Shown: in pieces, positions 1 through 64,000 of the stretch
How the letters are laid out: every line of letters starts with the position of its first letter
How positions within the stretch are numbered: position 1 is the first letter of the stretch
From: a virus
Direction: 5' to 3' (one strand)
Virus record (IMG/VR): IMGVR_UViG_3300017782_000002
Span: 55,817 to 119,816 of that record
DNA length: 64,000 bases
Notes under the pieces: generated by a model
Told to the model about the DNA's origin: nothing
The model's database searches: none
Seen by the model: the letters and a program-made list of their open reading frames with translations, nothing else
Program-made: the position numbers and the translations under genes

Positions 1-516
1 ATGGACCCTACTTCTTTAAATTATAATCCTTGTGCTAATGTTGCATGTAGTAGCTGCTGTTGTTCAGTAGCAGGATGTATGGATGCAACAGCTGATAATT
101 ATAATGCTTCAGCTTGTTTAGATGATGGTTCTTGTGAATACACAGGATGTATGGATACTGCTGCTAGTAATTACAACTCTAGTGCAAACGTAGCATGTAG
201 TAGTTGTTGTACATACCCTGGTTGTACAAATGCAACAGCGTTAAACTATGATCCAAATGCTAATGTAGATGACGGATCATGTATATTACCTGTGTATGGT
301 TGTATGGATTCAACTGCTTTAAACTATAATGCAGCTGCAAACGTAGATGATGGTTCATGTACTTACTGTGTGTATGGATGTATGGATGCTACAGCGTCTA
401 ACTACAACTCTTTAGCTACATGTACTGACGGAAGCTGTACTTATCCAATTCAAGGATGTACTGACGCTAGTGCTTGTAATTATGATCCTCTTGCAACACA
501 AGATGACGGTTCTTGT
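1..516 (+). repeat. Seven GCTD/DDGSC protein repeats
   Basis: Imperfect tandem coding repeats of roughly 72-78 bases. Each encodes Gly-Cys-(Met/Thr)-Asp, an Asn-Tyr pair, and Asp-Asp-Gly-Ser-Cys; two units have a Cys-Ser-Ser-Cys-Cys variant instead. They are diverged at DNA level, so this is an old protein-level repeat and not a recent DNA expansion. Confidence 0.85.
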
Positions 517-1275
517 TTAACAGTTCCTACAATGGATCTTGGTTCTACAAACTTTGGTATTAATACTCCTAACTTATTACAACAAGATGGTAGTGGTGTT
601 AGTGGTCTTGGTTGTGCAACTTACTATATGCAAGCTTATCCTTATGAAGTAGGTGAGCCATTCTATGGTGGACACGTTACAAAAAATATTTCTGGTAGTT
701 TTGTTTTAGGTGGTACAGGTAATCATGTAGGAAATGTATGGACAGAATCTTATTTCTTTGAATTAGGTACTGATGCTGCAAATGGTAATCCTCCATTAAC
801 TATAGGTAATCAATATTGTATAACATGGGCTGAGATTGTAATGGCTTTAAGATCTAGTGGTCAATGTTCTGATTGTTTAATGGGAGGTTGGGGTGTTAGA
901 ATAGATCAAGGTACAGGTACTCCTACTACAGCTGATCTTAATAGTGCAACTAATTTATATGATCCTGTAGCTCTTGGTACTTTAAGTACAGCTAATGCTT
1001 TAATTCATAACTCTGCATGTCAAACAAACGATGTTGGAAATGCTAATGGTGTTAACTCACCAGGTGCTCCAAATGGAAGTCACTCTAATTGGGTTGACAA
1101 ATGTATTACGTTTACAGCTACTGCATCACAACACAGAATACACATGTATGTAATTACTGATTATAACCAATGTACTTCTTGTACTTCACATTCTGGATCT
1201 AGTGTCCACGGATCATACATGGGTATATCAAAAGTACAGATAAGTACAAGCTGTAGTGGTAGTTGTAATTGCTAG
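1..1275 (+). CDS. Repeat-rich adhesin/fibre-like protein, 5' end outside window
   Basis: The open frame is already inside a repeat at base 1 (the first unit lacks its leading Gly-Cys), so the ATG at position 1 is an internal Met and the gene starts upstream. Residues 1-172 hold seven copies of a Cys-rich unit of the form GC(M/T)D..A.NY...A..DDGSC, about 24-26 residues each. Residues ~175-424 form a Gly/Ser/Thr-rich, probably all-beta domain with several Cys and a CSGSCNC end. Such repeats occur in surface proteins of marine Bacteroidota. The C-terminal domain is not one I recognise; a carbohydrate-binding or receptor-binding role is a guess. The next genes also look like virion appendage parts. 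No secretion sorting domain is visible at this C-terminus, unlike the related-repeat protein at 57669-61022. Confidence 0.7.
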   Translation: MDPTSLNYNPCANVACSSCCCSVAGCMDATADNYNASACLDDGSCEYTGCMDTAASNYNSSANVACSSCCTYPGCTNATALNYDPNANVDDGSCILPVYGCMDSTALNYNAAANVDDGSCTYCVYGCMDATASNYNSLATCTDGSCTYPIQGCTDASACNYDPLATQDDGSCLTVPTMDLGSTNFGINTPNLLQQDGSGVSGLGCATYYMQAYPYEVGEPFYGGHVTKNISGSFVLGGTGNHVGNVWTESYFFELGTDAANGNPPLTIGNQYCITWAEIVMALRSSGQCSDCLMGGWGVRIDQGTGTPTTADLNSATNLYDPVALGTLSTANALIHNSACQTNDVGNANGVNSPGAPNGSHSNWVDKCITFTATASQHRIHMYVITDYNQCTSCTSHSGSSVHGSYMGISKVQISTSCSGSCNC

Positions 1276-1305
1276 GTAAATGTTTGCTTATAAGATGAAT
1301 AATTT

Positions 1306-1314
1306 GTATATTAT
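1306..1314 (+). promoter_or_regulatory. Candidate promoter core GTATATTAT
   Basis: The 64-base gap before the 1340 gene contains TTTGTATATTAT. The same core recurs in the gaps before 17948 and 50878, with a near copy before 4299. A TTG lies at 1284-1286, 20 bases ahead of TATATTAT, which fits Bacteroidota -33/-7 spacing, though the -7 is not the canonical TAnnTTTG. It may be a phage-specific late promoter. Confidence 0.4.
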
Positions 1315-1339
1315 TATATACTAGTAAAGAAAATTAACT

Positions 1340-2386
1340 ATGGCTTTTGAAAGTTCAGATAAATCAGGTTTAAATAACGGGCGTACAGCACGTTTAGATA
1401 TTAGCAATATTAACCAAGGTGGTCTTAAAGGTGAAAGAGCTGCTACTGATGAACAGTTATTGCAATTGATTATTGATAATCTTGCAGGAGCACAAGTACC
1501 AGCAGGAACACAAGACTTAAATAATGATGGTAAAATTGATGTTAATGATTTGATATTCAGTGTTTCAGAAGCTTACAAAAGATATGCAAAAACACAATCT
1601 GATAAAGTTACATTACCTAACTTAATAGATTCTCTTACAAAAGGTATAGCTGTTTTACATACAGATTTAAGCATACAGAAAAAAATATCACAAGGTTTAG
1701 AAGCACAATTATTAGAGCAAAAGAAAAAAGCTGTTGGTGAAGCTAATCCAAGAATATACTCTAGTGGTACAGTAGAACAAAATAAACTGCATCCTATAGA
1801 AAAAATAGTACAAGCTACTGAAGCAAAGGTTGTAAGTACTGAAAAATTAGTAGGAACAACTACAGATATAGCAAAAAGTATTAGTGCACAAATAACAGAT
1901 TTACATAAACCATTAACAGAATATGCAGGACCTGTAGTTCATGGTGCTAACAATTTAGCAGATACTATAAAAAATATGTGGACAGTTATTGGTGATCTTA
2001 GAAACACAGTTACTATATTACTAGAAGAAACAAGTAACACACTTAAAGTTGGAAGAATGGGAGATATATATACTTTCTTTTTAAGTAGAAATACTTGTGA
2101 AAATCTAATAGCAAATGCACAATCAATAGATGGTGCAGGAGGAAATGCAAGAGATTTATGGAATGAAACTGGAGCTTTATATGATCCTAGTGTACCGGCA
2201 TTCACAAGTAACGTACCTTCAGTTTCATCTGAATGTTTAAATGGAGCTTGGTATTGTGTAACGGGAAGTAAAGGTGGAAACACTCTAGCTCAATATAGCA
2301 GGACTGCACCATTTTGGAAAAATATTGGTTCAGTTTGTCCAGCACCTAAGAAAACATACAGTGACCCAAGTAGTTTAGAAGTATAA
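1340..2386 (+). CDS. Coiled-coil virion-associated protein with EF-hand/dockerin-like loop
   Basis: 348 residues, family not recognised. Residues 59-70 read DLNNDGKIDVND, a near-perfect calcium-binding loop (D59, N61, D63, G64, I66, D67, D70) of the EF-hand/dockerin type. Residues ~80-235 are Lys/Glu/Gln/Thr-rich and look helical or coiled-coil. The C-terminal ~100 residues contain four Cys and many aromatic residues and look like a compact domain. There is no signal peptide or membrane segment. It sits between the repeat protein and the FN3 protein, upstream of the tail-module genes, so a structural or appendage role is likely. The start was chosen for its AACTATG context and the absence of an upstream in-frame ATG. 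Confidence 0.65.
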   Translation: MAFESSDKSGLNNGRTARLDISNINQGGLKGERAATDEQLLQLIIDNLAGAQVPAGTQDLNNDGKIDVNDLIFSVSEAYKRYAKTQSDKVTLPNLIDSLTKGIAVLHTDLSIQKKISQGLEAQLLEQKKKAVGEANPRIYSSGTVEQNKLHPIEKIVQATEAKVVSTEKLVGTTTDIAKSISAQITDLHKPLTEYAGPVVHGANNLADTIKNMWTVIGDLRNTVTILLEETSNTLKVGRMGDIYTFFLSRNTCENLIANAQSIDGAGGNARDLWNETGALYDPSVPAFTSNVPSVSSECLNGAWYCVTGSKGGNTLAQYSRTAPFWKNIGSVCPAPKKTYSDPSSLEV

Positions 2387-2399
2387 AAAAATAAAAAAA

Positions 2400-2936
2400 A
2401 TGAGCAATTGTACAGACAATCCATGTGATAAATTACCTTGCGGGTGTGATCAAACAGCTTACACACATACGTGTGAGTTATCAAACTGTAACACACCTAT
2501 TGAAAGATGTGAAGAATTACTATGCTCAAATTGTGTTTCTCATTGTTATGATAAATTTAGCTATACTGTAAATGGTGCTAATGATATTATAGTAGAAAAT
2601 GGAGAAAGATTATTATCAACACTACAAAGAATGATTATATCAACTGCAGGTGGAGATTGTTTTACAAAAGCAGCAGTTGGTGTAAGAACTTCTGGTATAA
2701 CTGCTACAAGTATATTTGTTACATGGACTGCACCGCAAACACCAGCAGCTCCTACTTATACTGTTCAGTATAGAGTAGCAGGTACTGCAACATGGACAGA
2801 TGCTGTTACAGGTTTATCTGCAACAACATTTAGTTATAACATAGCTTGTTTAACTGCAGCAACTGCTTATGAATTAAGAATAATAGCATCAGATGCAAAT
2901 TGTCCTTCTGTGACTATTTATGCATCAACATTATAA
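2400..2936 (+). CDS. Cys-rich protein with C-terminal fibronectin type III domain
   Basis: 178 residues. Residues 1-52 contain 13 Cys in a pattern including CGC, CNTPIERC and CSNC, suggesting a disulfide-rich or metal-binding knot. Residues ~95-178 match a fibronectin type III fold: a VTW strand-B motif, a YTVQYR strand C, and an AYELRI strand F. FN3 and other Ig-like domains are common on virion surface proteins and fibres. No signal peptide is present, which suits a virion component. The gene starts 13 bases after the previous stop and ends 49 bases before a strong terminator, so it closes the first transcription unit. Confidence 0.7.
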   Translation: MSNCTDNPCDKLPCGCDQTAYTHTCELSNCNTPIERCEELLCSNCVSHCYDKFSYTVNGANDIIVENGERLLSTLQRMIISTAGGDCFTKAAVGVRTSGITATSIFVTWTAPQTPAAPTYTVQYRVAGTATWTDAVTGLSATTFSYNIACLTAATAYELRIIASDANCPSVTIYASTL

Positions 2937-2984
2937 AGAGACAAGAAAGTGAAGGTTTATTGGTTTTCCAACACTTAATTGTAT

Positions 2985-3020
2985 GAGGCCTGGGGTTAAC
3001 ACCGGGCCTCTTTCTTTTTT
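2985..3020 (+). terminator. Rho-independent terminator
   Basis: The 9-bp stem GAGGCCTGG / CCGGGCCTC (2985-2993 with 3002-3010, one U-G pair) has an 8-base loop and is followed by TTTCTTTTTT. It is the most GC-rich short stretch in any gap and separates the appendage genes from the metallophosphoesterase transcription unit. Confidence 0.92.
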
Positions 3021-3045
3021 GTGAATAAATTTTTTTGTATCTTTG
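3019..3045 (+). promoter_or_regulatory. Bacteroidota-type promoter for the metallophosphoesterase unit
   Basis: TATCTTTG at 3038-3045 is an exact match to the Bacteroidota -7 consensus TAnnTTTG. A TTG at 3019-3021 lies 16 bases upstream, a little short of the usual spacing. It sits directly after the terminator and 28 bases before the 3073 start, where a new transcription unit is expected. Confidence 0.55.
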
Positions 3046-3072
3046 CTTCATATTAACTAAATAAAATTATAA

Positions 3073-4254
3073 ATGGATTCATTATTTGACAAGATTAAGG
3101 CATCATTCAAATGGAAAAAAACATCAGACTATTGTGCAGAAAAATTAGATTTAACAATAGAAGACTATGACAAACTAAAAGACATAGTAAAAGGACAAGA
3201 TCTCCTAGAAAACTCATCAACATCATATGAGTATAATTTAGAAAAAGGTGAAGCAAAAATGGAAACAATAAGTGCTTCAGAACCTAAATCACCAGAAGAA
3301 ATAATTGATATATTAAACATTGATACAACACAATGGAAACTATCTAGTTATTGGAATAAACAAATGGGAGATCATTGGAGAGTTTCTGCAATGGTTACAA
3401 GGCTAAAAGATAATGAGGTAGATAATGTAGCTGAGTTATTAAAAGGTTTTAAACCAAAAAAACATAATCTAGTTAAAAGAATAAAAACTCCAGGTAAAGT
3501 AAAGACAGCTGGAGTTTTGTCATTACAAGACATACACTTTGGTAAAGAAGGTAATGAAACTATAGACCAAGATTTTGAAGAAACAATAATTGATTTAGCA
3601 AATAGAGCTACAAGAGCTCATCATCTTGAAAAGCTGTATTACGTCATAGGAGGAGATCTAATCAACATGGATACCTGGAATGGTAGTACCACTAGTGGAA
3701 CACCTTTAGACAACTGCTCAACAGCTACAGAAGCTTATATGCAAGCTTTTGATGCTATACAATGGAGTATAAATTATTTAAAACAATTCTGTGATGAATT
3801 ACAAATTGTATATATACCAGGCAATCATGATAGGTTATCTTCTTTTCATTTAGCACATGCTTTATCTAAATGTTTTAAAGACAAAAAGATTATATGGGAT
3901 GTAGTATATCTAGAAAGAAAAGTATATACCTATAAAGATAACTTTTTTGCATTTGAACATGGAGATGTAAATACTAAAAACTCATTGTTATTATATTCTA
4001 TGGAATACCCAAAACAATGGGGTAAGACTTTATATAGAACATTATATACAGGACATTACCATCACAAGAAAAAAATAGAATATATTACTGAGCATGAGCG
4101 TACTGGCTTTATGCTAAAGATATTACCAAGTTTATCACGTACAGATTATTATCATTACCATAATAAATTTGTAGGATCAAGAAGATCTGGTGTATTGTCT
4201 ATACATGATCCAAACAAAGGTGAAATTTGTGAACTAACATATTCACCCAATTAA
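3073..4254 (+). CDS. Calcineurin-like metallophosphoesterase
   Basis: 393 residues. The two-metal phosphoesterase motifs are complete and in order: D153-x-H155 (LQDIHFG), G193-G-D195, G250-N-H-D253, H296-G-D298 and G327-H-Y-H-H331. The family cleaves phosphodiester or phosphomonoester bonds, including in SbcD/Mre11-type nucleases. The first ~145 residues are not part of the core fold and look helical and charged; residues 10-45 resemble a helix-turn-helix-like segment. The substrate cannot be read from sequence; a DNA- or nucleotide-processing role is reasonable for a phage. It is first in its transcription unit, behind a terminator and a host-type promoter, and precedes the ring-protein genes. 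Confidence 0.88.
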   Translation: MDSLFDKIKASFKWKKTSDYCAEKLDLTIEDYDKLKDIVKGQDLLENSSTSYEYNLEKGEAKMETISASEPKSPEEIIDILNIDTTQWKLSSYWNKQMGDHWRVSAMVTRLKDNEVDNVAELLKGFKPKKHNLVKRIKTPGKVKTAGVLSLQDIHFGKEGNETIDQDFEETIIDLANRATRAHHLEKLYYVIGGDLINMDTWNGSTTSGTPLDNCSTATEAYMQAFDAIQWSINYLKQFCDELQIVYIPGNHDRLSSFHLAHALSKCFKDKKIIWDVVYLERKVYTYKDNFFAFEHGDVNTKNSLLLYSMEYPKQWGKTLYRTLYTGHYHHKKKIEYITEHERTGFMLKILPSLSRTDYYHYHNKFVGSRRSGVLSIHDPNKGEICELTYSPN

Positions 4255-4277
4255 CTTGAATAACTCCTCTTTTTTTT

Positions 4278-4286
4278 GTAAATTAT
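4278..4286 (+). promoter_or_regulatory. Candidate promoter core, variant GTAAATTAT
   Basis: A poly-T run followed by GTAAATTATAATG lies in the 44-base gap before the 4299 start. It differs by one base from the GTATATTAT core seen in three other gaps. Only 12 bases separate it from the ATG, so the leader would be very short. Confidence 0.28.
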
Positions 4287-4298
4287 AATGTATGTAAT

Positions 4299-4823
4299 AT
4301 GATAAGTAACTTTAAAGGACCAGATTTAAATAAACCTAGATATAAAGAAAAGGTTTTGAATCTATTAAACACAGATACATTAACAAGATTTAAAGATAAA
4401 AACCCAATGTATTCAAGTGTAGATAATGTTAAACTAAAAAAAGTTATACAAAAGTTTAACTCTAAAATTTGGGAAACTGTTATAAACAACAGAAACGGAG
4501 TTGAATTACCTGAATCTTTAGGTTACTTATTTATAGGAAGTTGTCCTGCTGCAAAGAAAATAAATGTTGACTATGCCCTATCTAAACAATATGGAAAGTT
4601 AATACAAAACAAAAACTGGGATACAGATGGTAATGTAGGAAAAATATTCTACACAAATTATTCTCCCAAGTATAAGTTTAAGACTAGAGAGTTATGGCAG
4701 TTTACAGCAGTAAGACAATTTAAAAGAGCAGTAGCAAAGTTTTATCCAAAAAATTGGAAAAAGTTTGTTACTATGAAAACAAAGATCAGGGTTACTGATA
4801 TGTATAAAAACAAAAAGAAGTAA
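4299..4823 (+). CDS. Conserved hypothetical phage protein in tail-connector cluster
   Basis: 174 residues, very Lys-rich with a basic C-terminus (KNKKK). The middle has a hydrophobic, conserved-looking stretch LPESLGYLFIGSCP followed by AAKKINVDYALS. There is no signal peptide or membrane helix. I recall similar small proteins beside ring/connector genes of Bacteroidota podoviruses, but I cannot name the family. It is one base from the next gene (TAATATG), so it is probably co-translated with the ring proteins. A virion-assembly or small structural role is inferred from position only. Confidence 0.6.
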   Translation: MISNFKGPDLNKPRYKEKVLNLLNTDTLTRFKDKNPMYSSVDNVKLKKVIQKFNSKIWETVINNRNGVELPESLGYLFIGSCPAAKKINVDYALSKQYGKLIQNKNWDTDGNVGKIFYTNYSPKYKFKTRELWQFTAVRQFKRAVAKFYPKNWKKFVTMKTKIRVTDMYKNKKK

Positions 4824-4824
4824 T

Positions 4825-5499
4825 ATGACAACAATAGGTGAAGCAATATCAAGACTCAGAGGAGCTCTTAAAGCAACCTCACAAGATGCGTTTGTTACAG
4901 ATAGATACCTTTATAGTCTTATATTGAAATACGCTCAGCTATTAATGAGAAGGCAAGATCACTCTAACAAACTTATGAAGTTTAGCGCAGTATGGCAAAC
5001 TTTACCTCATGTAGAATTAGTAGAAGTAGATAAGTTAGAAGCAGGTTGTGTAGGTATTTCTTCAGGACAAACTATAAAAAAGAGCAAGCATAAGTTACCA
5101 ACATTCATGCAAGGTTATTGGGGCCCTTTAGTTAGAACTGTATCATCATTAGATGGTTCTACTGAAATACAACCAACAACTCCTGGCTCATACGTTTCTA
5201 TGTCTAAAACAACTACATTTAAATATAATAACACTAAGTACTATTGGTTTTTAGATGGTTATTTGTATTTTCCAAATATAGAGTGGGATGCTGTTAAATT
5301 AGAAGGTGTGTTTGAAGCAGACATATCTTCTTGGACATGTGATACAGAAGATGACTGTACTCCAAGGTATTTACAAAATATGTATATACCAGAATTTTTA
5401 TTTGCAGAAATAGAAAATCAAATTTTAAACATACAGTTTAATACATTAAAAGTTACACCAGAAGACTCTCATAATAAAATAAATATAAATAGACAATAA
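4825..5499 (+). CDS. Probable connector/ring protein (first of two)
   Basis: 224 residues. The N-terminus is helical (residues 1-65, including SLILKYAQLLMRRQ). A mixed beta region follows, with aromatic-rich strands around residues 130-165 and a Cys pair near residues 173-178. The C-terminus is helical and ends with Asn/Ile/Lys. There are no enzyme motifs. Its place just ahead of the second ring protein and the muzzle protein matches the crAss-like order of ring proteins stacked under the portal. The assignment rests mainly on synteny and general resemblance. The stop overlaps the next ATG by one base. Confidence 0.6.
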   Translation: MTTIGEAISRLRGALKATSQDAFVTDRYLYSLILKYAQLLMRRQDHSNKLMKFSAVWQTLPHVELVEVDKLEAGCVGISSGQTIKKSKHKLPTFMQGYWGPLVRTVSSLDGSTEIQPTTPGSYVSMSKTTTFKYNNTKYYWFLDGYLYFPNIEWDAVKLEGVFEADISSWTCDTEDDCTPRYLQNMYIPEFLFAEIENQILNIQFNTLKVTPEDSHNKININRQ

Positions 5500-6386
5500 T
5501 GGCAGTATCACACAAATATAGAACCTTTAATCAGTTGCTAGAAGATGTTACTGTTGATTTTAGAACTTACGCATTAGAAGGTATGATAGAACCTCAACAG
5601 TTAATTAAAGTTGCTGTAAGGGTTAATTATGATTTAGGTCTTAGAATACAAAGAACAAAAAATGCAATAATTGATATAGAAAACAGTAAAGGTAAATTAC
5701 CTTCTGATTTTAATGTATTAAATTATGGATCACTTTGTGGTACATATCAAGTAAAGACAACACAACCTAGCGGTACAAACACTGAAGAAGTTATAAAAGG
5801 AACATACAAGCCAGAACCAGGATACAGTGGTCCATGTGATGATCCTGCTGCTAATTGTACTAACGTTTGTGTAGTTAAAAAGGATTGCGATGACAATGAA
5901 CTAATGTTAGTACAAAAGATTAGCCCAGATAGTTATAGAGAATATAGTTATATGATACCTATAAATATTGTGGATAATCAAGGAGATAGTTGTAATGAAT
6001 GTCCTATATATAAAGGAGCAGATGATGTTGAAATTAGAGATGGTTTTTTTATAACTAATTTTAAATCTGGTAAAATATATATAAGTTATCAAGGGGCAAT
6101 GGAAGATGACAATGGAGAACTTCTAGTTTTAGATCATCCTTATTGTAATGAGTATTATGAATATGCATTAAAAGAAAGGATATTAGAAAACATGATGTTT
6201 GCTGGAGAGAATGTAGTGAATCAATTATCATTTATGCAACAAAAACTTAGAGCTGCTAGAAACAATGCTTTGACGTTTGTAAACACTCCAGACTTTGCAC
6301 AATTAAAGAAATTATGGGAAAAGAACAGAAAAGCTCAATACCATAATTACTATAACATGTTTAAGAGTGTAGCTACAAACGGATAG
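5499..6386 (+). CDS. Probable connector/ring protein (second), crAss-like
   Basis: 295 residues. Residues 1-75 are helical (FNQLLEDV, then NYDLGLRIQRTKNA), a pattern I associate with the ring/tail-tube protein next to the muzzle in crAss-like phages. The middle (~100-165) has eight or more Cys, including CDDPAANCTNVCVVKKDC, then beta strands and a C-terminal helical part rich in Arg, Asn and Tyr. No enzyme motif is seen. The ATG overlaps the previous stop (TAATG) and the gene ends 3 bases before the muzzle gene, so the three are surely co-expressed. The Cys-rich insert may be disulfide-bonded in the mature virion. Confidence 0.65.
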   Translation: MAVSHKYRTFNQLLEDVTVDFRTYALEGMIEPQQLIKVAVRVNYDLGLRIQRTKNAIIDIENSKGKLPSDFNVLNYGSLCGTYQVKTTQPSGTNTEEVIKGTYKPEPGYSGPCDDPAANCTNVCVVKKDCDDNELMLVQKISPDSYREYSYMIPINIVDNQGDSCNECPIYKGADDVEIRDGFFITNFKSGKIYISYQGAMEDDNGELLVLDHPYCNEYYEYALKERILENMMFAGENVVNQLSFMQQKLRAARNNALTFVNTPDFAQLKKLWEKNRKAQYHNYYNMFKSVATNG

Positions 6387-6389
6387 AAA

Positions 6390-9300
6390 ATGGCAAAGAA
6401 GAAAAAACAACAGCAACAACCAAAACCTAAAAGTACTTCTAGTGTTTTTACAAATACTCCTATGAAGGGTATGATTAAAGACACACATGATGGCTACCTT
6501 AATAAAGATAATTGGTCACATGCTAGAAATGCTATAAATAATTCTGTTGATGGTGATACTGGAGTTATAGGTAATGAGCCTGCAAACATACTGTGTGCTA
6601 ACATACCTTATACTGTTATAGGTGGAATACATCTTTATGGTGATAAATGGATAATTTACTCAACAGATAATGAAGGTACATTAAATGATAAGTCTTCTGA
6701 GATAGGAGAGTTTGATGACAGCACATGTACATATAATACATTAATAAATGATTCTTGTTTAAACTTTCACAAAGACCATTTAGTTATAGGTGTTGCAAAA
6801 GAAAATTTTGATTGTTCATGGCAAGTATATTGGGATGATGGTAACAATCCTTCAAGAACTATTAATTTAAGTGATATACCTTTTAAGAAAGAAATAGCAC
6901 CATCAAGTACACCTGCATGTACTATATATCAAAATATTACACCATTACAACTTGACTGTGAAAAAATTAGATTAGCTCCATTATTAGATACACCAAATTT
7001 AGAACTAACAAAAGCTAGTGAGGGAGGACAACTACCTAACGGTATGTATCAAGTTTTTATTGCATACTCAATCAATGATCAAATAATAGGTGATTACTTG
7101 GGTGCATCTAACATGCAATCATTATGGTCTCATGAAAATAATCAGGGTTCTTTAAATCTAAAAATATCTGGAGTAGATAAAGAGTTTGAATGGATGCAAG
7201 TTGTAGTTAGAACAAGAGTACACAACGGTTTTACATCATATGTTTTAGGTTATTATAGTACTGAAACTACAAATCTTAACATTGATTATTTAGATCCTGA
7301 TCTTACAAAAGTCAAATCATCAAGATTACTTTTAAGAAATCCTGCATATGAAAAATCATCAGGAATGTTTGAAGTAAATGATTATTTAATTAGAGCACAA
7401 CCTACAGAACAATTTGATTTTAATTATCAACCTCTTGCAAATAATATAAAAACAGAATGGGTTTCTGCTACTTACCCAGCAGAATACTATAGAGAAGGAG
7501 GAAACAAGCCTACATTTCTAAGAGATGAAGTATACACATTCTTTATAAGATTTATATACAACACAGGAGAAAAATCAAAATCATACCATATACCAGGAAG
7601 ATCTGCAACAGGAAATGAAGTTTCTTTAGATTTAACAGCTAACTCATGGGATGGTGTAGCTCTTCAATACAAAACACAAAACACTGCAACATTTACAGCA
7701 ACTACAAATGTAGTTTTACCTGACGGAGGAATTATACAATCCTACGGTGATATGGCATATTGGGAATCTGGTGAAAAATATCCAGCTACTGATCCTATAA
7801 GGTACAATAATGGAAGTATGGATTTATGTGGTATGCCTATTAGACATCACAAGATGCCTGATGAAAATACACACGTTACAACTAGACTGTCAACAAATGG
7901 TGCAGGAGGTACAGGTTCTACACATATACAAATAATAGGTGCTCAATTTTCTAATATTGCTGCACCGTTAGATAATAGTGGAAATGTAATACCTAATATT
8001 GTAGGATATGAAGTATTAGTTGGTAATAGAGACGGTAACAAATCTATTATTGCAAAAGGTATTATAAGGAATATGATGTCATACGAAAGGTATGAACATA
8101 AAAGAAGTTTACAAGCAGGGGCAGGTACAAACTATTACAGTCCTCTTGGTGATATACAAAATAGCCCAACATCATTTAATGGTGGTGGACCAATTGCTGC
8201 TGCAAATGCAGATATTGCTGCAGCTACTCCTAATGCTTTAGGTGAAACAGATATACAATATGGATTGATGGCAAACTATCCATATAATGATATGGGTATT
8301 GACCCTTATCTAATATACAGAGGTAATGGTGACGTGCGTGTAGAAGAAGCTCCTTGGTTAAGTGGTATATTTGGAACAGAACCTATAGAGAGTAATTGGA
8401 TAACAGGAACAGGATCTTTATTAAAGCCTACACAAGATAACAGTATACACATGACTCAAGATAACAGAGGTATGGCTGAGTTTACTTTTGATCATCACAC
8501 ATTCCATTCTCCAGATCTTAACTTTACACACATGTATCTTGCTCCATCTGAGATGGTAGTATATAAAACTTTAATTGGAAAAGCAGAAGGTAACTTTAGA
8601 AAATCTGAAAAACATCCAGGAGCAAAACTATTAAAAAACAAAGCTGTATTAATAGCAGCTATTATTGGAGTTGGTTATGCACTTAACCACATGAGAGGTA
8701 AAAGGAATGTTAAAATAAATACAGCTAGATCACAATCAACAGGGGAAACAATGGCAGTAGGGTCAGGTATGACACCTATGCCAGGTACCGGTACAGCTGC
8801 AGCAGCAGTAAACGTATTATTAAATTTACCAGGAGTTGTTGTTGGTGCTGTAGCAGATATGGCATTTAATACTGTTGTGGATGTAGCTTCTGTATTTGGT
8901 GCTGGTAAATTAGCAAGACAGATTGGTACTCCTATATACCAAATGATTGAGACTGGTACAACAGGACTTATGGCTGGTCATATTGGTCCTAATAAAACTA
9001 TTGAATATGTAGGTAGTGATTTTACAAGTGTGCCTACATTATTTTCAATGATCACGGGTGTACTAACATTCCTTAACTATGTAGCTATAGGAGGAGATAA
9101 GATTATAGATCTTATTCTTAAAATGGTGAACTATCAAGACTATGCTTATAAATATAATAGTCATGGTTTTTATAGTACTTATGTACCTTTTGCAGAAGGT
9201 AACTGTAACAACGCTTGGACAGGGTCAACATGTACAGCTGTATATAGACATCAAATGAAATCTGCAAGATACATAAAACCAGGTCTTCAATTTATGGGAG

Positions 9301-12300
9301 GAACTGCAATAAACAATCTTCACAGACCTTCTACAGTTGTTTTAAATACTAACACTAAAGTTGATTCACCTGGTCATTACGGTTTACAAGATGATTCAAA
9401 ATTTGTTATTGGTGGTGGTCAATGTGCAGGAGATGGTAATCACTCATTAAGTTGGTGGACACCTACTGGTTTAGCAACATCTAATATTTCTGCACATTAC
9501 GTTGGATTAAAAGTAGACAATGATTCACAGTATGGTCAATTAGACAGTATTCTATTTACACCAATGTCACAACCGTTTAAATTTTCTGACTCAGCGGCTG
9601 ATATAGATGCTAATACTAGATTTAGCACAGGACCTTTATTTGGTGGTGACACATACATATCAAGATATACAGAAAAAGTTACAATGCCTTTTTGGTATGA
9701 CTTTATGAAAGACTTACCTGACGGAAGTCCTTTTGATTATAGATATTATTCTAATGTACCTTTCCCAAGATATTGGATGAATACGGAAAAATACCGTATG
9801 GATGAATTTGTAAGACCTTTAACAAATCTTACATTTAATTTTGATGAAGCTTTTCCATCTGACATGTATCACTTAGATCAACCTACTGAAATTGATTGTG
9901 ATGCTGGACTAATTGGTACACAAGATGCAAGTGGGGGTACGGTTGCAAATTATTATGAACCTGGTAACTTCCATTTACAAGTAATAAAAGTTCCAACATC
10001 AGATAACATAATTGCTACTTTAAGTAATAGAATTAAAAGTCCAACGTGGGAAATAGCTGGGGTTGGTAAATCACAATTCATTAATCATCCAGGTGAACAA
10101 TGTTCTTGGTATCTTGCTGCTGGTGTAGACTGTCCTTCTAATCAAGTACCACAACAACCAGTTGAACCACCAAGAAGAAGAGAAGTAGCAATAGGTATTC
10201 AAGGTAGACATAGAAGTCATAACCACTCTACACCATTAATTGATTGGGGTGGAGGTAGTTGTATATCATCTGGTAAAGATGATTGGTATGACTTTGCTAA
10301 TCCTGGAGATGATGTTTCACCACCAAGAACTACAGATATAGATGGTCAAGTAAGAACGTTTAAAGCTTTATATAATTGGAATGAAGGTAAATTTATGTAT
10401 CCTGTAAGTAATGGATTACAAGATAATACTTATGCACATGGTGGTATTATAGGTAATCCTGCTTATAATGCTACATGTCATCATAATGGATATTGTACAA
10501 TGGGTGGAACTTGTACTGCTGCAAACGGTGATCTTACTTCTTTTGCTACTGCGGCAACTTGTACAGCTAACGGAACATGTAGCAATCCAGTATATAATCT
10601 TGGATCTTGTAGTGTTTCAGGTTATACTACATCATCAGGTTGTACTAACGCAGGTGGTGTATGGACTACTGCTCAAGCACTTTGTACAGCTGCAGGTGAA
10701 ACATGGACAGTTAATACATGGTCAGGTGGTTCATTTATTAGTGAATCAGCAAAAACACTTAGAGATTGTAACTTAGCTGGAGGTGCATGGACAGACAGTT
10801 GTATTCCTGAAGATAATCCACAAGATTTTATATTCTATAGTAAAAAACAAAAGAAAAAAGAAAAAGGGTGGTTTTCAGGAACTATCGTACTTGATACAGG
10901 ATCATTCAATATTAACGGTAATGCTACGGATGCTGGTGGTTCAAATAGTGGTAGTTGGACAGACTGTGATGGAGCTGGTGCAAAATTTTGCAAACCGGGT
11001 GATGAAAATAGACTTGCAGGATTAGATCCACAAGATTGTCATAGAAATGTTCACACGTTAGTTACTAAAGGTGGAGCGCCTCCTAAGACTTCAGATATTG
11101 GTGATGATCAAGATAACTATAGTGCAACAATGAATGACAATAGTAATAATCCTGTTAAGAAAACAGGAGGACTTTTTGTTGAAAGCACAGGTTATATGTA
11201 TACACATGTTAGTGGTATACAAGATTTCTTTGTTGAATCAGACATGAATCTTTCATTTAGAGATTGGGAAGACCAACCAAGAAAAAAACATTATGATTAT
11301 TTAGAATATACAGACATACATGAATTATTCCACGTAGATCATATTAAGGGTGATAACTATTATAAGTATGATAAATCTCTTAATACAAGAAGATTCTGGA
11401 CTGCATCTTTTGGTAACATACAAGAAAGATATTATGATCCTTACGTATCTGAAACATGTTTTACTAAATATCCAAAAAGATTATTATACTCTTTACCCTC
11501 TGTTGGAGCACATACAAAAGAATTACAACAGTTTAAAAGAGATGAGAAAGCAGATCATTGGAGAACATTCCTACCAGAAAATTTTAGAGACTTTAAATCT
11601 AAAGTAAATACAATTGTACCAACAGGTAAAACAGGAGCAATAATATTATTTCCTACATTGTCTCCACAATTATTCCAAGGAGTAGACCAATTAAAAATGG
11701 AAAGTTCTGGTAATAAATTAACAATAGGAGACGGTGGTTTATTTAGTCAAGCTTTTCAAAGCATAACAAATTCTAATGTATCTCATGAATATGGATCATG
11801 TGAAAGCGCTAGAAGTGCTGTACAAACACCTGCTGGTTTATTTTATGTATCACAAGCACAAGGTAAAATATTCCAATATGCAGGTAAAGGTTTACAAGCT
11901 ATATCTGATATGGGAATGAAATGGTGGTTTAACAAATACTTACCATCTCAATTATTAAAAGCATTCCCTGGTATAGAAGATTCACCTAGAGCAGTAGATA
12001 ACCCTGTAGTAGCTGCAGGTGTACAATCTATATATGATCCAATGAATGATATTGTATACTTTGCAAAAAGAGATTATAAGCCTCTTGCAGATAAACTTCC
12101 TGATTTATCTTATTTACCTGATGGAAGATTTATGTACTCAGATGCTAGTACACAACAAAGTGTTGAAGTGCATCTTACAGATACAGATTATTTTGAAGAT
12201 ACATCTTGGACAGTTAGTTATGACCCTAAAGCTAAAGCTTGGATTTCATTCCATGACTGGCATCCTGAATTAGCTTTTAATAGCATAAATCATTTCTTAA

Positions 12301-13940
12301 CAACTAAGAAAGGCGTTTCTGCTACACCTATATGTCCTCCTGGATATACATACAGTGCAACAAACAATCAATGTGAAATAGCATCAACTGGTAGTCAAGC
12401 TGCAGCAGTTCTTGTAGATAACATACTTTCAACAATGACATCTTCAGGAAGTAATTGTAAACTTGATGTAGTTGTAGCTGTAGATGTATCAGGTAGTGTT
12501 GGATATGGTAATAGTGTAAATGCTAACCACAGTGCATTAGGTTTAGCGCAAAATCAATTCGTTGCAGATTTAATAACAAACTTTACACCAGCTATGAACG
12601 CAGGTGAATTACAATTTGGTATAAGCAAATGGTCTTCAACTTATGAGCTTATTCAATCTGGTGGTAAATGGATGACAAACAATCCTGCTGATGCTACTGC
12701 TGCAACTGATAACATATTTGCTTGTTGTGGAGGTGGTACAACGTTTGAGCAAGGATTAGATGGAGGTTTAGACTTATTAAGTAAAGCTCAGTCAGATACT
12801 GCAAATTGTAGTTTAGGTGATAGAACAGGACAATCCGGATATAAAAAAGTATTATTATTTATTACAGATGCAGGAGGTTCATGGTCTAGTACAGCTTTAA
12901 CAACAGCTGAAGCAGCATGGCCAACTACAGATATATACGGTATACGTACAGTTGCTGGATCAGGTGCTCTAAGTGGAGCAAATGAACTAAGTTATAGAAC
13001 TACTTTACAACCTGGCTGTGGAACTAGTACTACAACAACAGGGGGAGATTACAACTATACAGCAGCTGGAAATGTTGCATCTTTATCTACTGTAGCGACT
13101 ACAATCACTAGTCAAGTATGTTCTCCACCACCAGTTTGTACATGTCCAACAGGTTACACTTTAGTAGGAGCATGTGACGGTGTAACTACACCTAACTGCA
13201 CACAGACAACATGTAGTTGTTCAGGTTTTCCAGGATATGGTACAGCAAGTCTTGTTGAATCAGGAACGTGCGGATCACCAACAGATCCATTAATGTGTAC
13301 TTGGAATTATGCTGACACAGTAACAGCAAACTATAATGTAGGAGGATTATGGAGACATAACTCAAGAACAGACAAGTTTGCTAATTTCTATGGTATTGAT
13401 TATCCTTGGGAAATAGATCTTATTGAAACATCTGGACAACAAGTAACTACTCTTAGAAGTGTTGAGTATATGTTAGAATCATATGTATATAAAAATGACG
13501 GTAGAGATAGATTCCATGTTTTAGATTTTAACTTTGATGAGGCTGAAATTTACAACTCTGAACAAACATCAGGTTTACTTAAATTAGATCTTTCACCTAA
13601 AAACAATGTGCCTTTAATAACAACTTATCCTATTATAAATGCAAATGATATAAGTATACTTTATAGTAAGGAAGAACAAAAATATAGATTTAATCAGTTC
13701 TGGGATGTTACAAATGACAGAGGAGAATTTTCTGGTGCACAAAACTCTATATATATAACAAAACTAAATGGTTATATAAGAGATTTAAATATAGCTAATA
13801 TCAACCTTTTAAAATCATCTTTTGAAAGAAAGAAATTTAGACACTATTATAATCATGTAGTGCTAAGAAGACTAGTATCTGGTGACAAGAAAATGTTACT
13901 TAGATTGGAAAACACAAAACTTAACGCATCACAAAGATAA
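6390..13940 (+). CDS. Muzzle / tail stabilisation protein (P22 gp10-like) with inserted vWA domain
   Basis: 2,516 residues, much longer than the muzzle proteins I know. The N-terminus (basic KKKKQQQQ, then NTPMKGMIKDTH...NWSHARNA...GNEPAN) and the C-terminal SFHDWHPE...WRHN...NFYGIDYPWEI block are typical of crAss-like muzzle proteins, which form the distal tail knob. Hydrophobic stretches lie near residues 752-768, 817-830 and 885-905. Two insertions are visible. One is Cys-rich (~1361-1472) with C..GG.W-type repeats. The other (~1975-2317) splits the conserved C-terminal block and holds Cys-rich flanks around a von Willebrand A domain (~2025-2245) with MIDAS residues D2032, S2034, S2036, T2117 or T2118, and D2160. 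The vWA may bind a metal-dependent host surface ligand. It is followed directly (TAATG) by the first cargo gene. Confidence 0.85.
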   Translation: MAKKKKQQQQPKPKSTSSVFTNTPMKGMIKDTHDGYLNKDNWSHARNAINNSVDGDTGVIGNEPANILCANIPYTVIGGIHLYGDKWIIYSTDNEGTLNDKSSEIGEFDDSTCTYNTLINDSCLNFHKDHLVIGVAKENFDCSWQVYWDDGNNPSRTINLSDIPFKKEIAPSSTPACTIYQNITPLQLDCEKIRLAPLLDTPNLELTKASEGGQLPNGMYQVFIAYSINDQIIGDYLGASNMQSLWSHENNQGSLNLKISGVDKEFEWMQVVVRTRVHNGFTSYVLGYYSTETTNLNIDYLDPDLTKVKSSRLLLRNPAYEKSSGMFEVNDYLIRAQPTEQFDFNYQPLANNIKTEWVSATYPAEYYREGGNKPTFLRDEVYTFFIRFIYNTGEKSKSYHIPGRSATGNEVSLDLTANSWDGVALQYKTQNTATFTATTNVVLPDGGIIQSYGDMAYWESGEKYPATDPIRYNNGSMDLCGMPIRHHKMPDENTHVTTRLSTNGAGGTGSTHIQIIGAQFSNIAAPLDNSGNVIPNIVGYEVLVGNRDGNKSIIAKGIIRNMMSYERYEHKRSLQAGAGTNYYSPLGDIQNSPTSFNGGGPIAAANADIAAATPNALGETDIQYGLMANYPYNDMGIDPYLIYRGNGDVRVEEAPWLSGIFGTEPIESNWITGTGSLLKPTQDNSIHMTQDNRGMAEFTFDHHTFHSPDLNFTHMYLAPSEMVVYKTLIGKAEGNFRKSEKHPGAKLLKNKAVLIAAIIGVGYALNHMRGKRNVKINTARSQSTGETMAVGSGMTPMPGTGTAAAAVNVLLNLPGVVVGAVADMAFNTVVDVASVFGAGKLARQIGTPIYQMIETGTTGLMAGHIGPNKTIEYVGSDFTSVPTLFSMITGVLTFLNYVAIGGDKIIDLILKMVNYQDYAYKYNSHGFYSTYVPFAEGNCNNAWTGSTCTAVYRHQMKSARYIKPGLQFMGGTAINNLHRPSTVVLNTNTKVDSPGHYGLQDDSKFVIGGGQCAGDGNHSLSWWTPTGLATSNISAHYVGLKVDNDSQYGQLDSILFTPMSQPFKFSDSAADIDANTRFSTGPLFGGDTYISRYTEKVTMPFWYDFMKDLPDGSPFDYRYYSNVPFPRYWMNTEKYRMDEFVRPLTNLTFNFDEAFPSDMYHLDQPTEIDCDAGLIGTQDASGGTVANYYEPGNFHLQVIKVPTSDNIIATLSNRIKSPTWEIAGVGKSQFINHPGEQCSWYLAAGVDCPSNQVPQQPVEPPRRREVAIGIQGRHRSHNHSTPLIDWGGGSCISSGKDDWYDFANPGDDVSPPRTTDIDGQVRTFKALYNWNEGKFMYPVSNGLQDNTYAHGGIIGNPAYNATCHHNGYCTMGGTCTAANGDLTSFATAATCTANGTCSNPVYNLGSCSVSGYTTSSGCTNAGGVWTTAQALCTAAGETWTVNTWSGGSFISESAKTLRDCNLAGGAWTDSCIPEDNPQDFIFYSKKQKKKEKGWFSGTIVLDTGSFNINGNATDAGGSNSGSWTDCDGAGAKFCKPGDENRLAGLDPQDCHRNVHTLVTKGGAPPKTSDIGDDQDNYSATMNDNSNNPVKKTGGLFVESTGYMYTHVSGIQDFFVESDMNLSFRDWEDQPRKKHYDYLEYTDIHELFHVDHIKGDNYYKYDKSLNTRRFWTASFGNIQERYYDPYVSETCFTKYPKRLLYSLPSVGAHTKELQQFKRDEKADHWRTFLPENFRDFKSKVNTIVPTGKTGAIILFPTLSPQLFQGVDQLKMESSGNKLTIGDGGLFSQAFQSITNSNVSHEYGSCESARSAVQTPAGLFYVSQAQGKIFQYAGKGLQAISDMGMKWWFNKYLPSQLLKAFPGIEDSPRAVDNPVVAAGVQSIYDPMNDIVYFAKRDYKPLADKLPDLSYLPDGRFMYSDASTQQSVEVHLTDTDYFEDTSWTVSYDPKAKAWISFHDWHPELAFNSINHFLTTKKGVSATPICPPGYTYSATNNQCEIASTGSQAAAVLVDNILSTMTSSGSNCKLDVVVAVDVSGSVGYGNSVNANHSALGLAQNQFVADLITNFTPAMNAGELQFGISKWSSTYELIQSGGKWMTNNPADATAATDNIFACCGGGTTFEQGLDGGLDLLSKAQSDTANCSLGDRTGQSGYKKVLLFITDAGGSWSSTALTTAEAAWPTTDIYGIRTVAGSGALSGANELSYRTTLQPGCGTSTTTTGGDYNYTAAGNVASLSTVATTITSQVCSPPPVCTCPTGYTLVGACDGVTTPNCTQTTCSCSGFPGYGTASLVESGTCGSPTDPLMCTWNYADTVTANYNVGGLWRHNSRTDKFANFYGIDYPWEIDLIETSGQQVTTLRSVEYMLESYVYKNDGRDRFHVLDFNFDEAEIYNSEQTSGLLKLDLSPKNNVPLITTYPIINANDISILYSKEEQKYRFNQFWDVTNDRGEFSGAQNSIYITKLNGYIRDLNIANINLLKSSFERKKFRHYYNHVVLRRLVSGDKKMLLRLENTKLNASQR

Positions 13941-16900
13941 TGAATAATAAAGATATATTAGGATATAGTGATGGTTCTCCTTACAGCAGTGAGCCTTTTA
14001 TAGATATTAATACACCTAACGGACTTATAGATATGTCAAACACAGGAAGACCAATATTAGCAAACGGTGTAGAGCTTGCTCCTTATTCTGGTTTACATAA
14101 TATGGGCACAACTAATGTAAGAGAAATACCATTAGATAAATTTCAAGGTCCTTTAAGATTAGGTGAAGTTGGTAGAAAATTAACAAACTTTTTTAAACCT
14201 AGAAATATTTTTAACTTCAGTAAAACTCCTATGACTCCTATGCTTACTAATAAGAGCTTTACTAAATTTGGAGATCCAGGTGATGTAAGACAATATAACT
14301 TAGGTGATTGGACAAACTATATAAATGATGTAAATAATTTACAAAGACCTGCATTACCTTATAGTCCTGTACAAACTAGAAGTCTTTCTATAGGTAATGC
14401 TTTAGTTAACAATACAGATAAAGCAGGTAATATAAAATTATCTACACTACAAAATTTTACAAATAACTTAGATAGTAAAGTTACAGGAGCACAAGTACAA
14501 GCAGACAAACTATTGTTACAAAGTACAATAGATGATTTAAAAATAACTAACCCAAGTCTTACGGATAAAAGCAAGATACCTTATTCATTATTTGAATCAG
14601 AAGTAAATAAAAATATAATACAGTTTCAACCTAAATTAGTAAATACACATGCTCATGTAGGGATGGATGCATTAGGTTACAAAATAAGAAAAAGTGAAGG
14701 AATTGGAGCTGTTACAAACAAAACAATACTTTGGCAAAATAATCAAATAGGTAATCCTATTAGTGATTCTCATTTTCCTACAAATGAAAAGGGACCAACT
14801 TACGGACATACAAGATTTTTTAGTACAGACAAAAAACTTTTTAACATATTAGAATTACAATCAGATGAATTTCAAAGACCTTTACTAGCTAAACTTAAAA
14901 AAGCTGATATACGTATTATTAGTGCTCAAAACAAAAAGAAGGAAAAACAAAACTTAATAGATAATTGGTCTCCAAATGAAAATAGCATAATGCCTCCAAA
15001 CCAACAGTGGGCAAATTATAAGTCACAAGCAAATGAAGAAATAAAAAGATATGATGATCAAATTAAAAATGCAGAATATGATAGAGATCAAATTGGAGGT
15101 TTAATATCAACTAGATCAGCTAATACAAATAAACAAATAAATGCATTAGAAAAAAATCACATGTCAAGGATGTTTGCAGAAACAGTTAAGTATGCAGCAG
15201 ACAATGGTTTTCAAACTGTAAGGTACCCTCACCAAAAAACAGTAGCTGTTATTGAAGGTTTTACACCAAGTATTGAAGATAAAGATGTATTAGTAAATCC
15301 TTGGACACGAAGTAATACAGCTGATTTTGATGTGGCTATTAATGAGTTAAGTACAGGTAATACTTATGGTCATACTACAGTAGCTAAAAAACACGGACCT
15401 TTTGTAAATATACCTGATGAAGTAAATTCAGTATACTCTATGGGTAGCAACCCAAGAATAACACATGAAGAAAAAGGTTGGGCTCCAAAAAAAGATAGAA
15501 AGCCTAGAATGAATGCTTATGCAGATGATGAAAGTTATAGACAATCATTGTATGATGATGGATGGACTGATGCAGAAATTGCTGATTATAACAGAAATAT
15601 AGGTCACTGGAAAAATCAACATATATCTTTAGATAATAATGGTAAATACACTATGACTGTAAGAAATGCAGATGGTGATCAATATAATACTGCTCCAGGT
15701 TGGGCTTCTCCAAGCATTGAAATACCAGAAGAAACTGCAAAGAATTTACAAGGAGGTTTATATCATATACAAGAGAATGGTTCTTGGCTTTATGTTGGTA
15801 AAGACAAAGATGCTGTTACTAAATATACACAGGATATAAGAGAAATAAATCATAAAAAAATAGAGCAGCCAGAAAGGCCGGTATTTAACATAGATGACTA
15901 CGGGGGTGTAAAATATAAAAAAGACAAAAATAAATTTCTTAAAGATGGTGTTACAGAAAATCCTAATTATAATAAACGTGCAAAAAATAGCAAAGGTGAA
16001 CTTACTATGGAAAGAAAATGGTCTGATCAACAAACTATTCTAAGAAAATATAATGAAAAGGATTTTAAAAAATATTTAAAATCTACTTTTGGTAAAGATG
16101 CAACTTACAAAGTAGTCTATGATGAAAAAGGATATGCTTGGTATGAGTTTGATTTACCTGTTAATTGGAAAGCAGGTGAAGCTCAAATTAAAGCTTATAA
16201 GCAAGGTGGTGAAATAGGAGGATATAGATTATCTAAGTTTAATGATGGAGGTGGAGTAGATTATTCTGACGCAGAAGAAGTTACTATTAACGGACAAACT
16301 TATTACAGACATAAAGTAAAACCTACTCAAGGTAAAGGTGAAATAAGTTCAAAGTATGGTATATGGAATCAAGAAGCTGTCTTAAATTCAATTAATAGTA
16401 AATTTACTAATATAAAAGATCAACCTGATTATTCTAAAATGGTTAATAGAATGTGGGAAGGTGATTACGTATTAGTAGGAGGTCCTGAATTTGAACCACA
16501 TGTACAGTATACAGAAGACAGAGGATCATATGCTAATTCATTTGAAAGCATTCCGCAAGAAGAACTATGGTCTGCAATAACTGCTATTGGACATATTGAA
16601 ACAGGCAGCAAAGTAAAATATAAAAGACCAGAAGGTAGAAAATATAAAAACACAACTGATGACCCACAATACTTAGCAGACAATCATCCATTTACAGGTA
16701 TATATGAAAGTGGTATGGATAATGCATATGGCTTTGTAAGTAGTGCTAATGCTTTAGGTAGATTTGGCATTAAAGAAGTTCTTGTAGACAAATATGCTAA
16801 AGACATATTAGGATATAAAGAAGGAGAAGATTGGAGAGGTCAGTATCTTAAGAATAAAGAAGACCAACGTAAATTAATGAAACATTTAATTACGCAAGTT

Positions 16901-17890
16901 TATCCTGATGAGCTTGTCCAAATAAGACACTTTCATCCAGAGACTTCTGCACAGTATTCAGATTTTGAATTATTAGCAGCTATACACAAAGGTGGTCAAG
17001 GTAACGTTAAAAAACAATTGTCAGAGGGTCAATTTTCAGAACAAGCAGTTGTAGGTGATATATCAATGGGAGGATATACAAAAAGAATTATGAACTATCT
17101 AGATCCTGATTTAGATATATCTAACTCATCTTTCTTTATGAAAAATAATCCTGCACACAATTTCTTTAAAAACAAACCTAAATATAAGTTTGGAGGTTCT
17201 ACAAATAAAGAAGAAGTTAGAAATGAAATTATAGCTGACATGCTAGACAATGGAGCTTTCTTACCAAAGTTTAAACAAGGATCAGAAAAAAATATAGAAG
17301 GTGTTTTAGGTAACTATAGAATTAATAAGTCTTATGATAATAAAAGACAATTACCTTTTATAGAATATAATAGTAACTCTGAGTCTTTAGAAAACAATAG
17401 AATTTATTATGATAAAGATGATGCTGGTTATGATAACTTTAATATTATTGATGTATATACACAAGAAAATGATCAAAAGAAAAGACACAATAGAATAAAA
17501 AATATAATTTATAAATATGATCAAGGGTTACAATTAAATCCTATTGAGTTAGAAACAATGAGAGAATTAGGATTATTAAACAATCAACCTAGAAGACAAA
17601 AAACAACAGAACAAGTAGTTGTTAAACCTGTTAACAATGGTGTTGATATTCCTTTAGAAGATATTAATGCTTCAAAAGATCTTTACAATAAAAAAGACGG
17701 TAACAATAAAGGTATATCACTAAAACATCAAATATCTATTTATTCTAAATTAATAAATGGTATCTTTGACAAAGATGAAAAACTAAAAAAAGTTAAAAGG
17801 GTATATGATAGACTAAACAGTCTATATTATAATGATGCAAAGGCTAGTAAGATGACTGTGTTAGACTACATGAAGTCATTAAATAATTAG
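13940..17890 (+). CDS. Virion cargo protein: polyvalent-protein domain plus lytic transglycosylase-like domain
   Basis: 1,316 residues. Residues ~235-520 contain a signature of the large polyvalent-protein-associated domains: SDSHFP, then YGHTRFF (288-294), then ELQSDEFQ (305-312), then a FAETVKYAADNGFQTVRYP block. A segment at ~710-740 (STFGKDATYKV...YAWYEFDLP) belongs to the same architecture. Residues ~880-1040 look like a soluble lytic transglycosylase: IGHIETG with candidate catalytic E887, then SSANALGRFGI (934-944), then LLAAIHKGGQGNVKKQL. Such a domain would locally open peptidoglycan during genome entry. A KYKFGGS segment and a GAFLPKF copy follow, part of a motif shared with other cargo proteins. 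It directly follows the muzzle gene (TAATG). The function of the polyvalent domain is unknown. Confidence 0.75.
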   Translation: MNNKDILGYSDGSPYSSEPFIDINTPNGLIDMSNTGRPILANGVELAPYSGLHNMGTTNVREIPLDKFQGPLRLGEVGRKLTNFFKPRNIFNFSKTPMTPMLTNKSFTKFGDPGDVRQYNLGDWTNYINDVNNLQRPALPYSPVQTRSLSIGNALVNNTDKAGNIKLSTLQNFTNNLDSKVTGAQVQADKLLLQSTIDDLKITNPSLTDKSKIPYSLFESEVNKNIIQFQPKLVNTHAHVGMDALGYKIRKSEGIGAVTNKTILWQNNQIGNPISDSHFPTNEKGPTYGHTRFFSTDKKLFNILELQSDEFQRPLLAKLKKADIRIISAQNKKKEKQNLIDNWSPNENSIMPPNQQWANYKSQANEEIKRYDDQIKNAEYDRDQIGGLISTRSANTNKQINALEKNHMSRMFAETVKYAADNGFQTVRYPHQKTVAVIEGFTPSIEDKDVLVNPWTRSNTADFDVAINELSTGNTYGHTTVAKKHGPFVNIPDEVNSVYSMGSNPRITHEEKGWAPKKDRKPRMNAYADDESYRQSLYDDGWTDAEIADYNRNIGHWKNQHISLDNNGKYTMTVRNADGDQYNTAPGWASPSIEIPEETAKNLQGGLYHIQENGSWLYVGKDKDAVTKYTQDIREINHKKIEQPERPVFNIDDYGGVKYKKDKNKFLKDGVTENPNYNKRAKNSKGELTMERKWSDQQTILRKYNEKDFKKYLKSTFGKDATYKVVYDEKGYAWYEFDLPVNWKAGEAQIKAYKQGGEIGGYRLSKFNDGGGVDYSDAEEVTINGQTYYRHKVKPTQGKGEISSKYGIWNQEAVLNSINSKFTNIKDQPDYSKMVNRMWEGDYVLVGGPEFEPHVQYTEDRGSYANSFESIPQEELWSAITAIGHIETGSKVKYKRPEGRKYKNTTDDPQYLADNHPFTGIYESGMDNAYGFVSSANALGRFGIKEVLVDKYAKDILGYKEGEDWRGQYLKNKEDQRKLMKHLITQVYPDELVQIRHFHPETSAQYSDFELLAAIHKGGQGNVKKQLSEGQFSEQAVVGDISMGGYTKRIMNYLDPDLDISNSSFFMKNNPAHNFFKNKPKYKFGGSTNKEEVRNEIIADMLDNGAFLPKFKQGSEKNIEGVLGNYRINKSYDNKRQLPFIEYNSNSESLENNRIYYDKDDAGYDNFNIIDVYTQENDQKKRHNRIKNIIYKYDQGLQLNPIELETMRELGLLNNQPRRQKTTEQVVVKPVNNGVDIPLEDINASKDLYNKKDGNNKGISLKHQISIYSKLINGIFDKDEKLKKVKRVYDRLNSLYYNDAKASKMTVLDYMKSLNN

Positions 17891-17909
17891 ATAATGTGCT
17901 TGATTTTTA

Positions 17910-17918
17910 GTATATTAT
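17910..17918 (+). promoter_or_regulatory. Candidate promoter core GTATATTAT
   Basis: ATTTTTAGTATATTATAAATG in the 57-base gap shares its core with the gaps before 1340 and 50878. No TTG is found at -33 distance, so it is not a plain host promoter. A small inverted repeat, ACAGT-ATA-ACTGT (17926-17938), lies between it and the start at 17948. Confidence 0.4.
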
Positions 17919-17947
17919 AAATGTGACAGTATAACTGTGTAAGAACT

Positions 17948-20900
17948 ATGGCAAGAAAATCAAAAAATAAAAAACAACAAACTTTTAATGTTTACCCATA
18001 CCTAGGTGGGTATCAACACTTTATGAGGAATGGCGGTGCTTTACCTAAATTTGAAGAACAAGGTGAAACAGAAGAAACTCAGCAACAAAAAATGAAAAGG
18101 TTGTATAAAGAACAATTTGGTGATAGAGATAAGTTTAGTTATCTTGGAGGATTAGGTAGAGTAGGCTTGTTTGGCAACATGATACAAGGAGTAGGAAAGT
18201 TAGGTAATACTATAGGTGGGGCTTTCAAAAAAGAAAGTTATGACCCAGGAGGAAAATATTCAAAATTTGACCAACAAGGAAATTTAAGATTTGGTAGATC
18301 TAGTTTTACAAACACTACTGATGAAAACGCAATGCTACATGGAGATAACTTAAAAAAGTATCTCAGCATGTCAAAAAAAGAAAAAGAAGAATGGGTTAAT
18401 AGTGGTGGACGTAATTCTGATTTATGGTGGTCATTAGATGATATGACTTATGGTAAACGTAACTTCATGGAAAGAAATGAAGACGGTTTAGCAAAATGGG
18501 ATGGTAGTAACTATAGAGTTGCTAAAGCAAGAAACGAAATGTTTAAAGATCCTGACACAGATGAAAGTTTGTTTAGTGTAAAACAAAAAAACAAAGATGG
18601 CACGTTTACTTATTTTAATGAAGATGGTACTGTAAACTATAATAAAGACGGGCAAACTCAATATGATGTAATAGAAGAAAGCACTGGTCCAGGAGGTTTA
18701 GCTGATGTCAATGCTGGTATAATGAATTTTGATTTTGATGTAGAAGGAGATAATAAATTAGTAAGCTTTGATCAAAATACAAATCAAAAAATTACTACAA
18801 CAGATCCTGAAGGTAATGTGACTGAAACAGAAAATAAAGTAAGTGGAACAACTCCTTATGATCCAAATAAAATTTATGGACCTTACACAAAAGAATCTGA
18901 AACAGTAGAATCAAGACAAGAAAGAATAAATAGAGAATTAGAAGAAAACAGTGGGAATGATGAAACTTTAAGATACGGTAAAGAGCTTAGAGGCATGCTT
19001 ACAAGATATGATGCAGGTGGTGATGCTGCTGATAATATGAATGACAGCACTGCATACTTTGATCATGATAGAACTGACGTACCATTCTATGAGCATGGTG
19101 GACCACATGAAGAAGGTGAAACAAATTATCCTGGTCAAGTACAGCTACCTGGAGACATGGTTGATCCTGCAGCTAATTTTACACCTCCTACTAGTGATCC
19201 TTTTGCACCATTACCAGGGTTTAACGGACCTGTAAATCTAGAAGCAGAATCAGAAGAGATTGCTAATTTTGAAAGACCAAACTTTGGTACAAGAATAAAA
19301 AACTTTCTACAAGGTAACAATGATTTAAACAAACCACCTACTCAAGCTGATGTTATGACAGATGACATGGTGGAAAACATAGATAAACAAGTAGATCCAA
19401 ATGCTCCAAGAGTATTAGACCCTACTAGTCAGAATGATATGCAGGGTGTAGCTACTGAAGAAGAAAAAGACATGGGTATTGATGTTAACTATGGTGATAC
19501 TAAAGGTCAACAGATACTTAATAAAGCAAAAGAAATTAGTAAGACAGGTGCTATTGGTGCTGGCTTAGATATAATTGGTGGAGTATCAGAATTTGCTGTA
19601 GATAAATTAACACCAGTTCTATCAAGTTTTGCAGAAGGTCAAGATAGACATGAGAATAAATTAAAATCTAGATCTAGAAGTGTAGAAGATTTTGCACCTA
19701 TGATGGAAGAAACTGCAGGTACAGGTAACAGAGGTTTTTATGATGTAAATAAAGGAGGCTATGGAGATGACCTATATGGTACAGGAGAAATATATGGGCA
19801 AGCACAACAAGGTAAAGAATTAATGAATGAACAACCTGCTCCAGTAAGTATAAATGATTACATGAAAACAAACATGGATGTGTTAAGATTTAATAAAGAG
19901 CATTTAGATAAACAGAAATCTTTCTTAGGTGATTACAAAAATGGTGGAGCTTTACCAAAGTACCAAGCTCTTGGTCAAGTAAGTAATACTAGAAAATTAT
20001 TTAATTATATAAATCCATTTAAATTTAAACTTGCTGATAATGTATTGTTTAGTGCAGGATCAAAAACAGAACCTTTTACTAAAATAAACATGTTGCAGAC
20101 AGGGGCAAATAAAGAAAACAACATAGGATTTTTAAATTTAAAATATGACAATCCATTAGGTGTTAGTTCTGAAATGAATAGTGTACGTGAAGAGTTTAGA
20201 AAAATGGGTATTGCTACTGCGCTTTATGACGAAGGAGTAAAACAATCTATTAAGCAAGGTTATCCTGGTCTTATAAGTGGTGAGACTTTAGATAGTCCAG
20301 AAGCTACAATAAACATATGGAAAAATTTTGATCTTGAAATAATGAATCCTGATAGAACTAGAATGGATAAGATTAAAGGGAGAAATCAATTTGTAGATGC
20401 TGGTGATACTGATTTTAGTTCTCTTATAGTAGATGGAAAATATACAGGTAGTCCAGTAAGATTAAAAGGACTAAATAAAAAAGGTAAAACAAAATTAAGT
20501 GAGTTTAGAAGTTTCTTTGATGAATTAAGTGCTGAAGATAAAATGATATATCAAATGAATGCACAAAAAGTAGGTGGATTTAAATGGGACATGCATTCAC
20601 CTCTTGGTAGAAGTATATTAAATGGTTTTAGAACTAAAAAAGTTATAGGTGATGGTAAAACATTTACAGAATATAACAGACAGCCAATATACATAGCAGG
20701 AGGTTTAGGTGCTTACAGTCTAATGTCTGGTGACGGATTAGATTCAGAATTACAAGAAAAAGAAAAACAAATATATTTAGAGAAGAGAGCTAAAGAAGAA
20801 GGAATGACTGTAGAAGAATTTAAAAAATCTATAGATGATACTTCACGTATAATGAAAACTGATCCTAAACTATATGAATATTATAAAGATTCTGCAGATG

Positions 20901-21997
20901 ATTTGTATAAAGCAGGAGGTCAACCTGGGTTTTGGGCAAACGTTCATGCAAAAAGAAAAAGAGGAGAATCTCCTGATAAAAGTAAAGTCTCTTCAGAAAC
21001 AGCAAAAAGATTTAATTTAAAATACGGAGCTGAGATACCTGAGTTTTTAAGAGGTGGAGGAACAGCAGCTGAAGGAGCAGTTTTATGTGATGCTTATGAT
21101 AAACCTGTAGATCCTGAAAAAGCTTGGGCTGCTGATACTGTAAATAATTATAAAGGACCTGGTATGAAATATGGTGGAACTTTACCTAAATTCCAGGGAC
21201 TAAAAAGAAGTGAGGTTAAAAATTACTCTAAAGCTTGGAATACAAATAAAAGAGACACTAAAGATATTATAAGTACATTAATGCAAGACGGATATAACTC
21301 AGAAACAGATACAATTATATCAAGTTATCATCCTTCTATGCCTATAGAAGATCAGCGTCATGGTCAAAGAATGCATAACCTTGCTACAAATGTTAATTCA
21401 TCAGGTCTTTTACCTTTTATGCATTCATCAAGTGCTAATTTTGCAGGTGAACTAGGTGCTACGTATCCATTTGTTGATGCAACAGGTTATGGTTCATACT
21501 TAGCAGTACCAAAAATGAATGAAGGTGGAAACTGGTTTAGTAAAGCAGTAGACTATGGACAAACAGCATTGGGAGCTGCAGGACTTACTCCTGGTCCAGT
21601 TGGTTTAGGTGCAGATGCTATTAATACAGGTATATCAGGAATTAGAGCTGGTTATAATAAATTTATTGGAGATGATGAATCAGCTAAAAAGCATACAGAA
21701 AACATGGCATTAAACGCTACGTCAATGATACCAGGGCCTGCAGGATGGGCAGCAGGTGCATCAGGTTTGGCAAAAGATATGGCAGGTTATGCTGGAGCAA
21801 TAGATGATAACAAGAGTATAACTACACAAGTAGCAGATTCTATGCAAACAAAACCTTCTCAACCAACTATGGCTGTAAAAGGAACTGGTGCAATAGACAA
21901 TACTGCTAAACTTGGAGGAGAACAAGAAGCTGAAATAGATATGGATTTATATTATGAGTTAATGAAAGCGGGAGCTGATATTAAAATTTTAGGATAA
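17948..21997 (+). CDS. Virion cargo protein with GNAT-like domain and repeated GGxLPKF motifs
   Basis: 1,349 residues. Residues ~690-800 resemble a GNAT acetyltransferase: a beta strand with acidic start, then VREEFRKMGIATALYDEG with the acetyl-CoA loop R751-K-M-G754-I-A756, then an SGE...SPEA segment. Its substrate, and whether it is active, cannot be told. A short motif recurs along the chain: NGGALPKF near residue 30, NGGALPKY near 665, KYGAEIPEF near 1028, KYGGTLPKF near 1078. These flank domains and may be processing or packaging sites. The C-terminal ~150 residues are Gly/Ala/Pro-rich and hydrophobic, like linker regions of injected or polymorphic-toxin proteins, and might contact a membrane. 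The N-terminal 400 residues are charged and unrecognised. It has its own upstream promoter candidate. Confidence 0.65.
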   Translation: MARKSKNKKQQTFNVYPYLGGYQHFMRNGGALPKFEEQGETEETQQQKMKRLYKEQFGDRDKFSYLGGLGRVGLFGNMIQGVGKLGNTIGGAFKKESYDPGGKYSKFDQQGNLRFGRSSFTNTTDENAMLHGDNLKKYLSMSKKEKEEWVNSGGRNSDLWWSLDDMTYGKRNFMERNEDGLAKWDGSNYRVAKARNEMFKDPDTDESLFSVKQKNKDGTFTYFNEDGTVNYNKDGQTQYDVIEESTGPGGLADVNAGIMNFDFDVEGDNKLVSFDQNTNQKITTTDPEGNVTETENKVSGTTPYDPNKIYGPYTKESETVESRQERINRELEENSGNDETLRYGKELRGMLTRYDAGGDAADNMNDSTAYFDHDRTDVPFYEHGGPHEEGETNYPGQVQLPGDMVDPAANFTPPTSDPFAPLPGFNGPVNLEAESEEIANFERPNFGTRIKNFLQGNNDLNKPPTQADVMTDDMVENIDKQVDPNAPRVLDPTSQNDMQGVATEEEKDMGIDVNYGDTKGQQILNKAKEISKTGAIGAGLDIIGGVSEFAVDKLTPVLSSFAEGQDRHENKLKSRSRSVEDFAPMMEETAGTGNRGFYDVNKGGYGDDLYGTGEIYGQAQQGKELMNEQPAPVSINDYMKTNMDVLRFNKEHLDKQKSFLGDYKNGGALPKYQALGQVSNTRKLFNYINPFKFKLADNVLFSAGSKTEPFTKINMLQTGANKENNIGFLNLKYDNPLGVSSEMNSVREEFRKMGIATALYDEGVKQSIKQGYPGLISGETLDSPEATINIWKNFDLEIMNPDRTRMDKIKGRNQFVDAGDTDFSSLIVDGKYTGSPVRLKGLNKKGKTKLSEFRSFFDELSAEDKMIYQMNAQKVGGFKWDMHSPLGRSILNGFRTKKVIGDGKTFTEYNRQPIYIAGGLGAYSLMSGDGLDSELQEKEKQIYLEKRAKEEGMTVEEFKKSIDDTSRIMKTDPKLYEYYKDSADDLYKAGGQPGFWANVHAKRKRGESPDKSKVSSETAKRFNLKYGAEIPEFLRGGGTAAEGAVLCDAYDKPVDPEKAWAADTVNNYKGPGMKYGGTLPKFQGLKRSEVKNYSKAWNTNKRDTKDIISTLMQDGYNSETDTIISSYHPSMPIEDQRHGQRMHNLATNVNSSGLLPFMHSSSANFAGELGATYPFVDATGYGSYLAVPKMNEGGNWFSKAVDYGQTALGAAGLTPGPVGLGADAINTGISGIRAGYNKFIGDDESAKKHTENMALNATSMIPGPAGWAAGASGLAKDMAGYAGAIDDNKSITTQVADSMQTKPSQPTMAVKGTGAIDNTAKLGGEQEAEIDMDLYYELMKAGADIKILG

Positions 21998-22001
21998 AAT
22001 T

Positions 22002-24887
22002 ATGAAAGTAAAAATAGGAAATTTACCAGAAGGTTTTAAAATTGTTAATGGCAAAGTTGTAAGAACAATGAAAGCAGGTGGTACTGTTAACAATACTTTA
22101 GGACCAATGAACAGAGAAGATGCTAACCTTGAAGCAGAAAAAGGTGAAACAGCTTTGACAGACCTTACTAATGATGGTTCTTTTGAACTATATAATATAG
22201 GAGGTAAAAGACATTATGATGGTGGTACTCCATTAAATCTACCAGAACAAAGTTTTGTGTTTTCTGACACACGCAAAATGAAATTTACAACAGAAGAATT
22301 AAAACAATTAGGTATTGATTCTAAAAAGAAAATGACTCCTGCAAAAGTATCTAAAAGATTTCCTTTAAATAAATACATTGAAATTTTAGAAAATCCTGAT
22401 TCAGATAAAATAGCTGTAGAAACTGCAGAGGATATGTTAAACAAAAACAAAGTAAAATTATCTCAAATAGCTTTCTTACAAGAACAAAAAAAGAAATTTG
22501 CTGACGGAGTACCTTTAGCTGCATATCCTTATATGATAGAAAACGGAATAAACCCACAAGAGTTTGAAGCAAAACTACAACAAGGGCAACAGCAAATGGC
22601 AATGGGTCCTGATATGAACGCATTACAACAATTTACAGGAGGCCCACAAATGAGTGTAGGTGGAGGTACAGATAACCCTGGCTTTAGAGCATTACCTGAT
22701 TTTGTACAATCTAAAATATTAAAGAATGCTGGTATGGGTGGAGAAGAAACACATACAATGCCAGATGGTACAGTACACCCTGGAGCAACACATGAAGAGT
22801 ACATGGCTATGATGCAACAAGGGCAAAGTAATATGTACAAAATGGGAGGATCAGCTATATGCCCTACGTGTGGTAAAAAATTACCATGCGGGTGTAAATA
22901 TAAAATGGGGGGATCCCCTTTTGAAGAAAACCCTCTTAAAAGATTTACTGAAGGTGGTGCACCTGAAGAAATGTTAGGAATGCCATCAAGACAAGGTAGG
23001 TTATCTGATAGTCAAATTGCTTTGCAGAACATCATGATGTATAGACAAAAGCTTATGGATGAGTATGAATCTACTGCAGCATACGTAAATGATAATCCTA
23101 ATGTCTTAGCAGATCCTGAAAAAGCTAATGAATTAAAAGCATCTATACAAACAATGGAGACTCAGTTGCGTGAAATAGATATACAAACACAATCTATACA
23201 ACAGAGTATGATGCAACAAAGCTTGCAAGTAAATCCTTTTGAAGGTATGCGTGGTGTAGAGCCGCAACAACAAATGGCTCAATTTGGTAAAGAATTAACT
23301 GGATCAGATGCTTGGGGTTATGGTGGAGATGATGCAGATGGTAATCCTATTATTGGTAGTAGTGAACCTGTACAAGAAACATATAATCCAAAGCAAACTG
23401 GTTATGAATCTCATGCAAAAGCATTTGATATTATGTCTAGTAAAGATTTTGATCCAGTTAGAAAACTTTGGTTAGATAAATATAAAGAAGAAGCTGCTAA
23501 GAATACTACAGGAAAAAATAGATGGGTTTCAAAAAAATCAGATGGAACAGCATATACGGACGCTGAATTATTTCATATATTTAATAGAATGAATCAATAC
23601 CTTTCTGCTGTAAATGCTGGAGAAGGTAGAAACCCAGGTGAAGTTTTTGGAAAAAATGCAGCAGGTAATACAGATGAACTAGCTATTAAATATGGATATG
23701 GTAATGCAAAACCTACACAAGAAGAGATTAGAATCTTTCAAGGTATGTATAAATCTTTAGATAATGCAAAAATTGAAGATGAAACAGGTTTATTAGATCA
23801 AATTAATACTACACCTATAGGACAAGAACAAGAAGGAATGAAGAATGCCCTTGGTGAAAATGTATCTGATGTAGATGGTGCATTAGGTCACACAACAGGA
23901 GGCCAGTTTTATAGAGCAGAAAATCCAGATGAAACCAGTACTACTAATACTGAAGTGACAAATGAATGTGATGCAGAAACTAGGGCTAAAATCATGCAAG
24001 AATGTAAAGAGTTAAAATTAAATTTTGATCAAAAAACATGTAGTTGTGTACCTAAGCCTGATGATTTTGAAACACCTAAAACTCCTTTGTATGAAACATT
24101 CCCACAGGATGATCTTATTGTAGCAACTAAGTCAGCACAGTTAGCAGGATTAAAACAAATAAACCCTGTACTAGAACCTAGTGTTGATCCAACATTAATG
24201 AACCCTATGTATGTAGATCCTAGACAACAGCTGTCTGTTATAGAGGCTACTGCAGCAGAAGCTATTAGACAAAACCCAGATCAAGCTACAGCTATTATGA
24301 GTAAAATGCAAGATGCGTCTGAAGGAATTATTAATAAACATGAAAATCTAAATACAAAGATTTATAATAATGCACAAGCAATAAACGTACCTTTGATTAA
24401 TGATGCTGCTGAAGCTAATGCTTCAAAATTTAAAACCTTTATGGATGAAAGTAATGCTTCTGCAGAAAATTTCCAAGTTGCAAATATGGAAATGACAGAC
24501 AACTTAGTAAATGCTGTTAATGATCAAATGAGTAATGCGGATCAACAGTACATGGAAAATTTAAAAAATCCACAATTCTGGTATAGTCCGCAAGCACATA
24601 ATATTGAATACTATAATCCAAAAGGTTTTGACGGTAACACTGGGCAACCTACAACTGATAGCATGTTAGCTTATGAGGAGTATAAAGCTTTAGCTGATAA
24701 AGATCCAGTTTTTGCTGAGAAGTATTTTGATAAAATATATAAACCTAAGAAAAATCCTGCAGATGAAGTTAATATAACTAGAAACAATGCGCAAGAAACA
24801 GTAAAGTATGGAAAAGAAACTTCACGTAAAAGAGACTTACTTAGAAGCAAGAGAGAATTAAGAAAATGGATTTTAGGATACAAATAA
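22002..24887 (+). CDS. Virion cargo/internal protein with conserved N-terminal domain and Cys-knuckle
   Basis: 961 residues. Residues ~36-150 form a conserved-looking block (NREDANLEAEKGETALTDL, then IGGKRHYDGGTPLNLP, then SFVFSDTRKMKF) that I associate with a structural/cargo protein in Bacteroidota phages, including crAss-like ones; its function is unknown. A Cys knuckle at C287-x2-C290-x5-C296-x-C298 sits between two KMGG motifs (MYKMGGS and KYKMGGS) and could bind zinc. Residues ~370-420 are Gln/Met-rich and coiled-coil-like. The C-terminal ~250 residues are helical, Asn/Ala/Gln-rich, and end very basic (KRDLLRSKRELRKW), possibly for DNA contact. It starts 4 bases after the preceding cargo gene and is surely co-transcribed. 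Confidence 0.6.
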   Translation: MKVKIGNLPEGFKIVNGKVVRTMKAGGTVNNTLGPMNREDANLEAEKGETALTDLTNDGSFELYNIGGKRHYDGGTPLNLPEQSFVFSDTRKMKFTTEELKQLGIDSKKKMTPAKVSKRFPLNKYIEILENPDSDKIAVETAEDMLNKNKVKLSQIAFLQEQKKKFADGVPLAAYPYMIENGINPQEFEAKLQQGQQQMAMGPDMNALQQFTGGPQMSVGGGTDNPGFRALPDFVQSKILKNAGMGGEETHTMPDGTVHPGATHEEYMAMMQQGQSNMYKMGGSAICPTCGKKLPCGCKYKMGGSPFEENPLKRFTEGGAPEEMLGMPSRQGRLSDSQIALQNIMMYRQKLMDEYESTAAYVNDNPNVLADPEKANELKASIQTMETQLREIDIQTQSIQQSMMQQSLQVNPFEGMRGVEPQQQMAQFGKELTGSDAWGYGGDDADGNPIIGSSEPVQETYNPKQTGYESHAKAFDIMSSKDFDPVRKLWLDKYKEEAAKNTTGKNRWVSKKSDGTAYTDAELFHIFNRMNQYLSAVNAGEGRNPGEVFGKNAAGNTDELAIKYGYGNAKPTQEEIRIFQGMYKSLDNAKIEDETGLLDQINTTPIGQEQEGMKNALGENVSDVDGALGHTTGGQFYRAENPDETSTTNTEVTNECDAETRAKIMQECKELKLNFDQKTCSCVPKPDDFETPKTPLYETFPQDDLIVATKSAQLAGLKQINPVLEPSVDPTLMNPMYVDPRQQLSVIEATAAEAIRQNPDQATAIMSKMQDASEGIINKHENLNTKIYNNAQAINVPLINDAAEANASKFKTFMDESNASAENFQVANMEMTDNLVNAVNDQMSNADQQYMENLKNPQFWYSPQAHNIEYYNPKGFDGNTGQPTTDSMLAYEEYKALADKDPVFAEKYFDKIYKPKKNPADEVNITRNNAQETVKYGKETSRKRDLLRSKRELRKWILGYK

Positions 24888-24946
24888 ATATTAAAAGTTT
24901 ATAAATATGAATCCTATACATCATAAAAATTTAGTAATTTTGTAAT

Positions 24947-27900
24947 ATGGCAACTTACCTACCAAATGTAAATAAATACGTATCTAAGACGGAGTCTTTT
25001 ACTCCTAATTTTAAATTCATTTCTGACGCATTAGCACAGAGACAAGACAGATATGATACTAACTATAGAAAGATGAATAATCTTTATGGTAGTGTTGTTC
25101 ATGCTGATCTTACTAGACAGGATAATAAAGACATTAGAGATAACTATGCAAAAGAACTTGCACCTAAACTACAACAAATATCAGGAGTAGATTTTTCTTT
25201 GCAACAAAATGTAGATGCAGCTAAAGCATTATTTACACCATTCTTTAATGATGATAAAATGGTTAGAGATATTGTATTTACAAAAAGACATCAATCAGAA
25301 ATACAAAAATTTCAAAATTGGAGACAAAGTAATGATGAAGAAACAAGAAAGAAATACTGGGATGAAGGTGTACAAAACCTTAATTACAGTTTAGCTGATT
25401 TCCAAAAAGGTTCTAGAGATGATTCTATGAACGTACAATTACCAGAAGCTGTAGAAAACATTAACCTTATTGAGATGGGTATAAATGCTCTTAAAGAATT
25501 AGGTATAAGTGATGAACAAGTTAGCTTTGATGCAACTGGTAATTATATGATTACACAAAAAAATGGTTCAGCTTTAACTAAAAGAGCTATAGGTAAAAAT
25601 GAAAAAGGTGATATGGTTTATACAAACCCTGCTCAAGAGTTAATTTTACAAATGACTATGGATGATCCTAGAGTACAAAGATATTACCAAACAAAATTTT
25701 ATGTAAAAGCTAGACAGTTCTATGAAGCTAATGCTGAAAAGTATGGTGGTGAAGAAGCTGCTAAAAAAGTATTTGCTGATGATATGTTATCACAATACTT
25801 TCAAGATTATGAAAAACAAAAAATTGGAAAAGAAACAGAAGTAAAGACTGCTACTGAAGCCAAGAATGATTGGGAAGCATATAGAAAAAAACATGGAAAT
25901 TTTGTTCCAGGATCACAAGAAGAATTAGATTATAGTAGAGCTAAAGAAGAATACATACTTATAAAAAATGGCAGAAAGTTAGAAGATAAGCACCATGGTT
26001 TAGTATCTGGTGAATCTGAAAATATAGATGACATGTTTAAAAAAGCTGGTCAAGCTTATATGATGCATAACATAAACACTGATACAAGAGAAGCTGCTAA
26101 GTTTTATTCAATGATTGATGCAAAACAAACTATAAAAGCTGACGAGTTTGCTTTAAAAAACCATCAGCATAAATTAAACATGATAGAAAAAGAATTTCAA
26201 AATGCTTTAAACATTATGAAAGATAAAGGTTGGCAGCAAGATCAAAATGGTAATTGGGTGCCATTACCTTGGGCTGACTTAGGGGGTAACAATAGTAATA
26301 ATACAGAAGGTCAGGATGTTGGAGTTAATTATTTTATGGGAGGTCAAGGCACTGATGTTGTAGCAGGAGATGCTGAAGAAACAATGCCGGTTGCTGATGG
26401 TGAATCAGATCCTATAGCAGATAATGCTGTTGCAATTAATAATAAAATTCAAGGTATTAATGAAACAAGATGGAGCTCTATAGAACAGTATTATTCTAGA
26501 AAGTCTGCTGACATAAGTGATGATGATAACACTATGATGGCAGAAGGTATGAAAGTAGATGGTCAACTTTTATCATGGAAAGAAGCAAGAGAATATTATT
26601 TAGATCCTGCAAATAAGGATAAATTAAAAGAACTATATAATTCTGTAGAAAATGTTTTAGATGGTAATACTACAGGACCTGGTTTACAAAAAAGTGATCC
26701 ACAACTTTATTATCAATTAAAAAAGAATAAAGGTAAAATTGAATCTGATGCTGTAGCAGTGTTTGTAACTAGAGATAAACAAAATGAAATTACACAAAAT
26801 GTAATTGATTTATTAGTTGCTAACAATGAGATTACTCCTGCACAAGCAAATTTATTAAATGCTTATCCTTTATTTAATAGACAAGGGGAAATGCAAGAGC
26901 CAGAAGAAGTAGTAGGTAAAATGCAATCAGATTTTACAAACTGGTATAAGGAAATAGAACCTAATTTACCATTCTATAGACCTAGTCAATTATCTAATCA
27001 AGAAACAGAAGCATATGAACAAGTTGCTAGACAATTTGGTTTTCAAGGTGTAGATGCTTTATTAGATGCTTTATATCCTTATAACGTCCGTACAGGAGAT
27101 AATATAAAAGTAAACGGTAACCAAGGTTCATCTGGAGTTGTTAGCATTGATTTTGCTGCTGGTAAACACTTTAAAAACATGTATGATGAAGTATTTGGTA
27201 GAGACAGTGCAGTAGATCTTTTTAATGATATAAAAACTAAAGTTAATAAAAGGATGACTAATGCTAATGCAATACCAGGAGTTACCTCTTTTAACGCTGC
27301 ATCAATGCTAACTAATCAAGAACAAGGGGGAATAGGAGGTACTATATATAATAAATACAAATCAGAATATATTAATGGTCAAGTTAATCCTGCAGCTAAC
27401 ACACAGTTCCGTTTATTAAATGAGTTGCTTAAACAACCAAAACAAAACTATAGTGTAACTATAGGAGATGCAAGTGGAGAATATACAGCGGAAAATAATC
27501 CAGAAGCATTAACTATATTAGATCAAATAATTAAAGATACAAAAAGAAAACCTGGTGATTTTACTAAAGGTAAAGGACCTAATGTAACTTTAACTTGGTC
27601 TGAAGTACTAGGAGGTCCAGAAGGTAAAGGTAATCATAGTGGTTGGGTTTTAACTTTAGGAAACGATTATGCAGATCATTTAGAAACTACACTAGGACCT
27701 ATATTTGATGTAAAAGATAATAAGATTACTGTATTTGCTAGTAAAGAATTTGGTCAAAATAATCCTAACGCTGTAAAAAATACTTATGTATCAGCTACAG
27801 AATTTATGGTTGATTTAAACAAATCTAGAATTATAGAAAGTGATGGAGGTTCAGTAATGTTTTATAGAAACAGCAATGGTCAAATGATGCACAAGTATCG

Positions 27901-28090
27901 TTTAGCAACTTATAATAAAGAATTAGGGCAACTAGAATTATCAGATTATAGTGAACCTCAAGTTATTCCTGCTGGTGGATATGCTGTTGATCAAGTGTAT
28001 GAACTCTATGATCAAAGATTAGATCAACAAGAAATGACCAATCAAAGTGCAATTAATGCACACAAAAAAGAAAACCAACAAAGCAAATAA
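24947..28090 (+). CDS. Virion cargo protein, crAss-like, function unknown
   Basis: 1,047 residues with no enzyme motif that I can see. The N-terminus (TYLPNVNKYVSKTESFTPNFKFISDALAQRQ is the general region) and the helical, charged first 350 residues resemble the injected cargo proteins preceding the virion RNA polymerase in crAss-like phages. Residues ~440-480 are acidic and Gly/Asn-rich, a likely linker between two larger parts. The C-terminal ~350 residues have more beta character. No membrane helix or Cys cluster is present. It sits between the 961-aa cargo protein and the giant polymerase, 8 bases from the latter. A role in forming the ejection conduit or accompanying the polymerase is inference. 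Confidence 0.6.
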   Translation: MATYLPNVNKYVSKTESFTPNFKFISDALAQRQDRYDTNYRKMNNLYGSVVHADLTRQDNKDIRDNYAKELAPKLQQISGVDFSLQQNVDAAKALFTPFFNDDKMVRDIVFTKRHQSEIQKFQNWRQSNDEETRKKYWDEGVQNLNYSLADFQKGSRDDSMNVQLPEAVENINLIEMGINALKELGISDEQVSFDATGNYMITQKNGSALTKRAIGKNEKGDMVYTNPAQELILQMTMDDPRVQRYYQTKFYVKARQFYEANAEKYGGEEAAKKVFADDMLSQYFQDYEKQKIGKETEVKTATEAKNDWEAYRKKHGNFVPGSQEELDYSRAKEEYILIKNGRKLEDKHHGLVSGESENIDDMFKKAGQAYMMHNINTDTREAAKFYSMIDAKQTIKADEFALKNHQHKLNMIEKEFQNALNIMKDKGWQQDQNGNWVPLPWADLGGNNSNNTEGQDVGVNYFMGGQGTDVVAGDAEETMPVADGESDPIADNAVAINNKIQGINETRWSSIEQYYSRKSADISDDDNTMMAEGMKVDGQLLSWKEAREYYLDPANKDKLKELYNSVENVLDGNTTGPGLQKSDPQLYYQLKKNKGKIESDAVAVFVTRDKQNEITQNVIDLLVANNEITPAQANLLNAYPLFNRQGEMQEPEEVVGKMQSDFTNWYKEIEPNLPFYRPSQLSNQETEAYEQVARQFGFQGVDALLDALYPYNVRTGDNIKVNGNQGSSGVVSIDFAAGKHFKNMYDEVFGRDSAVDLFNDIKTKVNKRMTNANAIPGVTSFNAASMLTNQEQGGIGGTIYNKYKSEYINGQVNPAANTQFRLLNELLKQPKQNYSVTIGDASGEYTAENNPEALTILDQIIKDTKRKPGDFTKGKGPNVTLTWSEVLGGPEGKGNHSGWVLTLGNDYADHLETTLGPIFDVKDNKITVFASKEFGQNNPNAVKNTYVSATEFMVDLNKSRIIESDGGSVMFYRNSNGQMMHKYRLATYNKELGQLELSDYSEPQVIPAGGYAVDQVYELYDQRLDQQEMTNQSAINAHKKENQQSK

Positions 28091-28098
28091 ATAAGAGC

Positions 28099-31000
28099 AT
28101 GGCAGAAGAAAATCAAAATCTGAATCAACCAATGCCTAATGATGTTATGACGGGAACTCCTGACGTAAGCATAGGTACAAACAACTGGGAAGATATTAAA
28201 GATTCTTTAGTGACAGGTTCAGAACCTGTAGATAGTTATGAGATAGAAGGTTTAGAAAATGCTGTAAAATTGCATAACATGGTTTCAAAATTTCCTGTTA
28301 TACAGTCTACAGTTGCAGATGAACCAACTGCTGAAAGCGCAAGAGATGAAATTCTTGGTGGCGTTGTAAATCAGGTTATGGGTAATATTGCAAGAACAGG
28401 TTCTCCTAATGAAGTTCAACCAGTGCGTTTTGGTTTAAAAAGTTCTAATTTTGATAGGTATTATAATCATCCAAAATTTAATGAACTAGGATTTCATCCT
28501 TATGCTGATAATGAATTAAAATATAATGAAACATCTTCATGGTGGGATGAAAACAAAAGAGCAAGAGGTCAATTCTTAAACGTATTTTCTACAGGCTTCT
28601 TAAGTACTTATAAATCTTTAGGTGATCTTATGGCAGGTAATTATTTATCTGGAGACCAAGAGTCAGCAGAAAATTTTGCTGATGCAATGAGAATAGGTAA
28701 TTCAACTCAAGAAGGTGCTGGTGCTTTCTTTAACAATCTATTAGTAAACTCTGGTTATACATTTGGTATAATGGCTAACATAGCTGTAGAAGAACTTGCA
28801 TTAGCTGGTTTAGAGTTAGCAACTTTTGGTGGTGCTACACCTTTAGTAGCTAGTAGAACTGCATACAATGCTGTTAGAGGTGGTAAAGCTATAGATAAAA
28901 TGTTTGATGTTGGTGACTATTCTAATAAAAGTAGGAAGATGTTAAACCAAATGAAAAGTCTTGATTGGACAAAAGATTTTTGGCAAAGGGGTGGAAAATG
29001 GGCATCTAATGCTTTAACACCTAATACATATAAAGCATTAAAAAATATTAATAGTGTACAAAATGGAGCAACTTTACTTTCTAACTCAGCTAAAGTAGCT
29101 AAAACATCAGGAGCATTATATAGAGATTTTAGAGCTGTTAACCTTGCTATGGCTGAATCTAAGTTAGAAGCAGGTATGGTTACAAATGATTTGATAGATG
29201 AATTATATCTTGAGTTTGTTAATAAACATGGTCGTGCTCCTGTAGGTGATGAGTTAATGAAAATAGTAAACAAAGGTGATGAAGCATCTTTTGTAACTAC
29301 AATGTTAAATGCACCTGTTATATATTTCTCTAATGCAATTGTATTTGATACTATGCTAAGAGGTTTTAGAGGTACAGGTTCTTTATTAGCTGCAGCACAA
29401 AAAGGTATAGGTAGTAGAGTATTAAAAAGCTCTGCTAAACAGATGGGTAAGAATGGTAGCAAGGCTTTTTATGATGGAGGTAAAACTGCTTATAGAAGAT
29501 TTATAAACAAAGGTCTTTCTGGTAATTTAAAAACATTTGCAGGAGCAGCATTAAATTATGGTCAAGCAAACATTGTAGAAGGTTTTCAAGAACTTACACA
29601 AGAAGGTATTGCTGTAGGTGCAAAAGATTATTACCGTAATTTATATAAAGACCCAATGGCTGCAGGTTTAGATGCTATAGCTGCTTCAACATATGCGGGA
29701 GCCAAATCACAAATGTCTGGACAAGGTTTTGAAGTATTTATGTCAGGTTTCTTAATGGGCGGTCTAGTAAGAGGACCACAAAAATTAGTTTTTGAAAAAG
29801 GACCTGAATGGTATCAAAAGAAAACAGATCCTGAAGGATATGCAGAATATCAAAAAGCTAAAGAAGATTACATAAAAGAAACAGTAGATGTTCTTAATGA
29901 AGTATATGAAAACCCAGAAGAGTATTTCCACCCAGATAAAATTAATGCGTTAACACAAAAAGAGGTTAATGAGTCTTTGTTTTCTTCAACTTTTGCAGAA
30001 GACGCATTATCTTTTATGGATAAAAAAGATTCTGGAGTATTTAAACATTTATACACAGTTGTTGCTGCAGGTAAAATGCATGAGTTTAAAGGTCAAATGA
30101 AAGATTATCTGCAACTTGATGAAAAAGGATTAGCTGAAGCTTTTCCACATGCTACAAGTGAGGAAATAAAATCTGGAAAGACAAGAGAAAGAATTGAAAC
30201 TATGTTAGATAGAATGGATAACATAGAAAAAAATTATTCTGAACTTAATGATAAAATAATAAATCCTTTTAACCCTAAGAAACATAAGAAAGGAACTAAA
30301 GAACACTTTGAAGAAGCAATAAAAGCACAAGCATTTAATCATGCAAAAATGCTAGCAATGTTCACTAGAAATAGTTTTGAAAGAGCTTTAGAAAGATCAA
30401 ATGAAATATACACAGAGTTGTCTAACAATCCTGTATTAGCTAAGATGGATGCTAATGATATTTCTGTGCTTGCTGACACAGCACAGCTTATTCAAGAAAT
30501 AAGAATATTAAAATTAGATATTAAAAATACAACTACACCAATTGAAGGTGAAGGTAAAATAACATTATCTGGAGAACAAAAAACATTACTTGAAAAGAAG
30601 AAAAAGAAATTAGAACTATTACAAAATTATTTTGGTACATTATCTGATCCTGAAAATATAGAAAAGTATGAAGCACCTGTAGGTAAAGCAGAAGAAAGCG
30701 AACAAGATGCTGAGTTTAATAGACTGTCAAATATAATAACAGGAGATGCAATTAAAAAAGTTAGAGAAGATGTACTAAGTACAAAAGTTATTACTGATGA
30801 AGTTTCTGAAAGATTAGTAAAGTATCAAGCTGGTACTGCAAATCCATTTGGTGTTTTTGATATAAACAATCAAGACAAATTAGAAGAGGTTGTTATGCCT
30901 TATCTAAATGAAATTGCTGGTACTACTAAAGATAATTTTATAAAGTATGATGATGTTAAAGATACTATTATAAAACTTATAGATCACAAAGCATTAAAAG

Positions 31001-34000
31001 GTAGAGCAGAAGACTATAACAGAATAGTTAAAACAATACTAAACCCTGAGAATCTTGAAAATGTTTCTGAAAAAATTGCAATAGTATTTAAAGAACTATT
31101 CTTAGAGAACAAACGTGACGTTAAAGAAAGAATGAAAGCTCACGTAGCTCAAGAAGAAAAAATATCATTCTTAAAAAACTTGGCAGAATACGGAATATAT
31201 CCAGATGCAGAACAAGCAGAAACTTTCTTAAAAGGAGGAGAAGCTCCCTTTGAATATTTAACAGAAGAAGGTGTACTAACACCAGACAGCAACTTAGAAC
31301 TATCTGAGAAAAAAGATGAAATATTAGGTCATTACTTAAATCTTAGTGGCAATAAGATGCAAGGTGATAAGAAAAAAGAAAAGAAAGAAGAAGAAAAATC
31401 TGAAGAAAGTGATCCTTATAACTTTGAAAACACACACTTTGAAGAGAGTGAAGATGCAGAAGAAATTTCTGAAGGCTCTTTAGGTAAATATTTAGGTAAC
31501 CGTTATGGAGACGCATACTTAGTTAAGAAGCACAAAGAATACTTAATTAGTAGAGAAGGAAAAAAAGGTAAAACATTAACAGATCATGCTGAATGGTTAG
31601 CAGATCCAGTATCACTTAAAGCAAGAAAAGTAGAAAGTGGAATTAATAAAATACACGATAACATTTTTGTTGAAGAAAAACTTGTAGGTACATCTGATAA
31701 AACTTTTTATGGATGGTTAGCTACTATGCAAGGAGATCAAAGAGTATTAGACATTTTAAGAAGCGTTGATATTAGCATGTCAGATATTCTAGAAGAAGTT
31801 GAAGACAGATCAGAAACTAAACAAAAAGTAGCTCCTTCTAAAGTTGAGTATAAAGTTGTAGAACAAACATACACAGATAAAGATACAGGTGAAAGATTTA
31901 AAACTTTTAATGTAGAAGATGATAAAGGTAATGTTGTAAACAAAAAACCTTTTAATAGTAAAAAAGAAGCTAGCTCTGAAAAAAGAACTATAGAGAAAAA
32001 TAAAAAAACAAAAAAAGCTGAAAGTGCTGCTTTTACTTTTGCAGGAGTAGAATATAAAAAAGGTGATATACTTGTAGATCAAAATGGAGACAAGTATATG
32101 GTATTCTCTACACCTAAGATGGTAGAAGATAATGATAACATATACATTAAGAAGTTAGATAAAATTTCTAGCAAGCTTAAAAAAGATAAAATGTTTTTAG
32201 ATGAAACTTCTTTTAAAGAAATGAACCTAGAAACTGTGTCAGAAGAAAGCTTAGACTATAGAAACAGAGCTAGTAAAATTAAACCACATGAACCGTTAAC
32301 TATATTCCCTATATATAATAGAGATATAGTAAACAGAGATGATCAAATAGAAGAAGGTGTAACAAGATTACAAAATACATTAAGAAATTTAACTCCAGAG
32401 CAATCTAAAAAAATAACTTTTAGAGTTAGTCCTGGACCTAACTGGTTCCGTGCAGAAACAGAAGAGGCAAAACAAAACTTTAAAGAAGCTGTAGATGCTG
32501 TAGAAAATGAATTAATTAAAAGACATGGTCAAAAATGGCAAGTTGAAATTCAATTAAATGGAGAAACAATTGGTTTCTTTCAAGGACCTACCACACTAAA
32601 GCTAGTAAATAGAAAAGGGCAAAACATAAACCCTATGGAGATTACTGAATCTCAAGTACAAGATATATTTAAAGTATATAAAAATCAAAAAATAGAAGAT
32701 GTTACAAAACAAGTAAGAGATAATTATGTACAAGCTTATGGTATCTATGATAAGATAGATAAGTTAATGGAAGGTGTAGAGGGTGCTGAAGTCTTCTCAC
32801 AAAAAGATTTATCTGTTAATGTAAACATAACTGATGGTGCAATGTCTATATCAGAACCAGGAGAAGGAGTAAGCTTTAAAGACTTAGATCATAATTCATT
32901 AGCTTTTGTAAATAAAGAAGATCTAATAGATCCTAATGAAAAGCCTTATTATATATTAGATTACAATAGACAATATAAAGAAGACGGGAGTTTACCTACA
33001 AGTAAAGTAGAATTTAATGTTATAACTAATGTTAAAATAAATACACCATCAAGACAAAGACTTAAAGAAGAGACTAGAAAATATGAAAATAAATTTAGTC
33101 CTAGAAAAAGATTTGGTAAATATATTGCTCTTGTAAATTTACCTAATGGTAGATCTGCTTATGTTAATCTTATTCCGTCAGCAATGACTGAACAACAAGT
33201 TACAGGCTTGTTTACAGAAATGCAAAACAAATCTATAGATACTACTGAAAATAATATTGAAAATGGTGAAGTAAAAGCAGTAGGATATAATAGAGCTTAT
33301 AACAAAGACTTACAAACTAAAGTGTTTATAGGTGCTACACCAGGAGTTTATCTTGAAATGAAATTATCACAAGATGGTTCTTTTAGAATAGACTATTCTG
33401 ATCTGACTATAAAGAAAGGAGCACCCTTACAAAAAGGTACTTTTCTAATTAAGGCTAAAGCATTCCAAGAGTTAAATGACATACAAGAAGTATTAGACTC
33501 ATTAAACAAAGAATTGTTTGGTAGTGAAAGTCCAGTAGAAGGTAAAGCACACATTACATTTGAAAGTTTTAGAAATGCTGTACCAAAAAATCCTACTATT
33601 GCAGACATACAAAATATGTCTACACAACTTAATAAAGAAGTTAAAAAAGATATAAACTTTTCTTTGTCATCTACAGACAACATTCATGTAACAAAGAGAA
33701 AGTTAGCTAAATCAGCACCAAAAGAAATAGCTAAAGATGCTGAGTCAATGACTACAGAAGAAAAAATGGAGTCATATAGAAGTGATCATCAAAACATTGA
33801 TCCAAAGATATTAGAAGACATTGCAAAAAAACAAAATGCAAACAAAGAACTTACAGATTTAGAGCAAGCTATAGTTGCTCAAAACTTAGATGTACTTGCT
33901 GGTTTAAGACTAAAGTTTGCTACAAAACCTGTTTCTCAATCTAATACGGTAAGTGAAGCTACAAATCAAAACGCAGTTAGTGAGATTAGAGATTTAACTG

Positions 34001-37000
34001 AAAAGATAAAAACAAGGAAAAGACAAATAAGAACAGAAAATAGAGAAAACCCTGAGAATGCAGAAAAATCTAACAGAGATATAAACAATATAGCTGCAGC
34101 ACTTATAGCTGCTGATCCTGAATTACAACTTCTAGAAGCTCAATTAAGATTAGCAAAAAGTAAAGCTAATAAAATAATAAAAGGTTTTGATGGGCATGAT
34201 ATAGAAGACATAGAAACATTTACAAGATGGGTGCAAGATAACCTGCCTGCAGAAATAAGAATTAATGTTGAAGACTTAACAACAAAACTTAAAGACGGTT
34301 ATATTACTGTAGGTCAGTTCTATATGCAAATGAAAGATATTTCTAAGGGTATAATGGGACTTGAAGGAGTTATAACAGTAACTAAAAATTCACCATTTAA
34401 ATATCATGAAGCATTTCATTCTGTATTTAGATTATTACTTACAGATGCAGAGATTAAAAAATATTTAGGAATTGCTAAAAAAGAAGTAAAAGCAAAACTT
34501 AAAACAGAAGGAACTACTTTAGATGCAGCTCTTGAAAACATGAGAAAGCAACATGTAATGTATGCTGAGATGTCTAAAAAAGCATTAGAAGAAAGATACT
34601 ATGAAGAGTATCTTGCTGATGAGTTTGAAAAATTCAAAATGGATCCAAAAAGTACAAAGACTGATTCTGAGAATAAATCAATGTTCCAAAAAATAATAGA
34701 CTTTATAGTTGAGTTACTTACTGAGTATAGACCTAGACAACTTAATTCTTTATTTAGTGATATAGATTCAGGTAAATATAAGAATGCTTCTATAAAAGAA
34801 AATAGGTTTACAGATTCTTATGAAGGAGATGTAGCTTTTAAACTTGAATTATATGATCCTAAGTTTATTGAAAGAAAATCAACAGACGGTGAATCTAAAC
34901 TAAAGCAAGTAAAAAACTACATGCCTTCTGATCAACTGCATGAAATAGTTTCTGGTATTTCTAATTTATATACAGGTAGATTAGATAAAGCAGAAGCACC
35001 TATTGATGCTAAAATACTTCTTGATGAAACTATTAATGATTGGATTGAAATGTATAATCCAGAAAGAGACTTTTATCATGATAGAGGTGTATGGTATGAT
35101 GACAATGTAGATGAGCTTACTCTTTTATATGAATCTCTTTTAGATCAGATTGGTGATTTAAGAGAACTTGTTAAAAGAAATATATCTGAGTTTGCTGGAA
35201 TAAATATTGAAGATGCTGATTATACAGAAGTTAATGAAAAAGAAACAGGAGATTATGATAAGTCTGCTGATATGTTTGGTGGTTACTCAGGATTACCTAA
35301 ACGTTTAAGACATTTAATATCACAAACTACTTTAGAAGAAGAAGATAGATACGGTAATAAATATGTAAATACTGAAACAAAAGAACCACTTATTGTAGGA
35401 GTTAATCCAGAGTACGTGTACAATGGACTATTAAAGGTTCTTGCTAATACGCCTAATGACCTTAAGATGTTTCAGAAAGCTTGGTCATTTTCACAAAACA
35501 ATCACCATACTAAAGAGGTTATAAAAAACTTATTTAGAGAAATAGGCATATTAGAATTTGCACAAAGCGGTGAAATGTTTAAAGAAGATGCTGAAATACC
35601 ATCACAAGTAAATAACTCAGCATTATATCTTTCATTTATAAAAGGATTTAGAAAATATAGAGTTGACAATATATTTGCACATACTGATACAGATACTGGT
35701 GTTACACATTTATATGCAGCAAATAAAAAAGATGATGCTCATGTTACTGTTCAACAATGGGCTGCAGACTTTAACAGACAATATCCTAAATTAAAGCTAG
35801 AAAACTCATTAGAAAGAGAAGAAGCAAAAGATGCCTTAAGTGAATTAACTTCAATGTTAAAGCTTACATCAATACCTGAGACTTATAATTTAGCAGTAGA
35901 AGTACAAGCTGTAGCAGAAATATTAAAAAATGTTGCTGGTATGAACATACACCAAAATTATATATTATACAGTATATATGATGGTCTAACTACTTTAACA
36001 GAAGATCAACAGGTTTTATATGATGCATACTCTTTTGTTGATCCTATGCAAGTTGAAGAAATATCATACATTAGACAATCTTTAGTTTCTGGTGAAAATT
36101 TATATTTAGATAACCAAACTGTATATGAATCTGAAGAAGCAGACGCAAAACCAGAATTTGCAAAAGGTGGTGTAAAAGGAAGACTTAGAAAACTAGCATT
36201 AAATAATTCACAATTTGATGAAGCAGTTGGTGCCTCAACGTTTATAGATTCAGAAGGAAACAGAAGATATGCTCACCAAGATCCAACACTACACTTAGAA
36301 AAAATTGCTGAGATGGAAGGTGCAGAATATATAAACGACAAATTAACAGAAGATGTGTTTTTTGAAAAGAACATGTTATTAAAAGATCCTAAGTTTCAAG
36401 CAATGGTTGCTGCAGGTCAAGTTAGAGCTTTACGTATTGTTGGAAGCAAAGAGGGTGCTTTAAGATTAACTGAGTCAGGATTGTCATCAGAGCGTGGAAG
36501 AATGGTTGGAGATACAGGTGTAAGTTATGGTAAATCAAAACCAAGAGAATTTGCATTAGACATGATACATGCTTACCTTTTTAACTATAACAGACAATCT
36601 CCAGGCAAGACACAAATTGGTACAGATGATAAAGGTTTAGAATTTGCAATAGCTCCTACAAACATAAGAGTTATAGAAGCAAGTAATACTGGAGATTTTG
36701 TAGCAGTACCTGTACATAAGATGCTAAACAAAAGTAAACAAGGTATAGAGATTAATGATAACGCTCTAAACATGTTTATAAATGAATTAAAAATTGAATT
36801 TGATAGAGCAAGAAAGTTTCACATTGATGAGCAAGAAGGTGTAGAAAATCTAATAGATAAAAAAGAAAGATTAGGTAAGTTACATACTACTTATACCCTG
36901 TTGTCTAAATTAGTTACAGAAAACCGTAATATTAAAACAGAACTTCCTGGTATAGGTAAAGACCAAAGAGCTGCAATCACAGACGGAAAACAAAACATAT

Positions 37001-40000
37001 ATTTATCTACAGTTGCAAAAGCAGTAACCTCTAATTTATCTCAAGACCAAGAAGGTGTAGTTGATATAGATGGTGAAATGTTTGTAATGAAACATAAAGG
37101 TAAATTAAATTTTAATGAGCTTTCAGATGAAGAACAAACAAACTTAATAGATAACTACCGCCCTAGCATTACAGCTATAAAAGATACAAAAGGAGCAAAA
37201 CAATATAAAGTAACAATAGACGGAATTGATAATTATACATATAGTTCTGATACACAAAGATTCTTTAAAGGTTATAAGGACATGGTTATCTTTGAATTTG
37301 AAAGACTTGAAGATTCTGAAACAGTTGAAACTAAACTTGTTGAGTCAGAAGAGACAGGTGAAATAATTGCTGATGCTGTACAAAAAGATTTAACTGCTGT
37401 ACAAAGAGTAGAGCAAGTAGCTGAATTTGGTATAGAAGGTGTAGAAGAAAAAGATTTATTTGATACTGTATTTGCAGAAATAGGAGGTAGAGAAATTGTA
37501 AAAGACAGATTAATGGATGAAGTAAATGAGTTTATCCTTACTCTAAAAGAAATAAAAGCATACCAAAAAGTATCTAAGGAAATAAGAGAAGGTCTTGGTG
37601 TATATAAAACAATAAGAAAAGGTACAGACACTGCATACGATAGTTCAGATAATGAATACTATATGGATCTATACAACCTTAGACCAGGTGATCCTGATTT
37701 TAACCTTGCACAAATATATCTTAATAACTATATAAACACAAAGTCTTTTAATCAACTTATATTAGGAGATCAAGCATTATCTCTCAAAGATTTTATTGAT
37801 GCAGTAAAAAGAGCTAAGATGCAAAACGGTGCTGGACCGTCAGCAGCAACAGAAATCTATGATGAAGATCTTGGTGTTATGCATAAGGTAGACCGTATGA
37901 GTGCGGTTGTTCATGAAGATTTTGAGTATGAACAAATGTTTAATGAAATATATAAGTCTGATAAAGATAGAGCTAGAGCAAAGGGAGACTTAGCTGATGG
38001 TCAGATATACATAACTGAAAAAACATTAAGATATATGTTATTTGGTTTTGGTAAATTAAACAAGGCACAGTCACAAGTTTTAGATGACATTAAAGAAGGT
38101 AACATAGCAAAAATAAATGAAGAGTTTTTTGGTACTGGTAATAAACTAAGCCATAAAAAATTAGATATGATTGCTAACTCTTTAAAGATTGTTTACGGAG
38201 ATGGTAAAACTTTCTTAAAAATGTCTGCTACACTGTTATCTAAAAATGCATATTCTGTACAGGACGTAGATGGTAATTGGGTTGCGAGAGAAGGAAGAGA
38301 AGATTTACACAACTTAAGAGTTAAATTAGAACAATTTGAAGAAAAAGAATGGGCAGAAGGTAGAGGTACTCTTAGTATGTCAGTACCTAAATCTGCTTCT
38401 AAGATGTTTAATGAAAACATTGTACCTGACAAAATTGATATAATAAACCAAACTCCTATTGATCCTAAATATACAATGGATTTATCTGCAGAATACATGA
38501 GACTGCAAATGATTAATCCTTCTAATAAAATAGAAATTGTAGATGCTAGACAAATTAAAAATCTTATTACAAGTGAACAAAGTTTAGATGAGACTGTTAT
38601 ACTTAACGGTCAGGAAGTTTCTGTTAGAGATTTAGTTATTAAATATCACAAATTAGCAGGTGATAAACTTATGAATGAGTTTTTTGCACAAAGAAATTTA
38701 ACCTTTACTTGGTCTAATGCAATAAGAACATTAGATAAAGTAAAAGAGAATAATAAATTTATACCAGAAAATTCAAAAATAGACGGTGACTTAAGAGCAT
38801 TTGTTAAATATGCAATAGCAGGTTTAGAAGCTTCACAAGCTAAAACACAAATGTTATCATATTTTGAAGTAGATGAGTTTGGTAATCCAAAGTATAATTT
38901 AAATGGACCAATGACTCATGATAAATTTGAAGAACTATTCTTAGCATATTTTTCTAAAGGAATTTTAGCAGGAAAACAACCAGGTATATCTGCAGCTTTA
39001 GTATCAGACTTTGGTGTATACACAGTAAAGCAAGTAGAAAAAATAGATGAATTTGGTACACCAATAAAATGGAAAGTTATTAGAAGTAACGATTGGGAAA
39101 ATCTTAAAAGACAAAATCCAAACAAGTACAAAGCTGTAAAACAAAGAGAAAACTTAGGAGAACACGTATTAAAAGTTGGTGACTTTTATCTTGATAGATT
39201 AAGAAGTAACGTTCAAGAATATAATGATAAAGGTGAGTTAACAGGATTAACTTATACTGAATTTATGATGCCTCCTCATTTTAAATCACAGTTAGATAAT
39301 AATATAGCTTGGAATAAACCATTGCCAGATTCTATTGCTAAGATGTTTGGTATAAGAATTCCTTCACAAGATAAACACTCTGCAGTTAATTTAAAAATGG
39401 TAGATTATCTTCCTGTATTTATGGGATCATCTGCAATGTATGCAAGAGAACTTATAGAATTATCTGGAGCTGACTTTGATATTGACAAACTTTACATGCA
39501 AATGAAAGAGTTTTATTATAACGGTAAAGACTTTGTTGAGTATGGTAAAGCTAAAGATGACAAAAGTGGTTATAAAGAATATGTAAGATGGGTATTAGAA
39601 AACGCTACTAAAAGCTCAGCTATTAGACAAGCCTTAACAAGATGGAATGATTCTCAAAAAACAACACAACCTCTTGGAATAAGCGCTGAACAATATCTTA
39701 CATTAACACCAGAAGAGCAACTTGCAGCAAGAAAAGAAATAACAAAATCTTCTAATAAAATTGTTATGGATATGCTAGATGCTGTTATGCACAGTAATGT
39801 AGCTCTTGATTCTGTTATGATTAACAAAATGTTTGACAGAGCAGAAGGTTTACCTGAAGCATTAGAGTCTATTGGTTTACCAGTTACTCTTGCTGACTAT
39901 AAAGCATTTAAAGAAGCTAACAACAGAGAACCTTATACAGCTGCAATTAATAACGAGTTGTTAGATGTTAAGTTTGCTTTGTTAGGTAACAAAGGTATTA

Positions 40001-42762
40001 CACAACCAAAAGAAGGAAGACATATTGGTTTATATTTTGAGCCTGCTGTTACTACACCTTTGTCTGACACAGAAAAACAAGGTGGTTTAGAATGGTTAAG
40101 AGAAACAATAGGAGATGTTCTTAAAGTCACTGGAGAAAATCAGCTAGATGTTGATAGTTTACTGGGACAAATAGAAGCATGGACTAATAATAAAGAAGGT
40201 GCAAGATCTATTGGTAATGTAGTACTACCTAACATGATTATAAGTTTACTAACAGAATATGGAGTAACACTTAGAAATAAAAAAGGAATTTTAAAGCCTA
40301 AAATGAATGGTGTAACTTATAACAGTTTTGCACACCATTATGAAATCAATCATGAAACAGGTGAGTCTGATCCACTATTACCAAGAAAACAATTTATCAT
40401 CTCTGCTCTTATTACAGCAATGACAGATAATGCTAAATTAAGATTAGCAGCTAAGCTAGGTCTAAAAAAACAAGCTCTTGCTAATGTAACTACTATGTTG
40501 GGTATGGGTGTAGATTTAAAAACAATTTTATTGACACTTCAGTTTCCTACTATAAAAGAAGCTTTATTTAATGGAGAAAATAAAGACGATATTTATGACC
40601 CTGGATACAAAACACTTCTATTTAAAAGGCTAGTTAACATTGAAGAAGTATTACAACAAGATTTACAAAAAACTAAAAAAGAAAATCATACAAAAGTACA
40701 AGTTAATCAAGACAACTTGATTGAAGGTATACGTACTATTAAATTTGATAGGTCAGAAGATTTTGTAACATTTGGTTTAGGTGAAGTATCTATAGAAAGT
40801 TTACTTTTAGAAAAAGCAGTAATAACAGAATATTTAAAATTTGTTGCAATTACTGATACAGCACAACACATGAGCTCTTTAATAAATTTACAAAACGGTT
40901 TAGGTAAAGATTTAGTACAATTTGATAAAACTCAAGAAGCTGCAGAAGAATTAGGGCTGCTTGCATCTAACAAAGAATTTACAGATAGCATTATACCTTT
41001 TGATGTACGTGATATATTCTTAAAGAAAGGTAGCATGCATAATACTTATTACACTGTTTATAGAGAACTGTATGATAAATTGTTACCTCAAGTAATGTTA
41101 AAAAGAACACCTAAATTCTTAAGCATTAAGGATAAAGTTTTAGCTAATATGAGAAAAGGTGATGATAAGTTTAAGAAAAAAGTTAGCGGTGATCTTGTAA
41201 ACTACTTAACGCTTAAAGCATACATGTTGTCTTTAAGTAAAAATAAGTATGCAGGAAACACAAGAGAATCATTATCTAACTCTTTTGTCTATGATGGATC
41301 TATTTATAAAAACATTGATGAAAATTCTTTAACTATAGAAAAAGTAATTAATAGAGTTAAAGATAGATTAGCTAATGAGAATAAAACAAACTACTTTATA
41401 AATAATTTTGTAAGGTTAATCCCGGCTATGCATGAAGATAACAAGTCTGGTATGATAAAATTACAATCTAATACATGGACACAGTTTTCAGATTCTGAAT
41501 TAATTAGAGTACAAAACAGTATACTAGAATTATTAAATTTAGATAATGGTGATGGAACTATGTATGATGATGTAAAAAACATTGTACACTATTTAGCTGT
41601 TATGGATGGTATGAGCTTTGGTTCAGGATCTTTTATTAATGTAATACCAACAGCATTAACTGCAGAAATATTAAACAGTGTAGATTCTGTGCAAGATTTG
41701 TTTATGCAAGAAAAAGAAAGAAAAGGTGCATATAAAAACATCTTTGGTGTAGAGTTAGCAGAAATGGTTGAAGAGTTTATAAAAGGTTATTCAACTAGTA
41801 AAGCTAATTTCTATAATCTAAATCCTGTATACAAAATAGACACAATAGAAAAAGAAAGCGCTATAGATAAAGCTTTAGGTATAGACAATGAAGCAGAGAG
41901 ATCAAAAAGAAATAAAAAAGTATTTGAAAATTCTCCTATTTTTATAGATGAAACTAACAAAACTTTAACTATAGATATATTTAGAGGTCTTCCTTTTGAA
42001 TTTAACCAAAGGGTTAAAAAAGTTAGATTCTTACCTAAAGGTAACAATGATGCAAACTGGTACAAAAGGAACAAACATATAGATCAACTAAAAAAATCAG
42101 GATTAAGCGTTACTTACGTTAAAGTTAAAGTTGGAGACACACAAACTTTAATTCCACAAATCATATTCCCTGCTGTAATAAGAAACGGTAAACAAATATA
42201 CATGTTAGATTCTGTACTAAGAGACACAGCTTACAAAACAGAAGAGGATTTAATGAGCATGATACCTTCTGGTCAAAATGTAGCTTACGGTAATGAAGCA
42301 AAATATGTTGAGGTTGACGTTAAAGGTTCTTCTAGCCAAACAGCAATAGCATTTATGTTTGGAGATAGACCAACATCACAAGACATTATTGATTTTGGAA
42401 ATGACAAAAGAAAATCTTTTGGTGAAGAAATAGAAGTTGATGAAGAGCAAGAACAAAGCGGAGATTCTTTAGGAGGCTTCTTTGGTTTTAATGCAGAGCA
42501 AGGAGATGTTAATAATGAAAGAGAAGAATTTGATGAAGAAGATGAAGCTAGATTTGAAAACACAGAAGATCCTACAGAACTATCTGATGAAGAAAAACTA
42601 ACTGATTGGTATAATACATTAACCGTAGAACAACAATCTAAGTTGGCAACTAATGATGATGTTAGTATTACGTCTGCTAAAGATGTTGTATCTTTGTTAA
42701 AGAGACCTAATAAACCTAATGCAGACAGCGTTATAGATCTGCTTAAAAAATGTTATATATAA
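28099..42762 (+). CDS. Giant virion RNA polymerase polyprotein (crAss-like, DFDID)
   Basis: 4,887 residues. The catalytic metal-binding motif DFDID is at 3792-3796, within SGADFDIDKLYMQ; the upstream RIPSQ...MVDYLP block (R3753) and PKSASK (3430-3435) fit the two double-psi beta-barrels of this single-subunit polymerase family, characterised in phi14:2. The polymerase region probably spans ~2230-4760, with the conserved GYSGLPKRLRHLI at 2395. Upstream lie a conserved cargo N-terminus (NFDRYYNHPKF, then SSWWDE, ~110-160), a hydrophobic stretch (~205-260), long helical regions, a Lys/Glu-rich linker (~1086) and a zincin-like HEAFH (2103-2107) with a downstream EEYLADEF. The C-terminus is acidic (~4771-4834). 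In this family the enzyme is packaged and injected to transcribe early genes. Whether the chain is cleaved is unknown. Confidence 0.9.
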   Translation: MAEENQNLNQPMPNDVMTGTPDVSIGTNNWEDIKDSLVTGSEPVDSYEIEGLENAVKLHNMVSKFPVIQSTVADEPTAESARDEILGGVVNQVMGNIARTGSPNEVQPVRFGLKSSNFDRYYNHPKFNELGFHPYADNELKYNETSSWWDENKRARGQFLNVFSTGFLSTYKSLGDLMAGNYLSGDQESAENFADAMRIGNSTQEGAGAFFNNLLVNSGYTFGIMANIAVEELALAGLELATFGGATPLVASRTAYNAVRGGKAIDKMFDVGDYSNKSRKMLNQMKSLDWTKDFWQRGGKWASNALTPNTYKALKNINSVQNGATLLSNSAKVAKTSGALYRDFRAVNLAMAESKLEAGMVTNDLIDELYLEFVNKHGRAPVGDELMKIVNKGDEASFVTTMLNAPVIYFSNAIVFDTMLRGFRGTGSLLAAAQKGIGSRVLKSSAKQMGKNGSKAFYDGGKTAYRRFINKGLSGNLKTFAGAALNYGQANIVEGFQELTQEGIAVGAKDYYRNLYKDPMAAGLDAIAASTYAGAKSQMSGQGFEVFMSGFLMGGLVRGPQKLVFEKGPEWYQKKTDPEGYAEYQKAKEDYIKETVDVLNEVYENPEEYFHPDKINALTQKEVNESLFSSTFAEDALSFMDKKDSGVFKHLYTVVAAGKMHEFKGQMKDYLQLDEKGLAEAFPHATSEEIKSGKTRERIETMLDRMDNIEKNYSELNDKIINPFNPKKHKKGTKEHFEEAIKAQAFNHAKMLAMFTRNSFERALERSNEIYTELSNNPVLAKMDANDISVLADTAQLIQEIRILKLDIKNTTTPIEGEGKITLSGEQKTLLEKKKKKLELLQNYFGTLSDPENIEKYEAPVGKAEESEQDAEFNRLSNIITGDAIKKVREDVLSTKVITDEVSERLVKYQAGTANPFGVFDINNQDKLEEVVMPYLNEIAGTTKDNFIKYDDVKDTIIKLIDHKALKGRAEDYNRIVKTILNPENLENVSEKIAIVFKELFLENKRDVKERMKAHVAQEEKISFLKNLAEYGIYPDAEQAETFLKGGEAPFEYLTEEGVLTPDSNLELSEKKDEILGHYLNLSGNKMQGDKKKEKKEEEKSEESDPYNFENTHFEESEDAEEISEGSLGKYLGNRYGDAYLVKKHKEYLISREGKKGKTLTDHAEWLADPVSLKARKVESGINKIHDNIFVEEKLVGTSDKTFYGWLATMQGDQRVLDILRSVDISMSDILEEVEDRSETKQKVAPSKVEYKVVEQTYTDKDTGERFKTFNVEDDKGNVVNKKPFNSKKEASSEKRTIEKNKKTKKAESAAFTFAGVEYKKGDILVDQNGDKYMVFSTPKMVEDNDNIYIKKLDKISSKLKKDKMFLDETSFKEMNLETVSEESLDYRNRASKIKPHEPLTIFPIYNRDIVNRDDQIEEGVTRLQNTLRNLTPEQSKKITFRVSPGPNWFRAETEEAKQNFKEAVDAVENELIKRHGQKWQVEIQLNGETIGFFQGPTTLKLVNRKGQNINPMEITESQVQDIFKVYKNQKIEDVTKQVRDNYVQAYGIYDKIDKLMEGVEGAEVFSQKDLSVNVNITDGAMSISEPGEGVSFKDLDHNSLAFVNKEDLIDPNEKPYYILDYNRQYKEDGSLPTSKVEFNVITNVKINTPSRQRLKEETRKYENKFSPRKRFGKYIALVNLPNGRSAYVNLIPSAMTEQQVTGLFTEMQNKSIDTTENNIENGEVKAVGYNRAYNKDLQTKVFIGATPGVYLEMKLSQDGSFRIDYSDLTIKKGAPLQKGTFLIKAKAFQELNDIQEVLDSLNKELFGSESPVEGKAHITFESFRNAVPKNPTIADIQNMSTQLNKEVKKDINFSLSSTDNIHVTKRKLAKSAPKEIAKDAESMTTEEKMESYRSDHQNIDPKILEDIAKKQNANKELTDLEQAIVAQNLDVLAGLRLKFATKPVSQSNTVSEATNQNAVSEIRDLTEKIKTRKRQIRTENRENPENAEKSNRDINNIAAALIAADPELQLLEAQLRLAKSKANKIIKGFDGHDIEDIETFTRWVQDNLPAEIRINVEDLTTKLKDGYITVGQFYMQMKDISKGIMGLEGVITVTKNSPFKYHEAFHSVFRLLLTDAEIKKYLGIAKKEVKAKLKTEGTTLDAALENMRKQHVMYAEMSKKALEERYYEEYLADEFEKFKMDPKSTKTDSENKSMFQKIIDFIVELLTEYRPRQLNSLFSDIDSGKYKNASIKENRFTDSYEGDVAFKLELYDPKFIERKSTDGESKLKQVKNYMPSDQLHEIVSGISNLYTGRLDKAEAPIDAKILLDETINDWIEMYNPERDFYHDRGVWYDDNVDELTLLYESLLDQIGDLRELVKRNISEFAGINIEDADYTEVNEKETGDYDKSADMFGGYSGLPKRLRHLISQTTLEEEDRYGNKYVNTETKEPLIVGVNPEYVYNGLLKVLANTPNDLKMFQKAWSFSQNNHHTKEVIKNLFREIGILEFAQSGEMFKEDAEIPSQVNNSALYLSFIKGFRKYRVDNIFAHTDTDTGVTHLYAANKKDDAHVTVQQWAADFNRQYPKLKLENSLEREEAKDALSELTSMLKLTSIPETYNLAVEVQAVAEILKNVAGMNIHQNYILYSIYDGLTTLTEDQQVLYDAYSFVDPMQVEEISYIRQSLVSGENLYLDNQTVYESEEADAKPEFAKGGVKGRLRKLALNNSQFDEAVGASTFIDSEGNRRYAHQDPTLHLEKIAEMEGAEYINDKLTEDVFFEKNMLLKDPKFQAMVAAGQVRALRIVGSKEGALRLTESGLSSERGRMVGDTGVSYGKSKPREFALDMIHAYLFNYNRQSPGKTQIGTDDKGLEFAIAPTNIRVIEASNTGDFVAVPVHKMLNKSKQGIEINDNALNMFINELKIEFDRARKFHIDEQEGVENLIDKKERLGKLHTTYTLLSKLVTENRNIKTELPGIGKDQRAAITDGKQNIYLSTVAKAVTSNLSQDQEGVVDIDGEMFVMKHKGKLNFNELSDEEQTNLIDNYRPSITAIKDTKGAKQYKVTIDGIDNYTYSSDTQRFFKGYKDMVIFEFERLEDSETVETKLVESEETGEIIADAVQKDLTAVQRVEQVAEFGIEGVEEKDLFDTVFAEIGGREIVKDRLMDEVNEFILTLKEIKAYQKVSKEIREGLGVYKTIRKGTDTAYDSSDNEYYMDLYNLRPGDPDFNLAQIYLNNYINTKSFNQLILGDQALSLKDFIDAVKRAKMQNGAGPSAATEIYDEDLGVMHKVDRMSAVVHEDFEYEQMFNEIYKSDKDRARAKGDLADGQIYITEKTLRYMLFGFGKLNKAQSQVLDDIKEGNIAKINEEFFGTGNKLSHKKLDMIANSLKIVYGDGKTFLKMSATLLSKNAYSVQDVDGNWVAREGREDLHNLRVKLEQFEEKEWAEGRGTLSMSVPKSASKMFNENIVPDKIDIINQTPIDPKYTMDLSAEYMRLQMINPSNKIEIVDARQIKNLITSEQSLDETVILNGQEVSVRDLVIKYHKLAGDKLMNEFFAQRNLTFTWSNAIRTLDKVKENNKFIPENSKIDGDLRAFVKYAIAGLEASQAKTQMLSYFEVDEFGNPKYNLNGPMTHDKFEELFLAYFSKGILAGKQPGISAALVSDFGVYTVKQVEKIDEFGTPIKWKVIRSNDWENLKRQNPNKYKAVKQRENLGEHVLKVGDFYLDRLRSNVQEYNDKGELTGLTYTEFMMPPHFKSQLDNNIAWNKPLPDSIAKMFGIRIPSQDKHSAVNLKMVDYLPVFMGSSAMYARELIELSGADFDIDKLYMQMKEFYYNGKDFVEYGKAKDDKSGYKEYVRWVLENATKSSAIRQALTRWNDSQKTTQPLGISAEQYLTLTPEEQLAARKEITKSSNKIVMDMLDAVMHSNVALDSVMINKMFDRAEGLPEALESIGLPVTLADYKAFKEANNREPYTAAINNELLDVKFALLGNKGITQPKEGRHIGLYFEPAVTTPLSDTEKQGGLEWLRETIGDVLKVTGENQLDVDSLLGQIEAWTNNKEGARSIGNVVLPNMIISLLTEYGVTLRNKKGILKPKMNGVTYNSFAHHYEINHETGESDPLLPRKQFIISALITAMTDNAKLRLAAKLGLKKQALANVTTMLGMGVDLKTILLTLQFPTIKEALFNGENKDDIYDPGYKTLLFKRLVNIEEVLQQDLQKTKKENHTKVQVNQDNLIEGIRTIKFDRSEDFVTFGLGEVSIESLLLEKAVITEYLKFVAITDTAQHMSSLINLQNGLGKDLVQFDKTQEAAEELGLLASNKEFTDSIIPFDVRDIFLKKGSMHNTYYTVYRELYDKLLPQVMLKRTPKFLSIKDKVLANMRKGDDKFKKKVSGDLVNYLTLKAYMLSLSKNKYAGNTRESLSNSFVYDGSIYKNIDENSLTIEKVINRVKDRLANENKTNYFINNFVRLIPAMHEDNKSGMIKLQSNTWTQFSDSELIRVQNSILELLNLDNGDGTMYDDVKNIVHYLAVMDGMSFGSGSFINVIPTALTAEILNSVDSVQDLFMQEKERKGAYKNIFGVELAEMVEEFIKGYSTSKANFYNLNPVYKIDTIEKESAIDKALGIDNEAERSKRNKKVFENSPIFIDETNKTLTIDIFRGLPFEFNQRVKKVRFLPKGNNDANWYKRNKHIDQLKKSGLSVTYVKVKVGDTQTLIPQIIFPAVIRNGKQIYMLDSVLRDTAYKTEEDLMSMIPSGQNVAYGNEAKYVEVDVKGSSSQTAIAFMFGDRPTSQDIIDFGNDKRKSFGEEIEVDEEQEQSGDSLGGFFGFNAEQGDVNNEREEFDEEDEARFENTEDPTELSDEEKLTDWYNTLTVEQQSKLATNDDVSITSAKDVVSLLKRPNKPNADSVIDLLKKCYI

Positions 42763-45700
42763 TGGCAAGATGTTTTAATCAAAATACAAAAGAGTACAAA
42801 GACTTATTAAAAGTACACGGAGACACTTTTACTGTTGATCTTCTTATTAATGATTGGCAGTCTATGACAGGTAGTGAGTCTATTCCTTCTACGTTAGATG
42901 TTGACAATATGTTAAACTCTAGTGATGTTATTATGTCTTTAAGAAGAGACTCATTAGAAAATTCTCTTTTAAGAAATCTTGCTAATAAAAACATTATTAG
43001 TAAATATAATAACAGATGGTATGTTAATGTTACAGTACCTGGTGTAGAAAAAGGATCACCAACTAATCTTAAAAATAATGTAGGAAGATTACAAAACTAT
43101 TTAAGAAATCAAAATTTAGCAAATGCTGTATCACTAAAAAGAACTGCTAATACTTATGAAGTAATAGTAAACAATGACATGTTTACTAAAAGAGATTTAA
43201 TTGCTGATAGAAGTAACCAAGACTCTACAAAAATAATAGAAGTTCTTAATCATCTTAACAATTTATTCCCACAAGTTAAAGTTAGATACATGACTCCTGG
43301 TGAAGCTAAGACTGCTTATGACTCATTACCTAAAGCATCTAAGAGAAAGGTACAGTTTAAAGATATAAAGAGTTTTTATTATAAAGGCAATGCTGTAATA
43401 ATAAAAGGTAGAGTAACAAAAGACACAGCTGTAGAAGAAGTACTGCATCCTTTTGTAGATGCTCTATATAAAAGTAATGGTAAACTTTTTAGCAACATGT
43501 TGTCAGAAGCAAAAAAGACTTTTCCTGAGCTAGCGCAGCAAATAGAATCAGCATACTCTGCTAAGAAAGGGTTTTCTGCAAAAGACAGAGGACAAGAGTT
43601 AGTGACACAAGCTTTATCAAGACATTTTAATAATGAATATGAAACCACTCCTTCAAAACCTTGGTACAAATCAATAAAAGATTTTCTAAAATGGTTTAGT
43701 GATATTATAAAAGATGTCTATAAAAATTACATGGGTGGTAAGTTAAAACTTAATGTAGGGTTTATAAGATCTGACATGACAATGAGTGAAATGGCTAAGA
43801 TGTTAAACACATCAGAGTTTGAATTTAGGCTAGACTTAAATGTCATGGGTGATAGGATGGTGCAATATTCTTTAAGCAAAGGTATGCAAAGTCTTGTAGA
43901 TACAGCTAGAATGCAATCTAACCCTACACAATCAAAAATCATTACTAGGATATTACATCAAGTAGAAGATATAGATGATGTGTTTGATAGTTTAGGTGCA
44001 AGCAGAGTTACCATGGACAGTAAGTCAGGTGAATTTGTTGATGTAGATTCTGGAGATATACTAGAAAGTTTAGAAAATAAAGTACACAGTAGCAACACTG
44101 ATTACTCATATATAGTAGAAGGTATAATGAATCAAGATGATACATTGATAGATCCTTCTAATAACATTAGAGCAATAGCTGCAAGAATAGACGGCATGAA
44201 AGAAGATGGTAGTGTAATATTACCAGGAGTTGTTCTTGCTGATCCAGCAAGCGGTATAGCAACTAAAGCTACTGCGTTAAGAATTAGACCAGATGGTTCT
44301 ATAACTGTTATTTCTATAATGAAAGAAAGTGATGCAAAAGGAAAACAGTCTACATACATAAATGCACAAAGACAAATTTTAGAAAACATAGGGTATGATG
44401 TAACTGATGAATCATTTACTATTTTTACAGACAATAAAGGAGCATACACATATACAAAGATGCACCGTGATTCACACAACGCTGAAGCTGTTGAAGAATT
44501 AGTTCCTAGTGATATAGATACAGAAAACAAAAGTATTGTAGATGAAATATTAGGTGTTAATAGAAAAGTAGAAGGTGATAACCCTACTGAAGACTCTATA
44601 GAAGGAGAGCCTGAATTTTTAGATTCTCCTACATATGATGCTCTTTTTGGTGTATTAAAACCATATAGAAAAGTATTATTAAAAAGAGAGCAAGGTATAA
44701 AAACTGCAAGAAATATAGTTTCTATGGATGGAGGTAGAAAAGAAATTATAGAGCAGGTACAAATGAGCAGGTTGATAGTTGAGCAGATGTACGAAAGACC
44801 TGAAGAAATAAAAAGAATATATGTAGATGTTATTAAGGATGCTTTAAGACAACTAGAAGAAATAAAAGAATACGCTACAAATCCTGAAAACTTTGACAAG
44901 CCTGAGTTTATATCTAAAATATTAAACTGGCAAAAATATATAGAAAACTTTAGAGGTTTGGTAAACTTAACTGAGTCAGTAGGTTTAAACAAATCAGAGT
45001 TAAAATATAAAGACAATTTACAAAAAGCTCTAAATGATATTATTGGTATAAGAAAAGCAGATAGTAGTATTGTTGAAAAAGGTATATTTGATATAGCAAT
45101 TAAAGATTACGTTAGAGAACTTATAAAAAATAACTCTAACAGGAATTTTACACCTTCACAATTAGACGAACTATTAACCACAGCTAGAGATATAAATGCT
45201 GTTGAATATCAAAGTGGTGATATGGCTACATCAAGAGATACTATTCTTGCTCTAATGGATAAGCTATACAAAAGGGACAGGCAAAAAGTTCTTGACAAGG
45301 TAGAAGCAAGAGCTCCAAGAATTAGAGCAGCAGCTTTAAAGTTAGCAAGACTAAATGCTAGCAATAAAATTGACTATAGCTTTATGTTAGAGTTTGATGA
45401 TGATGGTAATTTTACAGGTAGATATGTAACAAAAGTTGGCAAAAACTATACAGACAAACAAAGAGAAGTTAGATCAAAACTATATGATGAAAACGGGTTT
45501 AGAAAGTATATAACTATAGAGAACAAAGAAGAGGCAACAGATGAGCAATTAAATCATAACAAACAGTTAGCTAAAGACAAAGAAGAATACGGTAAGTTTA
45601 TGCGTGCTGAAATTAAAACAGAAACAGGCGTAGAAGATGGAGAGTATCATAAATATTCTGATGACTTTAAAGAGGCTAGATCAAAACATGAAGTTTACAT

Positions 45701-48155
45701 ATATAATGCTTTTAGTGAAATAGGTAGATGGGTAAAACGTAATGATATATCTGACCAGGAGTACAGAGTGTATTTACAAAAGTATTATGATATACTAGAT
45801 GACTATGAAACTGCTGTAAGAGAAGAAGGTGTTCCTACAGGTGCAACAACAATGAGAGAAGGTATACCTGTAATTAAAAAAGAGTTTGTTGAAGTTAGAG
45901 AAATTAGCAGTGAGGGTCTTGATCTAGTTAATGAAAAGTATAGAAAGCTTAACAACCCAACTACAGAATTACAACAAGCACAACTTGAATATTACAACAT
46001 GTTTATTGATGTTTATCAAGATGAGCTTATGGAAAAATTACCTGAGAATGTTAAAATGATAGGTAAAGTTCCAGTAATACAAGGAGAAGTAACTAATAAA
46101 TTAAAAGACAAAAGTAATTTATTAGGTAAAATGTGGGCAGGCATGAAGAAATTTGGTTCAGATCTTATACATCCTAGCACAAAAGTTAAAAAAGTATTTA
46201 CAGATGAAAACGGAGATATAATTCATAATTCTTTACCGTTATTTTTTACAGGTAGTATTGCAGACGAACAAACATATCAGGCTTTAGTTAATGAGCTAGA
46301 TACATTGAAAGATAAAATGAAAGATGCTGCTTCACAAAAGGAAGCAAATGTAATAAATAAAGAAATAAAAGCATTAAGAGGTAAGATAAAAGCAATAGAA
46401 AGAAAGCCTACACCAACAACATTAAGTATGGACATGACAGATTCTTTACTTAAGTTTAGTGCTATGGCTGAGAACTATGAAACAATGGCTCAAGCTGAAG
46501 ATACACATTTAGCTATGCTTAAGGTTTTAGAAAACAGAACATACACTAATTCTAGAGGAGATATAAAAACTCTTGATGAAAATAATGAAGCTAAAGATGC
46601 TGTAGATAATGTAGGACAAGAAGCTAAAATGGTGCAGAGAGCTAAGAAGTGGATGAAAATGGTGTTCTACAATAATGATCAGGATGTTAAAACATTCTGG
46701 GATAAACTTACTAAAGGTCTTATTAGTTATACATCTCTTGCATATGTAGGTACAAACGTTTTTGGTAATATAAACAACTATGCTTTTGGTAGAATATCTA
46801 ATACTATAGAAACGTATGGTCAACGGTTTTACAGCAGAAAAGGTATGGCTAAGTCTGTAATAGGATTTAATAAAAGAATGATACCAGACTTTATGTTACA
46901 TTTAGGAAAGGTTGCGCAAGAAAAAACAGATAAAAGTGTCCAATATAAAGACCAAATACCTTACAGTAAATATGCAGCAATGGTTGCCTTCTTTAGAATG
47001 ATGGACAGTAAAGCAGATCAACGTGAATCAGGAGATGTAGGAGATATGTGGAACAAGTACACAAGTTGGGCATACGCATTACAAGATGCTGGAGAATTTA
47101 ACGTACAAAGTAAGATTGGTATGGCAATACTACACTCTACTACTGCTGTAAATCCTGCTACAAATGCAACAATGAGTTTATATGATGCTCTAAGTTTTGA
47201 TAGAACTACTGGAGATGTAAAACTAAAAGACGGGTTTACAAAAATAAAAATGTACAACTCAGAAAAGTTAATGGATTGGAATGCGGATACTAAGTATGAC
47301 ATAAGAAACTATATAAGAGAGACAAATAAGATCATACATGGTAACTACGCATATGAAGACAGAATGGTAATGCAGTCACACTCTTTAGGACAACTAGCTG
47401 CACAATTCCATAAGTGGGTAGCACCGTCTATAAAGGCTAGATTTAGACCAGAGTACTTTGATGAGAACTTAGGATGGATGGAAGGTAGATACTTGACGTT
47501 TTGGAATTTTTTAGGTTACGCTTACAAGAATATAGGTAATGCAATGACAATGGGGGCAGACTATAAAGAATTCCATGGAGAGAAGGGAGAACAAAAACTA
47601 CAGAATGTACACAGGGTGATGGGAGAGATAGCTGTTATTATGAGTACATACTTAATAAAACAAATGTTGATGTCATTATGGGGGATGAGTCCTGATGATA
47701 GTGATGAAGGTAAGAGATTAAAGAAAATGAAACAAAGAAGAGAAGCTTTAAGAAAAATGCAAGGCTTAGAACCTGAAGTTTCTGACTTAACAAAAAGACT
47801 TAGGAATGTTTTAGTGTACCAAATGGACAGACTACATGATGAAACAGTTTTGTGGGTTCCTATTCCAGGAGCAGGTGGTCTACAACAGATGGGACACTTT
47901 ATCCAAAATCCTATTGCATCATCAAGAACTCTTGGTGAAATGGGTGAAGCTATAGAGATGACTGCACGTACAGGATTAACCTGGGGCTTTAGTAGTGAAG
48001 AAGATTTTTATTCAAACAAAGATGTTGTATACCAAAGAGGTATAAGCGCTGGTAAGATGAAACTAGGTAAAGAGTGGGGTGATGCTGCTCCTTTCCTATA
48101 TACCGCTAACAAGTGGAGGAACTTCATACAAATGAATGACTTCTACATAAAATAG
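42762..48155 (+). CDS. Giant cargo protein with degenerate zincin-like domain
   Basis: 1,797 residues from the chosen ATG at 42762, which overlaps the polymerase stop (TAATG). An in-frame ATG 12 bases earlier is less likely. Residues ~190-290 resemble a zinc-peptidase fold: YYKGNAVIIKG strands, then E225-E-V-L-H229-P where HExxH would be, then a helix with QELVTQALSRHF. The first zinc His is replaced by Glu, so it is probably inactive or structural. Residues ~455-560 have an alpha/beta pattern vaguely like a PD-(D/E)XK core but without a clear catalytic set. The middle (~650-1200) is helical and charged. The C-terminal third (GNYAYEDRMVMQS, QFHKWVAPSIKARF, EGRYLTFWNF) looks strongly conserved, as in proteins beside crAss-like polymerases. 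It is probably co-injected with the polymerase. Confidence 0.7.
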   Translation: MARCFNQNTKEYKDLLKVHGDTFTVDLLINDWQSMTGSESIPSTLDVDNMLNSSDVIMSLRRDSLENSLLRNLANKNIISKYNNRWYVNVTVPGVEKGSPTNLKNNVGRLQNYLRNQNLANAVSLKRTANTYEVIVNNDMFTKRDLIADRSNQDSTKIIEVLNHLNNLFPQVKVRYMTPGEAKTAYDSLPKASKRKVQFKDIKSFYYKGNAVIIKGRVTKDTAVEEVLHPFVDALYKSNGKLFSNMLSEAKKTFPELAQQIESAYSAKKGFSAKDRGQELVTQALSRHFNNEYETTPSKPWYKSIKDFLKWFSDIIKDVYKNYMGGKLKLNVGFIRSDMTMSEMAKMLNTSEFEFRLDLNVMGDRMVQYSLSKGMQSLVDTARMQSNPTQSKIITRILHQVEDIDDVFDSLGASRVTMDSKSGEFVDVDSGDILESLENKVHSSNTDYSYIVEGIMNQDDTLIDPSNNIRAIAARIDGMKEDGSVILPGVVLADPASGIATKATALRIRPDGSITVISIMKESDAKGKQSTYINAQRQILENIGYDVTDESFTIFTDNKGAYTYTKMHRDSHNAEAVEELVPSDIDTENKSIVDEILGVNRKVEGDNPTEDSIEGEPEFLDSPTYDALFGVLKPYRKVLLKREQGIKTARNIVSMDGGRKEIIEQVQMSRLIVEQMYERPEEIKRIYVDVIKDALRQLEEIKEYATNPENFDKPEFISKILNWQKYIENFRGLVNLTESVGLNKSELKYKDNLQKALNDIIGIRKADSSIVEKGIFDIAIKDYVRELIKNNSNRNFTPSQLDELLTTARDINAVEYQSGDMATSRDTILALMDKLYKRDRQKVLDKVEARAPRIRAAALKLARLNASNKIDYSFMLEFDDDGNFTGRYVTKVGKNYTDKQREVRSKLYDENGFRKYITIENKEEATDEQLNHNKQLAKDKEEYGKFMRAEIKTETGVEDGEYHKYSDDFKEARSKHEVYIYNAFSEIGRWVKRNDISDQEYRVYLQKYYDILDDYETAVREEGVPTGATTMREGIPVIKKEFVEVREISSEGLDLVNEKYRKLNNPTTELQQAQLEYYNMFIDVYQDELMEKLPENVKMIGKVPVIQGEVTNKLKDKSNLLGKMWAGMKKFGSDLIHPSTKVKKVFTDENGDIIHNSLPLFFTGSIADEQTYQALVNELDTLKDKMKDAASQKEANVINKEIKALRGKIKAIERKPTPTTLSMDMTDSLLKFSAMAENYETMAQAEDTHLAMLKVLENRTYTNSRGDIKTLDENNEAKDAVDNVGQEAKMVQRAKKWMKMVFYNNDQDVKTFWDKLTKGLISYTSLAYVGTNVFGNINNYAFGRISNTIETYGQRFYSRKGMAKSVIGFNKRMIPDFMLHLGKVAQEKTDKSVQYKDQIPYSKYAAMVAFFRMMDSKADQRESGDVGDMWNKYTSWAYALQDAGEFNVQSKIGMAILHSTTAVNPATNATMSLYDALSFDRTTGDVKLKDGFTKIKMYNSEKLMDWNADTKYDIRNYIRETNKIIHGNYAYEDRMVMQSHSLGQLAAQFHKWVAPSIKARFRPEYFDENLGWMEGRYLTFWNFLGYAYKNIGNAMTMGADYKEFHGEKGEQKLQNVHRVMGEIAVIMSTYLIKQMLMSLWGMSPDDSDEGKRLKKMKQRREALRKMQGLEPEVSDLTKRLRNVLVYQMDRLHDETVLWVPIPGAGGLQQMGHFIQNPIASSRTLGEMGEAIEMTARTGLTWGFSSEEDFYSNKDVVYQRGISAGKMKLGKEWGDAAPFLYTANKWRNFIQMNDFYIK

Positions 48156-48160
48156 ATATT

Positions 48161-48490
48161 ATGTCTGAAAAGAAAAAGGCTTATAAACCTTTACCTGAAT
48201 ACTTAGCTATTGGTCCTTCTGATATACATGGTGTTGGTATATTTGCTAAAGAGGACATCCCAAAAGGAGTTGACATGGGGATCACACATGTTTATGATTC
48301 TAATTTCCTACATGAGTATGTACGTACACCTTTAGGAGGTTTTGTTAATCATAATGAAAAGCCTAATTGTGAGCTTATAGAAGATGAGCAGGACATTGCA
48401 TATAAAAGAATTAGGACTACAGAAAGAATAGAGATGGGTAAAGAACTTACCCTTAAGTATTCTATGTATGATATTTGTAACTATCTATAG
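48161..48490 (+). CDS. Minimal SET-domain protein
   Basis: 109 residues, essentially only a SET core. It shows the three signature blocks in order: IHGVGIFAKEDIPKG (22-36, cofactor-binding GxG), GGFVNHNEKPNC (59-70, the NH.(C)xPN block that shapes the S-adenosylmethionine pocket), and IEMGKELTLKY (90-100, the GEELTxxY-like block with the active-site Tyr). SET enzymes methylate protein lysines; the target here is unknown and could be a host or virion protein. No pre- or post-SET Cys cluster is present. It starts 5 bases after the giant cargo gene, so it is expressed with virion genes. It could also be a SET fold reduced to a binding role. Confidence 0.85.
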   Translation: MSEKKKAYKPLPEYLAIGPSDIHGVGIFAKEDIPKGVDMGITHVYDSNFLHEYVRTPLGGFVNHNEKPNCELIEDEQDIAYKRIRTTERIEMGKELTLKYSMYDICNYL

Positions 48491-48587
48491 GTAGTCTATA
48501 ATACAATCTTTCTATCCAACACATTAGCTTGGCCAAATTATTACTAGTTTATCTTTTAACATTTTCTTAATATTAAGTTAACATAAG

Positions 48588-48640
48588 CAGGGGCTATATT
48601 GTTTATATTATTAATATGAAACGTATAGATATAACCCCTG
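48588..48640 (-). other. Inverted repeat in nrdJ 3' region
   Basis: Arms of 12 bases (48588-48599 and 48629-48640) pair fully in minus-strand RNA: CAGGGGUUAUAU with AUAUAGCCCCUG, including one U-G pair. In plus-strand RNA the same position is a C-A mismatch. The loop is 29 bases and holds a smaller ATATT/AATAT hairpin. There is no U-tract, so it may be a 3'-end stabiliser or a non-classical terminator for nrdJ. A 12-base palindrome, CTTAATATTAAG, lies nearby at 48566-48577. Confidence 0.45.
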
Positions 48641-48690
48641 TAATTTATGTATTGATTATGGTTGTTGTCTTTGCTTTAGGTACTATGTAA
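48616..48690 (+). CDS. Possible 24-residue single-TM micro-ORF
   Basis: Encodes MKRIDITPVIYVLIMVVVFA and four more residues: a short basic start and one hydrophobic helix. It overlaps the nrdJ 3' end by 8 bases on the opposite strand and lies in the loop of the inverted repeat, so it may be chance. The strong membrane-helix character is the only support. Confidence 0.3.
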   Translation: MKRIDITPVIYVLIMVVVFALGTM

Positions 48691-50542
48691 TTTCACAGCT
48701 ACCACCAGCACAAGCTAACTCACCTTTTAAATCAGTATTATCATCAAGTTCTACAACCTTTGACAAGTCAACAGATGTAAGAGCTTTTAGTAATTCTTGA
48801 TACTTATCTTTTGAAATATCTTCAAATGGAGCTTGTGTATATGTACCACCGTTGTATGGTAATACAGCTAGACCATTATAACAATCTCTATTATCCCACA
48901 TCCATTTACCTGCTTTATCCCATTCATCTTCTTTCAAAGATACTGTTGCAGATACGTTGTGACTATTAGATCCTGTTCTGTGTCCATTACTTACCCAACC
49001 ATCTGAAATTAATTTGATACGTTTTAATAAATCAAATGCTGATTCAGTTCTTACTATAGAACCTTTTGGTGCTGCTTGTGGTATTGAAATAACAGCAGTA
49101 TCATGCGGTCTAAAGTATTCATCTTCTACTAATTCCGGGTGATTGTTTACCAAATATGTATAGATAGATTCATTTTTACCTACACGTAGTCTACGGATAT
49201 AAAAATCATTATGCCATGCATGAATACCAGAAGAAGTACCAAGAGTTAAAGATGTTGTACCAGCAGGTTTAACACATGTAGTTCTTGCTGCTTTATTTAC
49301 ACCAATCTTTTTTGCTATTCTTGCGTTCTCTCTTTTAACTAGAGATGCTGCTTCACCCATGTCTAATTTTAAAACTTTTCCACTAGCTATACCAGTCATA
49401 GATACACCAATAAGAGCATCCTTTTCTGTAGTTTCTTGCCAAATTTGTCTTAAGTAATGGAAATTAGTATAGCCAGCTTGCAATGTACCTATGAATGCTG
49501 CACCCTTTACTCTTTTGTTTAACTCTTCTTGTGTGCTAACATCTGAAACATTTACTTCACAAAGATTACAAAACTGATATGGACGTAAAGCAATTTCACA
49601 ACATGGGTTAGTACCCCAGTCTTTATCATTGTTAAAATAAATACCAGGCTCACCAGATCCAGAAAGTTCAATACGCTTCCATACATCTGTAAAAAAGTCT
49701 TTAGTAATTTTATGTCTCATTAATACAGCAGAGTTATTAGCTCTACCTCTTTGTGGATTTTTTTCCCACCAGTCACCTGACTTGCAAGAAATCATTTCAT
49801 CATCATGAGCACTAAAAAGACTAATAAGAGCAGCACGTCTAATACCTCCAGCTAATACTGCATCAGCAATATAACAAACTATATCATGAACTTCTAAAGT
49901 ACTTAATTGATCTCCATCTTCTTTATTACTTAGTATACCTTCTACTTTAAGTAAGCATTCTTTAAGTGGTTGAGGACCAGGAGCTTTACCACCAGATGTT
50001 ACGAGCCTAGCACCCTTTGGTCTAATATCTGAAAAATCAAATATGATCTTAGAAGATCTACCATTTAAATATGATTTCATTAATAATTTAACTGCGTCAG
50101 CCCAACCTTCTATAGAGTCACCAATTAAATATCTTTTAGTTCTTTTTGTATAAGGTTTGTTTATAGGAGGCAGTTGAGCAACATGATGATTTTGAACAGA
50201 ATAACCAACGCCTGTTCCACCTAACAACAAAAACATACACTCACTAAATGAATCAACATGATCTATAGGCATATAAGCACAATTGTATATTCTATTAGGA
50301 GCAATTTCAATTGGTTTACCACCAAATTGCATTGATCTCATTGATGGTAATATCTGTTTATCATAAACCATCTTATATACTTCTTCTATTTCATCTTTAA
50401 TGTGCGGGTATGACTTTAAGTGCATGTCCTTGTTTCTTGTAACTAATTCTTCCCATGTTTCTCTTCTGTTCAATTCTGGAAGATATTTAGCATATTTCAT
50501 ATGGACAGTAATATCACTTAGAATCTTGTTGTTTAATTCCAT
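48683..50542 (-). CDS. nrdJ: Class II (adenosylcobalamin-dependent) ribonucleotide reductase, monomeric type
   Basis: 619 residues from the ATG at 50542; a 37-residue upstream extension was rejected because it is Cys/hydrophobic, unlike the family, and lies over the predicted 5' leader. It reduces ribonucleotides to deoxyribonucleotides using a cobalamin-generated thiyl radical, feeding phage DNA synthesis. Visible residues are Cys88 (NCAY) and Cys325 as the likely disulfide pair, Cys314 in NPCCEI as the thiyl-radical Cys (family usually NPCGEI), the GEPGIYFNND region, the CVKPAGTTSLTLGTSSGIH phosphate-binding loop, and C-terminal Cys611/Cys616 for re-reduction by thioredoxin-like partners. 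It is the only clear minus-strand gene, with its own host-type promoter, which suggests early expression. No separate B12-binding domain or intein is seen. Confidence 0.95.
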   Translation of the reverse strand: MELNNKILSDITVHMKYAKYLPELNRRETWEELVTRNKDMHLKSYPHIKDEIEEVYKMVYDKQILPSMRSMQFGGKPIEIAPNRIYNCAYMPIDHVDSFSECMFLLLGGTGVGYSVQNHHVAQLPPINKPYTKRTKRYLIGDSIEGWADAVKLLMKSYLNGRSSKIIFDFSDIRPKGARLVTSGGKAPGPQPLKECLLKVEGILSNKEDGDQLSTLEVHDIVCYIADAVLAGGIRRAALISLFSAHDDEMISCKSGDWWEKNPQRGRANNSAVLMRHKITKDFFTDVWKRIELSGSGEPGIYFNNDKDWGTNPCCEIALRPYQFCNLCEVNVSDVSTQEELNKRVKGAAFIGTLQAGYTNFHYLRQIWQETTEKDALIGVSMTGIASGKVLKLDMGEAASLVKRENARIAKKIGVNKAARTTCVKPAGTTSLTLGTSSGIHAWHNDFYIRRLRVGKNESIYTYLVNNHPELVEDEYFRPHDTAVISIPQAAPKGSIVRTESAFDLLKRIKLISDGWVSNGHRTGSNSHNVSATVSLKEDEWDKAGKWMWDNRDCYNGLAVLPYNGGTYTQAPFEDISKDKYQELLKALTSVDLSKVVELDDNTDLKGELACAGGSCEIT

Positions 50543-50615
50543 TCTTTTAATTTTTAGTAAGGTTAATAATTGTGTAGTAAAACAAGATACTAAATTATCT
50601 TGAATTTGGCACGTG

Positions 50616-50648
50616 CAAATATACAAAAGTGAAAACAAAAAATCCAAA
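50616..50648 (-). promoter_or_regulatory. Bacteroidota-type promoter of nrdJ
   Basis: On the minus strand, TTTG (50648-50645) is followed after 21 bases by TATATTTG (50623-50616), an exact match to the TTG-N19-21-TAnnTTTG consensus of Bacteroidota primary sigma factors. It would give a leader of roughly 65 bases before the 50542 start, and would allow transcription by host RNA polymerase. Confidence 0.75.
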
Positions 50649-50826
50649 TTCAAACATGTAAGCTTGTCTTTCTTTTTTTTCTTTTAAAAAGAACCCATTA
50701 AACAATGTGTTTTCTAAATTAACCACGCTATAACAAAAGCCAATATTAATATTATTCCTTGAAATAATATGCAATTCAAAATTATGTTTTTTCATATGAT
50801 ATTGTTTTTTGTTAATGTAATTTTTT

Positions 50827-50835
50827 GTATATTAT
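50827..50835 (+). promoter_or_regulatory. Candidate promoter core GTATATTAT before fibre operon
   Basis: TTTTTTGTATATTATATATAG lies 42 bases before the 50878 start and is the best match to the core seen at 1306 and 17910. TTG trinucleotides lie 16 and 23 bases ahead of TATATTAT. It probably drives the 50878 fibre and lysis operon. Confidence 0.45.
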
Positions 50836-50877
50836 ATATAGATAGAGTAACGGCAAAAGTAATAAAAAACATTCAAT

Positions 50878-51162
50878 ATGAAAACTCAACTAAATAAAAT
50901 GACTAATATAGTCATACCTTTTGGTCAAACAGGGGCCATCACAAATAAAATATATAACGAACAGTTTAGGACATTTTCTGTGTACAACAATTCAGGAAAC
51001 TGCACAGTAAAAATAAGAGAGAATGGAAATGTTATGACTATACCAGTAGGAGTAACTGTAAACTTTGATGCTGCAACAGAAGGTAATAATACAATAAACA
51101 AATTCCCAACACAGGCTTTTGAGGTAAATGCAACTGACTGTGTAGTAGTAGGAACAATTTAA
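50878..51162 (+). CDS. Small beta-rich virion-like protein
   Basis: 94 residues. It has alternating strand-like segments (FRTFSVYNNSG, CTVKIRENGNVMTIPVGVTVNF, FEVNATDCVVVGTI) typical of a compact beta-sandwich such as a decoration or fibre-head protein. There are two Cys and no signal peptide. It comes first in the operon with the SprB-like fibre, 12 bases upstream of it, which suggests an adaptor or structural partner. The family is not recognised. Confidence 0.6.
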   Translation: MKTQLNKMTNIVIPFGQTGAITNKIYNEQFRTFSVYNNSGNCTVKIRENGNVMTIPVGVTVNFDAATEGNNTINKFPTQAFEVNATDCVVVGTI

Positions 51163-51174
51163 AAAATATAAAAC

Positions 51175-54100
51175 ATGTCTAGAAATTCAACCCATATAAA
51201 TTGTAATCAAGTTGCAGGAACAGTTAACCAAGGTATTTGGAAAAACGATTGTGATCCTTGTGCAACATCACCTTTTGCTATTAACAATATTACTGTTTGG
51301 CATAGGTTTAACTTTGGTGTAAATAATCACGCTACTCCTGCTGACATATTAGCTAACGTTGCTAATGCTGCTACTATATCACAATGGGATGATCAAATAG
51401 GCTCAAATGATGCTGAACAACAAACATTAGCTGATGCACCAACATGGTATTCTACAGATACTTCTCATAAAGTTACAGCAGGTAATCATTTTGATTTATC
51501 TTCTGCTATCACTTATGGTGCAGCTGCAGACTTTACAGTTTTACTTGCTTATGTGCCGTTAATAAATACAACTCCTTCAGGTCAAAAATTATGGGATCAA
51601 GCTGGTGGACAAAACTATCTTAAGTGGGATAGCCCTACTCAACTTACATTTAGATTAGCAGGACTTAATCATGTAGTAACAGGACCGGCTATACAATTAA
51701 CTGACTACACAAACTTTGTAGTTAGAAGATGTACAAACATGTGTCAAATATTTATAGCAGGTGTTCCATGGGGAGCTGCTTTCTTAGCAGCAGGTGCTTT
51801 AACAATAGAAAGATTAGGACCAGACGCTAATGGTTACATTGCTGCGCACATGCAATTTGACAGATGTTTAACTGATAAAGAAATATGGTGTCTTGATTGT
51901 TATAACAGTAATCAAAGTGATGAAGAAAATCCTGTAACATGTAATATAGGTGATTTTAAACTAGCTTGTAATGGTGATACAAACGGATCATTAACAGCAA
52001 CTATGTTTAATGCAACAGGAACTGTAACTTACTTATGGTCTCCTGGTGGACAAACAACACAAACAATAACTGGTCAAGGAGCAGGTACTTATACTTGTAC
52101 TCTTACTGACTCAGCATCTCCAGCAAATGTTTGTACAGCAAGCGGAGTTGTTACTGAACCAGTAGCTTTAGCATGTACAGTAACTGGAGTTAATCCTCAG
52201 TATATACTTAATAGTGCTGGCCAACAAATTTTAACAACAGGTAGTGTTTCAGCAGTAGCTACTGGAGGATATGGTGCAGGATGTACATTAACTTATGCAT
52301 GGACTAGAAACGGTAGTGCTATATCAAATGCAAATGGTGGAATGGCAGCTCCAGGTAATGTTGCATCATTTAATGTAACAGAAAATGGAGTTTATGCAGT
52401 AACTATAACAGATTGTTATGGTTGTACTACAACGTGTAATGTTACTATAACAATTCCTAACCCACCTAGTACTTTAGATATAGAATGTTGTTACGAAGCT
52501 GCAGGCTGTACAGATGAAGATATTAAATGGGCAATTATGTTAGACTCTACTGCAACTTTCCCTTGTACTATAACTGCATCTGGTTCTACATCAGGAACGG
52601 CTTCTTGGTCTCCTGTAACAATTTCTTCTTTACCTTCATCAACTTCAATAGACGGTTCTCAGTATGATATGTTCTCTTGTGAATCTAGCGGCCCTTGGGC
52701 TTATGGAAGTAATGCACAAAAGCTTTCTCCAGGTGAAACTTGGACGCTTACTGTAACTGACAGTTCTTCTCCAGCAAGGAGTCAAAGCTGTTCAGTTAAT
52801 ATAGTTAATCCTCCTGCTCTTACTTTAACATCATCAGTTACACAACCAACAATGTGTGAACATGGTGGATCTGTTTCTGACGGTGATATTACTTTTAATG
52901 GATCAGGTGGTAACCCAAATTGTAATCCGTGGACTTACTCAATAACTGGACCAAACAGTTTTTCAACTACTAATAACTATGTATTAAATGCAGCTCCAGG
53001 TACATACACTTTAACAGTGACAGATGCTTGTGGTTGTTCAGCAACACAAAATGTAACGCTGACTTGTCCAATAACAGCAGACATGACTGTAACTAATACA
53101 GATGTAAGCTGTAGACCAGTTCAAAGTGAATTAAACCCTAACCCACAAATACCTTGTGATGCAACGGCTACATTTACTGCAAACCCAACTTCAGTAACTG
53201 GATATACATTTGAAGCAATCCTTATGGATCCATCAGGTGTAGTTATATATAACTCAGGACAACTAGCAACTTTTAATGCTGCAACGGTTACTGGTTTATG
53301 TATTGGTAATTATACTTGGACTTATTTTGCTACTAACACAACTTCTGGTTTAACATATCAGGTAGACAGTGGATCGTTTACAGTTGCAGCTCCTCCCGCA
53401 TTAAGCGCAACAACAGTTGCTAACTTTATTCACTGCTTTGGAGGATCAACAGGAACAATTGATTTAACACCAAGCGGAGGAACACCTGGTTATACTTATT
53501 TATGGACAGCAGGAGCAACTGGAACAGTGCCTGCAGGTCAATCTACAAATCAAGACTTAACAGGTTTAGTATACGGAATATATTTCTGTACTATTACAGA
53601 TGCTAACGGATGTACTTTAACTATATCACAAAGTGTAAATGGATCAACTTGTCCTTTAACAATATATGGTATAGTACCAGAAATACCATGTCCTGGTCAA
53701 ACTACTAGTATTAAACAATTGTATATAACTTGTGGAACAGGTCCTTATACTTACGCATGGGTTGCTTCTAACGGTGGATCTTTAGGATCAAACTCATCAA
53801 CAGCAGATCAGTTAGTTGGCATAGGGGCAGGTACCTATACAGTTACTGTTACTGATGATAACGGTTGTACTGGAACTCAATCATGGACAGTAGTAGCACC
53901 TTCAGCAATATCTGGATCTATTACAGGAACAAACGTTGGCTGTAAAGGAGAAAGATCTGGAGCAGCACAATTTGACCAGTGGGCAGATCAACAATTTAGT
54001 GGAGCTAGTTACTTATGGACAACAGATGCAGGTTTTACAACACCTAACCCGTACGGACCATCTACCAACTCTTACATTAGTTCAGTACCAGCAGGAACAT

Positions 54101-55113
54101 ACTATTTACAAGTAACATTATCAAACGGATGTATTTGGACAGGTAGTATTGTAATAACAGAGCCTGGTACAGGAATGTCACTTAGTGCTGTTATAACAGA
54201 TGAGAATCAGTGTACTGATTGTTGTGGAGCAATAGACTTAACAGTTACAGGAGGGTCAGCACCTTACACTTTCCAATGGGATGATCCAGCTGCATCAACA
54301 ACCGAGGATTTATCGTGTGTTTCTGCAGGTGTGTATACAGTAATTGTTACAGATAATGCAGGATGTACTGCAACTGCTACATATACTGTAGGCGTAACCT
54401 ACTATCAGTTAACAATAGGTGTTGCATACGATAATACTACAGGTCAATTTACCACAACAGTTGGTGGAGGTAATCCTCCATACTACTACCAGTGGACTAA
54501 AAATGGAAATCCTTTCTCTTACGCACAAGATCCTTTTAGTGCAGGAAATGGTTACTACTGTGTAACTGTAACAGATTCAGTAGGATGTACTGGAACTACT
54601 TGTTACGATTTATCTAGAGAACCAAGAGGAGAAACAAGTTTTAACTGTCAAACTTACTCACCAACATTAGGTACAACATCATACGGATGTGTATCTGTAG
54701 CAGGAACAGGAGGTACTTACAGCACGCTTGCAGCTTGTCAAGCAGCATGTGAAGTTGAAAGACCTACTAGATATAGATGTCAAGAAGGAACTGGTTGTGT
54801 ATCACACCCTGGTGGAACATATACATCATTATCTGCATGTAATGCTGTCTGCGGTGCTTCTGGACAAAACGATATTAACTATGTTTGTGAAATCTTATGT
54901 AATGATAATGCATCAGGAGAAAGATATAAAACAACTGACGGAAGAGTTGATGTTGACGAAAGAGGTAATCCAGTTAGAGAAGACGCTGGAACTCCAGGTG
55001 GTAAATGTAGAGAAGAAAATTCTGAAACAGACTCTTCTTTAACTAAATACACAAGTTTTGAGCTTTGTAAAGCAGCTTGTCCTTGGTGTAAGGAAGGTAC
55101 TTATAAATACTAA
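51175..55113 (+). CDS. LamG-like plus SprB-repeat fibre/adhesin protein
   Basis: 1,312 residues. Residues ~35-245 look like a LamG/concanavalin-type lectin sandwich (FTVLLAYVPL, then LWDQAGGQNYLKWD, then FVVRR, then ending DKEIWCLDCYN). Residues ~250-1148 hold about ten Ig-like units resembling SprB repeats, with CxGxxxGxI..., GGTPGYTYLW and AGTYTVTVTDDNGC motifs; the cleanest are near residues 750-830 and 1010-1080. Residues ~1149-1312 are Cys-rich with three related modules of the form C...GGTY.sL.aC...C. SprB repeats are known from T9SS-exported gliding adhesins, but here there is no signal peptide or sorting domain, so a virion appendage is more likely. Host-surface or glycan binding is inferred. 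Confidence 0.8.
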   Translation: MSRNSTHINCNQVAGTVNQGIWKNDCDPCATSPFAINNITVWHRFNFGVNNHATPADILANVANAATISQWDDQIGSNDAEQQTLADAPTWYSTDTSHKVTAGNHFDLSSAITYGAAADFTVLLAYVPLINTTPSGQKLWDQAGGQNYLKWDSPTQLTFRLAGLNHVVTGPAIQLTDYTNFVVRRCTNMCQIFIAGVPWGAAFLAAGALTIERLGPDANGYIAAHMQFDRCLTDKEIWCLDCYNSNQSDEENPVTCNIGDFKLACNGDTNGSLTATMFNATGTVTYLWSPGGQTTQTITGQGAGTYTCTLTDSASPANVCTASGVVTEPVALACTVTGVNPQYILNSAGQQILTTGSVSAVATGGYGAGCTLTYAWTRNGSAISNANGGMAAPGNVASFNVTENGVYAVTITDCYGCTTTCNVTITIPNPPSTLDIECCYEAAGCTDEDIKWAIMLDSTATFPCTITASGSTSGTASWSPVTISSLPSSTSIDGSQYDMFSCESSGPWAYGSNAQKLSPGETWTLTVTDSSSPARSQSCSVNIVNPPALTLTSSVTQPTMCEHGGSVSDGDITFNGSGGNPNCNPWTYSITGPNSFSTTNNYVLNAAPGTYTLTVTDACGCSATQNVTLTCPITADMTVTNTDVSCRPVQSELNPNPQIPCDATATFTANPTSVTGYTFEAILMDPSGVVIYNSGQLATFNAATVTGLCIGNYTWTYFATNTTSGLTYQVDSGSFTVAAPPALSATTVANFIHCFGGSTGTIDLTPSGGTPGYTYLWTAGATGTVPAGQSTNQDLTGLVYGIYFCTITDANGCTLTISQSVNGSTCPLTIYGIVPEIPCPGQTTSIKQLYITCGTGPYTYAWVASNGGSLGSNSSTADQLVGIGAGTYTVTVTDDNGCTGTQSWTVVAPSAISGSITGTNVGCKGERSGAAQFDQWADQQFSGASYLWTTDAGFTTPNPYGPSTNSYISSVPAGTYYLQVTLSNGCIWTGSIVITEPGTGMSLSAVITDENQCTDCCGAIDLTVTGGSAPYTFQWDDPAASTTEDLSCVSAGVYTVIVTDNAGCTATATYTVGVTYYQLTIGVAYDNTTGQFTTTVGGGNPPYYYQWTKNGNPFSYAQDPFSAGNGYYCVTVTDSVGCTGTTCYDLSREPRGETSFNCQTYSPTLGTTSYGCVSVAGTGGTYSTLAACQAACEVERPTRYRCQEGTGCVSHPGGTYTSLSACNAVCGASGQNDINYVCEILCNDNASGERYKTTDGRVDVDERGNPVREDAGTPGGKCREENSETDSSLTKYTSFELCKAACPWCKEGTYKY
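51937..54618 (+). repeat. About ten SprB-like Ig repeats
   Basis: Diverged coding repeats of roughly 80-110 residues. Most end in a GTYT(V/C)TVTD...GC(T/S) strand followed by a short Pro- or Ser-containing linker. Divergence is high, with no DNA-level identity between neighbours. Repeat borders are approximate. Confidence 0.7.
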
Positions 55114-55131
55114 TATTGAATATAGGAAACT

Positions 55132-55428
55132 ATGGAAAAAGATATTAACCAAGAATTCATGCTTATGAAGTTAAAGATTGAGACGTTAGAGGAGAAGATA
55201 GATCACGTCAATGCAAAGTTGGGCGTCATAACAGAACATTTGCTGAATCCAGATCAAGGGTTTGTATCTAGAGTAAATAGAAATACTCAATTTAGAGAAG
55301 ACATAGGGCCTCTAGTAAAAGACATGTATGAAATAAGAAGATGGAAAAGTCAGGTGTCTAGAGTTCTTTGGATTATTGCAACAGGTATTATACTTGGACT
55401 AGTGGGATTATTATTTATGTTAAAATAA
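55132..55428 (+). CDS. XhlA-like membrane protein, holin candidate
   Basis: 98 residues. An N-terminal helix or coiled coil (residues 5-35, LKIETLEEKIDHVNAKLG) is followed by a charged middle and one C-terminal membrane helix (VLWIIATGIILGLVGLLF, ~79-96) ending in Lys. This matches the XhlA/hemolysin-like plan found beside phage holins and lysins. It is two genes ahead of the M15 endolysin, so a lysis role is plausible. It starts in an AACTATG context. Confidence 0.6.
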   Translation: MEKDINQEFMLMKLKIETLEEKIDHVNAKLGVITEHLLNPDQGFVSRVNRNTQFREDIGPLVKDMYEIRRWKSQVSRVLWIIATGIILGLVGLLFMLK

Positions 55429-55433
55429 GTAGC

Positions 55434-55967
55434 ATGGCGTGTTTAAGATTCAAAGAAATACAAACATATGCAGGCAGACTTTCTAAAACTATCTTAACAG
55501 GAGGTACTTCAGAAAGAACTCTACAAATTTTTGACTGCCCAAACAACAGAATTGCAAGAATTGTAAGATCTCACAACTTAGGTTTAGATTTATGGTATAC
55601 TATAGAAAGTGCTGATGGAGCGCAAACTAATTTGCCTGCAAGAACTTGGCATAACGGTCAAGAGTATGTAACAAGTAGTAGCTTTCAAACATCCGGCTCA
55701 GCAATTGTTATGGGTACAGGAGTACCTGCTGCAGGAACTCCTAATGCAATTGGTAATTTTGATGATGCTTGGGCAGCAGATGCTGGTTATGGTTATTCAG
55801 GTAGGGGTCTAGACTTAAGTGGTACATGGTTAGAAGGAGGAGATAAGATATGGGTTCATGATACATTTGATCATGAAGGTGCTACAGGTGTACCAACACA
55901 TCACCCTGCAGGATACCTTATATGTTTAGAAATATTTGATGTAGTAAATAGTGGTTGTCCAATTTAA
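55434..55967 (+). CDS. Hypothetical phage protein in lysis/fibre operon
   Basis: 177 residues from the ATG at 55434, 5 bases after the previous stop; a longer in-frame start at 55368 would run deep into the upstream gene and is rejected. The chain is Gly/Thr/Ser-rich and probably beta-sheet, with WHNGQEY, GYGYSGRGLDLSG and DTFDHEGATG segments and Cys near both ends. There is no signal peptide. It could be a virion surface or fibre-tip protein, but I do not recognise the family. Confidence 0.55.
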   Translation: MACLRFKEIQTYAGRLSKTILTGGTSERTLQIFDCPNNRIARIVRSHNLGLDLWYTIESADGAQTNLPARTWHNGQEYVTSSSFQTSGSAIVMGTGVPAAGTPNAIGNFDDAWAADAGYGYSGRGLDLSGTWLEGGDKIWVHDTFDHEGATGVPTHHPAGYLICLEIFDVVNSGCPI

Positions 55968-55976
55968 AAATAGATT

Positions 55977-56450
55977 ATGAAAAAGATTAGTGAACACATT
56001 AGTTACAAAGAAGCAATAACAAGTGCTACAGCTTTGAGAAGAGGTTTAGATAATACTCCTGGTCCTGAGCAATTAAAATGCATGCAAGAAATTGGTAGAG
56101 ATCTTTTTGAACCTCTTAGAGAGTGGGTTGAAGGTCCTATAAAAATAACTAGTATGTTTAGGGGAGAGCCTGTAAATACAGCTATAGGAGGTTCTAAAAA
56201 TTCACAGCATATGAAAGGTCAAGCTTTAGATTTGGATGATACATTTGGGTATAAAACAAATGCAGAGATGTATCACTATATAAAAGATAATTTAATATTT
56301 GATCAACTAATATGGGAGTTTGGAGATGATAATAATCCTAATTGGATACATGTAAGTTATGTAACTCATAGACCTAATAGAAAGAAGTGTACAGTTGCAC
56401 TAAAGAAAAACGGAAAGACAGTATATGAACATAGACCTATAGAGAAATAA
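55977..56450 (+). CDS. M15-family peptidase, endolysin
   Basis: 157 residues, the usual size of a single-domain phage M15_3 endolysin. The zinc site is complete: H78 in SQHMKGQALDLD, D85 in the same motif, and H125 in WIHVSY, with an upstream ITSMFRG strand. Such enzymes cut D-Ala-containing peptide cross-links of peptidoglycan. There is no signal peptide, so release would need a holin. The gene overlaps the next membrane gene (TAATGG), and the neighbours 55132 and 56450 are membrane proteins, which supports a lysis cassette. Confidence 0.88.
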   Translation: MKKISEHISYKEAITSATALRRGLDNTPGPEQLKCMQEIGRDLFEPLREWVEGPIKITSMFRGEPVNTAIGGSKNSQHMKGQALDLDDTFGYKTNAEMYHYIKDNLIFDQLIWEFGDDNNPNWIHVSYVTHRPNRKKCTVALKKNGKTVYEHRPIEK

Positions 56451-56734
56451 TGGCAAAGGAATTAAACGAAGACACTAGCTTTAAAATAAGTCTTAAAACA
56501 CTAGCAGGAATAGCGGTTTTAATTTTTACTATAGTGGGTATGTGGTTTGCACTTCAAGCTGATATAGAAGAAGCAAAGCAATTACCAGAACCACCACCAG
56601 CTCCAGTATCAAGAATGGAATTTGATATGAAAGATAAAAACATAAGATTGTCAATTGAAAACACAGAAAAAGCTGTTGATGAAATGAAAGTTGACCTAAG
56701 AAGAATGGAAGATAAAATAGATAAATTAAGATAA
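56450..56734 (+). CDS. Membrane-anchored coiled-coil protein, lysis candidate
   Basis: 94 residues. One membrane helix near the N-terminus (~19-35, GIAVLIFTIVGMWFALQ) is followed by a Pro-rich hinge (PEPPPAPV) and a charged coiled coil to the end (IENTEKAVDEMKVDLRRME...). This topology resembles inner-membrane spanins or tail-anchored holin partners. It overlaps the endolysin stop by one base (TAATGG), which supports a lysis role. No lipobox partner was found overlapping it, so an i-spanin call is tentative. Confidence 0.6.
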   Translation: MAKELNEDTSFKISLKTLAGIAVLIFTIVGMWFALQADIEEAKQLPEPPPAPVSRMEFDMKDKNIRLSIENTEKAVDEMKVDLRRMEDKIDKLR

Positions 56735-56756
56735 TAACTAATAAAGACTAAAAATT

Positions 56757-56828
56757 ATGACTAAATGTGCATGCGGTAAAACAAAAGCTGAGGACGGTTC
56801 ATGTGACGGTTCACACAAAGAATGCTAG
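56757..56828 (+). CDS. 23-residue CDGSH-type iron-sulfur micro-protein
   Basis: The encoded peptide has C4-A-C6-G-K-T...G-S-C16-D-G-S-H20, the three-Cys/one-His ligand set of CDGSH [2Fe-2S] proteins, ending in another Cys (C23). Known mini-CDGSH proteins of Bacteroidota have one residue fewer between the second and third Cys and usually a Pro; here the spacer reads GKTKAEDGS. CDGSH clusters serve redox or iron-sulfur transfer. Its start has an AAATTATG context, 22 bases after the upstream stop. It is only 2 bases from the next small gene, so it fits the operon. The size is extreme, and a working cluster would need a dimer. Confidence 0.7.
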   Translation: MTKCACGKTKAEDGSCDGSHKEC

Positions 56829-56830
56829 AA

Positions 56831-56968
56831 ATGGCAAAAAAAAGAAAACTAAATAGTAAGAACCCTAAGTATATGGATCAGTCTCAGTTGAATGAGAAAC
56901 CCATAAAGAAAAAAGTATTGTATACTGAAATTAAAGGGGTTAAAGTTTATGGAATTTGGTATGAATAA
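56831..56968 (+). CDS. 45-residue basic hypothetical protein
   Basis: Starts MAKKRKLNSKNPKY and ends KGVKVYGIWYE. It is Lys-rich at the front and aromatic at the end, with no membrane helix and no known family. It fits between the CDGSH peptide (2-base gap) and the exported thioredoxin-like gene, overlapping the latter's preferred start by 8 bases. The tight packing on both sides is the main evidence that it is real. Confidence 0.55.
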   Translation: MAKKRKLNSKNPKYMDQSQLNEKPIKKKVLYTEIKGVKVYGIWYE

Positions 56969-57320
56969 AATTAGTATAGCTTGGAAAATATTTATTGGAT
57001 ATATTCTGATATTAATATTTATGGTTGTTAGCTCAGAAGCTACAGGTCAAATTGTAGTTACACATTTTAATGCTGAGTGGAATGATCCAAACAAAGTTTC
57101 TTACATTGGTAAGCTAACAGATTGTGAGATAGTATATGTTGATATAGCTAAATCACCTAAACTACAAACTAAACATGAAATAGTAGTTGTACCTACTGTT
57201 ATTGTATTTAAAGACGGTGAAGAGATGAAAAGATTTCAAGCTGATATATCATTTAGTATGAAAGCAACTAGAAAAGATATGCAAGAAATAATTGATGAAT
57301 TAATAATGAGTGATTTTTAA
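56961..57320 (+). CDS. Exported thioredoxin-fold protein lacking the CxxC
   Basis: 119 residues from the ATG at 56961; an ATG at 56949 would add four residues. An N-terminal signal or anchor (KIFIGYILILIFMVVSS, then EATGQ) is followed by a thioredoxin-like pattern: VVTHFNAEWND where WCxxC would be, a YVDIAKSP strand, and VVPTVIVFKDGEE with the conserved cis-Pro. The active-site Cys pair is replaced by N-D-P-N, so it cannot act as a dithiol oxidoreductase. It may bind or hold a periplasmic partner. It overlaps the next gene by one base (TAATG) and precedes other exported phage proteins. Confidence 0.75.
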   Translation: MNKISIAWKIFIGYILILIFMVVSSEATGQIVVTHFNAEWNDPNKVSYIGKLTDCEIVYVDIAKSPKLQTKHEIVVVPTVIVFKDGEEMKRFQADISFSMKATRKDMQEIIDELIMSDF

Positions 57321-57667
57321 TGTATACTTATAAAGCAAAATTAGACAGAGTAGTAGATGGTGATACCATTGATGCTCACATAAACTTAGGTTTTGATATT
57401 ACTATTCATAAAAGAATAAGATTAGCTGGTATTGATACACCAGAATCTAGAACAAGAGATCTTGAAGAAAAAGCTAGAGGTTTAGCTTCTAAAGATAGGC
57501 TAGTAGAACTGCTAGGAGAAGGAAACTTTGTTTTAGAAAGCAAAGAAGTAGGAAAATACGGAAGAGTATTAGGTACACTACATGTAGAAGATGTTAACGT
57601 AAATCAAACCCTGGTAGAGGAAGGCTTTGCTGTAGAATATTGGGGAGGAAAAAAGAACAAAAAATAA
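57320..57667 (+). CDS. Staphylococcal-nuclease-like (thermonuclease) protein
   Basis: 115 residues, a single SNase domain. Motifs are VDGDT (D13, D15), RLAGIDTPES (R34, D39, E42) and KYGRVLG (R82), giving the calcium ligands and the Arg/Glu/Arg catalytic set. It hydrolyses DNA or RNA phosphodiester bonds. No signal peptide is visible, so cytoplasmic action on host nucleic acid is possible, although its neighbours are exported. It ends one base before the T9SS-cargo gene and is clearly co-transcribed. Confidence 0.88.
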   Translation: MYTYKAKLDRVVDGDTIDAHINLGFDITIHKRIRLAGIDTPESRTRDLEEKARGLASKDRLVELLGEGNFVLESKEVGKYGRVLGTLHVEDVNVNQTLVEEGFAVEYWGGKKNKK

Positions 57668-57668
57668 A

Positions 57669-60600
57669 ATGAGAAAACTATTATTTATATTATTAGCAAC
57701 TATAATATCTTGTGTAGCACCAAAAAAATGTTGCTCACAAAATTCTTGGGTAAACTATCAAGTACAATATGATTTTTATGCACCATCAGAATCTAATTTC
57801 TTTATGGTATCTAATGCTAATGGTGATACAGCAATGTTTCATCAACCTACTACTCCTTATGAAACATTAGACACTACAATATTTATAGATTCAGGTTCTT
57901 ACACAGTTACATTAACAGACAGTTACGGAGATGGTTGGATTTCACAACAACCTGCTTTCTTTAGAATGCGTAACTTGTGTCAAGGTATGATAATTAATTG
58001 GGACCCAGTGTTAGGTTCTTTTTTTCTTAGAGATACTACTGTAAACATATTACCTTGTGCCCCACCTGTTTATGGTTGTATGGATCCGCTAGCATTAAAT
58101 TTTGATTCAAATGCTACAATTGATGATGGCTCTTGTATATATCCTCCATGTAATGGTGTTATTAATGACACTGCATTTCAAATGTGTTGGGGTAGTCAAG
58201 CAGCCATTTCTTTTGCATGGGAAACAACTAGCAATAACAATTGTGATGTAGTTAAATTATATTACGGTAGTGAAAGCGGTTATAGTATTACTGTCCCTGG
58301 ACTTTGGCCATCAGGTGGCTGGAGAGATTGGGCTACTGCTGCTGGCCCTGGTCAAATGCCTCCTAACTGGACTGAAGAACATTATTTAGTATTAGAATTT
58401 GCTGACGGTTCTTTAGCAGATACAATGTTTTTTACACCGTATGCTTGTATACCTGGGTGTACAGATCCAACACAACCATCATATAATCCTTGGGCTACTA
58501 TAGACGATGGGTCTTGTTCAGGTACTATATGTGATACAGCAACAGAATATCAAATAACAATGGAGCTTACACTTGACAATTGGCCAGGTGAAACATCATG
58601 GTTAATGAATAGTGGTGGTGTAATAGACAGTGCTATTATAGGTACATATAACTTTAATGATATTGGTCAAACTTTTACATACAATTTTTGTATAGATCAA
58701 GGTGCTGGATTTGAATTAATACTTAATGATTCATACGGAGACGGTTTAGCCGGTTCTACTTCTGGAGGTTCTTTAGATGGTAATGTAGTTATATATGATT
58801 GTAATGGAGATACTATATGGATGCTACCTGATCCTGATTTTGGTTATACTGCTTATTCATCTCCTCTTAATGGCGTACCGTGTAATATAACACCTCCTGT
58901 CTATGGTTGTACAGATGATGATTATGTAGAGTATAATTCTTTAGCAACCGTTGATGACGGTTCATGTTCAACATTACATATTTATGGTTGTACTGACCCA
59001 GCTGCATTTAACTACGACCCTAATGCAACAATACTAGATTTAGTTCCTGATTGTAATTATAGATTAATCTTAGAAGATGACGCTGGAGATGGTTGGGGTA
59101 ATTCTTATTTAGGTATAACACAAGGCCCTATGAGTTGGACTTATACAATAGGTCCTGGTATATATAGTGATACCTTTAATATAATATTAGATTCTGATGT
59201 TCCTGTAAATGTATATTACTTTGAAATAGGAGGACCACAAACTCCACCTGAAGAAGTTCAATTCCAAACATGGCATAATTCTTTTAAATTAATAAATGTT
59301 TATGATGATGTACTATTAGAAGAAGGAACAAATCCTTTTGCTAACAACGGACAAGGAGCACTGCAAGCTTTTGATAGTCCTTTCTGGAACAAATATACAG
59401 CAGTACCAAATTGTGGTGATTACTGCATACCAACAATTTTAGGATGTTTAGACGCAACAGCATTTAATTATATACAACCTGTGGGTGATTCATTAATAGA
59501 TGTAAATACTAGTGATGGATCATGTATGCCTGTACTACTAGGATGCACAAACCCAATTGCATTTAACTATGACTCTTTAGCAAACACAGACGATGGATCA
59601 TGTGTAGCTGAAGTAATAGGATGTATGGATACTGCAGCATTTAATTTTAACCCAGCTGCAAACACAAATGATCCAGCATCATGTATTCCTGTAATATATG
59701 GTTGTATGGATGATACACAATTTAATTACAACCCAGCTGCTAATACAGATGACGGATCTTGTATACCTGTAATCTTTGGATGTACTGACGCATTAGCTTT
59801 TAATTATGACAGCTTGGCTAATACAAACAATAATTCATGTATTCCATTTATATATGGCTGCACCAATCCTGCAGCTCTAAACTATGATCCATTAGCAAAC
59901 ACTGATGATTCAACATGTATAGGGATCATATACGGTTGTACTGATATTACAATGCACAACTATAATCCTTTAGCTAATACTGACAACGGATCATGTATAC
60001 CGTTTATATATGGGTGTACAGATTCAACACAGTTTAATTATGACCCTACAGCAAACACTAACAACGGTACTTGTGTACCATTTATATACGGCTGTACTGA
60101 TCCAAGCGCATTAAATTATGACCCCTTTGCTAATACAGATGATTTTAGCTGTGTTTTACCTATCTATGGGTGTATGGACAGTACAGCCTTTAATTACGAT
60201 CCACTAGCTAATGTGGATAATGGATCTTGTCTGCCAATAATATATGGTTGTACAAATCCTATAGCTTTAAATTACTGTGATACTTGTAACACAGATGACT
60301 TTAGCTGCATACTTCCTATATATGGATGTACAGACAGCACTATGTATAACTATAATCCTCTAGCCAATGTTGACAATAATTCTTGTATACCTTTCATTTA
60401 TGGGTGCACTGACCCTACTATGCTTAACTACAACCCATCCGCTAATACGGAAGACTTTAGTTGTATCTCTTTCATTTACGGTTGTATGGATAGTACTGCT
60501 ATTAACTATGATCCGTTGGCTAATACTGAAAATGGTTCTTGTATTGAAGCAATTGTCGGATGCATGGATCCAAATGCGTGGAACTTTAACCCAGAAGCAA

Positions 60601-61022
60601 ATGTAATATTAGGACATGATTCATTAGGTTGTTTATATGCAGCTAACTGTACTGCAACAGAACCTGGAGAACCATACTTTTTAAATGATGGTTGTTATGC
60701 TTGGGTTATAGATGTAGATGATTATTGTTGTAACAATGAGTGGGATGACATATGTCAAGCTACATACAATTATTGTTCTGATGGTTGGACAGGACCACAA
60801 CCTCCTGCTAGAATTGCTGGAGAAGATATATTTTTATATCCAAATCCAACTAAAGGTCTGTTAAATATTAGTAAAGAAGCAGACATTGAAGTGTATAATC
60901 CTTTAGGTCAAATGATAATAAAGAGAGAAAATATCACTATATTAGATATGAGCACCTTAACTAAAGGTATTTACACCATTAAAATAAATAAATTAATAAC
61001 AAAACAAATAATTAAAAATTAG
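57669..61022 (+). CDS. Phage-encoded T9SS-secreted repeat protein
   Basis: 1,117 residues. The N-terminus is a signal peptide (KLLFILLATIISC, then CCSQ|N); a lipobox-like IISC is also present, so lipoprotein processing cannot be excluded. Residues ~25-130, ~160-260, ~285-410 and ~450-580 are beta-domain-like. GC(T/M)D...DDGSC repeats begin at residue 136 and form a regular 26-residue tandem array from 625 to about 989; I count 19 units in all. The last 69 residues match a type A T9SS C-terminal sorting domain: YPNPTKGLLNI (1057 on), IEVYNPLGQ, LDMSTLTKGIYTIKI, and a Lys-rich end. It would be exported through Sec and then the host T9SS to the cell surface. Function unknown; surface masking or adhesion is inferred. 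Confidence 0.85.
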   Translation: MRKLLFILLATIISCVAPKKCCSQNSWVNYQVQYDFYAPSESNFFMVSNANGDTAMFHQPTTPYETLDTTIFIDSGSYTVTLTDSYGDGWISQQPAFFRMRNLCQGMIINWDPVLGSFFLRDTTVNILPCAPPVYGCMDPLALNFDSNATIDDGSCIYPPCNGVINDTAFQMCWGSQAAISFAWETTSNNNCDVVKLYYGSESGYSITVPGLWPSGGWRDWATAAGPGQMPPNWTEEHYLVLEFADGSLADTMFFTPYACIPGCTDPTQPSYNPWATIDDGSCSGTICDTATEYQITMELTLDNWPGETSWLMNSGGVIDSAIIGTYNFNDIGQTFTYNFCIDQGAGFELILNDSYGDGLAGSTSGGSLDGNVVIYDCNGDTIWMLPDPDFGYTAYSSPLNGVPCNITPPVYGCTDDDYVEYNSLATVDDGSCSTLHIYGCTDPAAFNYDPNATILDLVPDCNYRLILEDDAGDGWGNSYLGITQGPMSWTYTIGPGIYSDTFNIILDSDVPVNVYYFEIGGPQTPPEEVQFQTWHNSFKLINVYDDVLLEEGTNPFANNGQGALQAFDSPFWNKYTAVPNCGDYCIPTILGCLDATAFNYIQPVGDSLIDVNTSDGSCMPVLLGCTNPIAFNYDSLANTDDGSCVAEVIGCMDTAAFNFNPAANTNDPASCIPVIYGCMDDTQFNYNPAANTDDGSCIPVIFGCTDALAFNYDSLANTNNNSCIPFIYGCTNPAALNYDPLANTDDSTCIGIIYGCTDITMHNYNPLANTDNGSCIPFIYGCTDSTQFNYDPTANTNNGTCVPFIYGCTDPSALNYDPFANTDDFSCVLPIYGCMDSTAFNYDPLANVDNGSCLPIIYGCTNPIALNYCDTCNTDDFSCILPIYGCTDSTMYNYNPLANVDNNSCIPFIYGCTDPTMLNYNPSANTEDFSCISFIYGCMDSTAINYDPLANTENGSCIEAIVGCMDPNAWNFNPEANVILGHDSLGCLYAANCTATEPGEPYFLNDGCYAWVIDVDDYCCNNEWDDICQATYNYCSDGWTGPQPPARIAGEDIFLYPNPTKGLLNISKEADIEVYNPLGQMIIKRENITILDMSTLTKGIYTIKINKLITKQIIKN
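59541..60635 (+). repeat. Tandem 78-base coding repeats (14 GCTD units)
   Basis: Fourteen adjacent units of 26 residues (one of 27), each of the form GC(T/M)(D/N)..x.NY(D/N)P.ANT(D/N)(D/N)xSC followed by a hydrophobic linker such as IPFIY. Units are diverged in codons. Five other units lie scattered upstream between 58074 and 59520. The conserved Asp/Asn positions suggest calcium binding, as in thrombospondin type 3-like repeats, but that is an analogy only. Confidence 0.9.
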
Positions 61023-61027
61023 AAACT

Positions 61028-61732
61028 ATGGCAACCTTAAACGCAACGCTCACACTGGCTAGCTCAGATGTGACTACAGATCCATTAAGCTTTACTTTAA
61101 CAAAAGCTTTATCTGTGAAACCACCAAACATTGGTGTATCTAGAGCAGTAGCTCCAATTAATACACCTACAACACTTGTACCAGCTAGTGTTGATAATAA
61201 ATATGCATACGTAAAACACATGTCACTTAAATCTGACGGTACAACTGCTTCTACAAATACAGTAAATATTGCAACTATAGGAGACGGTGCACCTGTTAGA
61301 GAAGTTAGTACAATTACTTTAAATGCTGATTTAGTAGCAAGTAATTCAATAGTAGTAACAGTAGACGGTACAGCTTTATCTGCAATTAATTATGCAACTT
61401 CACATGCAGCTACATTTACCGCAATTGCAACAGCTATTCAAGCAACAGCAGGTGTGTTAACAGCAACAGCAAATGGTAGAGTAATAACCATAACAGGAGC
61501 TAATCCTGGAGATCCTTTTACAATTGCTATGACAATTACTGGAGGAGCTTCTCAACCTTCTTTAGGTGTAACAGAAACTACAGCAGCAAGCGGTGCAGCA
61601 TTTGCTCAATTATCACCAGGTGAATTTGTATTTATACCAGTAAAAGCAGGAGAAGGTTTATCTGCATTAGCTTCAGGTACAGTATCAGCTGATGGTGTAT
61701 TATTAGAATACGCTTACTTTACTAAACAGTAA
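61028..61732 (+). CDS. Beta-rich virion-like protein with Ig-like insert
   Basis: 234 residues, Ala/Thr/Ser/Val-rich, no signal peptide. Residues ~95-180 (ITLNADLVASNSIVVTVDGT, then YATSHAATFTAIATAIQA, then ANGRVITITGANPG) match a module common in phage fibre and capsid-decoration proteins. The flanking parts (SRAVAPINTPTTLVPASVDNKY, then SPGEFVFIPVKAGEGLSA) look like one strand-swapped structural domain interrupted by that module. It starts 5 bases after the T9SS-cargo gene in an AACTATG context. A virion surface role is likely. Confidence 0.6.
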   Translation: MATLNATLTLASSDVTTDPLSFTLTKALSVKPPNIGVSRAVAPINTPTTLVPASVDNKYAYVKHMSLKSDGTTASTNTVNIATIGDGAPVREVSTITLNADLVASNSIVVTVDGTALSAINYATSHAATFTAIATAIQATAGVLTATANGRVITITGANPGDPFTIAMTITGGASQPSLGVTETTAASGAAFAQLSPGEFVFIPVKAGEGLSALASGTVSADGVLLEYAYFTKQ

Positions 61733-61736
61733 TAAA

Positions 61737-62777
61737 ATGATTAGACAACTGATATTAATACTACTTTGTTTACCTCTATTTAGTTTTGGCCAATTAGATT
61801 TAAAGAAAACTTTTAAATTTTCTACATTCTATGGTGCAATAAATGGAGGTACATCTATATCAGACGTTGATATATATTCTGTTACAAACGGTCTTGAAAC
61901 TCAAACTATTGAAACCCCGTATGATTATTCAGTATCATTAGGGATACGAAAGATTGCAAGATTTGGATATGAGAACAGAGCTAATACATTTTACGATGGT
62001 ACAGAGACATCATTTTCAGATGCAGCAACGATAGGAAAAGTAAAAGGTTTAGAGTTTTTATTTGAAGCTGACTACCGAAGAGTACAGGGTGTAGAGTACT
62101 TAGATCAACAACACTTTATTAGGTATGTTGAAAACAAATGGCTTACTAAAATAGAATATCTAAGAGATGGTTTTGCAGACATTGAGTATTTTGAAATGTC
62201 TGAAAGATATAAATATGAAGTAAATAATAAGTTATCTTTAAACATAGGGTTAGCACATAGAATTGCTGAGCCATATGGATTTGATCCTCTAGAAGAATGG
62301 AAGCTGAGTAATGGGAATTTGCATTACACATATTTAGCTTTACAAGAAGGATATAATGTTGATGTATTTAACAGTGAATATTATGACCCAGCTGGGAATG
62401 TTGTTGCGACAAGCTCAGAAGTATGGGAAGCCGTAGTTATTCCTGAAGTACTTCAAGATTATACAACTAGAAAAAGAAATAAGCTTCCTTCACAATGGAA
62501 CCATTCTTTAGTTGTAGGATTTGATTATTACTATTACACTAAAACTTTTTGGACACATGCTTGGGCTAACGTTATGCCTTGGCACTATAATGATGGAGGT
62601 GAATACTCTTATTTTAATTTTAATGATGGAAAACAATGGTATGATTATTCTGGTGGATTAATATTTGGAACTAAGATAACTAAACATTTAGGAACATTTG
62701 TTGAAGGTACATATAACAAATATTGGAACAGAACCTGGTATGATTTTAAGCTAGGCATTAACTATATAATATTTTAA
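61737..62777 (+). CDS. Predicted outer-membrane beta-barrel protein
   Basis: 346 residues. There is a clear signal peptide (RQLILILLCLPLFSFGQ, cleaved near G|Q as usual in Bacteroidota). The rest consists of alternating amphipathic strands rich in Tyr, Trp and Phe, and it ends in LGINYIIF with the terminal Phe typical of BAM-inserted barrels. Strand-like segments include YDYSVSLGIRKI, LEFLFEADYRR, LSLNIGLAHRI, HSLVVGFDYYYY and GTFVEGTYNKY. No TonB box or plug domain is seen. Phage-encoded outer-membrane proteins elsewhere exclude superinfecting phage or replace receptors; that role here is inferred. It is downstream of the T9SS cargo in the same transcription direction. Confidence 0.75.
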   Translation: MIRQLILILLCLPLFSFGQLDLKKTFKFSTFYGAINGGTSISDVDIYSVTNGLETQTIETPYDYSVSLGIRKIARFGYENRANTFYDGTETSFSDAATIGKVKGLEFLFEADYRRVQGVEYLDQQHFIRYVENKWLTKIEYLRDGFADIEYFEMSERYKYEVNNKLSLNIGLAHRIAEPYGFDPLEEWKLSNGNLHYTYLALQEGYNVDVFNSEYYDPAGNVVATSSEVWEAVVIPEVLQDYTTRKRNKLPSQWNHSLVVGFDYYYYTKTFWTHAWANVMPWHYNDGGEYSYFNFNDGKQWYDYSGGLIFGTKITKHLGTFVEGTYNKYWNRTWYDFKLGINYIIF

Positions 62778-62779
62778 AA

Positions 62780-62938
62780 ATGAAAATAGATTGGATAAAT
62801 TCTTGGAGACAAGGAAATAAAAAAGACAATATCTATGATGTGTCTATTAGATTAGGAAGATTTACAATACTAGAAATGTATTGCAATCCTGGTGTAGATC
62901 ATAGATTTATAATACTTAATTTTGGATTTAAACTTTAA
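62780..62938 (+). CDS. 52-residue hypothetical protein
   Basis: Begins MKIDWINSWRQGNKKDNIYD and continues with beta-like segments (VSIRLGRFTILEMY, HRFIILNFGFKL). There is one Cys and no signal peptide. It starts 2 bases after the outer-membrane gene and ends 5 bases before the next micro-ORF, so its packing supports it being real. Family not recognised. Confidence 0.5.
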   Translation: MKIDWINSWRQGNKKDNIYDVSIRLGRFTILEMYCNPGVDHRFIILNFGFKL

Positions 62939-62943
62939 TAACT

Positions 62944-63030
62944 ATGAAAAAAATATTTTGTAAAGTAATAAAAACAATAACTTTTGGTAAAGTTTGTTTA
63001 GGATGGTGCTCAATAAAATGTAGCAAGTAA
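62944..63030 (+). CDS. 28-residue Cys-rich basic peptide
   Basis: Begins MKKIFCKVIKTITFGKVCLG and ends WCSIKCSK. It has Cys at 6, 18, 22 and 26, with eight Lys. Its stop overlaps the next ATG by one base (TAATG), as in true coupled genes here, and its start has the AACTATG context. It could be a small membrane-active or metal-binding peptide. Confidence 0.5.
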   Translation: MKKIFCKVIKTITFGKVCLGWCSIKCSK

Positions 63031-63245
63031 TGAATATATTTAAAGATAATAATGATTGGAATGAAAAAAGTATTATAGGAGCTATTGCTTTTGTAATAAT
63101 GGTTCTTGTTATGATATTAGATTTATTAACAGGTTGGTTAGGGAGAGATCTAGCTATTAATGAATTTGTATATGACTCATTTGTTTGGGTTGTTTTAGGA
63201 TGTTTTGGGATAGCTGGTATAGAAAAATTTGCTAATAAGAAATAA
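63030..63245 (+). CDS. Two-TM holin candidate
   Basis: 71 residues. A short N-terminal charged part (NDWNEKS) is followed by two membrane helices (~15-34, IIGAIAFVIMVLVMILDLLT, and ~48-63, DSFVWVVLGCFGIAGIE) and a basic end (KFANKK). Size and topology fit a class II holin, and similar proteins occur in marine phages. It is 6.6 kb from the endolysin, so a non-lytic membrane role remains possible. Confidence 0.6.
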   Translation: MNIFKDNNDWNEKSIIGAIAFVIMVLVMILDLLTGWLGRDLAINEFVYDSFVWVVLGCFGIAGIEKFANKK

Positions 63246-63249
63246 TGTT

Positions 63250-63498
63250 ATGGCAGGAGGATTGGACATTGGGAACTTTGCAATATTAAGCAATGCAGGA
63301 GGAGATAAAACATATGAACATGTTCAATCAGCATCATCTGCAACTTGGAGTGTGACTCATGGTTTAGGAAAAAAGCCAAGCGTAACAGTTGTAGATTCAG
63401 CTGGGACAAAAGTAATAGGAGAAGTAGAATACGTTGATGATAATAATGTAACATTAAAGTTTAAATCTACTTTTTCAGGAAAAGCATATTTTAATTAA
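63250..63498 (+). CDS. Small fibre-tip domain protein
   Basis: 82 residues from the ATG at 63250 (an upstream TTG would overlap the holin gene). Residues ~32-82, with WSVTHGLGKKPSVTVVDSAG, GEVEYVDDNNVTLKF and a terminal FSGKAYFN, match a domain found at the end of many phage tail-fibre proteins. Here it stands alone, just before a fibre gene, suggesting a separate tip or chaperone-like partner. Confidence 0.7.
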   Translation: MAGGLDIGNFAILSNAGGDKTYEHVQSASSATWSVTHGLGKKPSVTVVDSAGTKVIGEVEYVDDNNVTLKFKSTFSGKAYFN

Positions 63499-63517
63499 CA
63501 GATAAAAACAAAAAGAA

Positions 63518-64000
63518 ATGGCAATTAAATTTTTACACGATCTAGATGTCCAAGGAAATATAGATCTTAATGATAATCAAGCATTAAATGCAGTATTACA
63601 GCATTTAACCACAAACCCTTCACCAGAAGAAGGTAAGATATATTACAATACTACTAACAATGTAGTAATGGCTTGTCTTGGTACAACAGCTGCTGACTGG
63701 ACAGAATTATCTTTTGGTGATATAACAGAAGTTGTTAGTGGAACTAGAATTAATGTTACAGGTGGTACTACTGGGGCAGCTACAGTTAATTTAGATTCAG
63801 CTACTGTAACTGAAATTACTGCTAACACTGCAAAAGCAACAAACGTAACTACAAACCTTTCTGAAGGTACAGCTACAAACACAACTGTTGATGTAAATTC
63901 ATCAGACGGTACTAATGCAACATTAGCAGCTGCAAGTACATCAAGAGCAGGTGTAATGACTAAAGCAAAGTTTGATGAGGTTACTGCTAATACTTTAAAA
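63518..64000 (+). CDS. Phage tail-fibre protein, 3' end outside window
   Basis: 161 codons remain open to the window edge. The start MAIKFLHDLDVQGNIDLNDN and the EGKIYYNTTNNVVMAC segment are typical of tail-fibre N-terminal regions. Thr/Ala/Asn-rich, low-complexity sequence with ITEVVSGTRINVTGG and SRAGVMTKAKFDEV (a repeated fibre motif) follows. It attaches the virion to, or recognises, the host surface. It starts 19 bases after the fibre-tip gene. Confidence 0.8.
   Translation, partial: MAIKFLHDLDVQGNIDLNDNQALNAVLQHLTTNPSPEEGKIYYNTTNNVVMACLGTTAADWTELSFGDITEVVSGTRINVTGGTTGAATVNLDSATVTEITANTAKATNVTTNLSEGTATNTTVDVNSSDGTNATLAAASTSRAGVMTKAKFDEVTANTLK

Follow-up and report, generated by a model that had tools for sequence, protein, structure and literature searches.

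Why should a phage carry its virion RNA polymerase in one reading frame with a cargo protein and a zincin-like domain, and does such a chain act whole or is it cut first? The question is raised by an open reading frame of 4,887 residues (554 kDa; 28099..42762, + strand) in the DNA analysed here, a window of 64,000 nt that covers positions 55,817-119,816 of the 119,816-base record IMGVR_UViG_3300017782_000002 (G000). TerL, portal and major head protein families find matches elsewhere in this record and virion structural families lie upstream of the frame; judged by these genes, the source is a crAss-like phage. A preliminary description had read the frame as a fusion of cargo, zincin-like and polymerase regions, and all three parts are indeed present: a gp47-like cargo part, a zincin-like domain and a crAss-like virion RNA polymerase. 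Since its N-terminal part is homologous to gp47 and its C-terminal part to gp50/gp66, the chain is, by homology, both proteins in one frame, with the gp49-like part encoded by the next gene.

The fused frame and its parts

The frame opens with an ATG and is uninterrupted by stops over 4,887 aa. An assembly artefact or a pseudogene is ruled out by the equivalent frame of an independent 52-kb record, G001 (4,898 aa, about 73% identical over 4,864 aligned codons), and by the substitution profile between the two: dN is 0.12-0.32 and dS 0.6-1.3 in 20/20 successive stretches of 250 codons, which gives a dN/dS of about 0.10-0.34 along the chain. Since dN is low relative to dS in all 20 stretches, including that at the junction, purifying selection acts on the whole frame, which is thus no accident of assembly. 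Pfam and PHROGs searches with the whole chain gave nothing useful and blastn gave no matches. The hydrophobic stretch that had been described is weak, the best 19-residue Kyte-Doolittle means being 1.44 (aa 233) and 1.43 (aa 398). These lie below the usual membrane-helix cut-off of 1.6, and by this measure no stretch of the 4,887-aa chain reaches a typical transmembrane score.

The conserved cargo N-terminus, also part of the preliminary description, is borne out by profile comparison. A conserved segment at aa 105-148 (28411..28542, +) matches the Carjivirus gp45 family (hhalign E 3.3e-8), and in a profile of aa 1-2050 the region from aa 107 to 938 (28417..30912, +) aligns to residues 87-906 of the crAss001 gp47 family (prob 99.2, E 7.5e-20). 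A plain tblastn query of aa 1-967 obtained no match, nor did hhalign of the N-terminal part against phi14:2 g067 and the N-terminal part of cr1_1, both single sequences. The homology to crAss001 gp47 extends along the chain and includes the C-terminal HExxH domain of that family. This zincin-like domain (aa 2043-2240; 34225..34818, +) matches residues 2105-2296 of crAss001 gp47 by blastp (E 1.2e-6) and by hhalign (E 1.9e-18). It holds the HEAFH motif that had been noted (aa 2103-2107; 34405..34419, +), which is the sole HExxH in the chain and whose H, E, F and H are invariant in 49/49 rows, as is a Glu-Glu pair within EEYLADEF (aa 2169-2170; 34603..34608, +), a candidate third zinc ligand.

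The polymerase part occupies aa 2249 (approximately) to 4887 (34843..42762, +), as delimited by superposition on 6VR4, so that the roughly 2,200 residues said to precede it are confirmed. It matches the gp50 family (hhalign E 9.1e-29), and a profile of the part past the junction matches phi14:2 gp66 (E 1.3e-19). With aa 3059-4258 as query, tblastn matched 91 phage records with E values down to 9e-14, among them crAss001 gp50 (9e-14), Carjivirus gp44 (5e-7) and phi14:2 g066 (1e-2). DFDID, the second-barrel catalytic metal-binding motif, lies where it had been placed (aa 3792-3796; 39472..39486, +). Its three Asp are invariant in 50/50 rows, as are Lys 3435 (38401..38403, +) and Lys 3477 (38527..38529, +) of the first-barrel region, which probably have catalytic roles. 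The GxRxP...S...LP...G.DFDxD..Y pattern of the gp66/gp50 family surrounds the motif, with 12 invariant columns across eight aligned polymerases. Two rows, L063 and L073, were removed by hand from the core alignment, and L073 also from the zincin alignment.

An AlphaFold2 model of the core with both barrel regions (aa 3072-4246; 37312..40836, +), built from 50 sequences, has a pLDDT of 80.5 and a pTM of 0.81. In the PDB it matches best the virion polymerase of phi14:2, 6VR4 (Foldseek E 6.7e-24; VIA-align Z 22.6, 4.1 Å over 761 residues), followed by QDE-1 (Z 17.1, model residues 136-1072), plant RDR2 and phage polymerases. The preliminary description had staked the assignment on two double-psi beta-barrels, and the model matches 6VR4 and QDE-1 across both barrel regions, a call made by superposition over the two regions rather than by tracing the barrels by hand. 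Searched with phmmer against PDB sequences, the polymerase core gave no match; an eight-row polymerase profile that itself includes phi14:2 retrieved 6VR4 among them. By sequence and model, then, the C-terminal part is a Crassvirales virion RNA polymerase of the gp66/gp50 family, with predicted transcription activity. The fold match to 6VR4 rules out a polyvalent effector protein without polymerase, and a T7-type polymerase, as in N4 and the Schitoviridae, is ruled out because the modelled core (aa 3072-4246) has the two-barrel fold of 6VR4 and QDE-1.

Between the two parts lies the junction, a low-confidence linker at aa 2241-2248 (34819..34842, +) defined by conservation and model. Conservation falls past aa 2240 and resumes at about aa 2394, and the model shows this low-conservation segment mostly as confident helix. 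Since aa 2249-2523 superpose on residues 98-339 of 6VR4 (VIA-align Z 7.0, 5.3 Å, 192 residues; a middling score, yet the top row and the expected protein), the polymerase would begin within a few residues of the zincin-like domain, across a low-confidence linker of about 10 residues. From the trailing invariant Asn of the zincin-like domain to the first conserved Gly of the polymerase there are 155-205 aa (49 rows). The distance from the zincin site to DFD is 1,689 aa, and it is about 1,640-1,760 aa when the separate proteins of crAss001, Carjivirus, cr11_1 and cr127_1 are joined end to end.

Fused and split arrangements among relatives

The fusion is common in crAss-like relatives, has appeared or vanished several times, and is not peculiar to this phage. 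In the best 80 of at least 526 relatives from a first IMG/VR scan, HE[AP]FH and DFDxD stand in one frame in 71/80, contig-end cuts and frame breaks being among the remaining nine. Four scans gave 319 loci, reduced to 251 distinct cores by leaving out seven without the motif in frame and 61 repeats. Fused chains with HExxH inside the distance limits account for 130 cores, five of which are also joined to a gp49-like part; 69 are split, 22 have a long upstream frame without HExxH inside the limits, 25 are cut by a contig end and five are fragments. Since the scans retain the best 80 per query, these counts do not measure how frequent each arrangement is in nature. A tree of 211 cores, which leaves out the cut, fragment and long-upstream rows without HExxH, requires 12 changes of the fused/split label, at least seven of them on well-supported branches, versus 63 with shuffled labels, and places the window among 60 rows that form an entirely fused set (support 98). 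The tree is unrooted, and each change on it may be a fusion or a split.

Deposited genomes show the same variety. Two of 13, the Suoliviridae cr1_1 and cr109_1, have the fusion as in the window. Five have a polymerase ORF of 4.1-4.4 kaa that we take as polymerase plus gp49-like part, on the basis of homology in Carjivirus, cr11_1 and cr127_1 and of length alone in crAss002 and ctbg_1, and five have three separate genes (crAss001, phi14:2, cr85_1, cr112_1 and Dulem virus 41). In the last, bajarodcaudo virus 1, the polymerase ORF is interrupted near the motif: an endonuclease ORF (L008:21441-22172) separates two polymerase ORFs close to the catalytic motif, and by sequence this insertion looks like an intron. 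In one fused chain, L073, zincin and DFD lie 2,715 residues apart (about 1,690 in the window), and the surplus of about 1,000 residues is possibly an intein.

The window's fusion belongs to a known family rather than being a new machine, because G001, 71/80 of the best IMG/VR loci and the two deposited Suoliviridae genomes carry equivalents. The chain of cr1_1 (NC_055873, 4,551 aa) has YHEAFH with HExxH at 2001 and DFDVD at 3445, and that of cr109_1 (NC_055892) has YHEAWH with HExxH at 1718 and DFDID at 3222; read with table 11, the cr109_1 sequence shows 70 stops, which fits a recoded genome. Their database annotations are 'hypothetical protein' and 'DprA-like'. Fusion of crAss-like vRNAPs to large proteins without known function is stated in a passage of PMC10770324, the study of Thermus phage P23-45, part of a review puts the upper size of polymerase genes at about 6,000 aa (PMC10136315), and a figure of Yutin et al. 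2021 draws the transcription block (PMC7886860). Such a fusion goes unmentioned in the partial texts of PMC12386605, PMC11054128 and PMC9523058, and no text in the open-licence literature was found that describes recurring fusion and splitting, or dead zincins.

Characterised systems divide the same parts differently. Phi14:2 gp66 (6VR4) shares with the window the two-barrel single-chain fold and DFDID, but in phi14:2 the polymerase is a separate gene of 2,180 aa, 45% of 4,887 and thus less than half as long, as the preliminary description had it. Its neighbour g067 (1,797 aa) has no HExxH and is unmatched to the window's N-terminal part, the HExxH sitting in g065 instead. By sequence this solved polymerase corresponds to crAss001 gp50, whereas a passage of PMC10172136 equates the solved homologue with gp49. 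Like the window, crAss001 has a gp47-like protein with HEAFH, a gp50-like polymerase and a gp49-like companion, but as three genes (gp47, gp49 and gp50), with gp47 on the opposite strand. Carjivirus communis gp45 and gp44, a zincin-bearing RNAP-associated protein followed by the catalytic subunit, are colinear with the window; in Carjivirus, however, the polymerase is fused to the gp49-like part (4,070 aa) and the zincin-bearing protein is separate. The N4 vRNAP (gp50, 3,500 aa) is likewise a giant ejected polymerase chain with an HExxH domain (residue 2228), but its polymerase is described in sections of PMC12633501 as T7-type, and the HExxH follows the polymerase rather than preceding it; no similarity of the window's zincin-like domain to the N4 HExxH domain was detected. 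Gp96 of Thermus phage P23-45 also places a two-barrel virion polymerase in a giant chain (5,002 aa; Z 9.4), but there the polymerase occupies the N-terminus and its fusion partner is the tail tape measure protein.

Whole chain or processed chain

For crAss-like phages, as for N4, the passage of a folded machine of several hundred kDa along a tail tube is still to be explained. Passages of PMC10172136 and PMC6235969 place gp47, gp49 and gp50 in the crAss001 virion, and the former paper describes, in part of its text, an ejection model in which gp45 moves N-to-C through constrictions of <50 Å and cargo is partly unfolded. For the window's phage we infer that the chain is probably packaged and ejected whole and that the polymerase works still joined to the N-terminal part. 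The gp47-like part and the polymerase would be packed in the capsid as one chain, which would be ejected N-terminus first, partly unfolded and ahead of the DNA; following the crAss001 model, the gp47-like part would exit first and draw the polymerase behind it. The chain would then refold in the cytoplasm and transcribe early genes while joined to its N-terminal part. The zincin-like domain would probably not be needed for separating the parts and would more likely have another target or be partly structural. Gel bands excised from crAss001 included ones at 150, 270 and >300 kDa, with gp47, gp49 and gp50 detected, and are compatible with full-length chains, the sections of PMC6235969 concerned giving no assignment of bands to proteins. 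From N4, the full-length vRNAP has been purified and solved, with residues 1007-3500 modelled, according to a section of PMC12633501.

The best-surviving alternative, which we nevertheless hold to be rather unlikely, is that the chain is a self-cleaving polyprotein: the zincin-like domain (aa 2043-2240) would cut the chain close to or at the junction, either during assembly or once ejected, and free a gp47-like protein and a polymerase like that of crAss001. The architecture invites this idea. The domain directly precedes the polymerase part, and a peptidase before a separable domain is the classic self-cleaving layout; its HEAFH and Glu-Glu are constant throughout the 49 rows of the window's relatives, the gp47 of split relatives ends just past the corresponding domain, and Iyer et al. 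propose, in a passage of PMC5512222, that zincins process multidomain (polyvalent) phage proteins. However, split relatives also have the domain, although they contain no fusion to cut, and no conserved short motif is visible at aa 2240-2390 in the alignment of relatives, although proteases may read structure.

Moreover, an intact HExxH site does not accompany every fusion. Among the 22 chains with a long upstream frame, 11 keep the homologous domain (E 2e-17 to 3e-33) and have lost HExxH: the motif reads WEAFR or WEAMR in L150, L163, L306, L309, L314 and L316 and HExxE in L249, L250, L254 and L260, and L238 likewise lacks HExxH. Those with WEAFR or WEAMR are single ORFs of 5,178-5,650 aa that hold all three transcription parts (the gp49-like one by length), and none has an HExxH after DFD. 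The second site, on the gp49-like part, reads EETAH in L150, L309 and L314 and EAGH in L163 and is not visible in the stretch from L306, the five chains inspected. As for the other 11 of the 22, L073 and L289 have HEAFH outside the distance limits, L107 and L117 have HExxH far upstream, and the domain search gave no significant match in L124 and L126 and none in L063, L134, L172, L202 and L283. The 11 fused relatives without HExxH show that such fusions persist without this zincin active site, and cutting by the zincin therefore cannot be a general requirement for a workable fusion. These relatives represent perhaps few lineages, outside the window's 60-row fused set, and another protease could act there.

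Whole-chain delivery thus stays the preferred reading, and we would extend it tentatively to the group. Phages of the crAss-like group may deliver their transcription machinery as three parts linked covalently in interchangeable ways, the extreme being a single unprocessed chain of about 5,600 residues, with no intact zincin site found in it, that passes via a tail channel of <50 Å; the zincin would be a separate injected activity, whose site has disappeared from some lineages and in others is carried by the gp49-like part. Raw counts for a zincin site in the N-terminal part or fused chain versus the gp49-like protein are 77/14 versus 15/24 (Fisher p 3.6e-7); on the tree there are only five independent pairs (sign test not significant, median p 0.5), and we claim no trade-off between the sites.

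It is unlikely, too, that the zincin-like domain lacks any peptidase function, serves in structure or in the handling of nucleic acid, and keeps HExxH for another reason. A Pfam search over 49 members named no metallopeptidase family, and neither Foldseek nor VIA-align returned a zincin for the model of the segment, whose pLDDT is 70.8 with a poor strand region, so that the absent match does not imply another fold; in some relatives, moreover, HExxH decays to HExxE or WEAFR. Of the preliminary assignment as zincin-like, it is therefore the motif and the gp47 homology that stand, and not a structural match. However, both His, the first Glu and the downstream Glu pair never vary in the window's clade, and Carjivirus gp45 is annotated as a zincin protease. 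Because HEAFH is invariant in the window's relatives, the domain is here probably an active peptidase, as predicted from its sequence.

That an internal translation start at the junction makes both parts separately, with the long frame merely nominal, is highly improbable: split relatives do begin their polymerase near the junction position, but aa 2200-2420 hold no conserved Met column (15/49 rows at best) and 71/71 fused first-scan loci stay open across the junction. Recurrent fusion and splitting, together with zincins that are dead in several of the largest fusions, supply variants from nature by which 'threaded whole' can be told from 'cut first'. They also show that ORFs of 4-5.6 kaa annotated as 'hypothetical' in crAss-like genomes are polymerases.

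Neighbouring genes

The companion ORF (1,801 aa; 42750..48155, +) opens inside the fused ORF, 13 bases from its end, and encodes a gp49-like, RNA-polymerase-associated protein, with tblastn matches to 70 phage records and blastp matches to crAss001 gp49 (E 3.7e-24) and phi14:2 g065 (E 3.6e-8). Its EEVLHPF (aa 229-235; 43434..43454, +) resembles a degenerate HExxH site. Among 51 scorable companion relatives of the first scan, 47/51 have EExLHP, L077 and L086 have HEYLHP, and L081 and L093 have neither. Upstream, an ORF of 1,047 aa (24947..28090, +) takes the place of the cargo protein gp46 by position only; it has no PHROG match and no blastp match with E<1 among the proteins compared.

The record L014 encodes GroEL (L014:5036-6655, -; phrog_5725 E 3.3e-156, PF00118 E 1.6e-72) and GroES (L014:16673-16975, -; phrog_3188 E 7.3e-17), and one may speculate that this phage chaperonin could serve giant proteins. 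In the window, a 1,312-aa ORF (51175-55113) contains SprB repeats (PF13573 E 4.8e-20), known from adhesins of gliding Bacteroidota, and as a sequence feature points to a gliding, T9SS-bearing host. A 1,117-aa ORF (57669-61022) ends in a Por secretion (type IX) sorting domain (PF18962 E 1e-9) and shows by eye a signal-peptide-like N-terminus and many GCxDxxAxNYxxxAxxDDGSC-like repeats; its product is perhaps exported by the host T9SS. Directly behind the transcription genes lies a 109-aa SET-domain protein (48161-48490; PF00856 E 8.1e-9), and a B12-type ribonucleotide reductase is encoded at 48683-50653 on the - strand (phrog_367 E 1.7e-134; PF21995), where the GC skew falls.

Follow-up and report, generated by a model that had tools for sequence, protein, structure and literature searches.

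The gene at positions 51,175 to 55,113 (+ strand) of the 64-kb window analysed here, which is the final 64 kb of a virus record of 119,816 bases, encodes a putative virion appendage of 1312 amino acids. The protein is best read as a modular fibre or whisker that serves a tailed Bacteroidota phage in adsorption, with a stalk that consists mostly of SprB-type Ig/PKD units (probability about 0.6). This reading is preferred because SprB repeats are combined with a lack of export signals and because the gene belongs to the structural and lysis half of the genome. A phage fibre-like appendage had already been suggested by an earlier sequence-only reading; the missing export signals and the genomic setting agree with it, while the location of the protein in the virion is inferred, as are its distal end and the class of its ligand. 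In the proposed mechanism, the protein would be made in the host cytoplasm and assembled into particles without secretion. A near-invariant N-terminal arm of 31 residues would fix it to the virion, and ten Ig/PKD-like beta sandwiches, mostly of the SprB type, would make up an elongated stalk. Glycans of the cell envelope or matrix would most likely be contacted by the lectin-like head and by the Cys-rich repeats at the C-terminus.

The open reading frame begins with an ATG and is genuine, as judged from the listing of reading frames, Pfam matches and orthologs in two further viral contigs, L004 (1314 amino acids) and L005 (2602 amino acids), in which the gene order is the same as in the window. 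No frame runs through the junction when the ends of the record are joined, and the record was therefore handled as linear. All modules lie on the + strand. The N-terminal arm (residues 1-31; 51,175-51,267), which is proposed as the virion anchor on the basis of ortholog identity, is followed by a LamG/concanavalin A-like head (residues 32-255; 51,268-51,939) that was delineated by modelling, fold search and ortholog identity. The ten tandem units, which were classified with per-unit profiles, comprise U1 (51,940-52,167), U2 (52,168-52,473), U3 (52,474-52,818), U4 (52,819-53,079), U5 (53,080-53,400), U6 (53,401-53,649), U7 (53,650-53,910), U8 (53,911-54,180), U9 (54,181-54,402) and U10 (54,403-54,636), the last two being also covered by a C-terminal model. 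The Cys-rich C-terminus (54,637-55,110), which was defined by alignment and by viral homologues, indeed contains three Cys-rich units, namely two C..C..YxxLxxCxxxC repeats and a third, longer segment that terminates in CPWCKEGTYKY. The first two of these Cys-rich units belong to a repeat that is found in tandem in other viral proteins. The repeat (C..C..GTYxTLxACxxxC) was observed in tandem in viral proteins of L172, L173, L174 and L178.

The SprB family of Pfam (PF13573) matches the whole protein in four stretches with 71.4 bits (E 4.8e-20), which is above the cut-off of 28 bits, and is followed by BiPBP_C (30.2 bits) and a K319L-like PKD family (24.4 bits). Because SprB outscores every PKD/Ig family, the repeats are not just generic PKD/Ig domains, an outcome that would have spoken against the link to SprB. 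When the units were searched individually, the SprB cut-off was exceeded by three of the ten, U1 (30.8 bits), U9 (36.7 bits) and the best unit U6 (49.6 bits). U10 remained below the threshold (15.0 bits), U2, U4, U7 and U8 gave weak PKD/Ig matches and U3 and U5 had no useful match in Pfam. A repeat profile built from 1162 units of exclusively bacterial origin recognises eight of the ten units with 19.9 (U2) to 79.8 bits, the maximum for 500 shuffled control units being 8.1 bits; U3 (5.2 bits) and U5 (1.3 bits) fail. Hence, the "about ten SprB repeats" described previously are ten tandem units, only eight of which are recognisably SprB-type; U4, U7 and U8 are best described as SprB/PKD-type. 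The unit profile also matches solved phage virion proteins such as T5 pb10 (E 6e-11), T4-type Hoc, a neck whisker and a tail protein, as well as the 32-kDa capsid protein of phage N4. The view that SprB repeats are characteristic of gliding adhesins is therefore weakened, since the repeat does not serve as their marker. Judged from its sequence, the protein is a member of the SprB repeat family and not a SprB gliding adhesin.

The head is less well defined. The Pfam scan yielded no match for it, the LamG family PF13385 matches nowhere in this genome, and in the head of the L005 ortholog it reaches 13.9 bits (E 0.004), which is below the cut-off of 27.6 bits. A search with the head profile against solved structures did not give a match either. 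A head model of low confidence (pLDDT 44; three sequences) resembles folds of the concanavalin A/LamG type, including pentraxins, sialidase lectin domains, PilC and other jelly rolls, and these matches back a LamG/lectin fold class at most. The head, which had been described as LamG-like, is thus weakly so: the fold class agrees in a poor model but the family cut-off is missed. Matches of the head model to BoNT were discarded, as they stem from a widespread jelly-roll fold in a model of low confidence and have no bearing on toxicity. The C-terminal model (mean pLDDT 69; low overall pTM of 0.33) shows U9 and U10 as two good Ig-like domains, with blocks mostly at pLDDT 70-88, and, in the Cys-rich part, strands along with short helices. 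Among the fold matches of U9-U10 are adhesins, the grappling hook protein GhpA of Aureispira and the central tail fibre of phage lambda.

Both sister contigs have kept the order of the NrdJ gene, a gene for a 94-residue protein, the SprB-repeat gene and a gene for a 98-residue protein. The SprB-repeat protein evolves faster than NrdJ and the 98-residue neighbour because its identity to the L004 and L005 orthologs is lower (70% and 45%) than that of NrdJ (94% and 87%) and of the neighbour (97% and 83%). The most conserved segment is the N-terminal arm, which is 93% identical in L004 and 90% in L005; the head is 64% and 34% identical, and in the comparison with the distant ortholog the 90% of the arm stands against 34-64% for head and repeat units. 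L004 has all ten units in the same order, and counterparts of nine of them could be assigned in L005. The L005 ortholog (8001-15,809) is twice as long and has inserts at two places, which by eye resemble FG-GAP-type repeats. The conserved 94-residue protein directly upstream (50,878-51,162, +; 88% and 56% identity) may be a partner, and the 98-residue protein directly downstream (55,132-55,428, +) has a coiled coil, a transmembrane segment and a weak match of the holin/hemolysin type (E 0.008). Searches of 50,697 phage records with the head or the C-terminus gave chance matches (E 6-7) or none, the C-terminus on its own had no match in the viral contigs, and the phage-record searches did not reveal a cultured relative with a homolog of the SprB-repeat protein.

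The SprB-repeat gene sits between a structural block like that of Cellulophaga phage phi17:2 and a holin-like/endolysin pair, the latter including an endolysin-like M15 peptidase (55,977-56,450, +; Pfam and PHROGs). Its flanks are formed by NrdJ and the lysis genes, with fibre-like genes further on. The NrdJ-like ribonucleotide reductase, which was recognised by eye and is kept in both sister contigs, is encoded on the opposite strand (48,683-50,653, -) between the SprB-repeat gene and the main structural block. Homology relates a protein of 2516 residues (6390-13,940, +) to virion structural proteins of the Cellulophaga phages phi17:2 and phi4:1 (Lightbulbvirus), and the structural genes of these phages are similar in order to the structural block of the window; no homolog of the SprB-repeat protein was found in them. 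PHROGs families account for the terminase, the portal and the major head protein, and the start of the record carries tail-fibre matches. The Cellulophaga-phage relatives, together with cargo of the type IX secretion system (T9SS), indicate that the host is probably a member of the Bacteroidota. A SET-domain protein (PF00856; 48,161-48,490, +) is encoded near the locus and kept in both sister contigs, and L004 has a second SET-like frame by eye (5157-5525, -). GroEL-like (5036-6655, -) and GroES-like (16,673-16,963, -) frames were recognised only by eye in L006, which is part of the same phage record. A protein of 346 residues (61,737-62,777, +) has a signal-like N-terminus and looks like an outer membrane protein by eye; it has no match in PHROGs or NCBIfam.

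The absence of a signal peptide and a T9SS domain, which had been noted before, could be confirmed. A simple hydropathy test detected no hydrophobic segment near the N-terminus, the C-terminus matches neither PF18962 nor CHU_C (T9SS types A and B), and none of the three orthologs has a signal peptide or a sorting domain. A T9SS domain suggested by the whole-protein score of TIGR04183 was rejected, since none of the stretches passes individually and the highest-scoring one (963-985) falls within the repeat array. For comparison, a bacterial and a viral set, the latter comprising 80 loci in 40 clusters, were examined by a crude hydropathy test and with profiles derived from bacterial C-termini. 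A signal-like segment is present in 53 of 65 complete N-termini of bacterial SprB proteins, and 47 of 55 complete C-termini carry a sorting domain, a count that is partly so by construction because the profiles derive from that set. In the viral set, the representatives of eight clusters score for a signal peptide (L080, L011, L013, L014, L015, L016, L020 and L042). Sorting domains of type B were matched in L080, L020 and L042 and those of type A in L011, L013 and L012, whose 5' end is open. With the bacterial C-terminus profiles, L014, L015 and L016 have a signal-like N-terminus but no sorting-domain match; the L015 contig has a Pfam Por_Secre_tail match in a frame of similar length. Type A is under-counted, since the profiles miss the T9SS cargo of the window itself. 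Apart from a few partial frames that could not be judged, the other viral clusters, including the window protein and its two orthologs, have neither signal. The cargo is a type A protein of 1117 residues (57,669-61,022, +; TIGR04183 34.3 bits, PF18962 45.2 bits) with a signal-like N-terminus and repeats of the GCTDxxAxNYxPxANTxDxSC type. As PF18962 is also matched in both sister contigs, T9SS cargo is conserved in this phage lineage, and there is precedent for phage-encoded T9SS cargo in Cryophage (PMC7468147).

That most of the 40 viral SprB-type clusters likewise lack export signals counts for an appendage, as do the conserved N-terminal arm, the position of the gene, the baseplate genes next to the SprB-type protein of L032, the matches of the unit profile to phage virion proteins and the fold matches of U9-U10. 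Counting against a fibre, the best match in PHROGs names a head decoration and not a tail fibre, the NrdJ gene intervenes before the main structural block, the head model is poor and cultured relatives with the protein did not turn up. The main rival, which we consider unlikely, is a capsid decoration of the Hoc or T5 pb10 kind instead of a receptor-binding fibre; Ig-like domains displayed on the head would help particles to stick to surfaces or to a mucus-like matrix. It is favoured by PHROG 2973, "Hoc-like head decoration" (E 2.3e-15, over the Ig-like repeats), PHROG 3945 (E 1e-8) and the above-mentioned matches of the unit profile to T5 pb10, the N4 capsid protein and T4-type Hoc. However, the PHROG names probably rest on common Ig-like domains, the gene is distant from the capsid genes and adjoins lysis and fibre genes, and 1312 to 2602 residues with a lectin-like domain are large for a decoration protein. 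It is hardly probable at all that the protein is a phage-made adhesin on the surface of the infected cell, comparable to the T9SS cargo, the gene for which lies 2.5 kb further downstream. The presence of this cargo in the same genome and of secreted SprB proteins in other viral contigs would fit such a role, but the missing signal peptide and sorting domain in all three orthologs argue against it. It is also rather doubtful, but conceivable, that the lineage exploits the surface-adhesion toolkit of Bacteroidota from both sides, with an SprB-type virion fibre and a conserved phage protein exported by the host T9SS onto the infected cell. The two may cooperate, for instance by holding particles at the infected cell surface or by keeping them away from it.

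According to the sequence-only reading, the phage may have taken adhesin repeats from its host to build an appendage for binding to the surface or glycans used by SprB-family proteins. A recent capture of this kind is very unlikely. It is true that every window unit has its best match in the bacterial set and not in a sibling unit, but this set is more than 100-fold larger and had been retrieved by means of the phage units. In its GC3 (14.5%), the gene is like the large virion genes of the phage (14.7% and 15.2%), although its GC content as a whole is higher (38.3% against 32.7%). Among proteins that have five or more units, the best match lies within the same protein for 39% of the bacterial units, 2% of the viral units, a figure lowered by near-identical proteins, and none of the ten window units. 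For the best-matching sibling unit, the median score amounts to 80.9 bits among bacterial units, 37.7 bits among viral units and 33.1 bits among those of the window; viral arrays are thus diversified and bacterial arrays more homogeneous. The unit tree lacks resolution and does not reject that the window units form one clade (AU p 0.154). Recent capture was thus discarded in view of phage-like GC3, collinear units in the orthologs and unit diversity; if it happened, capture would be old. The proposed binding to SprB-family surfaces or glycans found no support, as no ligand emerges from these data.

The preferred reading, a virion appendage, can be compared with several known systems. The repeat family PF13573 is common to the phage protein and the SprB surface proteins of Bacteroidota such as SprB of F. 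johnsoniae, from which the former differs in being phage-encoded, in its fewer and diversified repeats and in the absence of a signal peptide and a T9SS domain. The crAss-like phages have arrays of BACON repeats in tail proteins (PMC6949934), which likewise are tandem arrays of a Bacteroidota-associated Ig-like repeat in a putative structural protein of a Bacteroidota phage; however, the repeat family is different, and the Pfam scan finds no BACON in this protein. Modular Ig/PKD adhesins of gut phages (PMC13370021) and T4 Hoc (3shs) also have Ig/PKD-type domains in a likely virion-exposed protein, but the present one has SprB-type units, a LamG-like head and a Cys-rich end and belongs to a lineage related to Cellulophaga phages. 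GhpA (9flp/9flw) matches the units by profile (E 1.4e-4) and by fold, yet it belongs to the surface of a bacterium and has nearly 5,900 residues. A literature search joining "SprB repeat" and "phage" returned polymorphic toxins only; it covered few subscription papers and is weak evidence of novelty. If the protein is present in virions, SprB repeats would be another module, besides BACON and PKD/Ig domains, that is common to Bacteroidota phages and host surface proteins, and the annotation "SprB repeat" would no longer point to a gliding adhesin.

SprB-type repeats were detected in no fewer than 231 viral contigs, with export signals lacking in most of the sampled clusters, and may represent a candidate class of appendage proteins in uncultured phages. 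The large terminase subunit (TerL, PF03237) was detected in 11 of the 38 viral contigs searched; thus, not each contig is independently proven to be phage. In L022, L036 and L043, the genes adjacent to the SprB proteins could not be named with PHROGs, so that only L032, whose SprB-type protein directly adjoins baseplate wedge genes, has a named structural neighbour. The SprB-type proteins of L022, L043 and L036 had no cultured relative among the phage records. Secreted SprB proteins were also observed. In L082, a contig with TerL, a protein of 820 residues (4999-7461) that combines two SprB repeats and PKD_6 with a signal peptide and a type IX secretion signal (CHU_C) follows two sheath-like genes and a tube-like gene, these three recognised by eye; it thus appears to sit in a myophage-like tail operon, and its cluster comprises ten viral loci. 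Two further secreted proteins of the SprB type, with C-termini that read like a type B sorting domain, are encoded in L181 (5947-8145) and L182 (2416-7428), records of uncultured phages that measure 635 and 642 kb. By eye, the neighbours of the L181 gene are not tail genes, and its protein is related to that of L082 (48.5% identity, 98% covered).

Follow-up and report, generated by a model that had tools for sequence, protein, structure and literature searches.

A predicted outer-membrane β-barrel encoded with a type IX secretion cargo in a four-gene envelope module of marine phages

What use does a phage have for an outer-membrane (OM) β-barrel whose gene lies close to that of a protein with a type IX secretion system (T9SS) sorting domain? 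The question is raised by the window, the 64 kb stretch of DNA analysed here, with which a 119,816-bp IMG/VR virus record ends. A preliminary description had placed at 61737-62777 a phage-encoded OM barrel, 0.7 kb after a T9SS cargo, that might exchange or block a phage receptor in the infected cell.

The open reading frame falls exactly there (61737..62777, + strand, ATG start, 346 aa), and its annotation as an OM β-barrel gene draws on the ORF, AlphaFold, fold matches and orthologs. The Bacteroidota-type signal peptide described earlier is present as the leader MIRQLILILLCLPLFSFG|Q (residues 1-18, judged by eye). Leaders of the 162 distinct full-length orthologs all have a hydrophobic core; 104 are SPI-like (..AQ/GQ), 51 are lipobox-like with C(A/V)APKKCC(S/G)Q, four have another lipobox and three are of other kinds. 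The aromatic-rich, amphipathic strands and C-terminal Phe that had been read from the protein also hold up. Aromatic residues make up 19.5% of the mature barrel, versus 5-12% of ten other window proteins; the alternation of lipid-facing and lumen-facing residues over 12 strands beats shuffles, only 42 of 5000 of which reach the observed score; and F is the last residue in 116 of 162 orthologs. Within the strands, conservation is 0.86 at lumen positions versus 0.68 at lipid positions.

AlphaFold2 modelling and a structural search had been proposed as checks, and both point to a barrel. Modelling predicted one with either ortholog set: 49 orthologs gave pLDDT 77 and pTM 0.73, and 102 gave the better model (pLDDT 80, pTM 0.72), which has 12 strands at residues 30-38, 63-72, 104-116, 119-131, 135-144, 149-161, 166-177, 253-267, 271-283, 303-313, 318-329 and 332-343. 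Segment 77-101 is of low confidence, and a 75-residue insertion (178-252) is folded and confident. In Foldseek and VIA-align searches of the PDB all best matches are OM barrels, among them NanC/KdgM, CymA, OmpG, Tsx, OMPLA, BamA/TamA and autotransporter domains; since these tie with one another and are generic, with no TM-score above 0.39 by query length, they support the fold class and not a specific family. An OMPLA-like phospholipase was set aside for the same tie, OMPLA being among the first-model fold matches together with other barrels. The best structural match in BFVD is a viral protein of 342 aa, A0A516LKJ4 (E 2.9e-24, TM 0.65), which is 23% identical to the barrel; tblastn in this comparison gave no match in the GenBank phage collection.

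From its export signal, even-stranded amphipathic barrel and aromatic C-terminus, the product is predicted to be an OM β-barrel, and the strand count and fold matches suggest that the barrel is closed. Given 12 strands and periplasmic termini, the insertion would point outward, as would the conserved tight turns GFAD 145-148 and WN 330-331, and the variable tight turns 132-134, 162-165, 268-270 and 314-317 would face the periplasm. The lumen holds nearly invariant charged residues: R71, E106, R129, K138, E140, R157, R175, D263, D303 and E323.

The family is found in phages. Searches of the barrel protein and its alignments against Pfam, NCBIfam, PHROGs and PDB sequences gave nothing significant, so that the gene adds an OM barrel family absent from Pfam, NCBIfam and PHROGs. 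A tblastn search of 50,697 GenBank phage records found nothing meaningful, and the barrel HMM, run without a positive control, had no match in PTm1, phi17:2, Fpv20, crAss001, phi14:2 or Lbo-JY46. A single-protein query retrieved 71 relatives in viral contigs, an alignment query found at least 396 barrel-bearing IMG/VR contigs in one scan, and queries from divergent members added further clades. Matches in a collection of 85k genomes were confined to four MAG contigs; one of these, a 3.8-kb contig labelled Nitrosopelagicus, an archaeon (L074), is probably a misbinned phage contig. Among 395 Bacteroidota genomes there was one strong match, on a contig of the Flavobacteriales MAG used as centre. 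The median dN/dS of the barrel is 0.057 and the maximum 0.14 (213 close pairs, distinct orthologs). Judged from sequence comparison, the barrel gene belongs to the phage core and is kept by strong purifying selection; it is not a recent capture of a host gene. Together with the predicted fold and the phage terminase (TerL), portal, major head protein (MCP) and DNA polymerase encoded on the record, this phage-only distribution bears out the description of a phage-encoded OM barrel.

The same record encodes a phage GroEL (L273:5039-6655; phrog_5725, E 3e-156). Its terminase shares about 25% identity with the terminases of crAss-like and Flavobacterium phages, and its giant structural protein has distant relatives in Cellulophaga, Flavobacterium and Leptolyngbya phages. 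By the terminase, the barrel-bearing marine phages appear as a large, uncultured and distantly crAss-like lineage. Both contig ends fall within tail-fibre sequence, so the record may be near-complete with its ends meeting there. The barrel lies on the late strand, with lysis-type genes on one side and tail fibres on the other, and the window gene order is M15 endolysin, coiled coil, thioredoxin-like, nuclease, cargo, 234-aa gene, barrel and holin-like gene. The M15-type endolysin (55977..56450, +), a neighbouring lysis gene, was assigned by Pfam/PHROG-type family searches, and the 71-aa protein at 63030..63245 (+), with two TM segments, is holin-like by topology alone. Immediately after the barrel comes a small protein of 52 aa (MKIDWINSWRQGNKK..., 62780-62938), and a family related to it (motif WINSW.KGNKK) is present in 36 loci. 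Farther away are a 109-aa protein (48161-48490) that looks SET domain-like by eye (IHGVGIFAKEDIPKG, GFVNHNEKPNC, GKELTLKY) and has a PHROG match without known function, and, on the minus strand opposite to the late genes, a region (48683-50653) with matches to B12-dependent ribonucleotide reductase.

Neighbour clustering and profile counts show that three genes constantly accompany the barrel: those of the repeat cargo, of a 94-aa coiled coil and of a thioredoxin-fold protein. In the window the 94-aa protein (56450..56734, +) has a single TM segment, a Pro-rich linker and the coiled coil. The thioredoxin-fold protein (56949..57320, +; Thioredoxin 1.3e-4) is exported and has FNAEWNDPN at its active site; in its family FNAxWNxxN replaces CxxC, which occurs in the first 80 residues of 9 of 245 distinct sequences. 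All three partners lie near the barrel in 116 of the 119 distinct orthologs that have 5 kb on each side, a count that leaves out loci fetched through the coiled coil query, and the module spans at most 7.7 kb (median 4.65 kb). 'Cargo' in this count means a repeat or a tail motif; at 48 of the 119 loci the cargo ORF is complete and its C-terminus fits the strict motif as well, and the cargos inspected among the rest have closely similar tails outside the strict pattern. Reciprocally, of 39 coiled-coil loci flanked by 5 kb, 38 have a barrel. Since searches return the most similar loci first, these counts describe the sampled part of the family. This near-universal four-gene module is our main new result.

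Gene order within the module varies. Of 141 orthologs with 5 kb flanks, 80 have the coiled coil as the next gene after the barrel. Of the 92 cargo genes that immediately precede a barrel gene, 63 overlap it by 4 nt and 11 by 1 nt, and 14 are spaced from it by 1 nt; such stop-start spacing in 88 of the 92 pairs suggests translational coupling. The cargo-upstream arrangement clusters on the barrel tree (at least 10 changes, 17 by parsimony, against a shuffled mean of 48.7). A different clade has a 2300-3300-aa gene immediately before the barrel and the cargo downstream, and in many genomes, including that of the window, a gene intervenes between cargo and barrel. In the window, as had been noted, the barrel starts 715 bp after the cargo stop at 61022; between them, with intergenic gaps of 5 and 4 nt, lies a gene (61028..61732, +) for a virion-like 234-aa protein that lacks a signal peptide and had no match in family searches. 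The proposed link to the T9SS cargo is strengthened by the orthologs, through the cargo's presence nearby in nearly all of them and the usual 4- or 1-nt overlap where the two genes adjoin.

The cargo itself (57669..61022, +, 1117 aa) has about 16 repeats of GCTDPxxxNYDPxANTDDGSC and ends in a type A sorting domain (PF18962 1e-9; TIGR04183 1.8e-8). In other loci (L007, L008, L009, L064, L088, L097) a short C-terminus, VTDILGRPxxxxxNxLLFFIYxDGTVEKKxxK, replaces the type A domain; the two examples searched (L008, L088) were unrecognised by NCBIfam. The barrel is equally conserved beside cargos with these tails, which makes recognition of one type of C-terminal domain (CTD) by the barrel unlikely. 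The cargo leader is lipobox-like (SCVAPKKCCSQ). Leaders of the form C(A/V)APKK/DCC(S/G)Q occur on many barrels (L002, L004, L006, L010 and others) and on a few cargos, including the window cargo (57669-57740), and among the clear gene families of the examined loci the CxAPKKCC leader is confined to these two. It is found on either the barrel or the cargo, as if swapped between both genes; mutual exclusion (CxxPKKCC never on both) was rejected as a pattern, the expected numbers being too small for meaning. Cargo-type Cys/Asp repeats (GCTDPTASNYNAAATVDDGSC; GCTDPxxxNYDP) are also carried by a 1609-aa protein that lacks a signal peptide and whose gene lies immediately ahead of the structural genes (record 52262-57091; L428:763-5592; window 1-1275 is the 3' part). 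If that protein were on the virion, one could speculate that the exported cargo repeats compete for the same ligand. All 21 relatives of the Flavobacteriales MAG with such a phage contig have PorP/SprF and 20 of them have PorV, and from these gene contents the likely hosts of barrel phages probably possess a T9SS.

A barrel gene beside a T9SS cargo invites comparison with PorP/SprF. PorP/SprF barrels are the partners of type B cargos in F. johnsoniae and P. gingivalis, and their genes commonly come immediately after those of the cargos (PMC12618676, PMC9143113). Cargos with a type A CTD in the systems known so far depend on PorV, a general shuttle, rather than on a cognate barrel (PMC12618676), and the type A domain of our cargo therefore counts against a partnership with the barrel. 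Membership in the PorP/SprF family (PF11751) fails: the barrel has no Pfam or NCBIfam match to it, hhalign against 15 PorP/SprF proteins aligns the signal peptide alone (probability 26%), and the neighbouring cargos carry a type A CTD (TIGR04183) or a short, unassigned tail and not a type B CTD. In a control, hhalign links PorP to PorV weakly (28%), which leaves room for a very remote homology to PorP/SprF. PorV itself (PF19572) was rejected by sequence profile, with no Pfam match and an hhalign probability of 0.5%. As to fold, the FadL-type barrel has 14 strands and the phage model 12, and in the fold search the T9SS complex chain 8gl6_F, which we take to be PorV, scored Z 9.1, tied with many unrelated barrels. 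PorP/SprF chains are absent from the fold-match lists, an absence that excludes nothing. By analogy with these systems, the barrel may still be a functional partner of the cargo.

Our preferred reading, at a probability of about 0.4, is that the module remodels the envelope, with the barrel as partner or anchor of the repeat protein exported by the T9SS. Hundreds of marine phages carry the barrel, nearly always with the three envelope genes, and the set is thus probably a surface-rebuilding kit. The infected Bacteroidota cell would insert the exported 12-strand barrel through its own Sec and BAM machinery, making it the OM member of a compact late module of four genes with which the phage remodels the host envelope; the host T9SS would carry the repeat protein to the cell surface, and the inner-membrane coiled coil and the redox-dead periplasmic thioredoxin-fold protein would be the other parts. 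The barrel may then capture or anchor the repeat protein at the outer face via its conserved extracellular loops and 75-residue insertion, so that the infected cell or its debris is coated and re-adsorption is reduced or adhesion altered. Against this partnership, co-location may reflect merely a shared status as late envelope genes. A stricter version, for which we see rather less chance, is a dedicated T9SS display kit, with a surface repeat protein, a cognate non-PorP/SprF barrel and periplasmic helpers, by which host secretion recoats the cell. We found no description of T9SS use as a phage strategy in the literature searched, and to our knowledge the use of the host T9SS by a phage envelope set has not been described. 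If true, very common phages of marine Bacteroidota carry core envelope genes that exploit host type IX secretion, and the module would be a clear entry point to phage effects on the cell surface of these bacteria.

The receptor exchange suggested earlier finds no support, because no cellular homolog of the barrel was found and it is therefore no receptor copy taken from a host. Blocking is a different matter: the barrel could be a superinfection-exclusion factor that binds, jams or masks the phage's host receptor, protein or glycan, with the other module genes merely sharing its late timing. We consider this unlikely. Phages do make OM exclusion proteins, such as T5 Llp, which acts on FhuA, but exclusion genes are often early (PMC9586334) and the barrel is in a late block beside lysis and tail-fibre genes. 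The large folded insertion on the putative outer face would suit such a role, whereas the high conservation of the lumen and of several outer turns is unlike a diversifying surface. Capsule and OM proteins are what crAss-like phages need on their hosts (PMC10136315). The barrel had no homolog among host OM proteins in the genomes searched, and nothing ties it to a particular receptor. The repeats shared by the cargo and the non-exported 1609-aa protein would fit competition for one ligand, but exclusion leaves the obligate co-occurrence with three other envelope genes unexplained.

The lysis genes nearby suggest another use, in which the barrel and the inner-membrane coiled coil form a spanin-like bridge that disrupts the OM after endolysin action. 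The M15 endolysin and holin-like gene, and a single-TM coiled coil that follows the barrel directly in 80 of 141 orthologs and is among its neighbours in 116 of 119, argue for it. Known o-spanins, however, are small lipoproteins and not barrels, the periplasmic part of the coiled coil, about 55 residues, would be short for bridging the periplasm, and its weak Rz-like matches (best E 0.018) are non-significant, the best PHROG match having no known function. As the T9SS cargo also goes unexplained, we give this reading little credence. We judge it equally improbable that the barrel is a channel by which uptake into the infected cell or leakage from it is changed, for instance of nutrients during phage production: the charged, nearly invariant lumen residues and the best fold matches, the small channels NanC/KdgM, CymA, Tsx and OmpG, are consistent with it, but those matches are unspecific, with TM-scores no higher than 0.39 by query length, and the linkage with cargo, coiled coil and thioredoxin-like protein is unaccounted for. 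Assembly into the virion, suggested by the position among virion genes and, in one clade, directly after a 2300-3300-aa gene, is very improbable given the export signals on nearly all orthologs and the barrel architecture.

Two kinds of known system resemble the envelope-remodelling module. Superinfection-exclusion OM proteins of phages, which besides T5 Llp include phi80 Cor, PA-2 porin Lc and lambda Lom, are like the barrel in being phage-encoded envelope proteins made in the infected cell, and the lipoprotein-like leaders of some barrel orthologs add to the likeness; the barrel differs in having 12 predicted strands, no sequence relation to any host OM protein found, and a place in a late module. 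SprB-SprF of Flavobacterium johnsoniae and PorP-PG1035 likewise join an OM barrel gene to a large repetitive T9SS surface protein. Compared with them, the phage barrel has no sequence or profile similarity beyond the signal peptide and the genes are phage-borne, the cargo CTD is of type A instead of type B, and two further envelope genes accompany the phage pair.
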